From NCBI RefSeq assembly GCF_030867145.1, contig NC_134440.1, positions 4,402,001 through 4,466,000 on the forward strand: a stretch of 64,000 nt of DNA. The letters are read 5' to 3'. The translations under genes were made by a program, and so were the position numbers. The notes beneath the pieces are model-generated. The model did no database searches, was not told where the DNA came from, and saw only the letters and a program-made list of their open reading frames with translations. The stretch comes from Opisthocomus hoazin. Taxonomy: Eukaryota > Chordata > Aves > Opisthocomiformes > Opisthocomidae. How positions within the stretch are numbered: the stretch's first letter is position 1; every line of letters starts with the position of its first letter. Below, piece by piece: positions 1 through 64,000 of this stretch.

Positions 1-828
1 ACTGGGAGACTGGCAACATCATGGGTGTAAAGAGTTGGTGTACAGGATTAAACTTTAATGAGGGCTTTTAGCATTGAAGGTATTGAATTCACGGCGAGAA
101 AGAAAAAGAAAGAAAAAGGTTGCGGGGTCTTTTCCCCCATCCATGCACACACACGGCGTCGCTCATTGAGGCGTTTGCACCCGTCAGCTACTGAGGGTCA
201 TTTCGGGATGGGAATTACGTGCTGGAAATGTGGTTTTCCAGCCTCAAGTCCCTGCACGTGCTTTGAAGCTGCCGTGGGGCAGATTCCCCCTTATGAGACC
301 TTTTTGCCCTCTCCCACCGGTAACAGCGCAGTCAGTCAAGCCCTTTCATTCAGACGTTTCTGGCCCCCAACCCTCCTCCAGGATTAATAAAAACCCCAAA
401 CAGGAAAAACCCTGTTCGATTATTAAAAATGGGAAGAAACAGCAATGAAGTTGCCCCAAACCAGCAATTACAGATTATACAGGCTACAGGGATGAGCAGC
501 TCCAAACTCCAGCATCATTAAACGAAGCTGGTCCTTACAAAAGGCTGCAAAACCTTCCCTTGAAAACGCTTTGAAGACAGGAAGCGAAGTCTTTGCAACA
601 CTGACTGAGGAACCTGTGATATAAGTCTCCCCTAGCTCGTTTCTGCCTACTCGAAGGCTTAATTAGTGTTAAAAGCCCAAGGAAGTCTGAAGATTATTTA
701 TGGAGGATGTAGTGGTAGAAATGGCCTAAGGAAAAAAGGAGGTAAGGCTGAACTGCAGAGCCTGTCCAGGTGATTAAATCTACATTGTTACTGCTTCGCT
801 GCTCAAGGAAAAACCGAGGTGCAAATTT

Positions 829-847
829 GGGGGGTCCCCCCCCCCCC
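829..847. repeat. G6-T-C12 homopolymer pair
   Basis: Six G, one T and twelve C follow each other directly. The two runs are complementary, so the tract could fold into a short hairpin. C runs of this length are also error-prone in sequencing, so the exact length is uncertain. Confidence 0.7.
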
Positions 848-1134
848 TGCCCAAAGTGTCCAAGTATTGCAAAGCTTTTCAAGCTTGGAATTGGGACAAA
901 GAAAAAAGGTCAAATCCCCCAAAACAATTTGGAGAAATGTTGGCGGAGATGTTTCATTTTTACTCTGACAGGTTTTTTTATTAACTTGCACAATCATTTA
1001 AAGCAAAAATTGATCTGCCAAAAGACACCAAGAAGCTGTTAGCCTGACGCAGGAATGGCCTCACGGGCGTCGCGGTGAGAGATGTTGGTCTCCCCAGCTC
1101 TGAAGGGCCTGCTGTGGTCCCTGCCATTGCTGGC

Positions 1135-1262
1135 AGCAATTAGCTCAGAATTTCTTAGCAATTAACAAAGAATAATAATTAATTATTAGTAAGTCTTAAT
1201 AATTAATACTAGGAATTTTCTTAGTAATTAACTCAGAATTTCTAGAAATTCTTTGTAATATA
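1135..1262. repeat. AT-rich palindromic cluster with repeated TTCTTAG-AATTAA motifs
   Basis: The segment contains the perfect 16-bp palindrome TAATAATTAATTATTA at 1173-1188. It is flanked by two related blocks, each pairing CTCAGAATTTCT with TTCTTAG(C/T)AATTAAC. TAATTA is the core site bound by many homeodomain proteins and occurs several times. It may be a regulatory element, a relic of a small inverted-repeat element, or chance in AT-rich DNA. Confidence 0.45.
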
Positions 1263-4200
1263 AAGTCACTGATTCCCAACCCTTTCCAGATAAAAAGACA
1301 CACGTGTGGCAGCTTTCTGTTAATTTGCCTGAAGTAAAGTAGGAGACATGGATGGCTCTCTAGTTCCAGAAACAAAAAATTAAACAAAAACAAATAAAAA
1401 CATTCCCCTCTGGTCTCTGCTTGGCTGGAACATGCCTGTTTCCTATCTCCAAAGCCACCACGGGCTCAGCGCGGCCCCAGTGGTCGAGGCAGCTCATCCT
1501 CACCCAGGGCTGGACCGTGCCCCCTCCCTGCGGGCAGGATGCGGCCCTGGGCAGAGCCATTAACGTCTCGGATTTTGCCTTCAGTGATCACTTCTAAAAC
1601 ACACCTCTGAGCTTTGTGTTATAATTTTTGTTTGACCTTTAAAGAAAAGCTCTAATTGACAACCAATTTCTGTCTCATTTTGTGACAGCTTGCTTTGTAC
1701 TGCCAATCACAGGTAAGCTGTTAAGGAGAAAATCAAGTGGGAAGCCTTCCCCCCATGAGAGCCTCGACAAAGAAAAGCCTATAATGACACCAGGAATTCC
1801 TCTGATCGCTTTTTTCCAGCCTCTAAGAATGCCACAAAGGGTTTTCATCGAGATGAAATTTCTCTAAGTATCCATAGACACTATCTCATTGGGAGGCAGG
1901 AGAAAACCCACAGCAAGCTGCTGCCTCAGCGCAGCGCTTCCTGACGTACCGTTAGTGATAGATTCTGCCTGGAGTCCCCCAAATCGCAGCTGGGATGGGC
2001 CATGTGGGCAAGACAGATGCAGCCACAGGAGATGGTTGAATGTAGAGGCTTCTGCCCAAGGGAAATTATACAAAACGTGGGAAAAGAGGAAAGAGACAGA
2101 GATGTGAAGGTGGGAGAGCACAGAGCTTTGAGGAATCACGTTGGGATGCTTTGGGAGGTGGGAGAGTGGCAAAATTCCATTCTGAACCCCATTTCGGCTT
2201 GCAGAGCTGCAGTCCTTGCTCAGGCATCTCCCCCAGCCAAAGCACGCTGGTGCATCGCACGCGTCTGGACAGCATACCACCACTACCACGGAGCCTCCAC
2301 CTGTCCCGTGAAAAAGAAATCCCATCCATGGAAGGAATGGGCATACACCGATGGCATTCTGCTGAGGACTGGCTCAGCTCTGGACAGACACCGAGGCACT
2401 AACAACATCTCAGCCCTCTGCTTTTGAGTTTCTTTTGCTCCAAAGTGAAGCTGTTCAATGTCCTTCATGCCAAAGGCAAAATGAACTTTGCTCCCTTAAT
2501 CCTCTCCCTGACAGCTGCTCCGTGCTCGCTCCAGCAGCCGCACTTCACAACTAGTACCAACTCTATAGTTTACACTAATTAGCTTCTTATCACCTCCAAG
2601 AAGAACAAGTGTGGGAGCCACGGGACCCCACATCCAGGCAGGGCAACGAGCGGAGGCTGTCGGAGAAGCAGCCTCATCGGCTGCTGCAGCCGACCGCGGT
2701 GTCACCGTCCTACGAAGCTCCTTGGTGCTCCGGGTTTGAAGCGCTGCTCCGGGCAGGGATTGCTATTTGAAAGCAATTGTCACCCTCCAGCTTGTGAACG
2801 TGGCTCCCATTTGCACCCATGGAAATGGGCGAGACAAAGCTCAACGCCAACAGCACGCAAAGATTGCAACAGCTCCTGCTACGACGCCTTGAGCGAAATC
2901 GGGAGGGGGCTGCGGGCTTGCGGTGGTCTGCGAGAGGCTGGGGGAGCTCCCGTCCTGCACAGCACTGTGGGGTTTCCCGGCAGTGGGGCCGACACCTCGC
3001 AGCAACTGGGTTTTTTGGGCAGTAGCAGCTCCATGTCACCAGTATAGACTGGTATTTCACTTGGAGTCGCTCAGCAAAGATTAACCACCTCGACAACAGC
3101 ACTGGTTTTGATCTGATAAACACTTGGAAAGGCTGAAGCAGGCACCTAATTAGCTGGGGATTACAGGTATTAAGGCAGTATTAGATCCTGCTGAACAGGA
3201 GCCGAGTCCTCCTTCTGTGCTGGGCCACCCTGGTCCCCCTGTCTCTCCATCACCGACTGCCACAGGGTGATGCAGGAGGGCTGCCCGGGGCTCAGCCACC
3301 AGCAGACTGCTTTGCTGACGATATTGTAGAGACGGCTGAAGACACGAGGTCTGCTTCACCCAAAACTCAGGCAACTGACGGCAGAGGCATTTGTCACTCT
3401 CCCCCCCTCCGAAACCAGGAAGCTTAAACAATATGCATCATTTATGCACCTCGAGAAGCAGAGAAAAATCAGAATTGAAAACAGACTGGTGCCTCTGTCT
3501 GCATGTGTCTGCATGAAATATTCAGCACAAACTCCAAGTCCTGCTGCGTGTCAGGGCTCGGGAGCGCTGCATCTCCCTGCTCTGCAATCAGAAACCATGA
3601 CAGCTCACAAAAAAATAACAGCTGCGTGATGCAACAGATACCACTTCAGGTCAACTGCTAGGATGAAGAGGTGTTTCGAAGCCTCTTCAATATTTAAACC
3701 GAGAATGAGGCGCATCGAGACTCAATCGCTAATGGCTTCTTGCCTCGCACTGCCACAGTAACACCAGGAAATTGGATGACTTGCTGGGATCGCTGGAGAT
3801 AGTCGGGAAGGGTGAGGAAAGAAGTGCTGTCTGTTGTAATTGCTAGATGTCCAAGTCTGCTCTGCCTGGTGTTGCAGCCAGGCATGAACAAGGAGGAAAG
3901 ATGTAGGCTGGCTCCTGAGAAAGCCAGGCAGCAAACGAGCCCTACCTGGATGGACCAGATCCTGCTTTAGGGAACTGCTTGCAAAGTCTTGTCTCACTGC
4001 ATAACGGTGAGCAAGATCTGCTCCTTCAGACACAGACATGACAGGCCAAATCCTCAAACCCTCCCTGGCTGCTTTAAGAAAGCTTTGAGGCTTCCCCTCG
4101 GTGCCTCGCCGGGGATCTGCCGCTGGCACAAAGCCATCACAGGCAGCTTTGCAAAATCTCCTCCTGCAACGCCACAGACTGGGGTGCTCCTGCTTGGCAG

Positions 4201-7200
4201 TGCTTAGCATGGGCCCCCTTCGAGGGCGGCAGTTGTGGATGAAACATTGAGCATCCCCCAAAATTTTTCTGTTATTGAGAGGATGATTTAGCTGCTAACT
4301 CACCCCAGGAAAAGACAGGCGAGTGCCTTCTTATTCCTAGTGTCCAGTAGCAGACGGATACCAAGATGAATGAAAAAAAATCACCGACCCCCAGGGCTGC
4401 TGTTGAATTCCAAGGAGCTGAACAGGGATAAATCACTTGCCCTCCAGCACCGGCATAGCCTCCACTCTCTGCAGATCACAAACTAGCTGGGAGGGGTGAG
4501 CAAGTGCAACGCACCTCTGGCACAAACCATCCCCTGCTACCACCGACCACGGTTGCAACCTCTTATTTGAATCGGCGGCTGTTGAGCATCCCTCGCCTGC
4601 GGGCTGCCTCCTGCCCCAGCAGTGCTCCCAGTCAGAGCTAAGCAAGGGCCAGATCTCCACCAGTGAAAGGAAAGGGAGGTGATTTCCCAAAGGCAACTGA
4701 GATTGGGTTTTGTGTCGAAATTTGTGGCCATCTCCTTTTAATCCCCTCTTCATTAGTGCTATTATCCCCTCTCGGGGACTCTGAGCACAGATTTTATTGC
4801 ACTTGTCTCCTCTCTGCATTTGGAGTCCTTCAGAGCGGACAGGAGCACTAAAAATAAAATCACCTGTCAGGTTTCCCAGTTATTACAAACAAAATGTCCT
4901 TTATGAAAACGTAAAAAGTAAAACCTTCATATTGTGTGTGTGCTTATTCACATAAAATATTTAGAAAGCTCCTAATGTTTTTATGGCTGTAATTAATCTT
5001 GTGTTGGTAGAGAACAGAATGTAAAAAATTACTCTGGCATCAGGCAAGAGCTGAGGCTTCCCAAGGCAAACCTGTGGCTTGTCCATGTTCCCGAGAGTCG
5101 AGAGGACCCACACATGTGCTTTGTGGGGTCCCCATTCAACTGGGACAGCCTGATGGGGATGTTGGGGAGCTGAACTGGGTATCTGTGTCACACTGCCTCT
5201 GCTTCATGGCTGCTTCTGCCATTTCCAGCAGCTTGACAGCAGTGTATGCATTGAGTAAGGGGCAACATGGTGATTTACACCAGCTCCACTCCTTGAGGCT
5301 GTGCCTCACCCCCCTGTGCTGTCGGTACAGCTCGGTTGTGGCTGGGGCTGCATGTGCGTCTTCCTCAGGGAAAGCTGCCCCAACAAGATAGGTGCTCTTT
5401 TTAATGTCTAAAATCACGAGGATTTTAAGAAAAAGCTCCCTGCACGTTCACTGCAGTCATCTGGAGAAATCCAGCTACTACGGGAGTCTGAACACATAAA
5501 TTGTCACTGATAAGAGATTTCTGGCCCAGCTTACCTTGCCAATAACTTATTTGATGGGAATATTCCCAGAAATATAATGCTTTAAAATCAGGTCCAGCCC
5601 TTGCCATCTACAGCTTCTCACCAAAGACAAAGTTGCAGCCAAGATGCAAGAGATAATGGCTGCCTGCAGCTCCCTGTGCTACAGATGGAGAAGAACCAGC
5701 CATGGGAGGAAAAACCAGATGGCTGGTGGCTGAGACATCGCTTGGTGTGAGAGGACATCTCGGCCTTGGCCGAAATAGATGCCAATCTGACATTTCTGGT
5801 ATCTCAAATTGTTTTATCATAAAAGCACGGGACAGACCGGCTCATCACACCGGGTCTGGGCGTAGAGGAATTTGCAATCAAAGCCCAAGACAAGAGGTAG
5901 GCTGGGCTCTGCAGAGTAAAGCATTTAACCAGCGTAAGAAAGAAGAATGTATTTGACATTTTAATCTTGATCCTTACACTTCTAAATTGCCCTTTGGAGG
6001 AGGAAGATAATGTATGAAGTACAGGGCTGCTCGTGGGGACCCACTGGCCCATGAAACGCCGACATCCTGATGAAGCTGAGTGCTGCAGACCTCCTACAGC
6101 TCAGGGATTTGGATCACCCAAGAGACCCACTGGGCTGATGGAAGACCTGGACCAGGGATGGAGCCCAGCAGAGCATCTTCGTTTTCCTCCTTGGGGGGAA
6201 CAGGGTGTTTATCCAGGCTGAGAATTAAGATTCAGCAAGATCCATCTCCAGCGCTCACTCTCAAACCCCACTCGGCTGGTGGGACACTGTGGAACAGGAG
6301 GTCCTTTTAATGGCCCTTTGGTGAGGTGTCCTGCCATGACCCGCTTTATGAGTTTGTATATGCCACAAGCACCGTGTGGATTTATAGCCTTGTTTGTTAT
6401 TCAAAGCCATCTGGGCTTTAACCTTCCTCCTGCATGGAACAAGGAAGGTTCAGGTAACAGCACATACATCCCAGATGGGAAGCTGTTACGCACATCCAGA
6501 GGTGCAGATGGACAGCGAGAAAAACAGAAAGGCTAAAGCAAGAAGAGGTGATGCATATCCTCACCCAGCACACGGCTGGGCTGCGACTGCAGGGGAAGGG
6601 ACAGGCTTCTGCATGGGTTTCATAAAGCTCACGAGTGGGGTTCAGCTGGACCCCCAAATCCTCCTGTTCACTTCTGCAGCCACCTCCTCAACTCCCATGT
6701 ATTTGTACAGAAGCTTTTCTATTTGTTTTTTAATTTAGTTGACTTTCAAAGTAGCCGAACTGCCAGAGCTGCCCATTTTGCCTGCAGATGCTCCGCATTG
6801 GCTGCCTCTAAACCCCTTTAAATAGCCACAGCTAAATCACAGCTCTGTCAGGCGATGCTCTATTTAACAGAAGCTGCCCGTCTCGCACGGCAGCCGCGGC
6901 CCAGGAATCTCCTCCCGAGTCCATTTTCTCAGTGAGCGGCAGCGATAAATAAAATCCAGCCAGTTGGTCCTTGAAACACTACCACGGCTTCTCGCTTGAT
7001 TACTTCTGCCCAGGATTTTGCCAACCATGCTGCAACCTCCTGCAGATGCTGCCTCCCTCCGCCTGCCACCTCCCCAGGCTGGATGGGGGGAAGAGGCAGC
7101 GAAGTGATCACACATGGAATGGGATCCAAGCGCAGGTGCAGGGCAGCAAAGAGGCCCAGAGGAAGCATTTGCAGAAGGATGTGCCCCCGTCAAAACCTCT

Positions 7201-8623
7201 TGCCCTTGAGCTGTGCAGAAAGAGCAAGGTCCTGCCTGGGAAAGTTCCTGGGTTGTTTCTCGCAGGAGTGAGGAATGCTCCCCCTGCCTTGGCTGAGCTC
7301 CAGGGTAGTTAATTGCATTCTGCCTGCCCAACATTAATTAATTTGATGTCGTGCAGAGACCGCTGCGCTGGATGCATCCGGGGAAAAAAAAAAAATTCCA
7401 CCACCACCTACACCCCATAAATAAGAGAGGGGGAGGGATCCAGGCTGGCAGTTGGCTCCGAGGCTCAGCAGCCTGGACACGGGGTCCCTCTCCCAGCGGG
7501 AAGCATCATGTCAGGACTCGGCCATCTCCTTGCAACGCCAGACCCAGCTCGGTTAGCTCTGACACCAATTTGCTTTCACCTAGGAGTGAATGGATCCAAG
7601 TCACACACAGAGGTCACCTCCGGGTTGCTCCCTGCACCCATTCCCAGGGCAGAGGATGCTGGTGTCAGCCAGGAAAAGCTCTCCAAAGAGCAACTGATAG
7701 ACAGAGAGTCGGGTACCAACGTGCCACCTTGGCAGTGGCAGACTGGACGCGCAAGAATATCCTTGGGATTCAGTGTGGCTGCAGGACTTGTACAGATCCG
7801 GGGGTGCCTTGGGCTTCATGAGGACCAAGGGTGGTTGTGCTGTGTAAGGAGATCCTCTCTGTCGACTTGTGCAATCGCTGGGTGGGAAGGTGGGCATTGC
7901 TACGCTCCAGGCTGCACCCCCAAGCAAAAATACACGCACACCAGGGCTGGGGAAGTACCAAAGATCTCTTGTGGATCTCTGGAAGCTCACGGGCAGAAGG
8001 GTTAAAACTGCAGGTGGAAAACAAGCCCCAGGTATGTGTTTCTAGCAAGGCACTCTCAAGTCAATTGAAGCTGCATCAGCAAAGTCCAGGATAATCCCCA
8101 CCCTCTGCAAAGACCCTCGCTACAGGGAGGCGCTCACCCCTGGCTAAGGGCTTCTCCAAGCGATGCTTGTGGAAGGAGCTGCCAAGGGAAACTCATCCTA
8201 TCCAGGCAGCAAAGCCGCAAGGGATGAGGCATCGTTGGAGAGTGGGCCCTGAGCACGCGCCTCCCCTGCAAGGTTGTTTTTGGATGGCAGAGCTGTGGTA
8301 GGAGAGCCCCTGCTCACACAAAGAACAGATGCTAGTTATTTTAAACCCTACTGTTAACTCATTAAAGCAGCTGTCTGCCATCCCCTGAAGACAGACAAAT
8401 TAGGATTCATTCAACCAAGAGTACAACACACACAAAAAAAGAATGTGACCGCATGAAACGCTAACGAGCCTGCTCCCACCACACCGGGCCTGGGAGCTGC
8501 TGGACCGGGGGGCTCGGGGAAAGAGGTGAAAGGAGGCAAAGCAGCAGATTTGTTTCTCATTTTCAAATTAGAACACAGTCCAGCTGTTTCCCCAAACAAG
8601 CCAAAGTCATGAGCCATGCTTGA

Positions 8624-8641
8624 TTTTTTTTTTTTTTTTTT
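8624..8641. repeat. Poly(T) tract, 18 bp
   Basis: An uninterrupted run of 18 T. It could be the tail of an old minus-strand retroposed sequence, but the flanking DNA resembles no element I know. Confidence 0.75.
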
Positions 8642-9989
8642 CTTGCAATAATAACTTTCCAGATTCACAGCTGGGATCTCAGTCACTGGAGAAGCAGCAA
8701 TGCAACAAGCCGGGAATCCTTTCCCGGCCCTGAGAGTTAATTCCCCAACCTGCAAGACCCTCGCTGATCGGGATGATCAGAGAGGAGGGAAGACCCTTAA
8801 CCACACACAGGGCACACAGCTGGACCCAGCACCCACAGCCATAACGCGTGGCTGTGCCAGATTCGCCCAGCAGACGTGCAGCGTGTCCGACACGCAGCGT
8901 GCACCTTGTCCACGCAGGATGGCGGGGTGCTGGAGCACACAGGCAGAGCCTGCAGGATCACGCAGCAACAGTTCAGCACCCAAAGAGCCCTCGAGTCCCT
9001 TTGCAAATCTTGGCGTAAGCGCCCCGTTCCCTGCACGGGTCTCAGCCTTGATGCCCTGTCTGCAAACCAGGGGAGCAGCACAGAGAAATTCAGCACAGCA
9101 AAACCCGCATCGCTCAGGCGAGTCCAGCGATCGTTCCCACGATAGCCAGAGGCAGCAGCACAGGCACAGCATCTTTGTGTCGCTGGAAGTGAGTCTCCTT
9201 CAGGCTCAGTTAATAGTTAAAGGATCCAGGTGATTATTTCCGACCTCCTTCGAGTGACAGCAGACCTCTTCCGAGCGATTTGTAATCTAACAGAGACATT
9301 AACCTTTTAAAGCATCTCCCCATCTCCCTGGGACTGTCGAGGGACATTCTGTTGTGCAGGCGAACAAAGAGCCCTGGTTATTACTCAGGAGTGAATGGCA
9401 GGGATGAGCTTTACATAAAAGAGATCAATAAAAATATATCAACAAGCCCACGCAGGGCACTGGGAAGAGGTGGAGGGGAGGGGGCCGGGAGGAGATGCAG
9501 CATGGACTGGCCAGGTCATGGCATAGCAGCAGTTATCAAGCAGTAGATAAAAAGACACTGATGGGTCTTTTAATCTCTCCGCTTGACACATGGGTCCCCA
9601 GAGCTGAATACAGGCTTTGCTTCGCTGCTGGCAGGGCCAGGGTGGGTGTGTGGGCAGGGGCTGCCTTCCCCAGGGGCTGCCCTGTTCCCACTGGGCTTCT
9701 CCAGCCCCATCCCTACCTCATGACATAGCTGGGGGACCGAGCATTCCCACAATGGCTCTGGCAGCACATGGATTGCAGCCGCATCCCACACAGCTTTCCT
9801 TCCAGCATGAGAAAACAGAACTGTGCTGCTCACACGTGCGACGAGTTTGGCGGGTCTCAGTTTTGCTCCTGTGCTTGCCAGTATCCCACAAACCCAGCAC
9901 CAATGGGCTTAACAAAAATGCATGAGAGAACAGAGGAAAAAAGCCTGAATTTCTGCAAGGATCCTCCCAACACACAGGGATTGACCTGC

Positions 9990-10080
9990 CTGGACAAGGT
10001 CTAGGTGACCCTGCTTCAGCACGGGGGTTGGACTAGATGATCCACAGAGGTCCCTTCCAACCCCTACCATTCTGTGATGC
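9990..10080 (+). mobile_element. CR1: CR1 LINE 3'-end fragment
   Basis: The block contains the typical CR1 tail phrases GGTTGGACTAGATGATC, AGGTCCCTTCCAACCCC and CCATTCTGTGATG in the expected order. CR1 is the dominant LINE of birds and is usually 5'-truncated. Only about 90 bp of the 3' end remains, with the 3' terminus on the right, so the element is on the plus strand and cannot move. Confidence 0.85.
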
Positions 10081-11848
10081 TCTCCGTATCAATGAGATGG
10101 TCCTGTGAGCAGGGCGCCTTGGGAAAAGGCTGCACTATTTCTGGCTGAGACTTTCCCACTGGGGAAGCACGTAGCACCAAACGCAACACATCCAGCCTGG
10201 AAAGCAGATGGTCCGTGGAGGTGGGTCCCACCGTGGTTGTACAGCGAGTCTGACACTCCAGGGAGAAATCCCACAGACAGGCAAGGTCCCCAAACTCTTC
10301 CCTGACAAGGCTTATGACTGGGGGTACAAGACAACCTGTTCAAGAAAGCCCAGATACACCCTAGCAAAGGCATGGAGCAACCAGGACTGGGATGGTGCCA
10401 CCAGCCCTCGGAGCAGCAGTGAGCTGTGGGTGCCTTTGCCCATACAAAATAATGCGTATTTACTGGATGCATCCGGAGAGCATTAACAGTCTGTTACTAT
10501 CACCAGTCCTCCTGCCAGCCTTGATCTCTCTTTCACTACACAGAGCACTGAAAAAACACCTTGAAGAGGCTCGGAGCTGACCTCAGCTGCCTCGGTACAC
10601 GTGGGAGAGGAGGATCTGGCCCTTTCTGCCAGCAGCCGAGCTCCGAGTCCCGCCTGCTATCTGCGAGCAGATCTAGAGCAGGCGAATCAACGCACGAGGC
10701 ACAGCAGCTCGGCTGCACTGATTTCACCAAGTGGGGTTATTATCTAAATCAGATTAGAGATGCGAAAAAGCTGGAGCGCCAGGTACAGCAAATGGAGGAG
10801 GCCACCAGACCGGAGCAGGAACGTGATAACAGCAGGGGCTCGAATGCGGGGAGGAACGTTTCTTCACATCTCTTTGTAAAACGTCCTCCTCCAGCCGCAG
10901 CTGGATGTTGTTTTCTGAAGGGACTTTTTTCCCTGCCAGCTCCACTGAGCTCTCCTGCAGAGCAGGAGCAGGGCTTGGAAGCAGATTTCCAATGCTGCAG
11001 GCAAATCCCTTCCTTTGGGATCACCATCACATGGTGGTGGTGGAGCATCCAGCAGCCTTTCCTGCTCCACATCCAGCTCCTGCGGGAGCCTGGCAAGAGC
11101 CCACCCTGCACCTCTCACCCCAGGGCTCTGTGCTGGCGTGGCACAAACTGTGAGCAACTGGAAATCGTTCCAGCCTCATCTCTTTGATTTGGAGGGGAAA
11201 TGATTATCCAGGCAGCAGGTTTCCTGCAGATGGGGTCCACGCTAGAAGCTCTGCCCCAGCCAGGATGAAGTGAGAAACCAGGGATGGAGCTAGGGCTGCT
11301 CCAACAGTACAGCAGGAGACCTGGCGGGACCGGGGGACAGAGCTCAGCTCTCCAAGATGTTTGCTCCAAAGTTTTCAAGCTGGCTGCATCAAACCCCAGC
11401 AGCAGCAAACCCGGGGTTGTTTTTTTACTGGGCTTTGCTGAGCAGAAAGTGGCATTCTGCTTTCCAGGAAGGGTGTGGAAAATGACCCCGTGGGAAAGGG
11501 CCTCCTCGGAAATTTGACCCAAGAACGGCACAAATGTGGCGTCTGCCTTTGGCCCTCCGCTGTCAGCACAGCTCAGAGGAACGAGCCTGGTTCCCACAAC
11601 CTCTCACCATTGCAAGAGTTGTTTCCTTCTGCAGCAGACCAAGACCAAAACCTTTTAAAAGCTCCCCCTCCCCCCCCATCACACTAAAACACCTCTTTTG
11701 GGCTCAGCCCCCCAGGTTTTTCACCAAGTTCTCTTTTTCCTCCTCATCAGAGCATTAAAAAAGAGCCACCAAAACATAAAAGCCTTCGCTTTGCAAACAC
11801 CATCAAAACCAAAACACTTTCACCAAACAGACACTCTGGCTCCAGCAA

Positions 11849-11862
11849 CCCCCCCCCCCCCC
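11849..11862. repeat. Poly(C) tract, 14 bp
   Basis: An uninterrupted run of 14 C; its length is likely to vary between individuals and between sequencing methods. Confidence 0.7.
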
Positions 11863-14704
11863 ATCTGACAAAGTTTCCCCCTTGGTGGAAAGGTCCTGAC
11901 CAGCAGCAGAAGTAGGGAACAACAATTTGTGATACACTTGCAAGGTGAACACTGCTTTCTTTCCCATCCGTAGAGCACAGAAGCAAAGATCCCAATTTTC
12001 TTCCACAAATTTCCTATCAGAGCAGTCTTTAGCTAAATCAGGCTGCAAAACTCCTGATTAATGAGCAGATTGCACCTTCCTCACTAGCACTACAGGCCAC
12101 TCACACTGATACTACCACCAAAATCAGCACAGCCCTGCGAGGGAACTGGATTTTTGTACAAGCTGTTACAATGCTTTTGAGGAGCATTTTTTTATTTAAA
12201 TACCTGCAAAACACTGGAGGTAACGGCTGAAGTCTTGGTTCTTGCCAGACCCTTAGGGCAGGAAAATATTAACATCTTAGACATCCAGCCCACATGTTGC
12301 TGGGGCTCCTATTCCTCTTTTTATATACTGAAAAATACTAAGTATAATTCAAAACAAGAAATACATTTTAAAATATGGCATGCCAGGGCTTCTTTACTGA
12401 CAGATACTTCATGTACTTTGATTTGCTTTTCCTTGCAAGCTCTCTCAACCATTATTTTTTTCCCATTGGTGCCATTCTAATTTTCAAACTCAAGCAAAGA
12501 AACAGCTTATTCCTCACCTCTGGTCAGGAGCCATCCCAGGAGGGTTTCTTCAACTTCTCAGCAAACACCCACTCAACCAGTTCCTACAAACTTCTCCCAG
12601 TCCTGCAGCAGTTGTAGCTGCCGAGCAGGTGTCATTAATCAGCATCAACAACTCAGGTGCCCCATATTGAAGCAACTTTTCTTCCTTGGAGAGCTTTCCC
12701 CCCTCTCTCACCTGGTGTACAGGAGGGTCTCCCAGGGTAAGAACTTGCAGCAGGAGGGGGAAGTAAAATAGTTGTGGGAATTTCCCTCCAGATGTGAACT
12801 TTGGTTTGTGGCAATGGTCAAGGGGGAGCATGGCTGCCTTGGGATGAAACTGCATGCTTGTTGCTGAGCTCCTCAGTGTCCTGACCACCATCCAGGACAG
12901 GCCGTTGTCATCTCTCTGATGTCTTTGCTCTTCCAGGGAATGACATCAGCCACAACTGTAGCCTTTTTTGTCTTTTCTGAGTCTTTTTCCCCTTTCCTTT
13001 CTGCTCATCACCCTGAAGATTTAAAAGAAGCTGCCATTTCCAAATCATCGCGTGGTGGGTCTCCCCGTGGTGGCATGCTTCATGCTGAGATGTGATGTGA
13101 CTGGAGCCATAAAATGCTTTTTTGTAGCTGTCACTGTGGATAAGAGCACAAAGAAGAGGAACTTCTGTATATTTTCTGTCCTTTTTCACCCCGCTACCCC
13201 ATCGAAGCTCTGACTGCTCAAACCCGAGCATTGACTTAATTACACCCTGCCGAACAAAGAGTCTGGTTTAGAAATCAAGCACGAAGGGAAGTGTTTTGGG
13301 ACTCTGCCAGCATTAAGAGAGGAAAAGGGGATAACCCAACTAATAACTTCCAAGGAGAAAGAGAGGGTGAAGCAGCGACCATCAGTGCCCCTTTGGGCAC
13401 ATTACAGTGGTGGAAAGCTGTCGAGACCCATGAGGCTTTTCACAGAATCTCCCTAATACTGGGTGTGTGGGTTCTGGTTGAACATTCAAAATCCTCTGTG
13501 TCCTCCCTGTACTGGGAGGTGCTCTGCTTTCCCCTGCTTGGACAGACCTGGCCCAGGGGCCCAGCCTGGGCTTCAGCATCTCCCACGGACAACTGGGTCC
13601 TGCTTGGGGACATTGCACCACGGAAACTTCAGCCTCCAGCTCGGAGGAGCATGTATGGACAATTGTGACCCATCGTAACTGACCTTCAAGTTTTCCTCCA
13701 GCCCTGTCACTTAATGAATACTGTATAAACATTAAGAAGCATACATGCATGTGCTTGGGATACAAATCCACCACCAGCTACAACTTCCCATCTGGCAGTT
13801 TAGGTCACTCAACTCTCCACCATCAGAGTGGGATAAGGCCTTTGCTGCTTCTCCGTCAATGGTACAGCACGTTGCTCCCTAGCAGTGGGCATAGACGGGG
13901 CTTGGGGCGTGTGGCTGAGCCCTTTGATGCCTTCCAGGAAAGAGTGGGAACCTCACAGCCACTGTGAAACCAAGATGGGGAAACTGAGGCACAAAATTAA
14001 CTCCTCCCAAAGCCCCAGAAGGATTAATTGCTAAAGCTGAGCTCTCAGCCTCCAGAGGCAGTTGGCTTCCTGCACTCGCACAGTGGTGCTGCCCCTTCTC
14101 TTGTCTCCTTCTCCGCATGGATCAGCCCAACAAGATTATGGTCTCTGGCGTAACGCTGCTGGGGAGGATCCCGCCTGCGCAGCAGGTAGGAATAATCTGA
14201 CAAATCATTTCTGGACCAGAGCAAGCTGCTCCCCAGCAGGGATGTCAACAGGGAGAGGTTAATCCTCCCAGGCCCAGAGATGTAGGATCTGGTGACACCA
14301 AGTTTTATGGGCTACATCCCACGTGTCCCAGGTGCTGTCACGGCATCCAGGAGGCTGGATGCTGGCAGGAGACCCTGCGCTGCACTCCTTGCTCTCTGCT
14401 GAACCCCAAGGGACTCCTCACAAGGCATCTTGCGGCTTTATGCTTCCTTTTCCCCATCTGCAACACAACTTGCCTCTGTAACGCAGAGAGAGATGTAAAA
14501 ATACCAAGTCCTTTAAATATTTTTGTTTATTTATCTGCTGCTGACATCTAGTTATTTCTGATTAAACCCAAACCAGATCTTAACTGGACCGATTCAGACT
14601 TCCAGAGGAAGTAAGCTCTAGTTAAACGTGATCTTTGAAATAGCTCACAAGCAAAAGATCCCAAGAGGTGTAATCCAACCCAATCCAACCTACCAATGCC
14701 ATCT

Positions 14705-14765
14705 CCTACTTGCATAGATTTGATAGAGTTCCAAGCCAGAAGGGCCCATTATAACCTTCTAAAGC
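14705..14765 (+). repeat. Possible ancient amniote interspersed-repeat relic
   Basis: The phrase GATAGAGTTCCAAGCCAGAAGG followed by CCCATTATAA resembles an old repeat seen widely in reptile and bird genomes (roughly 'gagttcaaggccagaagggaccat'). The match is short and from memory, so the family is not named. Confidence 0.3.
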
Positions 14766-15949
14766 TGTGTTTCTGCACGGAGGGGTGGAGGGAGGGAAGG
14801 TGGCTGAGGGTCCTCCAGGCTGGAAGGGTTGTGTGAGGGCAAGCAGAGATGAAAGATAAAGGCAGCGTGGACAGCGATATGTGGGATTTGGAGATGGCAA
14901 GGAGATGGCGAGATGTGGACAAGCCCTGACCTCTGCAATGGGTCCTAGCACACATCACCCTGCTTCCCCCCAACAACTGGTCCCAGTTATCAGTACAAAC
15001 TGGGACTGAACACCATGGTGGCCAGACCACAGCTGGTGCTGCAGCTGTATGGCAGCTTCTCCAAACCAGCCCCACCAGCCAACACGTGCACTCGAGGCTC
15101 CACATGAGCAGCAAGGCAACCTTCAACCTCTTTTCTCCTGTAAATCTAAAGAGGACTTAACACCTTCCACCCAAATTTTACTTCCTTTTTCCCCTCCTTG
15201 CTTCCTGCAAAAGATGAAGCTAAAGACGTCACCTCGTGTCCCACGCTGAGCCCGGTGTGCTCGGTGCCATTCACAGGTTCAGCTTACGTCTGCTCTGACG
15301 AAGCTGAACGAAAATGAGCTCGGGAGGATTTTAATTTTCCAATCTTTAGACGAGAAGGATTCATTTAAAGCCTTTAAAAGATTTAGCCCACTTCACAGTT
15401 CCTTCCAGAGATCGGTGTTGTGCTCTTTAAATAGGAGACATGTTTTAAAGCTCCTGCCATCATTTATTAAATTAGCCTCAGACTTGCAAATGCAGCTCCC
15501 TCTTATTGAATCTTGTAATATTTATTTGCCAAGTTGTGATATTTGAAACTGCGCACATTACATGTATTGGGGAAAGAGGGGGGTGATGGGGAAGGCGTGA
15601 GGGGACGGGGGAAGGAAACCACTTCTACTGTAAATTGTGTAAATACATTTGCACGTCCCAAGAGGGGTAGGGAAAAGGTATTGTAATTAAAATGACTGCC
15701 AGGGTATTTTAAACAAGGGAGAATAAATAGACTTTTCTCTGCATGGCACAGGCTCCTTTAACTTGGAAACTTCGTGACAGAAGATGATTAAAAATATCTT
15801 ATGGCGTGTCTGAAATCTGCAAGCTTTGATGAGAAAAATGTTCTTGGGAATGAAAGGCGATCAAGTGAAGGAGGAACAGTCTCCTACACAGTGTTTTATA
15901 GGCCCGATTCATGACTGCAGATGTCGCAGAAAATAATAATAAAAAAGCC

Positions 15950-15976
15950 TTTTTTTCCTTTTTTTTTTTTTTTTTT
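15950..15976. repeat. T-rich tract with an 18-bp poly(T)
   Basis: Seven T, two C and then 18 T. No adjoining element is recognised. Confidence 0.75.
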
Positions 15977-18120
15977 GCTACCGAACAGAACAGGAGAAAA
16001 ATACCCACGGGGGCTCCTGTAGCAAGAAGATCCCTTTACTCCACCTCTCGCAGTAGCGGTGTTGAATACCAGTAAGAGGATGCTCCAGGAAACCATGGCA
16101 ATGGCTGGGAGCTGCCGAGCTCTCGCCTAGAGATGTCACCACCGAGTCGAAGACTGGTCTTGGTACCCCACATCCCACCCCAGGCTCCCTTGGCGGGGCC
16201 CAGGGCCGCAGGACAGCCCGTCCCCACGTCCTGCCTGCTAACATAAACCTCTGATCTCTGCTAGGGTCAGCCCTGGGGAGCTGCTTTGCCCTTAGCACAG
16301 CCCTGGCACAAGCAGCAGCAGCTCCTTCAAGGGCTCGTTGGAGAAAGGCCGATCTCTGGAAGCGAAGGGGCTGGCAGCTTTGCCCTGCACCCAGCCAGCT
16401 TCTCATCCGAGTGCCTGGGCTTTAGCAAAGCTGTGGGGTCTAAACCTGGCCCACATTGCTTGCCTCTCCCCAAAATCCCCTTCCCCAAAACCCTTGGGTG
16501 GGCAGGGGGATGCTACCCTCAGCCCCGTGCTCCCCCTCGGCGGAGGGCAAGGAGGTGGCCGGGCCTTTGGGGTCACCAAGAAGGGGACTCGGTCGTGCCT
16601 TCCCTGGCAGGAGCCGAGCGATGCTGGCTGTGACCCCGCTGCACCCCAGGCTCTGCTCCAGCTTCCTGCCAGCACCCCATCTTTCCTCCCTTCTGTCCGA
16701 GAGCAGGAGCCCTCCCTCCTTCCCCTGTGCCGTGCAGCTGCGGGGCGAGGAGTACTACGGTCAGACACAGCCGCCTGCACCCCTCCCCAAAGACAAGATG
16801 ACGGAATTTGGGCCCATGGGGAGGAGATTTGGGGTTTGCTGCAGGTAGGAGGTTCAGACAGTGCATTTTGCAAAGCACACTGTGCAAGGGGCTCCCTCGG
16901 AGGACAGAACTGCTCCCACCAGGACAACTGAGCTTTGGAGGGTTACAGCAGTGATGGGGAGAGGCAGCAGCACCCTGCTCAGTGAGGGAGACAGCCAGGA
17001 TGGAGGGATCTGGACGTGCCTGGGACTTCAGGGACCATGCCAGGAGCCGGAGCCGTGCTGAGCCCACACCCCACTCCACTGGCCACTGCTTGTCTGGACA
17101 GGCTGGAAGTGTTCCAAACACCCTTTCCTCCTTTTTATTTCAGTTTTGCAAAATTTACTACAAAATAGCTTTCCTTTAAGAAGTAGATCGATTAAAAAAA
17201 AGAAAAAGGAAGAAAAAGAAAGAGATTGAAAAAACCCCTTGATTAGAAACCCTGCAACACAAACGCTCGCCCTGAGCTGGCAACATCATCGCAGCTTTGG
17301 CGCTGGATAAAATTCCCTCTGATTTCAGCCCTGCCCTGAGGTGAGCTGGGATAACACCTCGTCGATAGCTTTTCTGAAGACCTTAAAACTGGGAGTGCCT
17401 GATTTGCAAAATGAGCTATTTCAGATCATTTTGATCAAGCGTTTTTTCTTTTTTAATGATTCTAATTTTTCTACCGCTCAGAGCCCCGGACCCGGTAACC
17501 ACGGAAACTCAGCTTCACAGGCAGAGGGAGACGAAAAATACAGGAACACCACCACCAAATACAGAATCTAATCATATTCCCTAACTGTGACATTAAAAGA
17601 GCCATGTGATGATGCATAGCTGAAAAAGAGGGTTTTATTAGTGTTCGCTTCAGAAAACACTCTCCTTTGTACTAGGGTGTGCTTACACTTGGGATGCACG
17701 GTGCAAAGTGCAGCACAAGTTACAGCTCCCACCTGAGAGGGCCGATGAGTTCAGGGAGACACGGCAGACCCGGAGGAAGGACAGGAAGGTCGTGTCAAGG
17801 CACGCTGGGGAGAAGGATCCCCGCAAGCATCCCGACACGCTCTCTTCCTGCCCAAGACAGGAGAGGAAGGTGGAAACAAAGAAAAATTAAGGGAAAAAAA
17901 TGCACCAGAGAAGGTTCTTCTTGTGCAAACACTGAATAAATAGCCTGTGCCTCAGTTTCTCCATTTGCATTAATTATCTGAAAAGCCGCAAAGAGTGGGT
18001 CTCTCTTGCTGGGAGGTGTGAGCTGTTGCAAACCTCTTCCAGAGGGGCCCAGAGCTGCACCAACAAGTGATTCCATCGCTGCTGCCTGCTGGCAGCTGAG
18101 GAATCAAAATGGGCAGCATC

Positions 18121-18152
18121 TGGCCTTCCTGGCTGCTGGCCTTCCTGGCTGC
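18121..18152 (+). repeat. 16-bp tandem duplication
   Basis: The 16-mer TGGCCTTCCTGGCTGC occurs twice head to tail without mismatch. A third partial match (CTGGC) follows. It is a simple slippage-type duplication. Confidence 0.8.
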
Positions 18153-18477
18153 TGGCACAGTTGCCCACTTCTCCTCAGCCTCAAAAACCTCAGGATAAAC
18201 CTCCCTCCTTGCCAGCGCGGCTGTTAACCTGTGTTTTTCTGCAGCAAATTAACCTGCTCCTCTATCTCCATCATCCTCATGTCCCCATCACCTGCCAATC
18301 GGTCAGAGACGGTGCTTGGCCGGGCTATCACCAGACTCACTCGAGCGTGCGGAGTTCACGAGCTATTGCAAATAGAGAGGTTTTGTCAAAGCCTCCACCC
18401 CCAGGGAAATCAATTCCTGCCTCCCAATTTAATTACGATGAGAGGGCAATCTGACTCTTGAGGAAAAGCCACGGGGC

Positions 18478-18685
18478 TCGTTTCGGTGCCTGCCCCCTGC
18501 GCGCACACGCTGCCCTTCAGCCCGGCTCCTGCTCCGGGCGAGGGCAAAGCCGAAGAGACTCAAGGGGAAGAGGAGCGGGAGAGGGAAGCGGGAGCGGGCG
18601 TGCGACTGGGGGGCTGCGGGATCGGAGGGCTGGCAGGCTCCCGCGGCAGAGCCCAGGTGCTGTCCCGCTGCCCCCTCCGCCTGGC
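18478..18685. promoter_or_regulatory. CpG-rich islet
   Basis: About 200 bp are clearly richer in G, C and CpG than the surroundings, with many CGGGCG, GCGGG and CCGCGG-type words. Such islets mark promoters and first exons in birds, and many such genes are missed. No start codon or transcript boundary can be fixed from the sequence. It lies just left of the candidate minus-strand exon at 18749-18823, which is downstream in that gene's direction, so it need not be the promoter of that exon. Confidence 0.35.
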
Positions 18686-18748
18686 ACATGCCAGAGCATC
18701 GCTCTAACGAAGACAGCCTTGGCACAGGCGCCCGCCAAGTTTTCTCAC

Positions 18749-18823
18749 AGGCCAGTGGGTCCTGTTCCTTGTCCAATTCCTGCACATGCTCCTCCTGGAG
18801 CCGGCTCAGCTCTGCTAACAGCC
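18749..18823 (-). other. Candidate coding exon (weak), unknown gene
   Basis: Read on the minus strand, a pyrimidine-rich tract ending in CCATCCTCAG is followed by 75 bases and then GTGAGA, a fair donor. The 75 bases are a multiple of three and carry the same phase (1) at both ends. The open frame through them reads GLLAELSRLQEEHVQELDK followed by EQDPLA, a charged, leucine-spaced, helix-like composition unlike the low-complexity translations around it. I do not recognise the protein. No partner exon was found, so this may be chance. Confidence 0.28.
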
Positions 18824-19445
18824 CTGAGGATGGGAAGGAGAAGAGAAAGCAAAGATAAAGGGACAGAGAGCAGCAGAGAGGGAAGGTTAGGGAACGCTCT
18901 CTGGCAGGACAGAGGCCAGGAGAGGGTGTCCAGGGTGGGCTTCCATGCGTGGCAGGACTGGCCAGGAGGGAGGAAGGAGGTGACTTCATCTCATACCAGA
19001 GAGCTGACAGCCAGCAAAGGATAAAAGCTCGGGAATCCCTCGGCTCCAGCGAGGAGAGCTCTCAGCTGCCAAGAGCGGAGAGGGAGATGGGAAGCCGGGG
19101 TTTGAATTGCAAGCTCAGCCTCCTGCCCTCGGTCTTTCCCACGCCAGCAAAAAAAATCAAAAGAGTGGCACAAGTGACAGGCAGGACGCCAGGGAAAGGA
19201 GCCGGCAGCCAACAGTGATGCCTGCCCCGCAGCCTCCCTCCTCGCTGGCTGCTGGGATGCTGCAGGGCACCGGGGAGGAGGATGGAGGGAACATCTGCGG
19301 CTGCTGCACCACACATCCATCACGCACGGCTGCTGCCAGGGATGGCGGCGGGGCCCACCACTGGGTGCCTGGTGCTCTCCCCTCCATCCTGCCCAGGGCA
19401 CCGTCCTCACTCCAGCCCTGGGGGAACCCCCTTCTTCTTGGAGGA

Positions 19446-20130
19446 CACAGAATCACAGAATGGTAGGGGTTGGAAGGGACCTCTGGGGTCACCCAGCCCA
19501 ACCCCCCTGCCCAAGCAGGGTCACCCACAGCAGGCTGCACAGCACCGCGTCCAGGCGGGGCTGGAATATCTCCAGAGAAGGAGACTCCACAGCCTCCCTG
19601 GGCAGCCTGGGCCAGGGCTCCGTCACCCTCAGAGGGAAGAAGTTCTTCCTCCTGTTCAGCTGGAGCTTCCTCTGCTCCAGTTTGTGCCCGTTGCCCCTTG
19701 TCCTGTCGCTGGGCACCACTGAACAGAGTCTGGTCCCGTCCTCCTGACACCCACCCTGCGATATCTATAGGCATTTCTTAGGTCCCTTCTCAGCCTTCTC
19801 TTCTCCAGGCTGAACAAGCCCAGCTCCCTCAGCCTCTCCTCATAGGAGAGATGTTCCAGTCCCCTCATCATCCTCATTGCCCTCTGCTGGACTCTTTCCA
19901 GTAGCTCCTCATCTTTCTTGAACTGGGGAGCCCAGAACCGGACGCAGCACTTCAGAAGGGGCCTCCCCAGGGCAGAGTAGAGGGGAAGGAGAACCTCCCT
20001 GACCTGCTGGCCACACTCTTCTTAATGTACCCCAGGATGCCATTGGCCTCCTTGGCAACCAGGGCACGCTGCTGGCACATGGTTAACCTGTCACCCATCT
20101 GCAGGTCAGCCCCGCAGAGCCACCCCAGCC
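19446..20130 (-). mobile_element. CR1: CR1 LINE, 5'-truncated 3' part
   Basis: The left edge holds the CR1 3' terminus in reverse (CACAGAATCACAGAATGG, then GGTTGGAAGGGACCTCTGG). Read on the minus strand, the block encodes pieces of the C-terminal tail of the CR1 ORF2 reverse transcriptase, including [35 protein letters not shown] and [14 protein letters not shown]. These pieces lie in two different minus-strand frames (about 19656-19877 and 19489-19719), so at least one frameshift has broken the frame. About 685 bp remain and the RT core and ORF1 are missing, so this is a dead copy. The right edge, where similarity fades near 20130, is approximate. Confidence 0.9.
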
Positions 20131-22624
20131 TGCCCGCACATCCCTGCGCTCCTCACCGCACGTGAGCGAAGCAGCCGGCGGGCGGTACGCGGCGTGAAGC
20201 CCAGCGTGGGAGAGGAGGGCTGTCACGCAGCACGGCTGGTGGCATTTAGTGCTGCAGGATGCGCAGGAGCCTGGCTCCAACTGTCCTTTGAGCAGCTTCC
20301 CCAATCGGTGCCCGAATCACAGCTCGCCGGCTGCGTGATTCCTCTCCGGGCTGTTGCAGTCACTACCAAAGGTCCTGAGTTATCTCACAGGAGGATTTTA
20401 TCACACCAGGTTTATATTCCTAAAAGCAACTTCCCTTTTTTCCCTCCATCTCTCTTTGTTTTTTAGCTGCTACTCCAAACCCCAGCCCCAACCTCCAACT
20501 AACATTTGGAAAAAAAAAAATCATAAGCAAAGTAATTACCACCTCCCCTTCAAACATTACATTATCAAGCTAACCAGCTACCCATTGAAGAAAATTAATC
20601 GGCACATAGGCACCAAAAGAAACTGTCAGCAATTAGAAGTGGAAGCACACCTTTGTAGTTAATTGGGAATATTGCACCTCTGTTACATATTTAATTAGTT
20701 GATGGAGTGTGTCCCTTCTCAGGCATTTTTTCTTTTTAAATTGTACCTGAAGTTCATTTTTTTCCCTACAAACTGTGCAAAAAATAAAGGAAATAAAGGA
20801 AATAAATAAAGTGTGAGTAATCTGAAACCTGATTCTGGCTTTTCCTTAGGTTGCAGGTTAGAGTGTGTAAACAGGAGTTTACAGATCTCCAAGAGATAAT
20901 GAGAAAAAGTTCTTCCTTTTCTTTAAGAGCTTCTCTTTTTTTTTTTCTGTTTGTAATCTGATTTTAAGGACTTTGCCTCTGCATTTTCACACTTCTCCCA
21001 TACTCATTTTCTTCCTGTTTCTCTTGGGATTATCAGGTGATCGAAGCAGAGGGTCCGGGAGCTGAGCAGAGCCGGGCACATGCTGTGATATGTTCATTTT
21101 AACACTTATTTTACAAAGGCTTTAAATTTTATTTTTGCATAATGATGCTGCTTTGCATATCTACAGCCGCTTTCATCCGATGATCTCAGTACCTTCTGCT
21201 GACTGTTAATTAATTCTCAAAACACTCTGGCGAAGTCAATAGGAGAGCTTTACTGGGGTGGTTTTTATCTAATTTGTAGGATGGAAGAGTAAACTGAAGC
21301 AGGGATAGACTGATGAGGCAATTACAGGCTTGTGGACAGTCATGGGACAGCCTGACAAAGCCATATTATAGAAGCTTTGTCTTTGCAACCCCTGTAAACA
21401 GAGACAGGTCACAGTCACGTGGTCCAACAACTGCACATTCCTGGTTACCAAACAACCAAGATTTAGCCTCAGCATGGTGTTAAACGGGATGTCCCCCGAC
21501 CCATGAAGCTGTGACCAGTGACTCTGGTCCCTACAGCTCCTCCAAACCACATTCCCCCACGGTTTCACATCAAAACACCTCTCAGCCCAGCCCGGGTCTC
21601 AAATGCTCTGGAACACGCCTATATGGAGCGTTTCTTTGCTTGGGGGGAGTCTTTGCTTTTGTCATCCTTGGCATCGCTTTCCAAACACTCTAAAATGAAA
21701 ATATTTTTATACCCAGAAGGGCCTATTTTTCATCACCTCAGAGCAGCACAGACCAAGAATAACTTTGCTGAAAGCTAACAAATACGCATGCTGGCTCAAG
21801 GCAGGAATCAGCCTGGCAATCAAAACACACCCGCTTGCCACGGACGGAAAACCATCGCAGGGCCCGTCTCTAACCCCAGCCACGATGCGCATCGCTACCG
21901 TACCATTGACATCGCAGCATGGGTGGCACACGTGGTCCTAGCTGCCAACTCCAGCTAGCCTTGCTCCAGCTCCAGAAGAAAACTCGCTGCCAAAATCCCA
22001 TCATTTCGAGCAGAAAGATCCAGCCTGGAGGAATTCAACGTGCCTCGAGGACTGCTGGAAGAAACCGCTACCACAAACCTGCAGAGAACTGAGCCGGCAA
22101 AGCCAAGAACACCAAGGCAGCCGCCATCCTTCCCACTGCCCCTCAGAAAAATCTTTCCTACGTTATTAAAAGTCATCGACTTGTTTGGAGCATCATTGCC
22201 TGACTGCGAATCAGTGGCTGCATTTTGTTACTTGCTGGAGGAAAAACATCCAAGTTAATGCTCAGGTTTGGAGATGGGAAGAAACATCTCCAGCAGTTTT
22301 GCTGGTGCAAAAAAATTCACTTCTCAAGTTGCCTGAGGACAATTGCACACTTTAAAGGGCAAGAATTTGTGTGGGTATGTCTGTATTGCTCTCCATCCTT
22401 GGGCAGAAGGCATTTCAGCAGCTCAGGAGGACTCTGTTGGCATTACGTCTTAGTTCCCCTCTGCTCCCCTCTCCAGGTAGCAGGTACAGCTCATCAAACA
22501 CACCATCATCTGGGCATGCCACAAATGAGACAGATCACGGAAACTACCAGTACCATTAGGTCATTGCAATTTCAAGCCAGCAGCAGCACAAGCTATTCAG
22601 TGTAGTGGTGATATCACTTAGCGC

Positions 22625-22690
22625 TCTCGGCCGAAATTCAAACTGCGTTGAAGTCAAAGGGAACGTATCCACCGGGCTTTGGATCAGCCT
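22625..22690. repeat. Possible ancient amniote repeat relic
   Basis: The words TTGAAGTCAAAGGGAACGT and CCGGGCTTTGGATCAG resemble an old repeat common in turtle, crocodile and bird genomes ('gaagtcaatgg...ggctttggatcagg'). The recognition is from memory and the match is short. Confidence 0.3.
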
Positions 22691-25600
22691 GCAAAGCACA
22701 TGGAGCGCGTGGGAGCTTTCTCTTTTTGCCAGGGACAATTCAAGCAAAACTCAACCTCTTTCTTCCTTCAGCTGAAAGAAAGCATCAACAGAAGATTGAA
22801 ATTTTGGCCTGAAAAGGAGCCAAGAGCTGCTGGCCCATGGTCCTCACACTGAGGATAATGAGAATTACTGAAGTGTCTTTGAAATGTGCCTTGAGATCGT
22901 GCCATCTTCTGCCCTGCTATAACGCAGGGACACAGGAACAGCCAGACGTGGAGCAGGACAAGTCTCTCACGCTGACTAGGAGGTTGCAGCCTCATCTTCC
23001 TCACTGGCTGGGCATCTTGGGCCATTGCAAGGCAGCACCAGGCTTTTTCCCTTGCCCTGTGCCTCTACTGCAGATGCAGGCAGCCAGGCTGCTCTGGGAG
23101 CTGTGCTGGGTACCCGGGGCTAGGGAGCAGGAGGGATGCAGCAGTGGGGGGGGGCAGGCCCCTATCTCATAAAAATCATCCTCAGAAGGACCCCCACTAT
23201 GTATTACCTCACCATCTGGACCCTGACAGGCCCTTCCCGATGAATGAATATCATGTACCCCCCTTTCCTCCCAACACACGTCTCTTGTATGCAGCAGAAA
23301 GCAGATATTTGAGACATCCCTCAGTCCATCCATCTCTGACAGCCCAGGATATCAGCTGTTGCAGGCAAAGATGCAAAACCCCTCCTGTCAAACCAAAACC
23401 TTTTTTGAAAGTTATAGCACAATCTGCTCAAAAGAAAATTTCCATCTTGTCCCTTCCTTTAGACTTCAGCTTGTGCCCTAAAGCAGAAGGACTTAATCTC
23501 AATTCCAACACTCGTAGATGCTTTTAAATCCTTGCTTTGTAGCTCTGGCCACTCCAGTAGCTTCCTGTGATAAAGGGAAATCTCTTTGCTGGAGAACTGT
23601 GCAGAACAGCTTGCCTGAAAGGCAGCCACGCATCCGCGTGCTTGACCTGCTTTTCTCACAACCCGAGGAGACCCATGCTAGCAGCAAACCCAGCACATGA
23701 TGACAGTCCCCACAGCAGCGTGCTGGGTATGCACCGGCAGCAGCCTCAGCACAATTCAGTTGTGGAGAGAAGACAGGGGCCAGAGCCCACTGCACAAGAA
23801 GGAGGGGGAAAAAAGGCTTTTCATATTCTGCTACCAACTTCATTTTTCTCGCAGGCTGGGCCCTTCTCCCAGCCCACCCACAGCGGGCAGCTCGACCCTG
23901 CCGTGTGCTGTTTTCAGGCAAACAGCTGGGGAATGTGTGCAGCCAGGCAGGTTTTACGTACCAGCATATTTGGGGGGTTGCCAGACACTAACTGCATCCT
24001 TGTTTCTCCCCTCTTCGAAGGAGAGGTTTTCCATGGCACAGAAGGGAGACCAGATGCTCAGGGAGACACTGGAAGGCTCCGGGGCCAGGTTTCACTTGTT
24101 GCTTCAGGCACCTGTCGTATAGGGTGGGCATTTTTTGATGCAGGGTGCTGAGGGCTGTTTCCTGGGGGTGCTGAGCACTTTTGAAACCCAGAAAAGTGCA
24201 CGGCCCATGCAGCCTGGGGCAGTGAATGTGGGGACCAGAGCAGATCACCTTGCCTGTTTCATCAGTGGATGCTGCAGGAGGTGAGGGAGGTAAAAGGTGG
24301 TACCTGGATGTGAATAAAATGCAGAATGGAAATGCCAAGGCATCCCTCCCTCAGAGCACAGTCCAAGTGCTGTTCCCCATGGGAATAAAATGGGACTGAA
24401 ATCTCAAGTACTGTAAGATGGAGAGTGGTTTCTGAACGAGCATGATGAGGCTAGCTCATGTCCACAGGGGCTGTGTTGGATGGCTCAGTCCCTTCTGTCC
24501 TCCATCAAACAGCAGCATCTGTTTGTGTCCTGCAGCCTCAGTAAAGAATTCCCTTTTTTATATATTAGCACAGCCATGTTCTGCCTCACACGCCAGCGCT
24601 GGTACAGCCACGGGGCAGAGTATTAATTCTCTCTTAAGCTGGTGTGACGTTCTCATGATAGCAACCCGCTGTCAGCTCCTCTGGGTTGTGCGGCGCTCGC
24701 CTTCGCCGCTGCAGGTGCCTCCTTGTCCCATCACAGGGAGCTGAGCACCGCCCGCGGCAATTCTAATCCCCTCTTGTGATCTTGTCACGTGCAGAGAGTT
24801 GGCAAGGAACAGGCTGGAGAGACAGGACGCTTCTTACTGGGGTCTACCAAGTGGGTAGAGGAATGGAGACCACCAAAAACCCAAAGGGTTTGTTAACTCT
24901 GGATTGTGTCCAGGATTGCTTTGCTGCGTGACAGCGTTTGCCGTGTGGACATACCTTCACAGCAATCGGATGTGCTGTGGTCCGCTGAGCCCAGGAGCTT
25001 CTCAACACTCTGAAATACCACGGTGATAGGGACCCCTTCCACCATGCTGTGGGGACCAGAGAGCAAGGAAGGCCCGTTATACTTGCAGAGCTCTGCGCTG
25101 GGAAAATGCCGGCTTGGCCCCATCTGGAAGGAATTATCAGAAGAGCTGTTTGTCAGCTGCTTCCATACGGAGGAAGGGCTGCGATTTTACACCACGAGCC
25201 TCCCCCAGAATCAAAACCAGACAGGCGAGGAGATTTATTACACACAAACCTCACAGGATTACAAACGCCCCATGGAAGGAGATCTGCCTGAGAGAGTGTT
25301 TTTTTAACTGGCATGCAAGAACAGAGCAGCCTCACCAAAATTACCTTGGAGCATGGAAAATGGAGCAGATCCCGGGCCGGATTAAACAATGGCATCAGCA
25401 AATGCCTGGTTTGAGAAAGGAGGGGGAAAGAAGAGATGAGGGCTCTGACTTGAGGACCACCCAGGAGATGAAAGATGCTCACTCGAACTGCGACTGAGCC
25501 CTGCAGCTTCGGCTGGTGCCTCCATCAAATTCAGAGCCCGTGATGCTCCGCCAGCCTGATCCAATTGCAAATGACTTCAGCGGGATTTGAGATCCCCGGG

Positions 25601-26764
25601 AGTGGGATCTGGGCTCGTTCCTCCCTTCACCAAGGAGGGGTTTGCATGAGACAAATTGTCCCCGGAGATGACTGTACAGTATTTTCATGGATTTTTATCG
25701 TCTTGTTTACCTGTTCCCAAATTGCAGGAGTCATTTTCAGTTCTTTGTTGCTAAGTTTTCCACAGAAGCTTTGCTACAGATCAAAATTGTGTTTGAAAGA
25801 GATATCGAGCATGTTTTGGTTCCTGACAACCACACACAGAGATTCAATTTGTATATGCTTCTCAGTGAATATGTCATACTGTGATTGCTCACACATTTAA
25901 CTGACACAGCAGAGCTGGATGAGAAATGTTTTTTCTATTCCATGAGGATTTCAGACACTAATAAAAACACCAATGTGTTCGAAATAGACCTTGATGTTTG
26001 ATAATGTATAAAACAAAAGTGTTTACTATTTAATTAGCCAAAATATTAGGCCAGAAAGGATGCTTTAGACTTTGAAACTAGTCAGTATGGAACTTAGAAC
26101 TATTTTCTTCTTCTTCCAAATTAAAAGAATTTCAAATTGGGAAAATGAAAGTGATAACTTTGTGAAAATGAAAGGACAACTTCTTCTTGTGAATAGCCTC
26201 AGTTAAACCAAATCAGACGTTTTCTGCTGAAGCCCAAACCAGACGCTGCAAACCCGATCCAGCCGCTCTCGCAGGCAGCATCACCCTGCCAAATGCTCTT
26301 CTCTCAACAGTATCGGCTCACACTTTTCTTCTAGAAAAACAAAAGTAACGACCAACTTCCACACGCCGTGTACAGACACAGAGTAAACTTGTGCTGCTTA
26401 TTATCCCACATGCAGGGACATAACTCTCCCCTTGATCTTCATTAAAGAGAGAAGGGAAATTCCAATGTTTCAGAGGCTTTTTTTATGATCTTGAGTACTA
26501 CAGCAGCAACTAGTGAAAGGATCTAGCGAGACAAGCTAGAGGATGGGTTTCGGAGACAGGGCACAGCAGCTCAGACACACATTGGGTCTGTGAAGCCGAG
26601 CTGGAAAATTCCCAGCAGCAAACTTTTCGTCTGCCCATCAGCATTCCTGCAGCGGGGAATTGCAGAGTCAGAAAAAACAACGGAAAAGGAAAAGCAAAAA
26701 AATCAAAACCCGTACTCATTTTTGTGGTATAAACACAAGATTTGCCTCAAACGCAGATCTGCGA

Positions 26765-26945
26765 GCAGCTGTTTTCGCAGCAAGGCAATGGGAGTCAAAC
26801 TCGCTCCCGCAGTCGCCAGCTGCCCCAGGCCCGCGTGGGGAGCGGTGATGGAGCGGGCAGCGCGCCCGGTCCCCTGCCCTCGCCGCACTGCGCTGCCTGC
26901 GCACGCGTGGAGGGGCACACGCACCCCGCGCTCTGTGCCCCTTGG
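26765..26945. promoter_or_regulatory. CpG-rich islet
   Basis: About 180 bp with dense CpG (for example GCGTGGGGAGCGG, GCGGGCAGCGCGCCCGG and CGCACGCGTGG) in an AT-richer setting. It may be an orphan CpG island or a distal promoter. No reading frame with a domain starts here. Confidence 0.35.
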
Positions 26946-27809
26946 GGGATTTACACACCCAGACTCCACCTCCTTGAATTTTACACCTGCTAGCAAGCCC
27001 TACTCATCCGGGCACTACTCTTATTCCCCCCTCAGATCTGCCTGAGCCTCAGTGCACACATTTTTTGCATGTGTTGCACCAGCCCTGAAGCACATGTGCG
27101 TGCCCACGCGCCCGTCTGCTCCCTGTTGTACTCTCCCGTCGCTCACGCACACGTAGACATTTGCGGTTCACAAATACATCTCTGCTGTCTGCTGCAGTGC
27201 TTTCCCCTTGCGCTCATCAGCACAGAAACCTTTCTGCTCCTTGCGCTCATCTGTCTGATCTCACTTTCCGTGCACACATCACCGGTGGGCAACCACACAC
27301 ATGAGCAAACCCCAGATGCTCACCAGCACCTCTCCCCTCCTCTCGGCATCCAGCGGGCTGGCTTACGCAGCAGCCACGGAAAACAGGGATGCTGACGGCT
27401 GCTGGTGGCAGGCAGGTGCGGAGAGGGAAAAAAAAAAAAGAGGAAAATATGTATTTTGAAGTGAAGTTTAGCTGCAGGGTTAACTGGATGATGAATGATG
27501 GCAGGTGCCTGCTTAACCGCATCCCTCTAGCAGAGCCCTCTCACCTCTCTGCCCACTACAATGCCAGTGTAGCAGCTCCATCACCATGAACGTTGTTTCA
27601 AGGTTACTTAAGTGATAAATTATGTTATATGCTTAACATCCTCGGCAATAACACCCACCCATGACTTGCTCATCCTGCCCATTTGTTTTCCCTTTGCAGG
27701 TGCATGGCTGGAAAACTGCTCCAGCTTTCACCTCATGATGGGGAAGGAGGGGCCGTTTCCATTCAACAAGCTGCAGAAACAGCTACAGCTCAATAATGAA
27801 AATAACAGG

Positions 27810-27894
27810 GGCCAGATCCTCCACCAGCAGAACCACTTTTAGCTCTGATAAAGCTTTGGGAGCTGTGCTGATTTACACCAGCTGTGGATCTACT
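27810..27894. repeat. Imperfect-palindrome relic of an ancient amniote repeat
   Basis: The left arm GGCCAGATCCTCCACCAGCA and the right arm GCTGATTTACACCAGCTGTG plus GATCT are imperfect inverted copies around a short centre. This layout matches a widely dispersed hairpin-like repeat I remember from reptile and bird genomes, with arms of the type 'GGCCAGATCCTCAGCTGGTG'. I cannot give its family. A shorter possible relative (GATTTACACCAGCTCCACTCC) begins near 5272. Confidence 0.4.
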
Positions 27895-29683
27895 TTCTCC
27901 AACGTATATGCAAACCGTCAGGAAAAAGTCTGTAGTGGGTTCAGGCATGAGGTAGAAACCACAAGGGACAGTGGCAGAGCTGCTGGAGGGGAATCTTTGT
28001 AGAGTAATGCCACCATGCGCACTGCAAACTGCAGGTGAAAAGTAACTCAGAAGGCCTAATTCTCCCTCCAGTTCTAGCTGTACCTCAAGAAGACTGATCC
28101 CAGAGGACTCAGTCACCCCTTTTCCCCAGCAATTCCAGGTATAAGCAGCAAGTTTCAGTCCTGGACAAGTTCTTTTATACCCAGAGATGGACATTTTCTT
28201 TCTAGCACTGAGACAGGACCTGACCCACTCACACCTCACATCAGCCCCCACCCAGCTGCACCTTGGTTAAATGCTCTAAAATAGCAACACATCTGCTCCT
28301 CCATCCCACCCGGCACGGAGCTTTCCCTGGGGACAGCAGCACAGAGGGCTGGTCCGTCTGTCTGTCCTTCCTCACAATGCTGTCCGGCTCTGTCAGCGGC
28401 TCCATCAGCCCAACATGCTCCGCCACCAGACCTTTGCGTGCCAGACGCCCTTGTAGGCAGCTGCACGCAGGATTAAGAGCAGCATGTTCAAACCATGTAC
28501 AATTATGTGCAACTGTTCCTCCACTGCAAATAGATGGAGTAGCAATGGAGCAGCAGTTATGGTCTCGCATTAGTAATTTCCAAAGGACAGTTGTGTGGCC
28601 ACTGTCCATTACCAGCCAGGGCAAATGAAGATGAATGAAAGTGAGTTTGAATGCTCCATATGCCTCTGTTCCTTTATGGCAGGGTGGCCTGGATTATGCG
28701 AAACGTCACAAGGGAAAATTTGCAAGGGACAAACAGGTACCGTTTCTACCCGAATCCCAGAAAATACTGTGTTTAGCTGCAGATGCAAAAATACGTCCCC
28801 TGTGGTTTGAGTTCTACGTAGCCCTGCCTTTCCATTGCTTTGCCACAATGGTTCTCAGAGCACTTATCAGCCATAATCTCCAGCAGCCCTAGGTGGCAGA
28901 TGAACAGTGGCACCCCCAGACTGTCGGGAAACCACCAAGAAATAAATCCACGATGAAAATAATTAACCTGGGAAGATCATTAGGAGCTGTCTCAGAGGAA
29001 CAGAGTACAACCAGGTCCCAGCAACTTCACCTGATACATGGGGAGGAGGACAGAACACAGAGCTCCTGAGGAACAGACCCTCAGCATCTCAAATGAAACA
29101 GCAGGAGGCAAAACAAACTTCATGGACATATCTGAAAATCTGGCCTGAGTTTCAAGGTCATGTAGTAAATTATCAAGCACAGGACCCAGCTGTCCTGAGC
29201 ATGATCCCTTTCTACCCCAATCAGCACGGCCTCACATAACCATTTGTGCAATTGGCTTATTTCACCGAGTTACTTATAGAAGCTATTGTAAGCTGATCCA
29301 GTCAATATATTTATTTCCCTTTTGATATACAGCTACAATAGGACGCCATGCATGAAGTTTATTAAACCTGGCTAATTTTCTATCAGTTCTGCAAAATATC
29401 GATTCTATGCATTCAGTTATCTGGCTCAGCCTCAACCTGGAAAGAGAATCATTTAAAAACAACAAAAAAAGCATCCAATTCCTCTGAAACAAAGCTAATC
29501 TGAGATTGCAAAGTGTCACCGTTCTCCTGGGCAGAGCCCTTTGATCGATTGAGCCACAGACAGCTGTGTTATTTAGGAGCCATTTGCAAGCTGGCAAATT
29601 AAACAAGGCACTTTTTTTCTCTAAAGGGTGGGTGGGGGGAAGAAGTAACAGCTTTACAGTAGCAGTAAAACATCCAAATGATT

Positions 29684-29694
29684 CCCCCCCCCCC
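29684..29694. repeat. Poly(C) tract, 11 bp
   Basis: An uninterrupted run of 11 C, with no other feature attached. Confidence 0.6.
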
Positions 29695-32600
29695 GACAAG
29701 CCAGATTCTGCAGGTTACAGGGTCAGGAGAGCAGCACAGAAGGGCCTGCCGTTCTCCATCTCCCTAGGACCATGGCAGAGGCTGAATTCCTTTGCTGTAC
29801 CGATATTTTGGTGCCTCCCTGGTGAGTCCAGAGCACAGCTGGCCGCTATAGGGGCCAGGGCAGGATCCTGACACACAGTGCAAACAGGGAGCAGGTTTCC
29901 CAGTGATGCACTAGCAGGGTCCAAGCCGCACGGGATGGTGAGCATCTCTGTAGGACAGCAGCTTGCACTGCTCCTGAGTGCACTGGGCAGAGAACACTTC
30001 TGAAAGCCTGAGTTTTTGCAACCATCTGGTTCTTGAGAGCACAACTGCAAGTCCTGTCCAGCAGGAAAGTTGCAAGCTTAACCCCTGACTCTCTGCCTTT
30101 CTCAAAGCTTTTCCCCAGTAAAACCAGAGGCAAGGAGTTTTCCATCTTTAAATATTAAAGCTTAACTGATATTCTGCACCAGCAAACTGTTACTGTGTCC
30201 ATATTGTGATGGAAACCAGCAATAAATGTAAAGATGCTATCTAAAACAATATGGCAATGTGTTTTACCACATCAGTCTCAGGGTGCCTACACTTGGATTA
30301 GCACATTAGGCCGGCTTGCAGCGACTTCTTTTGGTTTAAACTTAACCTGCTGCTTCTCCTGAGCCGTAGGCTGCTCAGAACCAGCTGCGAAGCATCATTG
30401 TACAAGACAGAACATATGCACAAGTAAACAAATTAAGGCTATCTCCAAAACAACAGGCCCCTGGCTTCCTGGAAGAGCTGCAAAGAGAAACTTAATCAAC
30501 AGCAGCGGGTGAAACGGTGAAGGGGAGGAGATGGACCTCTGCTAATGAAGGCGATGCTTTCAGATTGCAAATGCCAGCTCGCAGCACGCGAGGAGGCAAC
30601 GGCAGGGTCAGCGCCAGTGACACGAGAAGCGCACAGAGCCGGCAATCACGCTGGCTCCAAGGAAACTCTGGTTTTCACAGCACAGAGCAGTCAGTTTAAG
30701 CACAGGTGGAAAATAAAAACAAGTTGCTGAGCAGGGCTCAGGCTCAGCCTTGCCCTTGCCTGTTCCGGCAGGCGAGAGCTCAGCTGTCGAGGCTGGATTA
30801 GGGCCGGTATCACAGCCTCTCCAGCCCTCCCTGCCTCCCTGCCCAGGGGCTCATTAACTGTCTGGAGTCACAGCAGTTAAATCAGTTGAATACCAAGACA
30901 GTTAAATCTCTGCACACCTCTGCGCAGATGCTTTGGTGTCGGTTTAATCCTGCCTGCCACTGGCTTCACCTTGTGTCTTCAAACAAGGGAGTGCCAACGC
31001 GGGAAAAGAAAATAGCAGAAACTTTTCCCTTCGCTTCCCAGCTGCAGGCAGGTCCCTCTCCAGCTTCACCCCAGAGCTGAGGGTTCTCTGCTAAAAATCT
31101 CTGCCTTGACCCTACGGGCCTAACTGGAGTGTGTTTGCTTACAGTGTACCCTCTTGGGAACTCATGACCAGCAAAATTAAACCGCAACAAACTTGACTGC
31201 ATTAATTTAGCATTGAAGAAAATCTATATTTTTCAAAAAACACATGCATGCACCTGGTTTTTTGCTCCTCTCTAACCTTACATTTTTATGACCAGCTAGA
31301 TCTGTCCCTGGTTTTCCTTTTACCCTGAAAGAGGAAGACAGGCAGCATATGCTCTCTTTGCAAGCCTGGAAACCCTCTGAGATATCCCAGGGTCTCTCAG
31401 GCCAGTTCTCTCAGCCTGCCTCCTCGCTCTGCACGCCAGACTCGCCTCTATCAGCCAAAGCAAGCTGCTGGAGAGACAACTGGGAGCTCCAGCTCCTCCT
31501 TACCTCAGGCCCCAGTCTCCGAGCAGAGTCTGGCACTGACGTCTAACACAAAACCCCTGGTGTGATAACAAGCAGTCAGGGCGTCTGAAAGCATGAGCAA
31601 ACTGTCCGCGGTTTATTTGGGGTTACATGTGCTATCACTGGGTCAGAGCTACTTTGTCTCAAGAGGACGCAACATCTGCTCACAGCTATAAAAATAAAAT
31701 TAGGGCAGTCTGACTTGTGATGGGTCAGTGTATTCACATGCTCACAGCCCGGAGCAGGATGCAAACATCCTACAAGCAACCCAGCTACGGAAGACCGTTC
31801 TCACCCATCACACACACGGTTAGACCCAGGCAAGCCTGAATTTGAAGTAGGGGCTGTTCAAATTTAAAGCAGGTAAAACACAGGTCACACCTAGTCAAAG
31901 GGTGCAAGGTACGAGCTGCTTGTTTATGCTGCGCACCCTTGCTCACAAACACAGGTTAAATGGAGAGGGGAGCGGTCTTCTTTGACAGATGGGTGCCCAG
32001 ACAGAGCTACCACAGCTTGTCATCACACCTCCAGGTCAAACAGATGTTTCCCTGCAGATACAGATGTGCCAATGGAAGAGACCGCTGCCCCGAGATGCAC
32101 TTCGCTCCCTCCCTGCCAGATGCTCCTAGTCCTATAGTCCTGACAGCTTACAGAGAGAAGTATTTAAAACAACTGGCTGATTTAAGACAAGTGTCATCTT
32201 AATCCCAAGCAGTTAGAGGTTGTTTTATGCCCTAGACTACAAAGGTTTGTATAGCTGGTTTATTATATTTTTAAAGCTGCCTTAATGTAACAGTAAAGGA
32301 TCTGCTGTTCATCTTGAGCAAGGCAGGAGGGAAGCTAGAGTTGCAGTAAAGTTGGAAAAAAATCAGAAATATGTAATAACCCAGATCTTATTATTGCACA
32401 ACTTAAAATCCCCTAGAAGCACATAAGAAGAAATCAGTGTCTTCACTACTGGAAGTTCACTGCTTTTTCCTCTTTGCAATTTCCCTCTCTAGCTGGAAGA
32501 GCCCACATCGGGCTGACTCTGCACAAAGGATCAGCACCTCCATTTGTGACAAAGCAGCACGGCTCTAATCCTCCTGTCCTCCCTGGTAACCAGGAAAGCT

Positions 32601-34581
32601 GCAGTTCTTTATTTGAGCAACTGGGCATGGGCACACCAGGCCCAGCAAACATGGAATCAAAAGGCACAGAGGAGCCCATTCAGCTGAGTGCCTGCATTGG
32701 TCTGGGTGGACTCCCACTTCACCGCGTCAGCAGAGGACTCTAACACCAATGACCAACACTGTCAGGGAACAATTCAGGGAAATTGTTCCTCGACAACTGT
32801 TTCTGGGTGGCAACATCTGTGCAGACCTCCAAGCATCACTGCCAAGCACAGCCAGCACCCTCTTCCCCCTCTTAGCACCCTATTTCCCTTTACCCTAGTA
32901 CCATCTCATTCATAACCTCCTCATTTTAAATCCCAGTTCTTCCCTGAAGTAGCAAGTTCTCCAACCCAAGAAAGGACCTCTTTAGGCCATTCCCACCTCA
33001 ACAGGAGGGACAATCCTAGCCCATACTGTGTTGCAGGAAGCCCATGCTACCTACAGGATTTCTGCTGCCTCCTGGGGTCTGCATGAGCTGTGTCTTATTG
33101 CTCTTCCAACCTATGCTGAATTTCCAAGTCCTCTTCCAAGGCAAACTGGTACCGAGGATGAGCAAGGCAGCTTGAGCCATGGAGACCTGCATGGCTTTTG
33201 CAGAAGGAGCTCTGCATCACTTCACTGTTAAACCCTGACACAGGGATGTACTGGCTGTGGTCTGGCATGTAGCTCCAAAGGTGGCAAAAGGCTCCATCCG
33301 CAGCTCCTCCAGCAGCCTGGAGACCTCATACCTGCCCTGGTGGGATCACTGAATGAGGCTGTCAGTGCCCTGTGGCGTAGCTGTCATGCTAAAGGGGGAC
33401 TCTGAAGGGCTGCGCTGGCACTGATCAAACCCGGGCAGTATGAGATGTCATGATCCTCTCCACAGCTACTGGAAAAAGAGCTTCACATGTAGAGAATTGC
33501 CTTCAGAAGACAGATCTGGCACGTCACCACACCAAGCTAAGATCCAGGTCTGATTTCGACTCCTGCTGCACAACCCCATCTTGCTCCCCAAGTCCAGTAA
33601 TTTTCAAATCTGGGCTTTTGCTTGGGTCTCATCACTCATCAGTGGTAGATTACAGGAGTTAAACTCCTTGCTGTAAAGCAGTGATTCCATTTTCCTCCAG
33701 TCTTAAGCAGCTTCAATCCATCTTACTGCATTACAGAGCCCGCGCTGATTGTTCTGTTGTAGTGAGTAATAACAACTTGTACTTTGCAGATTACCCCAGG
33801 GAACCACGCTCCCAGCTCTGCTGTACCCCCAGCTCTGCATGGCGGGCACACATCTGCCCGCAGCACCCTCAGAGGGATGGAGCCACAGGAATGGAAGCAC
33901 AGAGAAATTTGGGTGGGAAGATGTGGAAGAGCAAAGGGAGCCAGCATGCAGCTGGTGGCCGTGGGGAAGCTGGGGTGCCCAGTGCTGCAAGGAGTGAACA
34001 TCATGGGATGGTGGACAGGGTGCTGGTGAGGAAAAGCAATGAAAAATCAGATAAAAGAGCAAGGGAAGACCAGAAACAGCTGGAAGAGCGTGTATTTGTG
34101 CTGTCATGGCGTAACCTGACATGGAGAGCAAGATGGGAAGCTGCTGTGACTGGGCTTCACTAGCACAGCATGCAGGAAGGGTGAAGCGTGTTCTCAGCCA
34201 CGAGATGGGGGCAGAAGCAGTTTTTGCCCAAATCTCCTCCTTTTTTGCACACCCAAACTCCTCAGGGTGCTCCGAGTGGAGGGAAACAGTCACCTGTGAA
34301 ACAGCCCCCTCAGAGCTGCAGCTGCTCCCTGCAAGGCCTTGCCAGGGCAACCCCTGCGACGGACCACAGAGGGGAAGAAATCAAGAGGGGAGAGAAATGA
34401 ACGTGAGGGGGAGAAGGTGGGGAGCTGTGCAGGAGGCGTGAGGGGAAGGCGGAGGAGCCCCAGGAGGCAGCGTGAAGAGAGAAGCTTCCAGAAGGCAGCA
34501 GGTGGGGCTGCCTCAGGAGCCCGCCCAGAGCCTCCCCCTCAGGGCTGGGCACCCCAGGCCCCCATTCCCACCACCACCACC

Positions 34582-35430
34582 ATGTGGCACCCACTGCTGT
34601 CCCCTTTCCGAGTGGCCACCGTGATCCTGTGCCTCCAGTGGGCTGCCAACAGTGCTGGGCCGGGTGGCCTGGCTCTCGCTGTGTGTCTCGGGCTGCCCCT
34701 CACAGAGGGCAAGATGGCGGGCGGCCCTGCACTCGGCCATGCCCATGCAGCGTCCTTGGCCCTCAGCCCCCAGCGCCACAGGGCCGAGGTCCCTCCTGCA
34801 TGGCAGGGAGGACACGAGATCACCACCAACTCACCAGGCTTTGGGAACACGACACCAGGTAATGGGGAGATCAGTGGAGGGCCCATGGAGGCCTTCATCA
34901 TGGAGGTGAACACGAGGTTTCGGAGGAAGGCCTGCCAGGCTGAGCAAGGGACCGTCATCCTCCTGGATGAGTGCCACTTCTGGAACAACATTGTGTGGAG
35001 CTTCGGCCACCATGCCTGCAGGTGCCTCACCCACGACATAGACCTCCTTTACTATGGTCTGATTCTGCCAGTTTGCAAGGTCACCAGCACCCTGATCACC
35101 ATGATAACCGGCATCCAGCTTCTGGCAAGAGGCTTGAAGAGCTACCAAAGCTGGAGGGAGGGCAAACAGCAGAGCAAGGAATGGTGGCCAGAGCTTCCCA
35201 TCACCACGGTTTGGGGGGCTGAGGACTACCCCGAGTGTGCCATCTGCCTGCAGGCGTACAAGCCCGGCGAGGCGCTGAAGTTGCTGTCCTGCCTCCATGC
35301 CTACCACGGCAAGTGCATCGACCTGTGGCACTGTGCCCAGCCCGGGAGCAAGACCTGCCCGCTCTGCCTGCACTGCGTGACCAAGGTAGCGTTGATCCCC
35401 TTCGGTGCACACAACAGCAAGCAAGAGTAG
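34582..35430 (+). CDS. ZNRF4/RNF13-like PA-TM-RING membrane protein, RING-H2 intact, PA domain eroded
   Basis: An intronless 282-codon frame. The frame is open further left to 34339, but the ATG at 34582 is preferred: its context ACCACCATGT is strong and a hydrophobic leader follows (about residues 1-40). Residues 104-132 (AFIMEVN...GTVILL) resemble the start of the PA domain of ZNRF4 (GYLMEV...GAIVLI), but the second half of that domain is not recognisable. A membrane segment spans about residues 155-182. After the linker PELPITTVWGAEDYPECAIC comes a complete RING-H2: C219, C222, C237, H239, H242, C245, C259 and C262. Family members are E3 ubiquitin ligases of internal membranes; ZNRF4 is single-exon and testis-enriched in mammals. 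By the motif the RING should bind zinc and could recruit an E2; whether the shortened luminal part binds a substrate is unknown. The frame has no internal stop. It could be a real lineage-specific gene or a young pseudogene. Confidence 0.68.
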   Translation: MWHPLLSPFRVATVILCLQWAANSAGPGGLALAVCLGLPLTEGKMAGGPALGHAHAASLALSPQRHRAEVPPAWQGGHEITTNSPGFGNTTPGNGEISGGPMEAFIMEVNTRFRRKACQAEQGTVILLDECHFWNNIVWSFGHHACRCLTHDIDLLYYGLILPVCKVTSTLITMITGIQLLARGLKSYQSWREGKQQSKEWWPELPITTVWGAEDYPECAICLQAYKPGEALKLLSCLHAYHGKCIDLWHCAQPGSKTCPLCLHCVTKVALIPFGAHNSKQE

Positions 35431-38400
35431 CCTGGGAAGGCTCAGCCAAAGTCCCTTCTGGAAAATCAAGACACTCTGCCTCCTACACACTCTTACGAGC
35501 TCTGCCTTCCACTCTCCCTACAAATTCAAGCTCCAGTCAGTGCCTCTCAGGAAGTGTAAGCACAGAACAGGATTAAGAAAACGTATGGAAATGTGGTATA
35601 GGGAATACAGACTGGAAAGACAAATGGAATTCTGAAGACACATCCTTGGCTCTGCCCAGTTTGCGTAGCTGATTGCATACAGGTCTGCTTCACACTAGAA
35701 GATTTGTGAGGGCCACGACCACAGAACAGAAGCAGTGGCTAGCTCTTGCCAAGCCCCTGGACAGCTCGTCCTGAGGTTCCTCCTCTTACTCTACTTCTTA
35801 AGCTGTCCCTTCCAAAAGCCTGCCTGCACAGACAGGTTTATTCTAAAGGAGCCAATTACCAGCTAATCTTTACCAAAATACCCTAGGCTGATGAAATTAA
35901 TTCTGTTCTCTACATTTTTTTTTCCCATGCAAATAGTTAAAAGGAAAAAAAAACACCTGCTAAATGAAGAGGTTTTTACTTCATGTCCAAGGTTTGCATG
36001 GCATTTGGCCAAAACTAGAAAAGGCAAGATGTTATTTCCAGCACCAGTATCTAATAAAGATGTCTCCCTCTGTTGCAAGAGAAGCAGCTGGAACTGGAAT
36101 CCATTTCCAGACATGGGCACTAAGTTGCAATGGCCCAGATTTGCTCAACTGCCTTTATTTGTGGGCATTAGCAGATTATGGGTACTTTTGTAGCAGGTCC
36201 ATAAATCACTGCTTTATAATCTTCTATATAAATTAGGGCCCAGATTATCATGCTTGTACTTGGTAATAACAGAGGAGAGTTTGCCTGGACCCCTGGGAAA
36301 TCCAGGGGAAGCACGTGGTAGAGCACAGGAGCACACGGTGCTGAGACACATGTAGGGGACGGTGCACACAGTAGGGCTTGCAGAGCTCCCATAAACCTGC
36401 TCTTCATCCCTCTCCCAAGGTGCTAACAGTGAGGCACAAAACCTTTCCGCACACACGACTCTGTTTCTCATCTACCCAGCTCACATTTTGGGTGGCGACT
36501 GTTTCAGCTATCTGTTCTTTAGAGACATGGGTCATCCTTTCCTTTCATCCTAGATGAAAGGAGGCGGTTACATGCACCAGTTCCTAAATCAGCTCCTAGC
36601 AAAAAAAAAAAAAAAAAAATCATTAACAACAGGGTGCAGGTCTGCCTTCCAGCCAGCTCGCTGCAGATATGGGGACTTGCTCAGTCAGCAGGAGGTAGGT
36701 AAGCGTGTCCCACATATCTTTCCTTCAACAGCAGCTGGGAGCACTGGAAACACAAAGGTTTTCTCTGGAAGGTCACTAGATGGCCCCAGATCTTCCTTCA
36801 CAGCAAATCACTTTTATTTCAGCTCTGGGAGCCTGGTCCTCACTAATCCTATAGCATGACCCCAAAGGAGCAGCATGCCCTGATAAGAAGGGCACTGAGC
36901 TAGAACCAGGGATACCTGCTAAGATGTCTTGAGCAAAGCATTTAACCCCCTGTTGGCTTTTCCTGCTGTTGAGGGCAGGGAGAGGCTTCTGTGTGTCTGT
37001 GCAATGCCACTGCATGCGGACCCGAGACACCAACCTAATACAGATGAAGGACAAAAAGTCCCATTATGTACAAACTCACATCATACCACTGCCAGGCTGC
37101 CCTTCTCACGCTGCAAAAAAAACTCAGAGGGGGCAAAAAAAATGACATCTAGAATTATAGCCCGAGTTAAATCAATGCTGGATCTGGAGCTTGTAATGCG
37201 TGTTTTGTTGGAGCTGTAATGATGTCTGCACAAGTCAGTCTCCTCTGCCTCTCTGTTACAGTTTAAGCTGTGTGCCCAGGACGAGGGTTAGATTTTGCTA
37301 GCAGTTATGTGGGTCTAAATCAGCATAAAATTCCTCTGGACTGAGCAGACACTTCCATGGAATACAGGCAAAAGGAGGAGCTGGTTTTATATCCCAGCTC
37401 CTGCACTGAGTGGTAGCCCCAAAGAAGAAGTATAAAGGAACACAGGGACTTTGGGAGTGGTGGGGTAAGGGATCAGTTAATAGAGGTAAATGGTCTTTTT
37501 CTTTCTTCTAGCTTGCATCCTTGTTCAAGTGGTAAAATGGGACCTGTTCCCTGTAATTGCTCTGCTCTTGCACACAACTGCTGTCTCCCACGTGTGGCTT
37601 GTTGACATTTAAATAAATTGCAATTATTCCGACAAAGTAGATTGCAGAGACTCCAGAGAAAATTGGTCAAGAATATGTCCAGGAGCATCGGCAATGTATT
37701 TAACACATGAATATAACAGAGGTAGGGCAGGATGAGAAGGAGATTAACGGTGTTGGCTGTAGCGAAGGCAACATGGGGCTGGAGACAGCCTGGCATGGCT
37801 GTACACCGCGGTGGGATGCTTAGCTCAACCTCAGCCAGCGGGAACCAAAGCCTCCAGGGCACTGATGGAGGACGCAGAGAGCAGCGATGGAAATAGGAAG
37901 CACAGAGTGAACCAGAGCAGACAGGGCACCACTTTGGCTCTGAGTGAAGGCCATCTTGGCCAAAGACCTCCTTCGGCCCTCCTCTCCTTCCTTCTGCAAA
38001 AGCATTCAGGGATTTCAAAGGAGACTAAAGGCCAGGGTTTCCTACCTCACACTGCCTGTGGGTAGAATATGAGTATCCTGCTCCCCATCCAGACTTCAGC
38101 TTTTCCCTTTTCCTCACTCCTCAGAGCCTTCTCTGTACCCCATTCCCACCTTCCATGCCCTCCAGCCTCACTTGAAGAGGATTTTTCCCTTTTGCCCACA
38201 TATCCGTGTTACTGAGATCCAAGTTGGAGACTGCAAACATCTGATTTCTCCCTTTGAGGCTTTTGGTGAGCAAATCGGGATGGCTGCTCAATTCTGCCTT
38301 GCTGGTTCTAGGCTATAAGAGGTGATGCTGGAGCAGCCAGGAGATAACAGCACACAGAACAGAGGGGACTGTTCCTTGGTCCCACATCTGTCATAGCACA

Positions 38401-38915
38401 CACAGACACATGGCTCTTTGTCCAGCCTCGAAGACAGACCTACCCCTTACCAGCAGCAGGCCACAGGCAGTACAGAAGGCTTTGGTCTGGAGGCAGAAAT
38501 AGAGAACTGAGTGCAAGTAAATAGGCAAGAATTTTAAAGAACACCATGATGATAGATGCGATCACAGAAGTGTGAGACCAAGCCAAAAATTCACCCTCGG
38601 AAAGGTCTCCCAGTGTAGGTCCATTTTCTTTATCTCTCATCCTACTAGAAAGAATTTGGCTTCTCCCCCTCCCCAAACCTTTTCCTTGTTTTGTTTTTAA
38701 ATGCATCAAAATGTCTCCCTGTAAGTGTAAAACTCTTTAGATGAGGGGAAAATAAAATCGATTTGAAATCACAGCTGCTGGGAGTCTCTGGCACACACAC
38801 GCACTGTCTGCTGACATTTTCTGTAGCTCTTTTCCCAGTGAAATCTGTCTCAAGCAGAGCCCAAGGGGGCTAGTAACAAATCAGTTGCCTGGTACACGAG
38901 TGATTTTTTAACTAC
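35431..38915. other. Gene-free stretch between the RING gene and the provirus
   Basis: No gene is supported. The first part is presumably the 3' untranslated region of the upstream RING gene, but no canonical AATAAA stands close behind the stop codon. A 19-bp poly(A) lies at 36601-36619. No similarity to the 2827-bp array unit was noticed here. Confidence 0.5.
36601..36619 (+). repeat. Poly(A) tract, 19 bp
   Basis: Nineteen A in a row. It could be a retroposition tail, but the DNA to its left shows no recognisable element and no target duplication was found. Confidence 0.75.
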
Positions 38916-38920
38916 AGGTC
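38916..38920. repeat. Target-site duplication, left copy (AGGTC)
   Basis: AGGTC directly precedes the TG of the left LTR. The same five bases follow the CA of the right LTR at 45597-45601. A 5-bp duplication is the mark of retroviral integrase. Confidence 0.9.
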
Positions 38921-39339
38921 TGTTTCGGTTTCGGCTGCCGCCGGCAACAAAAGCGCCACGCGGCCGCCCCTCCCCCCGCCGGCGTGCGGAGGAGAATGGA
39001 AAGAAAGAGGCAGAAACCGGTGGGTCGGGATAAGGGCAGTTTAACAGAACAGCAAACAGAGGGAAAACAGGAACAACAACGATACAAATAGGGAGAAAAC
39101 ACAACCACGAACCGTACACCTCAGACAGCCGCTCTCCCGAAACAGGACCGGCGCTGCGCCCCCCCCAAGCCGCGAGTGCCTTCCCGCCGCGCCGCCCCCC
39201 CCACCGGAACCCCGCGTGACGTCACATGGTATGGAACACCGGGCTCTGTTTGGCCAGGTGGGGTCAGCCCCCACCCCCCGGCTGTGCCCCTTCCTGGAGT
39301 CCGGTGAAAATTAACCCTGTCCTGGCCAAACCCAGGACA
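38921..39339 (-). repeat. ERV-L 3' LTR (left copy)
   Basis: 419 bp bounded by TG and CA in plus-strand view; it is the 3' LTR because the element reads leftwards. It is GC-rich, with runs of C, and holds the CRE-like octamer TGACGTCA at 39217-39224, which may serve as a promoter element. It differs from the right copy at three sites. Confidence 0.92.
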
Positions 39340-39362
39340 TTATCCACCCCTTATTCCATACC
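39340..39362 (-). promoter_or_regulatory. Polypurine tract of the provirus
   Basis: Read on the minus strand, GGAATAAGGGGTGGATAAT abuts the 3' LTR. A purine-rich run at this place primes plus-strand DNA synthesis in LTR elements. Confidence 0.7.
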
Positions 39363-39900
39363 ATCTACGTCATGCCCAGGTCCCCCATTGTTCAGTTGAT
39401 CACCACCACTTCTCCTGTCTCCAGATATCATTCCCTTAGGCTATGGATCATCACTCTAAAGTGTCTGTTGAGTTCATTTAATCCATGACTTCAGGCTCCA
39501 TCTGTCGTTATGGTCTTCCGTGGCAGGGGAGGTGATGCGTGGTGATGGGCGGTCACTTGCTGCATCCGGAGCTCACGGCTGATGTATCTGGTGCAGCCCG
39601 TGCCCACAGTCTGCAGGAGATGTTGATCTTGATGAAGTTGCTGGATGCCAGTTGTTGAAAACCAGGTCCAGTTCCATCATTGCTGTGCTCTGCTAGGTTT
39701 TCATCGAAAAAGTCCATCCTTCTTTAATCTGGAGAATTCTTACTATGCTACTACTGGTACAAAATATAACAATTATAACAGTGATAACAGACAGTGACAG
39801 GGTTATTTAACAACTAACTTTATACAACTTATTTATGGACTATTCTCGCCCAAAATTAAATCCCCATGAGGTACACATCGGACTTCCCCATCCTTCCGCA
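39363..39900 (-). other. Non-coding 3' internal region of the provirus
   Basis: About 540 bp between the end of the pol-like region and the polypurine tract. No envelope-like or other domain is recognised, in keeping with an env-less ERV-L. Confidence 0.6.
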
Positions 39901-42900
39901 TTACCCACCAGGTACACCCAGGTCCTTGAGCAAAAGCAATCCCGCGGACGGGCTTGCCTTTGCCCGAGGCAGGACTAACCCAAACGTCTTCCCTAACATG
40001 TTCCGCATGTGCACTACAGGGACTTTATCCCCTTCTACTGGGCGCTGAGGTTTTGACTGGGCAGGACCAGCCCGGTTGGTGGACCCTCTGGTGTTAACCA
40101 ACCAGGTGGCCTTTGCTAAATGGGTATCCCAATTTTTGAAAGTCCCACCCCCCATTGCCCTCAAAGTGGTTTTTAGCAGCCCATTGTAACGTTCGATCTT
40201 TCCAGAGGCTGGTGCATGGTAGGGGATGTGATACACCCACTCAATACCGTGTTCTTTGGCCCAGGTGTCTATGAGGCTGTTGCGAAAGTGAGTCCCATTG
40301 TCCGACTCGATTCTTTCGGGAGTGCCATGTCACCACAGGACTTGTTTTTCCAGGCCCAGGATGATATTCCGGGCCGTGGCATGGGGCACAGGGTAGGTTT
40401 CCAGCCATCCGGTGGTGGCCTCCACCATTGTGAGTACATAGCGTTTGCCTTGGCGGGTTTGTGGCAGTGTGATGTAGTCAATCTGCCAAGCCTCCCCATA
40501 TTTATATTTTAGCCATCGTCCTCCATACCACTGAGGCTTTACCCGCTTGGCTTGCTTGATTGCAGCGCATGTCTCACATTCATGGATAACCTGTGCAATA
40601 GTGTCCATGGTCAAGTCCACCCCTCGGTCACGAGCCCATCTGTATGTCGCGTCTCTTCCTTGGTGGCCCGAGGTGTCATGGGCCCACCGAGCTATAAACA
40701 GTTCACCCTTATGTTGCCAGTCCAGATCCACCTGAGCCACTTCAATCTTAGCAGCCTGATCCACCTGGTGGTTGTTTTGATGTTCCTCAGTGGCCTGACT
40801 CTTAGGGACGTGGGCGTCCACGTGACGGACTTTTACAACCAACTGCTCCAGCCGGGCAGCAATATCTTGCCACAATGGGGCAGCCCAGATAGGTTTGCCT
40901 CTGCGCTGCCAGTTGTTCTTCTTCCATTGCTGCAGCCACCCCCACAAGGCATTGGCCACCATCCAAGAGTCGGTGTAAAGATAGAGCACTGGCCACTTCT
41001 CTCGACTGGCAATGTCTAAAGCCAGCTGGATGGCTTTCACCTCGGCAAACTGGCTGGACTCACCTTCTCACTCGGCCGTTTCTGCGACTTGTCGTGTAGG
41101 GCTCCATACAGCAGCCTTCCACCTCCGCTGCTTCCCCACAATGCGACAGGACCCATCCGTGAACAGGGCATACTGTTTCTTATCTTCTGGCAGCTGGTTA
41201 TACAGTGGGGCCTCTTCAGCACGTGTCACCTCCTCCTCTGGTGGTGCTCCAAAATCTTTGCCTTCTGGCCAGTCCATGATTACCTCCAGAATTCCTGGGC
41301 GACTGGGGTTTCCCATTCGGGCGCGCTGGGTGATCAGCGCGACCCACTTACTCCACGTAGCATCGGTGGCATGATGTGTAGAGAGGACCCTCTCTTTGAA
41401 CATCCAGCCCAGGACCGGCAACCGTGGTGCTAGGAGGAGCTGTGCTTCAGTGCCGACCACTTGTGAAGCAGCTCGAACGCCTTCATATGCTGCCAGAATC
41501 TCTTTTTCAGTGGGAGTATAGCGGGCCTCGGATCCTTTGTATCCCCGGCTCCAGAACCCCAGGGGTCGACCTCGAGTCTCCCCTGGTGCTTTCTGCCAGA
41601 GACTCCAGGTTGGGCCATTCTCCCCGGCTGCGGTGTAGAGCACGTTTTTAACATCTTGCCCTGACCGGACTGGACCAAGGGCTACGGCATGAACTATCTC
41701 CCTTTTAATCTGTTCAAATGCCTGTCGTTGCTCAGGGCCCCATTCAAAATCGTTCTTCTTCCGGGTCACAAGGTACAGAGGGCTTACAATCTGGCTGTAA
41801 TTTGGGATGTGCATCCTCCAAAAACCCACAACACCCAGAAAGGCCTGTGCTTCCGTTTTGCTGGTTGGTGGAGACATAGCTGCTATTTTGTTGATGACAT
41901 CCATTGGGATTTGACGGCGCCCATCCTGCCATTTTATTCCCAAAAACTGGATCTCTTGCGCAGGTCCCTTGACTTTACTTCGCTTAATGGCGAAACCGGC
42001 TTTCAGAAGGATCTGAACTATCTTCTCCCCTTTCTCAAAAACCTCCTCCGCTGTGTCGCCCCATATAATGACGTCATCGATGTACTGCAGATGTTCTGGA
42101 GCTTCACCCTTTTCCAGTGCAGTCTGGATTAGTCCATGGCAAATGGTGGGACTGTGTTTCCACCCCTGGGGCAGTCGATTCCAGGTGTACTGGATGCCCC
42201 TCCAGGTGAAAGCAAACTGTGGCCTGCACTCTGCTGCCAAAGGGATGGAGAAGAATGCATTAGCGATGTCAGTTGTAGCGTACCACTTGGCTGCCTTTGA
42301 CTCCAGCTGATATTGAAGTTCTAGCATGTCTGGCACAGCAGCACTCAGCAGTGGTGTGACTTCATTCAGGCCACGGTAGTCTATTGTCAGTCTCCACTCT
42401 CCAGTAGATTTTCTCACTGGCCATATGGGACTATTAAAGGGTGAGCGAGTTTTGCTGATCACTCCTTGACCCTCCAGCTGGCGGATCAGCTGATGAATGG
42501 GGAGAAGTGAGTCTCGGTTGGTACGATACTGTCGCCGGTGCACCGTTGTGGTCGCGATTGGCACCTGTTGTTCTTCAACCCTCAGCAACCCCACAACGGA
42601 AGGATCCTCCGAGAGACCAGGCAAAATGGACAGCTGTTTAATTTCTTCCGTCTCCACAGCAGCTATGCCAAAAGCCCACCGATACCCCTTTGGGTCCTTG
42701 AAATAGCCTCTCCTAAGATAGTCTATCCCAAGGATGCACGGAGCCTCGGGGCCAGTTACAATGGGGTGTTTCTGCCAGTCCTGCCCAGTGAGGCTCACTT
42801 CAGCCTCCAGTAGACTCAGCTCTTGGGACCCCCCTGTCACTCCCGAAATGCAAATGGACTCTGACCCTTTGAACTCTGATGGCATTAAAGTACACTGTGC

Positions 42901-42996
42901 ACCAGTGTCCACTAGAGCTTGATACTCTTGTGGCTCTGACGTGCCAGGCCACCGAATCCACACCGTCCAATAAACACGGTTGTCCCTTTCCTCCAC
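39901..42996 (-). pseudogene. pol: ERV-L pol-like region (protease, reverse transcriptase, RNase H, integrase)
   Basis: Reading right to left, the region shows a retroviral aspartic protease motif (VDTGA, near 42.9 kb), reverse transcriptase with LPQGW and the catalytic YIDD (42073-42084), the ERV-L thumb and connection phrases, and RNase H with FTDGS (near 41.1 kb). It then shows integrase with the HHCC zinc-binding pattern, the core phrase WQIDYI and the GKIERYNG segment (near 40.2 kb). The order is that of a class III retrovirus. The region is a recent fossil, broken at a small number of places. Confidence 0.88.
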
Positions 42997-43017
42997 CTGG
43001 CTGGAGGCAGGGCCCCT

Positions 43018-45044
43018 CTAATCCTCGTCAGAGAATTTGCTGCTCACTTGCTGTAAGAATGACTTGGAGGTCTCCTCCAGAGGATCGGAATCAAGGTCAA
43101 ACTGTCTACCTGGTCTGGAGAGCTGGCTTCTGGAAACCGGAGCGGCATTTTTCCTAACAGAATCCCCTTTGGTGATTGTTTTACCTCGCAACTCACGTAC
43201 TCGTGCCTCTAGACTTGAGGTGGGTTTTCCATCCCACTTCCTCATGTCCTCTCCGTGGTCACGCAGGTAAAACCACAGGGTGCCCCGCGGTGTATAGCCT
43301 CTGTATTCCCTCTCCTGAGCAGAGAAACGCTTGCCCCTAATAGCTGAGACACTGGCCCGTACAGGTGGGGAGTAGGACATGTTCTCTTTGATTTGCCGCA
43401 CCTCCCGGGCCAGTTTCTCCACAGCTGAGACAAGGGAGGAAGAGAGACTTTCCTCATATTGCCGGAGTCTGACAGCCACCTCATCCACTGTTGGTGCCTC
43501 CTTACCCTTCCAGTTTACAACTGCCAGTGAGTTGGCATATGAGGAGGGTGCGCTCCGCACAAACTTCCTCCACATAGATGCTGTGCACTGGACTTCATCT
43601 GGGTCTGTGGGTAACTGGTCATCGTCTGGTTCATTATAAACCAGCTCCCGCACAGCTAATTCCCTCAAGTACTGAATGCCCCTTTCCATATTGGTCCACT
43701 TGCCAGGATGACATACAAAATCGTCACTGAAGGGGTACCTCCCCCTCACGTCTGACAGAAGTCTCCTCCAGAGGCTGAGGACTTGTTCCTTTTTCCCAAT
43801 GGCCTTGTCAATGCCCCCGTCCCTGGCCAGGGATCCCAGCTGCTTGGCTTCCTTGCCCTCTAATTCCAGGCTGCTGGCCCCATTATCCCAGCACCGCAGC
43901 AGCCAGGTGGCAATGTGCTCGCCTGGGTGGCGGCTGAAATCTTTCCGCATGTCTCGCAGCTCTCCCAGGGACAGGGACCGGGTGATGATCTCTGTCTCTA
44001 TCTCCCGTGATGACCCTGGCTCATCGTCATCCCTCCCGGAGCGATCTGCTCTCTTTGCATCTTTCTTTAGTTTTACGGGGGCGACTGCTACCGGCACAGG
44101 TTGGTCATTGGGCTTAGCCACGCTGCCTGCAGCTGGAGCTGCAGCAGCTGCTGTGCCTGCAGCTGGAGCTGCAGCAGCTGCTGTGCCTGCCAGGGAAACC
44201 GAGGCAGACCCTGCAGCTGTGGCTGCAGCAGCCGTGGTGCCAGTCGGGGGGGCTGTGACTGCCTGCTGGGCTGGAGGGGCTGCAGGGCCGGCTGGGGCGG
44301 CTGCACCAGTTGCAGTGCCTGCCGCTTGTTTCCCCCTTTTTCCCCTTTAGGGCACTGAACAGTGTTGAACAGGGCAGCTCGGTAGGCGTGGGCCAGACCC
44401 CAGCATGTTGCAGTGATTTGTGTCTCTCTGGAGTTCCCAGGGTGGCAGCACACTTTTTGCAGATATTTTACCAGATTGTCCGGATTCTGTATTTGTTCAG
44501 GGGTGAGTTTAAAACACACCGCAGGTGCCCACTGCTCTAGACATCTGCCCATGCTGTCCCACACACCCAGCCACTCACAGCTATCCAGCCCCGGGGCAGG
44601 TCTCTGCACGATGTTCTTAACTGCTTGCTTAACCCTAAACAAAAGCTGAAACCCATTCAGGAGGCAGAACAAAAGGAGAGTGCTGGCCTGAGCATCCCAC
44701 CGGTACTCGAAATTCTCAAAAGCCGTTAGGACCAGCCTGAGGGAGAGAGGGGGGGCGAAAGAGTGGGGGGAGGTATCCCCTTCGGTTTTCCCCACAGACT
44801 GGGTTTGATTATTCACAAATTCTAAGACATAGGGTCCGAGGTACGGAAGTGACCGCAGTGCCGCATGCAAATACAAGCCTAATTTCATGCACATTGACGT
44901 TATCATGTCATAAGTCGATATCGTACAGTACAGTAAAATCATAATCCTGATCCTTTTCCCCGTGACAATGAATAGCACCACAGGAAACAAGTACAGCAAG
45001 TACGGATTCAAAAACCACAACCATCTGATGAAAGACAGAAACAT
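43018..45044 (-). pseudogene. gag: ERV-L gag-like region
   Basis: The right part encodes a hydrophobic N-terminal stretch followed by a region rich in glutamine, leucine and proline. The left part resembles a retroviral capsid, with phrases such as RHPGEHIATWLLRCWDN and NMERGIQYLRELAVRELV. Its position between the primer-binding site and pol supports gag. A 30-bp tandem duplication lies inside it (44131-44190). The region counts as a broken fossil with few breaks. Confidence 0.75.
44131..44190 (-). repeat. 30-bp tandem duplication inside gag
   Basis: Two exact 30-bp copies lie head to tail in a stretch rich in CAGCTG and GCAGCAG words. They code for a glutamine/leucine-rich repeat in the gag-like region. 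The length is a multiple of three. Confidence 0.85.
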
Positions 45045-45152
45045 TTTTACCGGCGACTATTTAAGTAACACAGAAAAAATGCCTACAACAAAATTTAACA
45101 AAATCTAAGAAAGCAGTTTTAACACCCGCTGCTCAGCCCTGCCGTTATCCCC

Positions 45153-45171
45153 GCTCCACGTCTGGGCGCCA
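45153..45171 (-). promoter_or_regulatory. Primer-binding site, tRNA-Lys-like
   Basis: Six bases inside the 5' LTR, the minus strand reads TGGCGCCCAGACGTGGAGC. The TGGCGCCC start is typical for priming by tRNA-Lys. Mammalian ERV-L elements classically use tRNA-Leu, so the primer differs from the family's namesake. Confidence 0.75.
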
Positions 45172-45177
45172 ATTTAA

Positions 45178-45596
45178 TGTTTCGGTTTCGGCTGCCGCCG
45201 GCAACAAAAGCGCCACGCGGCCGCCCCTCCCCCCGCCGGCGTGCGGAGGAGAATGGAAAGAAAGAGGCAGAAACCGGTGGGTCGGGATAAGGGCAGTTTA
45301 ACAGAACAGCAAACAGAGGGAAAACAGGAACAACAACGGTACAAACAGGGAGAAAACACAACCACGAACCGTACACCTCAGACAGCCGCTCTCCCGAAAC
45401 AGGACCGGCGCTGCGCCCCCCCCAAGCCGCGAGTGCCTTCCCGCCGCGCCGCCCCCCCCACCGGAACCCCGCGTGATGTCACATGGTATGGAACACCGGG
45501 CTCTGTTTGGCCAGGTGGGGTCAGCCCCCACCCCCCGGCTGTGCCCCTTCCTGGAGTCCGGTGAAAATTAACCCTGTCCTGGCCAAACCCAGGACA
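45178..45596 (-). repeat. ERV-L 5' LTR (right copy)
   Basis: 419 bp, TG to CA; it is the 5' LTR because the primer-binding site lies just inside it. Its promoter would drive transcription leftwards, away from the tandem array. Antisense or bidirectional activity towards the array, whose first unit begins 65 bp further right, is conceivable but cannot be seen. Confidence 0.92.
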
Positions 45597-45601
45597 AGGT
45601 C
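45597..45601. repeat. Target-site duplication, right copy (AGGTC)
   Basis: It matches the five bases before the left LTR exactly, showing that both provirus ends are preserved at one insertion. Confidence 0.9.
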
Positions 45602-45661
45602 CAACACAACTGCACTGGAAACCACGGGGCTACTCTCAAGTGCATCGTTAAACAAAAAGGG
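45602..45661. other. Unique 60-bp spacer between provirus and array
   Basis: This sequence is not found at the ends of later units. It belongs to the pre-insertion locus and marks the left limit of the array. Similarity to the other units starts at CTGTTTGTTAAAAGG. Confidence 0.8.
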
Positions 45662-46920
45662 CTGTTTGTTAAAAGGTACAGGTTTTTAGGGATTTGTGGT
45701 TCTGAACTGACCTGGGTTCACTGCGTATTCAGACCTAGTTCATTCCAACAACCAAGAGCTACTGCATTCCCATCAGGCTGGTGTTCCTCCGGGCACTGAG
45801 CAGTCACCATACAAGTGGGAATTGCCTGGAAGATGGGAGTTTCTGCTGTCAAACACTCTGGGAGGGAGGGACAATACTTGTCCCTTATGCTTTCCAGTCC
45901 TTTTTCAGTTTTTCCACCATAATTTTAAAATCAGTTTTTACAGACAGAAGCTTAAGTCTTTTTTAGCTTTTTCATTTCCAACAGCTAAAATTTTAAAGTA
46001 AATAAGGTGAAAAGCCCCAATAGATGTTGAAGGTAGCCCTCCCAAGCTCATCCACCACCCACTCTCACTGTGGTAGGACAGGAGACCAACAAGCTCAGCC
46101 TCAGCAAGACCCTATCGTATCAGCCCCTTCAGCAGAGCTAGCTGCTCACCCAGGGGCCTTGGAGGTGGATCTGCCCTCTCACCAGTTTGGGTAATGGCAG
46201 AGTGAGGCCACACGGGCAAACAGAGACTTTCAACTTCTGCTAGCTGCCATTCTGACCGGCAGTTACCAATCAACTCATTTGAAATGGCAGAAACCTCTTC
46301 TACCCTAAGCAATTTATTTGGCTTGGTATCACTTCAAACATCACAATTTTGAGAAAAAAGTGCATGTTCGCCAGACCAATCCAAGCTGCCACACACCCCC
46401 CCAGCAGACAGAAGCTTGTTCCCACTCTGCCACGTTTTTCAGCAACAGACACGTAGCTGATGGGGAGGCTCATTCACCCTGTCTGCACATCATCAGCAAA
46501 AGGAGACTGGCATCCTCTAGGTACCCAGAGGGAGATGAAGTTAGAAGCTACGTGCTTGGAGCAGACCAGAAAGGAAGGGGAGAAGAGGTTTAAGCAGGTT
46601 TGCAGTAATGTTACACAGCCCAGCCTTGGGAAACGGTCACCGGGTGATGTCACAGATCTGCAGAGATGACCTAAGGGTGTTGCTTAGCCACTAGAGACAA
46701 CAAAAGAGAAGAGTTCTACCCTTAGAACCTCCGGAACCTGCAGAAAGCCTGTGGAGACCTCTAGGGCAGAAGCAGGTTTTGATCTCCGTCCTGCTGCGGC
46801 TCCAAGTCACGGCATAGTGATATCATCCAGGTGGGATTGTGGCTCTGTGACTGCCTCTTACACTTTTCCTTCGGGACAAGCCGGGAAATTGGTGTTCAGA
46901 GCTACCCAACTGCCTCCATC
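45662..46920 (+). promoter_or_regulatory. Unit 1 upstream region (putative promoter and 5' UTR)
   Basis: 1259 bp before the signal-peptide ATG. No TATA box at a sensible distance and no domain-bearing frame is seen. A CRE-like palindrome GTGATGTCAC lies at 46644-46653, about 270 bp before the ATG. CREM, which acts on CRE sites in spermatids, would suit a testis-type gene, but that is inference. The same region recurs in every unit at +2827 steps. Confidence 0.4.
46644..46653. promoter_or_regulatory. CRE-like palindrome GTGATGTCAC
   Basis: One base off the TGACGTCA consensus; the outer bases are symmetric. It is found at the same offset (982 bp) in each unit. Without expression data it is only a candidate. 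Confidence 0.35.
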
Positions 46921-47913
46921 ATGAACCTCCGGCTCCTGCTTCTTTGCTTTACGGTTGCTGCTTCCTTCTTCAATGCTGCTCTTGCCTTTGGGTAAGTGGC
47001 TTACAATGACAGTTCTGAGTGTGTTCTTTATAAAGAAGCCCTGCCTGCATGCTTTGGGCCATGGCTCCCGGCAGAAGGGCTGACAGGGTATTTGATGAGG
47101 GTGACACCATCAAATGCTTGCCATCCAACAGAGAATCCTCCAACACCAAGAAAGGCCTCTGAGACCTACATTGCACTCATACAAGGGTATGATTGCTCTT
47201 TTGCCGAGAAAGTCCTTCACGACCAGCAGGCTAGATACCAAGCTGCTGTTGTCCACAATGTGGATTCAGAGCAACTGGTTACTGTGATGGCTGATGACAA
47301 AGAAATTAAGATACCATCACTCTTTACGGGACAATCGGTCTCCCTTCACTTGCAAAGGACACTGTAAGACGAGAAACAGGCATGCATCAGACTTCTGCCA
47401 CCCAAACAGTATTTGAATCCTTGTCAAGACAATGCTAAAATGCTGCAGGAAACTTTCGTCATGCAGGTTTTCAGGAATGTATTCTACATCATTATTTCCA
47501 CTATTGCAATTATGGGTGGCTTAAGCTTGTACAAGAGGGCTCACAAGAGAAAGCTTCACACATACGGGGAGGTAGACAATTACGAGACCCATGTGATCTG
47601 CATAGCAGAGTACAAGGAAGGGGACCACCTAAAGATCCTGGTCTGTTCTTACACTTACAGTTCCTTCATCGACACCTGGTTCTTCATCCAGTTTGGGAAG
47701 AGGAGACGTCCCTTCTGCAAGCAGGTGGTGAAAACCCAAAGGCAAGGTGACGTGCCAGATCAGGCTGGCGAAGGTGTGAATGAGGAGAAACAGGACTCTG
47801 AAGACAATGCAGTCATAGAAGGGCGTGAAGAGGAATACATTGAAGAGGAGAAAGATGATGCAAGCACAGTGGAAGAGGAATGGTTTGATGCACAGCAGAA
47901 CAGCACCAATTGA
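46921..47913 (+). pseudogene. Array unit 1 (type A): broken ZNRF4/RNF13-like gene, RING ligands lost
   Basis: One reading frame of 331 codons runs from the ATG at 46921 to the stop ending at 47913, with TAA at 46993-46995 and 47365-47367 inside it and no frameshift. Parts in order: a 24-residue signal peptide; after the first stop a PA domain with the ZNRF4-like phrases LPAEGLTGYLM, SNACHP, YDCSFAEKVL and AAVVHNVDSEQL; after the second stop a short loop, a membrane segment (RNVFYIIISTIAIMGGLSLY), a degenerate RING and an acidic tail (EEEYIEEEKDDASTVEEEWF). Of eight RING ligands only three cysteines remain, in HVICIAEY, ILVCSYTY and RRPFCKQ. The first stop overlaps a perfect donor (G|GTAAGT). 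The frame is intronless. It is most likely a pseudogene amplified after decay. Alternatives are a spliced non-coding RNA, or a short membrane protein starting at the ATG at 47440. Confidence 0.8.
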
Positions 47914-48488
47914 GCTGTGACCAGGATAAGTTATCATTAAATTGAGGGGAGTCTCCCCTGTGCTTTCTTTCAGCTCTTGCTGCAGACTAGCTTGTATTGG
48001 GAAGCAATTAACAGCACAGCTTTGGCTGCTCTCCCTGGTCCCCGCAATGAAAAAAAAAGGCATGAAATCTCAGCTGGAAATACCAAAAACTCCCTGAGCC
48101 ACAGCAATGGGGGAGAAGCAGAAAGGAGGAGGGAAGCAGGGATGTAAGAACATTTGGTATGGGAACTGGCTTACAGCTATTGGGATACTTCCTCCATTCC
48201 CTCTCAAAATACACATGTATGGACACATGGGCACTCCCCAAAGCCATTCCCGATGTGGCCCGAAGGATTATTTAGGACAGTGTCCTGGGAGTGCTTGGGG
48301 TTCAGCCAGTAGTGCAAAGACAGAACTGGGCAGATTTGATGGGGTCCGGTGTCTGCACCCACAGTCGAGATTTCCACTGCAGGAGTTAGAGCTCCATGAA
48401 ACAAATTACATCTAATTTGAGCGGGTATGTGGTGTCCAAGGAGCATCACCATGCAAATATTTATTCAATTATTTATTCAATTATTAAC
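47914..48488 (+). other. Unit 1 downstream region to the unit junction
   Basis: About 575 bp without a supported gene. It has a good splice-acceptor-like sequence (TGCTTTCTTTCAG, near 47960-47974), an A run of nine, and near its end a 12-bp word TTTATTCAATTA repeated twice directly before the junction. The acceptor could pair with the donor at 46992, which would splice out the whole PA-TM-RING body; this is only a possibility. Confidence 0.45.
47936..47941 (+). terminator. Possible polyadenylation signal ATTAAA
   Basis: ATTAAA lies 23 bp after the stop codon of unit 1 and is followed within about 40 bp by a GT/T-rich stretch. ATTAAA is the commonest variant of AATAAA. It recurs in each unit. 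Confidence 0.4.
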
Positions 48489-51315
48489 CTGTTTGTTAAA
48501 AGGTACAGGTTTTTAGGGATTTGTGGTTCTGAACTGACCTGGGTTCACTGCGTATTCAGACCTAGTTCATTCCAACAACCAAGAGCTACTGCATTCCCAT
48601 CAGGCTGGTGTTCCTCCGGGCACTGAGCAGTCACCATACAAGTGGGAATTGCCTGGAAGATGGGAGTTTCTGCTGTCAAACACTCTGGGAGGGAGGGACA
48701 ATACTTGTCCCTTATGCTTTCCAGTCCTTTTTCAGTTTTTCCACCATAATTTTAAAATCAGTTTTTACAGACAGAAGCTTAAGTCTTTTTTAGCTTTTTC
48801 ATTTCCAACAGCTAAAATTTTAAAGTAAATAAGGTGAAAAGCCCCAATAGATGTTGAAGGTAGCCCTCCCAAGCTCATCCACCACCCACTCTCACTGTGG
48901 TAGGACAGGAGACCAACAAGCTCAGCCTCAGCAAGACCCTATCGTATCAGCCCCTTCAGCAGAGCTAGCTGCTCACCCAGGGGCCTTGGAGGTGGATCTG
49001 CCCTCTCACCAGTTTGGGTAATGGCAGAGTGAGGCCACACGGGCAAACAGAGACTTTCAACTTCTGCTAGCTGCCATTCTGACCGGCAGTTACCAATCAA
49101 CTCATTTGAAATGGCAGAAACCTCTTCTACCCTAAGCAATTTATTTGGCTTGGTATCACTTCAAACATCACAATTTTGAGAAAAAAGTGCATGTTCGCCA
49201 GACCAATCCAAGCTGCCACACACCCCCCCAGCAGACAGAAGCTTGTTCCCACTCTGCCACGTTTTTCAGCAACAGACACGTAGCTGATGGGGAGGCTCAT
49301 TCACCCTGTCTGCACATCATCAGCAAAAGGAGACTGGCATCCTCTAGGTACCCAGAGGGAGATGAAGTTAGAAGCTACGTGCTTGGAGCAGACCAGAAAG
49401 GAAGGGGAGAAGAGGTTTAAGCAGGTTTGCAGTAATGTTACACAGCCCAGCCTTGGGAAACGGTCACCGGGTGATGTCACAGATCTGCAGAGATGACCTA
49501 AGGGTGTTGCTTAGCCACTAGAGACAACAAAAGAGAAGAGTTCTACCCTTAGAACCTCCGGAACCTGCAGAAAGCCTGTGGAGACCTCTAGGGCAGAAGC
49601 AGGTTTTGATCTCCGTCCTGCTGCGGCTCCAAGTCACGGCATAGTGATATCATCCAGGTGGGATTGTGGCTCTGTGACTGCCTCTTACACTTTTCCTTCG
49701 GGACAAGCCGGGAAATTGGTGTTCAGAGCTACCCAACTGCCTCCATCATGAACCTCCGGCTCCTGCTTCTTTGCTTTACGGTTGCTGCTTCCTTCTTCAA
49801 TGCTGCTCTTGCCTTTGGGTAAGTGGCTTACAATGACAGTTCTGAGTGTGTTCTTTATAAAGCCCTGCCTGCATGCTTTGGGCCATGGCTCCCGGCAGAA
49901 GGGCTGACAGGGTATTTGATGAGGGTGACACCATCAAATGCTTGCCATCCAACAGAGAATCCTCCAACACCAAGAAAGGCCTCTGAGACCTACATTGCAC
50001 TCATACAAGGGTATGATTGCTCTTTTGCCGAGAAAGTCCTTCACGACCAGCAGGCTAGATACCAAGCTGCTGTTGTCCACAATGTGGATTCAGAGCAACT
50101 GGTTACTGTGATGGCTGATGACAAAGAAATTAAGATACCATCACTCTTTACGGGACAATCGGTCTCCCTTCACTTGCAAAGGACACTGTAAGACGAGAAA
50201 CAGGCATGCATCAGACTTCTGCCACCCAAACAGTATTTGAATCCTTGTCAAGACAATGCTAAAATGCTGCAGGAAGCTTTCGTCATGCAGGTTTTCAGGA
50301 ATGTATTCTACATCATTATTTCCACTATTGCAATTATGGGTGGCTTAAGCTTGTACAAGAGGGCTCACAAGAGAAAGCTTCACACATACGGGGAGGTAGA
50401 CAATTACGAGACCCATGTGATCTGCATAGCAGAGTACAAGGAAGGGGACCACCTAAAGATCCTGGTCTGTTCTTACACTTACAGTTCCTTCATCGACACC
50501 TGGTTCTTCATCCAGTTTGGGAAGAGGAGACGTCCCTTCTGCAAGCAGGTGGTGAAAACCCAAAGGCAAGGTGACGTGCCAGATCAGGCTGGCGAAGGTG
50601 TGAATGAGGAGAAACAGGACTCTGAAGACAATGCAGTCATAGAAGGGCGTGAAGAGGAATACATTGAAGAGGAGAAAGATGATGCAAGCACAGTGGAAGA
50701 GGAATGGTTTGATGCACAGCAGAACAGCACCACTTGAGCTGTGACCAGGATAAGTTATCATTAAATTGAGGGGAGTCTCCCCTGTGCTTTCTTTCAGCTC
50801 TTGCTGCAGACTAGCTTGTATTGGGAAGCAATTAACAGCACAGCTTTGGCTGCTCTCCCTGGTCCCCGCAATGAAAAAAAAAAAAGGCATGAAATCTCAG
50901 CTGGAAATACCAAAAACTCCCTGAGCCACAGCAATGGGGGAGAAGCAGAAAGGAGGAGGGAAGCAGGGATGTAAGAACATTTGGTATGGGAACTGGCTTA
51001 CAGCTATTGGGATACTTCCTCAATTCCCTCTCAAAATACACATGTATGGACACATGGGCACTCCCCAAAGCCATTCCCGATGTGGCCCGAAGGATTATTT
51101 AGGACAGTGTCCTGGGAGTGCTTGGGGTTCAGCCAGTAGTGCAAAGACAGAACTGGGCAGATTTGATGGGGTCCGGTGTCTGCACCCACAGTCGAGATTT
51201 CCACTGCAGGAGTTAGAGCTCCATGAAACAAATTACATCTAATTTGAGCGGGTATGTGGTGTCCAAGGAGCATCACCATGCAAATATTTATTCAATTATT
51301 TATTCAATTATTAAC
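48489..51315 (+). repeat. Array unit 2, type B1
   Basis: 2827 bp. Type marks: AAAGCCC (3 bp shorter), GAAGCTTTCG, GTGAATGAGG, an A run of twelve, CCTCAATTCCC. It shares all marks seen with unit 4. Confidence 0.95.
49748..50737 (+). pseudogene. Array unit 2: broken ZNRF4/RNF13-like gene (B1)
   Basis: 330 codons, one fewer than unit 1 (a Glu codon lost after LYK). In-frame TAA stops lie at 49820-49822 and 50189-50191, as in unit 1. Changes from type A: Thr to Ala in LQEAFVMQ and Asn to Thr at the last residue. The three remaining RING cysteines are unchanged. Confidence 0.8.
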
Positions 51316-54142
51316 CTGTTTGTTAAAAGGTACAGGTTTTTAGGGATTTGTGGTTCTGAACTGACCTGGGTTCACTGCGTATTCAGACCTAGTTCATTCC
51401 AACAACCAAGAGCTACTGCATTCCCATCAGGCTGGTGTTCCTCCGGGCACTGAGCAGTCACCATACAAGTGGGAATTGCCTGGAAGATGGGAGTTTCTGC
51501 TGTCAAACACTCTGGGAGGGAGGGACAATACTTGTCCCTTATGCTTTCCAGTCCTTTTTCAGTTTTTCCACCATAATTTTAAAATCAGTTTTTACAGACA
51601 GAAGCTTAAGTCTTTTTTAGCTTTTTCATTTCCAACAGCTAAAATTTTAAAGTAAATAAGGTGAAAAGCCCCAATAGATGTTGAAGGTAGCCCTCCCAAG
51701 CTCATCCACCACCCACTCTCACTGTGGTAGGACAGGAGACCAACAAGCTCAGCCTCAGCAAGACCCTATCGTATCAGCCCCTTCAGCAGAGCTAGCTGCT
51801 CACCCAGGGGCCTTGGAGGTGGATCTGCCCTCTCACCAGTTTGGGTAATGGCAGAGTGAGGCCACACGGGCAAACAGAGACTTTCAACTTCTGCTAGCTG
51901 CCATTCTGACCGGCAGTTACCAATCAACTCATTTGAAATGGCAGAAACCTCTTCTACCCTAAGCAATTTATTTGGCTTGGTATCACTTCAAACATCACAA
52001 TTTTGAGAAAAAAGTGCATGTTCGCCAGACCAATCCAAGCTGCCACACACCCCCCCAGCAGACAGAAGCTTGTTCCCACTCTGCCACGTTTTTCAGCAAC
52101 AGACACGTAGCTGATGGGGAGGCTCATTCACCCTGTCTGCACATCATCAGCAAAAGGAGACTGGCATCCTCTAGGTACCCAGAGGGAGATGAAGTTAGAA
52201 GCTACGTGCTTGGAGCAGACCAGAAAGGAAGGGGAGAAGAGGTTTAAGCAGGTTTGCAGTAATGTTACACAGCCCAGCCTTGGGAAACGGTCACCGGGTG
52301 ATGTCACAGATCTGCAGAGATGACCTAAGGGTGTTGCTTAGCCACTAGAGACAACAAAAGAGAAGAGTTCTACCCTTAGAACCTCCGGAACCTGCAGAAA
52401 GCCTGTGGAGACCTCTAGGGCAGAAGCAGGTTTTGATCTCCGTCCTGCTGCGGCTCCAAGTCACGGCATAGTGATATCATCCAGGTGGGATTGTGGCTCT
52501 GTGACTGCCTCTTACACTTTTCCTTCGGGACAAGCCGGGAAATTGGTGTTCAGAGCTACCCAACTGCCTCCATCATGAACCTCCGGCTCCTGCTTCTTTG
52601 CTTTACGGTTGCTGCTTCCTTCTTCAATGCTGCTCTTGCCTTTGGGTAAGTGGCTTACAATGACAGTTCTGAGTGTGTTCTTTATAAAGCCCTGCCTGCA
52701 TGCTTTGGGCCATGGCTCCCGGCAGAAGGGCTGACAGGGTATTTGATGAGGGTGACACCATCAAATGCTTGCCATCCAACAGAGAATCCTCCAACACCAA
52801 GAAAGGCCTCTGAGACCTACATTGCACTCATACAAGGGTATGATTGCTCTTTTGCCGAGAAAGTCCTTCACGACCAGCAGGCTAGATACCAAGCTGCTGT
52901 TGTCCACAATGTGGATTCAGAGCAACTGGTTACTGTGATGGCTGATGACAAAGAAATTAAGATACCATCACTCTTTACGGGACAATCGGTCTCCCTTCAC
53001 TTGCAAAGGACACTGTAAGACGAGAAACAGGCATGCATCAGACTTCTGCCACCCAAACAGTATTTGAATCCTTGTCAAGACAATGCTAAAATGCTGCAGG
53101 AAGCTTTCGTCATGCAGGTTTTCAGGAATGTATTCTACATCATTATTTCCACTATTGCAATTATGGGTGGCTTAAGCTTGTACAAGAGGGCTCACAAGAG
53201 AAAGCTTCACACATACGGGGAGGTAGACAATTACGAGACCCATGTGATCTGCATAGCAGAGTACAAGGAAGGGGACCACCTAAAGATCCTGGTCTGTTCT
53301 TACACTTACAGTTCCTTCATCGACACCTGGTTCTTCATCCAGTTTGGGAAGAGGAGACGTCCCTTCTGCAAGCAGGTGGTGAAAACCCAAAGGCAAGGTG
53401 ACGTGCCAGATCAGGCTGGCGAAGGTGTGAATAAGGAGAAACAGGACTCTGAAGACAATGCAGTCATAGAAGGGCGTGAAGAGGAATACATTGAAGAGGA
53501 GAAAGATGATGCAAGCACAGTGGAAGAGGAATGGTTTGATGCACAGCAGAACAGCACCACTTGAGCTGTGACCAGGATAAGTTATCATTAAATTGAGGGG
53601 AGTCTCCCCTGTGCTTTCTTTCAGCTCTTGCTGCAGACTAGCTTGTATTGGGAAGCAATTAACAGCACAGCTTTGGCTGCTCTCCCTGGTCCCCGCAATG
53701 AAAAAAAAAAAAGGCATGAAATCTCAGCTGGAAATACCAAAAACTCCCTGAGCCACAGCAATGGGGGAGAAGCAGAAAGGAGGAGGGAAGCAGGGATGTA
53801 AGAACATTTGGTATGGGAACTGGCTTACAGCTATTGGGATACTTCCTCCATTCCCTCTCAAAATACACATGTATGGACACATGGGCACTCCCCAAAGCCA
53901 TTCCCGATGTGGCCCGAAGGATTATTTAGGACAGTGTCCTGGGAGTGCTTGGGGTTCAGCCAGTAGTGCAAAGACAGAACTGGGCAGATTTGATGGGGTC
54001 CGGTGTCTGCACCCACAGTCGAGATTTCCACTGCAGGAGTTAGAGCTCCATGAAACAAATTACATCTAATTTGAGCGGGTATGTGGTGTCCAAGGAGCAT
54101 CACCATGCAAATATTTATTCAATTATTTATTCAATTATTAAC
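51316..54142 (+). repeat. Array unit 3, type B2
   Basis: 2827 bp. It has the B marks (AAAGCCC, GAAGCTTTCG, twelve A) but GTGAATAAGG and CCTCCATTCCC, which it shares with unit 5. Confidence 0.95.
52575..53564 (+). pseudogene. Array unit 3: broken ZNRF4/RNF13-like gene (B2)
   Basis: As unit 2, but Glu to Lys in the acidic tail (GVNKEKQD in place of GVNEEKQD). Stops lie at 52647-52649 and 53016-53018. Confidence 0.8.
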
Positions 54143-56969
54143 CTGTTTGTTAAAAGGTACAGGTTTTTAGGGATTTGTGGTTCTGAACTGACCTGGGTTC
54201 ACTGCGTATTCAGACCTAGTTCATTCCAACAACCAAGAGCTACTGCATTCCCATCAGGCTGGTGTTCCTCCGGGCACTGAGCAGTCACCATACAAGTGGG
54301 AATTGCCTGGAAGATGGGAGTTTCTGCTGTCAAACACTCTGGGAGGGAGGGACAATACTTGTCCCTTATGCTTTCCAGTCCTTTTTCAGTTTTTCCACCA
54401 TAATTTTAAAATCAGTTTTTACAGACAGAAGCTTAAGTCTTTTTTAGCTTTTTCATTTCCAACAGCTAAAATTTTAAAGTAAATAAGGTGAAAAGCCCCA
54501 ATAGATGTTGAAGGTAGCCCTCCCAAGCTCATCCACCACCCACTCTCACTGTGGTAGGACAGGAGACCAACAAGCTCAGCCTCAGCAAGACCCTATCGTA
54601 TCAGCCCCTTCAGCAGAGCTAGCTGCTCACCCAGGGGCCTTGGAGGTGGATCTGCCCTCTCACCAGTTTGGGTAATGGCAGAGTGAGGCCACACGGGCAA
54701 ACAGAGACTTTCAACTTCTGCTAGCTGCCATTCTGACCGGCAGTTACCAATCAACTCATTTGAAATGGCAGAAACCTCTTCTACCCTAAGCAATTTATTT
54801 GGCTTGGTATCACTTCAAACATCACAATTTTGAGAAAAAAGTGCATGTTCGCCAGACCAATCCAAGCTGCCACACACCCCCCCAGCAGACAGAAGCTTGT
54901 TCCCACTCTGCCACGTTTTTCAGCAACAGACACGTAGCTGATGGGGAGGCTCATTCACCCTGTCTGCACATCATCAGCAAAAGGAGACTGGCATCCTCTA
55001 GGTACCCAGAGGGAGATGAAGTTAGAAGCTACGTGCTTGGAGCAGACCAGAAAGGAAGGGGAGAAGAGGTTTAAGCAGGTTTGCAGTAATGTTACACAGC
55101 CCAGCCTTGGGAAACGGTCACCGGGTGATGTCACAGATCTGCAGAGATGACCTAAGGGTGTTGCTTAGCCACTAGAGACAACAAAAGAGAAGAGTTCTAC
55201 CCTTAGAACCTCCGGAACCTGCAGAAAGCCTGTGGAGACCTCTAGGGCAGAAGCAGGTTTTGATCTCCGTCCTGCTGCGGCTCCAAGTCACGGCATAGTG
55301 ATATCATCCAGGTGGGATTGTGGCTCTGTGACTGCCTCTTACACTTTTCCTTCGGGACAAGCCGGGAAATTGGTGTTCAGAGCTACCCAACTGCCTCCAT
55401 CATGAACCTCCGGCTCCTGCTTCTTTGCTTTACGGTTGCTGCTTCCTTCTTCAATGCTGCTCTTGCCTTTGGGTAAGTGGCTTACAATGACAGTTCTGAG
55501 TGTGTTCTTTATAAAGCCCTGCCTGCATGCTTTGGGCCATGGCTCCCGGCAGAAGGGCTGACAGGGTATTTGATGAGGGTGACACCATCAAATGCTTGCC
55601 ATCCAACAGAGAATCCTCCAACACCAAGAAAGGCCTCTGAGACCTACATTGCACTCATACAAGGGTATGATTGCTCTTTTGCCGAGAAAGTCCTTCACGA
55701 CCAGCAGGCTAGATACCAAGCTGCTGTTGTCCACAATGTGGATTCAGAGCAACTGGTTACTGTGATGGCTGATGACAAAGAAATTAAGATACCATCACTC
55801 TTTACGGGACAATCGGTCTCCCTTCACTTGCAAAGGACACTGTAAGACGAGAAACAGGCATGCATCAGACTTCTGCCACCCAAACAGTATTTGAATCCTT
55901 GTCAAGACAATGCTAAAATGCTGCAGGAAGCTTTCGTCATGCAGGTTTTCAGGAATGTATTCTACATCATTATTTCCACTATTGCAATTATGGGTGGCTT
56001 AAGCTTGTACAAGAGGGCTCACAAGAGAAAGCTTCACACATACGGGGAGGTAGACAATTACGAGACCCATGTGATCTGCATAGCAGAGTACAAGGAAGGG
56101 GACCACCTAAAGATCCTGGTCTGTTCTTACACTTACAGTTCCTTCATCGACACCTGGTTCTTCATCCAGTTTGGGAAGAGGAGACGTCCCTTCTGCAAGC
56201 AGGTGGTGAAAACCCAAAGGCAAGGTGACGTGCCAGATCAGGCTGGCGAAGGTGTGAATGAGGAGAAACAGGACTCTGAAGACAATGCAGTCATAGAAGG
56301 GCGTGAAGAGGAATACATTGAAGAGGAGAAAGATGATGCAAGCACAGTGGAAGAGGAATGGTTTGATGCACAGCAGAACAGCACCACTTGAGCTGTGACC
56401 AGGATAAGTTATCATTAAATTGAGGGGAGTCTCCCCTGTGCTTTCTTTCAGCTCTTGCTGCAGACTAGCTTGTATTGGGAAGCAATTAACAGCACAGCTT
56501 TGGCTGCTCTCCCTGGTCCCCGCAATGAAAAAAAAAAAAGGCATGAAATCTCAGCTGGAAATACCAAAAACTCCCTGAGCCACAGCAATGGGGGAGAAGC
56601 AGAAAGGAGGAGGGAAGCAGGGATGTAAGAACATTTGGTATGGGAACTGGCTTACAGCTATTGGGATACTTCCTCAATTCCCTCTCAAAATACACATGTA
56701 TGGACACATGGGCACTCCCCAAAGCCATTCCCGATGTGGCCCGAAGGATTATTTAGGACAGTGTCCTGGGAGTGCTTGGGGTTCAGCCAGTAGTGCAAAG
56801 ACAGAACTGGGCAGATTTGATGGGGTCCGGTGTCTGCACCCACAGTCGAGATTTCCACTGCAGGAGTTAGAGCTCCATGAAACAAATTACATCTAATTTG
56901 AGCGGGTATGTGGTGTCCAAGGAGCATCACCATGCAAATATTTATTCAATTATTTATTCAATTATTAAC
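54143..56969 (+). repeat. Array unit 4, type B1
   Basis: 2827 bp; the marks equal those of unit 2, 5654 bp to the left. Confidence 0.95.
55402..56391 (+). pseudogene. Array unit 4: broken ZNRF4/RNF13-like gene (B1)
   Basis: The translation agrees with unit 2 throughout. Stops lie at 55474-55476 and 55843-55845. Confidence 0.8.
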
Positions 56970-59796
56970 CTGTTTGTTAAAAGGTACAGGTTTTTAGGGA
57001 TTTGTGGTTCTGAACTGACCTGGGTTCACTGCGTATTCAGACCTAGTTCATTCCAACAACCAAGAGCTACTGCATTCCCATCAGGCTGGTGTTCCTCCGG
57101 GCACTGAGCAGTCACCATACAAGTGGGAATTGCCTGGAAGATGGGAGTTTCTGCTGTCAAACACTCTGGGAGGGAGGGACAATACTTGTCCCTTATGCTT
57201 TCCAGTCCTTTTTCAGTTTTTCCACCATAATTTTAAAATCAGTTTTTACAGACAGAAGCTTAAGTCTTTTTTAGCTTTTTCATTTCCAACAGCTAAAATT
57301 TTAAAGTAAATAAGGTGAAAAGCCCCAATAGATGTTGAAGGTAGCCCTCCCAAGCTCATCCACCACCCACTCTCACTGTGGTAGGACAGGAGACCAACAA
57401 GCTCAGCCTCAGCAAGACCCTATCGTATCAGCCCCTTCAGCAGAGCTAGCTGCTCACCCAGGGGCCTTGGAGGTGGATCTGCCCTCTCACCAGTTTGGGT
57501 AATGGCAGAGTGAGGCCACACGGGCAAACAGAGACTTTCAACTTCTGCTAGCTGCCATTCTGACCGGCAGTTACCAATCAACTCATTTGAAATGGCAGAA
57601 ACCTCTTCTACCCTAAGCAATTTATTTGGCTTGGTATCACTTCAAACATCACAATTTTGAGAAAAAAGTGCATGTTCGCCAGACCAATCCAAGCTGCCAC
57701 ACACCCCCCCAGCAGACAGAAGCTTGTTCCCACTCTGCCACGTTTTTCAGCAACAGACACGTAGCTGATGGGGAGGCTCATTCACCCTGTCTGCACATCA
57801 TCAGCAAAAGGAGACTGGCATCCTCTAGGTACCCAGAGGGAGATGAAGTTAGAAGCTACGTGCTTGGAGCAGACCAGAAAGGAAGGGGAGAAGAGGTTTA
57901 AGCAGGTTTGCAGTAATGTTACACAGCCCAGCCTTGGGAAACGGTCACCGGGTGATGTCACAGATCTGCAGAGATGACCTAAGGGTGTTGCTTAGCCACT
58001 AGAGACAACAAAAGAGAAGAGTTCTACCCTTAGAACCTCCGGAACCTGCAGAAAGCCTGTGGAGACCTCTAGGGCAGAAGCAGGTTTTGATCTCCGTCCT
58101 GCTGCGGCTCCAAGTCACGGCATAGTGATATCATCCAGGTGGGATTGTGGCTCTGTGACTGCCTCTTACACTTTTCCTTCGGGACAAGCCGGGAAATTGG
58201 TGTTCAGAGCTACCCAACTGCCTCCATCATGAACCTCCGGCTCCTGCTTCTTTGCTTTACGGTTGCTGCTTCCTTCTTCAATGCTGCTCTTGCCTTTGGG
58301 TAAGTGGCTTACAATGACAGTTCTGAGTGTGTTCTTTATAAAGCCCTGCCTGCATGCTTTGGGCCATGGCTCCCGGCAGAAGGGCTGACAGGGTATTTGA
58401 TGAGGGTGACACCATCAAATGCTTGCCATCCAACAGAGAATCCTCCAACACCAAGAAAGGCCTCTGAGACCTACATTGCACTCATACAAGGGTATGATTG
58501 CTCTTTTGCCGAGAAAGTCCTTCACGACCAGCAGGCTAGATACCAAGCTGCTGTTGTCCACAATGTGGATTCAGAGCAACTGGTTACTGTGATGGCTGAT
58601 GACAAAGAAATTAAGATACCATCACTCTTTACGGGACAATCGGTCTCCCTTCACTTGCAAAGGACACTGTAAGACGAGAAACAGGCATGCATCAGACTTC
58701 TGCCACCCAAACAGTATTTGAATCCTTGTCAAGACAATGCTAAAATGCTGCAGGAAGCTTTCGTCATGCAGGTTTTCAGGAATGTATTCTACATCATTAT
58801 TTCCACTATTGCAATTATGGGTGGCTTAAGCTTGTACAAGAGGGCTCACAAGAGAAAGCTTCACACATACGGGGAGGTAGACAATTACGAGACCCATGTG
58901 ATCTGCATAGCAGAGTACAAGGAAGGGGACCACCTAAAGATCCTGGTCTGTTCTTACACTTACAGTTCCTTCATCGACACCTGGTTCTTCATCCAGTTTG
59001 GGAAGAGGAGACGTCCCTTCTGCAAGCAGGTGGTGAAAACCCAAAGGCAAGGTGACGTGCCAGATCAGGCTGGCGAAGGTGTGAATAAGGAGAAACAGGA
59101 CTCTGAAGACAATGCAGTCATAGAAGGGCGTGAAGAGGAATACATTGAAGAGGAGAAAGATGATGCAAGCACAGTGGAAGAGGAATGGTTTGATGCACAG
59201 CAGAACAGCACCACTTGAGCTGTGACCAGGATAAGTTATCATTAAATTGAGGGGAGTCTCCCCTGTGCTTTCTTTCAGCTCTTGCTGCAGACTAGCTTGT
59301 ATTGGGAAGCAATTAACAGCACAGCTTTGGCTGCTCTCCCTGGTCCCCGCAATGAAAAAAAAAAAAGGCATGAAATCTCAGCTGGAAATACCAAAAACTC
59401 CCTGAGCCACAGCAATGGGGGAGAAGCAGAAAGGAGGAGGGAAGCAGGGATGTAAGAACATTTGGTATGGGAACTGGCTTACAGCTATTGGGATACTTCC
59501 TCCATTCCCTCTCAAAATACACATGTATGGACACATGGGCACTCCCCAAAGCCATTCCCGATGTGGCCCGAAGGATTATTTAGGACAGTGTCCTGGGAGT
59601 GCTTGGGGTTCAGCCAGTAGTGCAAAGACAGAACTGGGCAGATTTGATGGGGTCCGGTGTCTGCACCCACAGTCGAGATTTCCACTGCAGGAGTTAGAGC
59701 TCCATGAAACAAATTACATCTAATTTGAGCGGGTATGTGGTGTCCAAGGAGCATCACCATGCAAATATTTATTCAATTATTTATTCAATTATTAAC
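56970..59796 (+). repeat. Array unit 5, type B2
   Basis: 2827 bp; the marks equal those of unit 3, 5654 bp to the left, completing the second B1-B2 dimer. Confidence 0.95.
58229..59218 (+). pseudogene. Array unit 5: broken ZNRF4/RNF13-like gene (B2)
   Basis: The translation agrees with unit 3, including GVNKEKQD. Stops lie at 58301-58303 and 58670-58672. Confidence 0.8.
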
Positions 59797-62623
59797 CTGT
59801 TTGTTAAAAGGTACAGGTTTTTAGGGATTTGTGGTTCTGAACTGACCTGGGTTCACTGCGTATTCAGACCTAGTTCATTCCAACAACCAAGAGCTACTGC
59901 ATTCCCATCAGGCTGGTGTTCCTCCGGGCACTGAGCAGTCACCATACAAGTGGGAATTGCCTGGAAGATGGGAGTTTCTGCTGTCAAACACTCTGGGAGG
60001 GAGGGACAATACTTGTCCCTTATGCTTTCCAGTCCTTTTTCAGTTTTTCCACCATAATTTTAAAATCAGTTTTTACAGACAGAAGCTTAAGTCTTTTTTA
60101 GCTTTTTCATTTCCAACAGCTAAAATTTTAAAGTAAATAAGGTGAAAAGCCCCAATAGATGTTGAAGGTAGCCCTCCCAAGCTCATCCACCACCCACTCT
60201 CACTGTGGTAGGACAGGAGACCAACAAGCTCAGCCTCAGCAAGACCCTATCGTATCAGCCCCTTCAGCAGAGCTAGCTGCTCACCCAGGGGCCTTGGAGG
60301 TGGATCTGCCCTCTCACCAGTTTGGGTAATGGCAGAGTGAGGCCACACGGGCAAACAGAGACTTTCAACTTCTGCTAGCTGCCATTCTGACCGGCAGTTA
60401 CCAATCAACTCATTTGAAATGGCAGAAACCTCTTCTACCCTAAGCAATTTATTTGGCTTGGTATCACTTCAAACATCACAATTTTGAGAAAAAAGTGCAT
60501 GTTCGCCAGACCAATCCAAGCTGCCACACACCCCCCCAGCAGACAGAAGCTTGTTCCCACTCTGCCACGTTTTTCAGCAACAGACACGTAGCTGATGGGG
60601 AGGCTCATTCACCCTGTCTGCACATCATCAGCAAAAGGAGACTGGCATCCTCTAGGTACCCAGAGGGAGATGAAGTTAGAAGCTACGTGCTTGGAGCAGA
60701 CCAGAAAGGAAGGGGAGAAGAGGTTTAAGCAGGTTTGCAGTAATGTTACACAGCCCAGCCTTGGGAAACGGTCACCGGGTGATGTCACAGATCTGCAGAG
60801 ATGACCTAAGGGTGTTGCTTAGCCACTAGAGACAACAAAAGAGAAGAGTTCTACCCTTAGAACCTCCGGAACCTGCAGAAAGCCTGTGGAGACCTCTAGG
60901 GCAGAAGCAGGTTTTGATCTCCGTCCTGCTGCGGCTCCAAGTCACGGCATAGTGATATCATCCAGGTGGGATTGTGGCTCTGTGACTGCCTCTTACACTT
61001 TTCCTTCGGGACAAGCCGGGAAATTGGTGTTCAGAGCTACCCAACTGCCTCCATCATGAACCTCCGGCTCCTGCTTCTTTGCTTTACGGTTGCTGCTTCC
61101 TTCTTCAATGCTGCTCTTGCCTTTGGGTAAGTGGCTTACAATGACAGTTCTGAGTGTGTTCTTTATAAAGAAGCCCTGCCTGCATGCTTTGGGCCATGGC
61201 TCCCGGCAGAAGGGCTGACAGGGTATTTGATGAGGGTGACACCATCAAATGCTTGCCATCCAACAGAGAATCCTCCAACACCAAGAAAGGCCTCTGAGAC
61301 CTACATTGCACTCATACAAGGGTATGATTGCTCTTTTGCCGAGAAAGTCCTTCACGACCAGCAGGCTAGATACCAAGCTGCTGTTGTCCACAATGTGGAT
61401 TCAGAGCAACTGGTTACTGTGATGGCTGATGACAAAGAAATTAAGATACCATCACTCTTTACGGGACAATCGGTCTCCCTTCACTTGCAAAGGACACTGT
61501 AAGACGAGAAACAGGCATGCATCAGACTTCTGCCACCCAAACAGTATTTGAATCCTTGTCAAGACAATGCTAAAATGCTGCAGGAAACTTTCGTCATGCA
61601 GGTTTTCAGGAATGTATTCTACATCATTATTTCCACTATTGCAATTATGGGTGGCTTAAGCTTGTACAAGAGGGCTCACAAGAGAAAGCTTCACACATAC
61701 GGGGAGGTAGACAATTACGAGACCCATGTGATCTGCATAGCAGAGTACAAGGAAGGGGACCACCTAAAGATCCTGGTCTGTTCTTACACTTACAGTTCCT
61801 TCATCGACACCTGGTTCTTCATCCAGTTTGGGAAGAGGAGACGTCCCTTCTGCAAGCAGGTGGTGAAAACCCAAAGGCAAGGTGACGTGCCAGATCAGGC
61901 TGGCGAAGGTGTGAATGAGGAGAAACAGGACTCTGAAGACAATGCAGTCATAGAAGGGCGTGAAGAGGAATACATTGAAGAGGAGAAAGATGATGCAAGC
62001 ACAGTGGAAGAGGAATGGTTTGATGCACAGCAGAACAGCACCAATTGAGCTGTGACCAGGATAAGTTATCATTAAATTGAGGGGAGTCTCCCCTGTGCTT
62101 TCTTTCAGCTCTTGCTGCAGACTAGCTTGTATTGGGAAGCAATTAACAGCACAGCTTTGGCTGCTCTCCCTGGTCCCCGCAATGAAAAAAAAAGGCATGA
62201 AATCTCAGCTGGAAATACCAAAAACTCCCTGAGCCACAGCAATGGGGGAGAAGCAGAAAGGAGGAGGGAAGCAGGGATGTAAGAACATTTGGTATGGGAA
62301 CTGGCTTACAGCTATTGGGATACTTCCTCCATTCCCTCTCAAAATACACATGTATGGACACATGGGCACTCCCCAAAGCCATTCCCGATGTGGCCCGAAG
62401 GATTATTTAGGACAGTGTCCTGGGAGTGCTTGGGGTTCAGCCAGTAGTGCAAAGACAGAACTGGGCAGATTTGATGGGGTCCGGTGTCTGCACCCACAGT
62501 CGAGATTTCCACTGCAGGAGTTAGAGCTCCATGAAACAAATTACATCTAATTTGAGCGGGTATGTGGTGTCCAAGGAGCATCACCATGCAAATATTTATT
62601 CAATTATTTATTCAATTATTAAC
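59797..62623 (+). repeat. Array unit 6, type A
   Basis: 2827 bp with AAAGAAGCCC, GAAACTTTCG, nine A and CCTCCATTCCC, as in unit 1. The return of type A after four B units shows that the order is not a simple gradient. Confidence 0.95.
61056..62048 (+). pseudogene. Array unit 6: broken ZNRF4/RNF13-like gene (A)
   Basis: 331 codons; the translation agrees with unit 1 throughout, with Thr in LQETFVMQ and a terminal Asn. Stops lie at 61128-61130 and 61500-61502. Confidence 0.8.
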
Positions 62624-64000
62624 CTGTTTGTTAAAAGGTACAGGTTTTTAGGGATTTGTGGTTCTGAACTGACCTGGGTTCACTGCGTATTCAGACCTAG
62701 TTCATTCCAACAACCAAGAGCTACTGCATTCCCATCAGGCTGGTGTTCCTCCGGGCACTGAGCAGTCACCATACAAGTGGGAATTGCCTGGAAGATGGGA
62801 GTTTCTGCTGTCAAACACTCTGGGAGGGAGGGACAATACTTGTCCCTTATGCTTTCCAGTCCTTTTTCAGTTTTTCCACCATAATTTTAAAATCAGTTTT
62901 TACAGACAGAAGCTTAAGTCTTTTTTAGCTTTTTCATTTCCAACAGCTAAAATTTTAAAGTAAATAAGGTGAAAAGCCCCAATAGATGTTGAAGGTAGCC
63001 CTCCCAAGCTCATCCACCACCCACTCTCACTGTGGTAGGACAGGAGACCAACAAGCTCAGCCTCAGCAAGACCCTATCGTATCAGCCCCTTCAGCAGAGC
63101 TAGCTGCTCACCCAGGGGCCTTGGAGGTGGATCTGCCCTCTCACCAGTTTGGGTAATGGCAGAGTGAGGCCACACGGGCAAACAGAGACTTTCAACTTCT
63201 GCTAGCTGCCATTCTGACCGGCAGTTACCAATCAACTCATTTGAAATGGCAGAAACCTCTTCTACCCTAAGCAATTTATTTGGCTTGGTATCACTTCAAA
63301 CATCACAATTTTGAGAAAAAAGTGCATGTTCGCCAGACCAATCCAAGCTGCCACACACCCCCCCAGCAGACAGAAGCTTGTTCCCACTCTGCCACGTTTT
63401 TCAGCAACAGACACGTAGCTGATGGGGAGGCTCATTCACCCTGTCTGCACATCATCAGCAAAAGGAGACTGGCATCCTCTAGGTACCCAGAGGGAGATGA
63501 AGTTAGAAGCTACGTGCTTGGAGCAGACCAGAAAGGAAGGGGAGAAGAGGTTTAAGCAGGTTTGCAGTAATGTTACACAGCCCAGCCTTGGGAAACGGTC
63601 ACCGGGTGATGTCACAGATCTGCAGAGATGACCTAAGGGTGTTGCTTAGCCACTAGAGACAACAAAAGAGAAGAGTTCTACCCTTAGAACCTCCGGAACC
63701 TGCAGAAAGCCTGTGGAGACCTCTAGGGCAGAAGCAGGTTTTGATCTCCGTCCTGCTGCGGCTCCAAGTCACGGCATAGTGATATCATCCAGGTGGGATT
63801 GTGGCTCTGTGACTGCCTCTTACACTTTTCCTTCGGGACAAGCCGGGAAATTGGTGTTCAGAGCTACCCAACTGCCTCCATCATGAACCTCCGGCTCCTG
63901 CTTCTTTGCTTTACGGTTGCTGCTTCCTTCTTCAATGCTGCTCTTGCCTTTGGGTAAGTGGCTTACAATGACAGTTCTGAGTGTGTTCTTTATAAAGAAG
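62624..64000 (+). repeat. Array unit 7, partial, probably type A
   Basis: The first 1377 bp of a unit. The only visible type mark (AAAGAAG at the very end) is that of type A. The array continues beyond the window. Confidence 0.95.
63883..64000 (+). pseudogene. Array unit 7: 5' part of the ZNRF4/RNF13-like gene, cut by the window edge
   Basis: It holds the signal peptide, the first in-frame TAA (63955-63957) with its donor-like GTAAGT, and the first codons of the PA region. The rest lies outside the window. Confidence 0.75.

What the first reader, a model, noticed from the sequence alone, without database searches (positions are those of the whole stretch)
45662..64000. Very uniform 2827-bp tandem array carrying a ZNRF4/RNF13-like frame
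Seven consecutive units repeat with an exactly constant period and about six variable sites each. Amplification of a whole gene unit with this uniformity is unusual in a bird genome. It suggests a recent burst or strong concerted evolution, as seen for sex-linked or germline-expressed multicopy genes. The total copy number is unknown because the array leaves the window.
Basis: partly seen in the sequence, partly recalled or inferred. Interest (0 to 1): 0.85.

Follow-up and report, generated by a model that had tools for sequence, protein, structure and literature searches.

The report
Dead ubiquitin-ligase gene, tandemly amplified eightfold
A bird, very probably the hoatzin, carries only a broken form of a membrane ubiquitin-ligase gene that many other birds keep, and the broken gene was recently multiplied into a tidy row of eight near-identical units; it is a clean record of a gene dying piece by piece and then being amplified, but not a new kind of system.

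Summary
The array is real: 2827-bp units from 45662, 0-4 substitutions between any two of the first seven. On the contig it ends 12 kb beyond the window with eight units; the seventh is 10.55 kb long. The genome is very probably Opisthocomus hoazin (TLR5 listed as 100% identical over 665 residues). The unit carries a ZNRF4/RNF13-like PA-TM-RING gene whose RING ligands are complete in 33 of 38 protein hits. Here all eight copies share two in-frame TAA codons, five of eight RING ligands are gone, and the genome search found no intact copy. So this is a unitary pseudogene, later amplified on what looks like an autosome (contig with KDM4B), not a sex-linked multicopy gene. Lineage-specific changes crowd in the RING (12/47 codons) and are rare in the PA domain (4/122), and the indels keep frame: the ligase part probably died first while the rest still coded. 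A hawk protein model indicates that the extra 7.7 kb of the seventh unit is ancestral flank, so the short unit arose by a 7.7-kb deletion. Uniformity fits recent unequal exchange (U1=U6, U2=U4, U3=U5). Copy number rests on one assembly without reads.

The parts
45662..48488 (+). Unit U1 (2827 bp; sequence type C, identical to U6)
48489..51315 (+). Unit U2 (type A, identical to U4)
51316..54142 (+). Unit U3 (type B, identical to U5)
54143..56969 (+). Unit U4 (type A)
56970..59796 (+). Unit U5 (type B)
59797..62623 (+). Unit U6 (type C)
62624..64000 (+). First part of unit U7, the long (10.55-kb) form; it continues to extended coordinate 73174 (window coordinates continued along contig C27), is followed by U8, and the array ends at 75978
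46921..47913 (+). U1 copy of the ZNRF4/RNF13-like frame (993 bp, in-frame TAA at codons 25 and 149)
49748..50737 (+). U2 copy of the frame (990 bp): signal-peptide-like codons 1-24 (by eye), TAA at 25, PA domain within 26-147, TAA at 148, hydrophobic stretch (by eye) and degenerate RING, acidic tail
52575..53564 (+). U3 copy, TAA at codons 25 and 148
55402..56391 (+). U4 copy, TAA at codons 25 and 148
58229..59218 (+). U5 copy, TAA at codons 25 and 148
61056..62048 (+). U6 copy, TAA at codons 25 and 149
63883..64000 (+). Start of the U7 copy (ends at extended coordinate 64875), TAA at codons 25 and 149
48469..48488 (+). 20-bp junction filler, identical at all seven internal junctions (also 51296, 54123, 56950, 59777, 62604 and extended 73155), absent from both outer edges
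34582..35430 (+). Neighbouring intact RING-only ZNRF4-like gene (ATG to TAG); no second copy in the 140 kb examined

Best explanation
The array is a young tandem amplification of a unitary pseudogene. In most birds sampled the protein is a PA-TM-RING ubiquitin ligase of the ZNRF4/RNF13 group, read as one frame, with a RING-only paralogue beside it in at least two gene models. On the hoatzin line (species inferred) the RING lost constraint first (five of eight ligands gone) while the PA domain stayed nearly unchanged and the frame was kept (inferred from where and how the changes fall); then two nonsense changes arose (shared by all eight copies, so most simply before amplification). A segment of about 10.5 kb was then duplicated head to tail by non-homologous joining that left a 20-bp filler (inferred from seven identical internal junctions); one copy lost 7.7 kb and became the 2827-bp unit (direction supported by one hawk protein model that reads into the 7.7 kb); unequal exchange or conversion between copies multiplied the short unit and kept it uniform (inferred from the order C-A-B-A-B-C-D-E and near-zero divergence). 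Nothing found requires the array to make a protein now.
For: 8 of 8 copies hold the same two TAA codons. The genome search with an ibis orthologue gave 15 matches among 35 scored candidates: the eight copies, the neighbour gene, and six short RING-region matches elsewhere; none is an intact orthologue. 33 of 38 protein hits have all eight RING ligands; the array keeps three, the same in all eight copies. PA 4/122 unique replacements against 34/181 after codon 148. RING:PA counts, array against pooled relatives: 12:4 against 42:125, p=1e-4 with 20 relatives; 12:3 against 33:148, p=2e-6 with 33. Deletions of 2, 4 and 1 codons not seen in any of 20 relatives, one more of 1 codon not seen in 18 of 20, and one polymorphic 3-bp insertion: no frameshift. 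U1=U6, U2=U4, U3=U5; edge unit U8 is the most diverged, 6-10 substitutions. Seven identical junction fillers, absent at both edges. The first 4803 bp of the 7.7 kb match only themselves in the genome and its start aligns with the tail of Accipiter nisus P0039, 67% over 55 residues, E 7e-14 in the 140 kb searched.
Against: Two nonsense codons with only 7 unique missense changes in the N-terminal half is slightly more than neutral decay predicts (expected 0.33, p=0.04, post hoc). Three of the four variable coding sites inside the array change the protein, which fits no constraint but says little at n=4. Only protein sequences of other birds were available, so no synonymous rate could be measured. 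The order of duplication, deletion and expansion is a reconstruction; another order could give the same end state. Copy number rests on one assembly without read depth.
Confidence: 0.83

Rival explanations
1. Functional multicopy gene: the array encodes a germline-expressed protein under selection for dosage, with the stops bypassed by splicing, readthrough or a new start.
For: No frameshift among the indels; PA domain hardly changed; the first TAA lies in GGGTAAGTGG in 8 of 8 copies, a good splice-donor match by eye; ZNRF4 is testis-specific in mouse and testis-biased amplicons exist on chicken dot chromosomes.
Against: Both TAA codons are in 8 of 8 copies; splicing from that donor past the second stop would remove the PA domain, the best-kept part; RING ligands lost. 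Expression was not tested.
Confidence: 0.06
2. Assembly artefact: one or two real units expanded by an assembler walking round a repeat cycle.
For: Exact duplicates in a C-A-B-A-B-C order look like a path that went round a cycle twice. No reads were available.
Against: Five distinct sequence types, a distinct long unit, a diverged edge unit, and different flanks on the two sides with no N in the extended region.
Confidence: 0.08
3. A variant of the best explanation: the C-terminal half was freed by the second stop (codon 148) alone, leaving for a long time a short secreted signal-peptide-PA protein; the first stop came later. The end state, a dead and amplified gene, is the same.
For: The rate changes sharply at codon 148 (4/122 against 34/181).
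Against: A neutral C-terminal half should have gained about 2-4 frameshifts and 1.6 stops; none seen (probability of no frameshift 0.02-0.14 by assumed indel rate, of no stop 0.20). RING changes exceed those of the rest of the C-terminal half relative to other birds (12:22 against 42:222, p=0.009), which suggests RING-specific loss before any stop.
Confidence: 0.3
4. The 7.7 kb in unit 7 is a later insertion into a short unit.
For: It interrupts one unit of eight, the simplest geometric reading.
Against: No target-site duplication (by eye) and no internal terminal repeats; no second copy for the 4803 of 7722 bp searched; its first 120 bp continues the homology with the hawk protein model across the boundary.
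Confidence: 0.05

Closest known systems
Avian ZNRF4 / 'RNF13-like' PA-TM-RING genes (Godzilla group: RNF13, RNF167, ZNRF4)
   Same: PA domain, hydrophobic segment, acidic tail, 52-74% identity to the 13 relatives aligned, contig shared with KDM4B, RING-only paralogue upstream.
   Different: Two stops in every copy, RING destroyed, eight copies. Copy number in other birds was not tested.
HINT1W array of the chicken W (5,648-bp unit, 52 tandem copies; passages of PMC9974502)
   Same: A whole-gene kilobase unit amplified in tandem in a bird genome.
   Different: W-linked, more copies, complete gene sequence; here an autosome-like contig, eight units, gene dead.
Macrosatellites such as D4Z4 and DXZ4 (starts of abstracts in the listing)
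   Same: Kilobase unit, head to tail, homogeneous, carrying a gene-derived frame (D4Z4).
   Different: Far fewer copies here (recalled for D4Z4 and DXZ4); no sign of a working frame; chromatin not tested.
RING-degenerate ZNRF4 of barbet and woodpecker (Pogoniulus P0036, Dryobates P0038)
   Same: PA domain kept, RING ligands lost.
   Different: Frames open in those gene models; they sit in a supported clade with Merops that does not contain the array, whose own place is unresolved, so independent loss is likely but inferred.

Membership tests
PA-TM-RING ubiquitin ligase (ZNRF4/RNF13 group) | PA domain | tested here: met
   PF02225, 33.9 bits, cut-off 23.9 (U2 copy)
PA-TM-RING ubiquitin ligase (ZNRF4/RNF13 group) | Complete RING with eight zinc ligands | tested here: not met
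   No Pfam RING hit; 3 of 8 ligands kept, same in 8 of 8 copies
PA-TM-RING ubiquitin ligase (ZNRF4/RNF13 group) | Open reading frame | tested here: not met
   Two in-frame TAA in 8 of 8 copies
PA-TM-RING ubiquitin ligase (ZNRF4/RNF13 group) | Orthology: homologues in birds and syntenic place | tested here: met
   38 protein hits, the best full-length one 72% identical; KDM4B exon 333 kb from the window end; that KDM4B lies near ZNRF4 in mammals is recalled
PA-TM-RING ubiquitin ligase (ZNRF4/RNF13 group) | Signal peptide and transmembrane helix | tested here: inconclusive
   Seen by eye in the translation; no predictor was run
Sex-linked ampliconic gene family | On Z or W | tested here: not met
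   C27 with KDM4B; DM-domain cluster on C41; W itself not identified
Sex-linked ampliconic gene family | Intact copies | tested here: not met
   No intact copy
Sex-linked ampliconic gene family | Germline expression | not testable with these tools
   No RNA data
Macrosatellite | Kilobase units, head to tail, high identity | tested here: met
Macrosatellite | Tens of copies or more, copy number variable between individuals | tested here: not met
   Eight in the assembly; variation between birds not testable
Unitary pseudogene | Disabled at the ancestral place, no working copy in the genome | tested here: met
   the genome search scores only the best candidates (35 here)

The most novel reading that the evidence does not exclude
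The PA domain has a job of its own that does not need the ligase. On the hoatzin line, as in barbets and woodpeckers, the RING was discarded while the PA-membrane part stayed under selection, and the eightfold array still supplies that PA module, with the stops bypassed through the splice-donor-like sequence at the first TAA or by readthrough: a ligase turned into an amplified decoy.
Probability: 0.06. Interest if true: 0.75.

Novelty: new member of a known kind. Interest (0 to 1): 0.36.

Why it matters
It separates two things that gene-array scans tend to confuse: uniform amplification and function. Here the sequence record suggests the order: catalytic part lost, frame broken, then amplification. 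If the PA-late pattern holds up with DNA from other birds, it also says that a ligase that is testis-specific in mouse can shed its catalytic RING and still be kept for a while, perhaps more than once in birds, which makes a RING-independent role of the PA domain testable.

Tried and rejected
RNA genes in the window: no Rfam family at gathering threshold, no tRNA by ARAGORN. A PDB search with the PA piece alone gave five weak matches, Tako8 and fibronectin chains, no PA protein. Reading the 7.7 kb as a transposon insertion was dropped after finding no terminal repeats or target-site duplication and the hawk homology. One search was mis-specified: its 3000-bp query held 2000 bp of array and 1000 bp of the 7.7 kb; one search replaced it and covered 4803 of 7722 bp; the last 2919 bp were not searched in the genome. 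An ND2 family search for species identification gave one match, on nuclear contig C41, so TLR5 was used. Neutral-rate ages are rough (rate about 2e-9 per site and year recalled; conversion ignored): U8 against the rest 0.5-0.9 million years, the rest at most 0.4.

Row choices: the unique-replacement counts used 20 of the 38 hits, picked by hand (dropped: P0011, P0013, P0023-P0027, P0029-P0039: palaeognaths, fused or truncated models, unnamed near-duplicates, damaged RINGs, and P0011 without a special reason); repeated with all 33 RING-complete hits with the same outcome. Across conservation classes the array's unique changes are flat (8/59 invariant, 21/162 high, 14/108 variable sites), as neutral decay would give; the regional split came from looking further, so the p-values are post hoc. 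The tree used 34 hits plus the array; most forks are open and the bootstrap had not settled.

Papers: search listings only for (40 and 71 empty); passages of PMC13431229, PMC9974502 (its section 9 whole) and PMC8834447. No paper describing this array showed in those listings; that is no proof of absence.

Full report
Where it is. The window is contig C27:4402001-4466000 of a 1.48-Gb genome in 415 contigs. A TLR5 frame from the same genome is listed as 100% identical over 665 residues to Opisthocomus hoazin TLR5, the next species reaching 93%, so the genome is very probably the hoatzin. C27 is 10.36 Mb. A JmjN exon 333 kb from the window end matches KDM4B best. Three of five DM-domain matches cluster on C41; such a cluster is expected on the avian Z (recalled). 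The array is therefore on what looks like an autosome; the W was not identified.

The array. Units start every 2827 bp from 45662. The window holds six full units and part of the seventh. Fetching 76 kb of further contig shows that unit 7 is 10.55 kb long because it holds 7722 bp more in its 3' flank, that unit 8 follows, and that the array ends at extended coordinate 75978. A PA-domain query found eight copies, 8 matches among 17 scored candidates. By sequence the units run C-A-B-A-B-C-D-E: U1=U6, U2=U4 and U3=U5 without a difference; U8, the edge unit, is the most diverged with 6-10 substitutions. All seven internal junctions have the same 20-bp A+T-rich filler, absent from both outer edges, which points to one founding junction.

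The gene. Each unit holds a frame of 329 or 330 codons: a signal-peptide-like start, a PA domain (PF02225), a hydrophobic stretch, a RING-like region whose best solved relative is RNF13, and an acidic tail. The protein search gave 38 hits, all from birds where a name is given, mostly called RNF13-like, RNF167-like or ZNRF4. 33 of 38 keep all eight RING ligands; the array keeps three, with the same RING residues in all eight copies. All eight copies have TAA at codon 25 and at codon 148 (149 where a 3-bp insertion precedes it). Searching the genome with an ibis orthologue found these eight, the neighbouring RING-only gene, and six short RING-region matches: 15 matches among 35 scored candidates, none an intact orthologue.

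How it decayed. Counting residues found in no relative, the PA domain has 4 in 122 codons, the part after codon 148 has 34 in 181, and the RING 12 in 47. Since other birds also change faster in the C-terminal part, the fair test is against their pooled counts: RING:PA is 12:4 in the array and 42:125 in 20 relatives (p=1e-4), or 12:3 and 33:148 with 33 relatives (p=2e-6); RING against the rest of the C-terminal part is also raised (p=0.009 and p=0.0003). These tests were chosen after seeing the data; by conservation class the unique changes are flat, which fits neutral decay. Four deletions and one polymorphic insertion are multiples of three (one deletion is shared with two of 20 relatives); with a neutral in-frame share of 0.2 (recalled) five of five has probability 0.0003, four of four 0.0016. 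So the frame was probably kept through much of the divergence, the RING lost early, the PA domain late, and the stops came late but, being in all copies, most simply before amplification. Against a simple story: two stops with only seven unique missense changes in the N-terminal half is a mild excess (p=0.04).

How it was amplified. The 7722 bp look like an insertion in unit 7 but carry no terminal repeats or target-site duplication, and their first 4803 bp match only themselves in the genome. The tail of the Accipiter nisus model P0039 aligns across the boundary into the 7.7 kb (67% over 55 residues, E 7e-14 in the 140 kb searched), so the long form is probably ancestral and the 2827-bp unit a deletion product. 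The likely order is: duplication of about 10.5 kb with filler, 7.7-kb deletion in one copy, multiplication and homogenisation of the short unit by unequal exchange or conversion.

Neighbours. At 34582-35430 lies an intact RING-only ZNRF4-like gene; six bird relatives aligned are 51-77% identical (32 hits). Two bird gene models, P0013 and P0023, fuse both genes in the same order, so the pair is an old arrangement. A provirus in minus orientation with 419-bp LTRs 99.3% identical lies at 38921-45596, 65 bp left of the array; it is not part of the unit.

Literature. ZNRF4 is testis-specific in mouse and appears so in human (passages of PMC8834447). Tandem gene arrays in birds are known: HINT1W, 5,648 bp, 52 copies, and testis-biased amplicons on dot chromosomes (PMC9974502). 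[quoted passage not shown] No paper on this array showed in the listings.

Verdict. The content is a dead gene, so the functional reading is unlikely. The most interesting part is the order of decay.

Noticed in passing
window 38921-45596 (-): Provirus in minus orientation: 419-bp LTRs 99.3% identical, 5-bp target-site duplication AGGTC (by eye), frames with RT, RNase H and integrase domains in separate pieces; 65 bp from the array edge.
   Followed up: partly
extended coordinate 80190-80607 (contig C27:4482190-4482607): Solo LTR of the same family (99.3-99.5% identical) with 5-bp target-site duplication GAGCC (by eye), right of the array.
   Followed up: partly
P0036, P0037, P0038 (Pogoniulus, Merops, Dryobates): RING region degenerate (P0036, P0038) or missing in a partial model (P0037) while the PA domain is kept: possible independent loss of the ligase part in a second bird clade.
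   Followed up: partly
P0034 (Cariama cristata): RING breaks off after five ligands with an unrelated end, as after a frameshift or a gene-model error.
   Followed up: no
window 49819-49824 and 50188-50193, and the same places in the other units: Both in-frame TAA codons lie in splice-donor-like contexts (GGTAAGT and TGTAAGA), in 8 of 8 copies; may be chance.
   Followed up: no
G000 contig C1:88.10 and 88.13 Mb: Two TIR matches with equal scores and 1056-codon open frames 28 kb apart, perhaps a recent duplication of TLR7 (name guessed from size).
   Followed up: no
P0002: The best orthologue hit comes from a 2856-bp contig, close to the unit length; could be coincidence or a collapsed tandem unit in another bird.
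   Followed up: no
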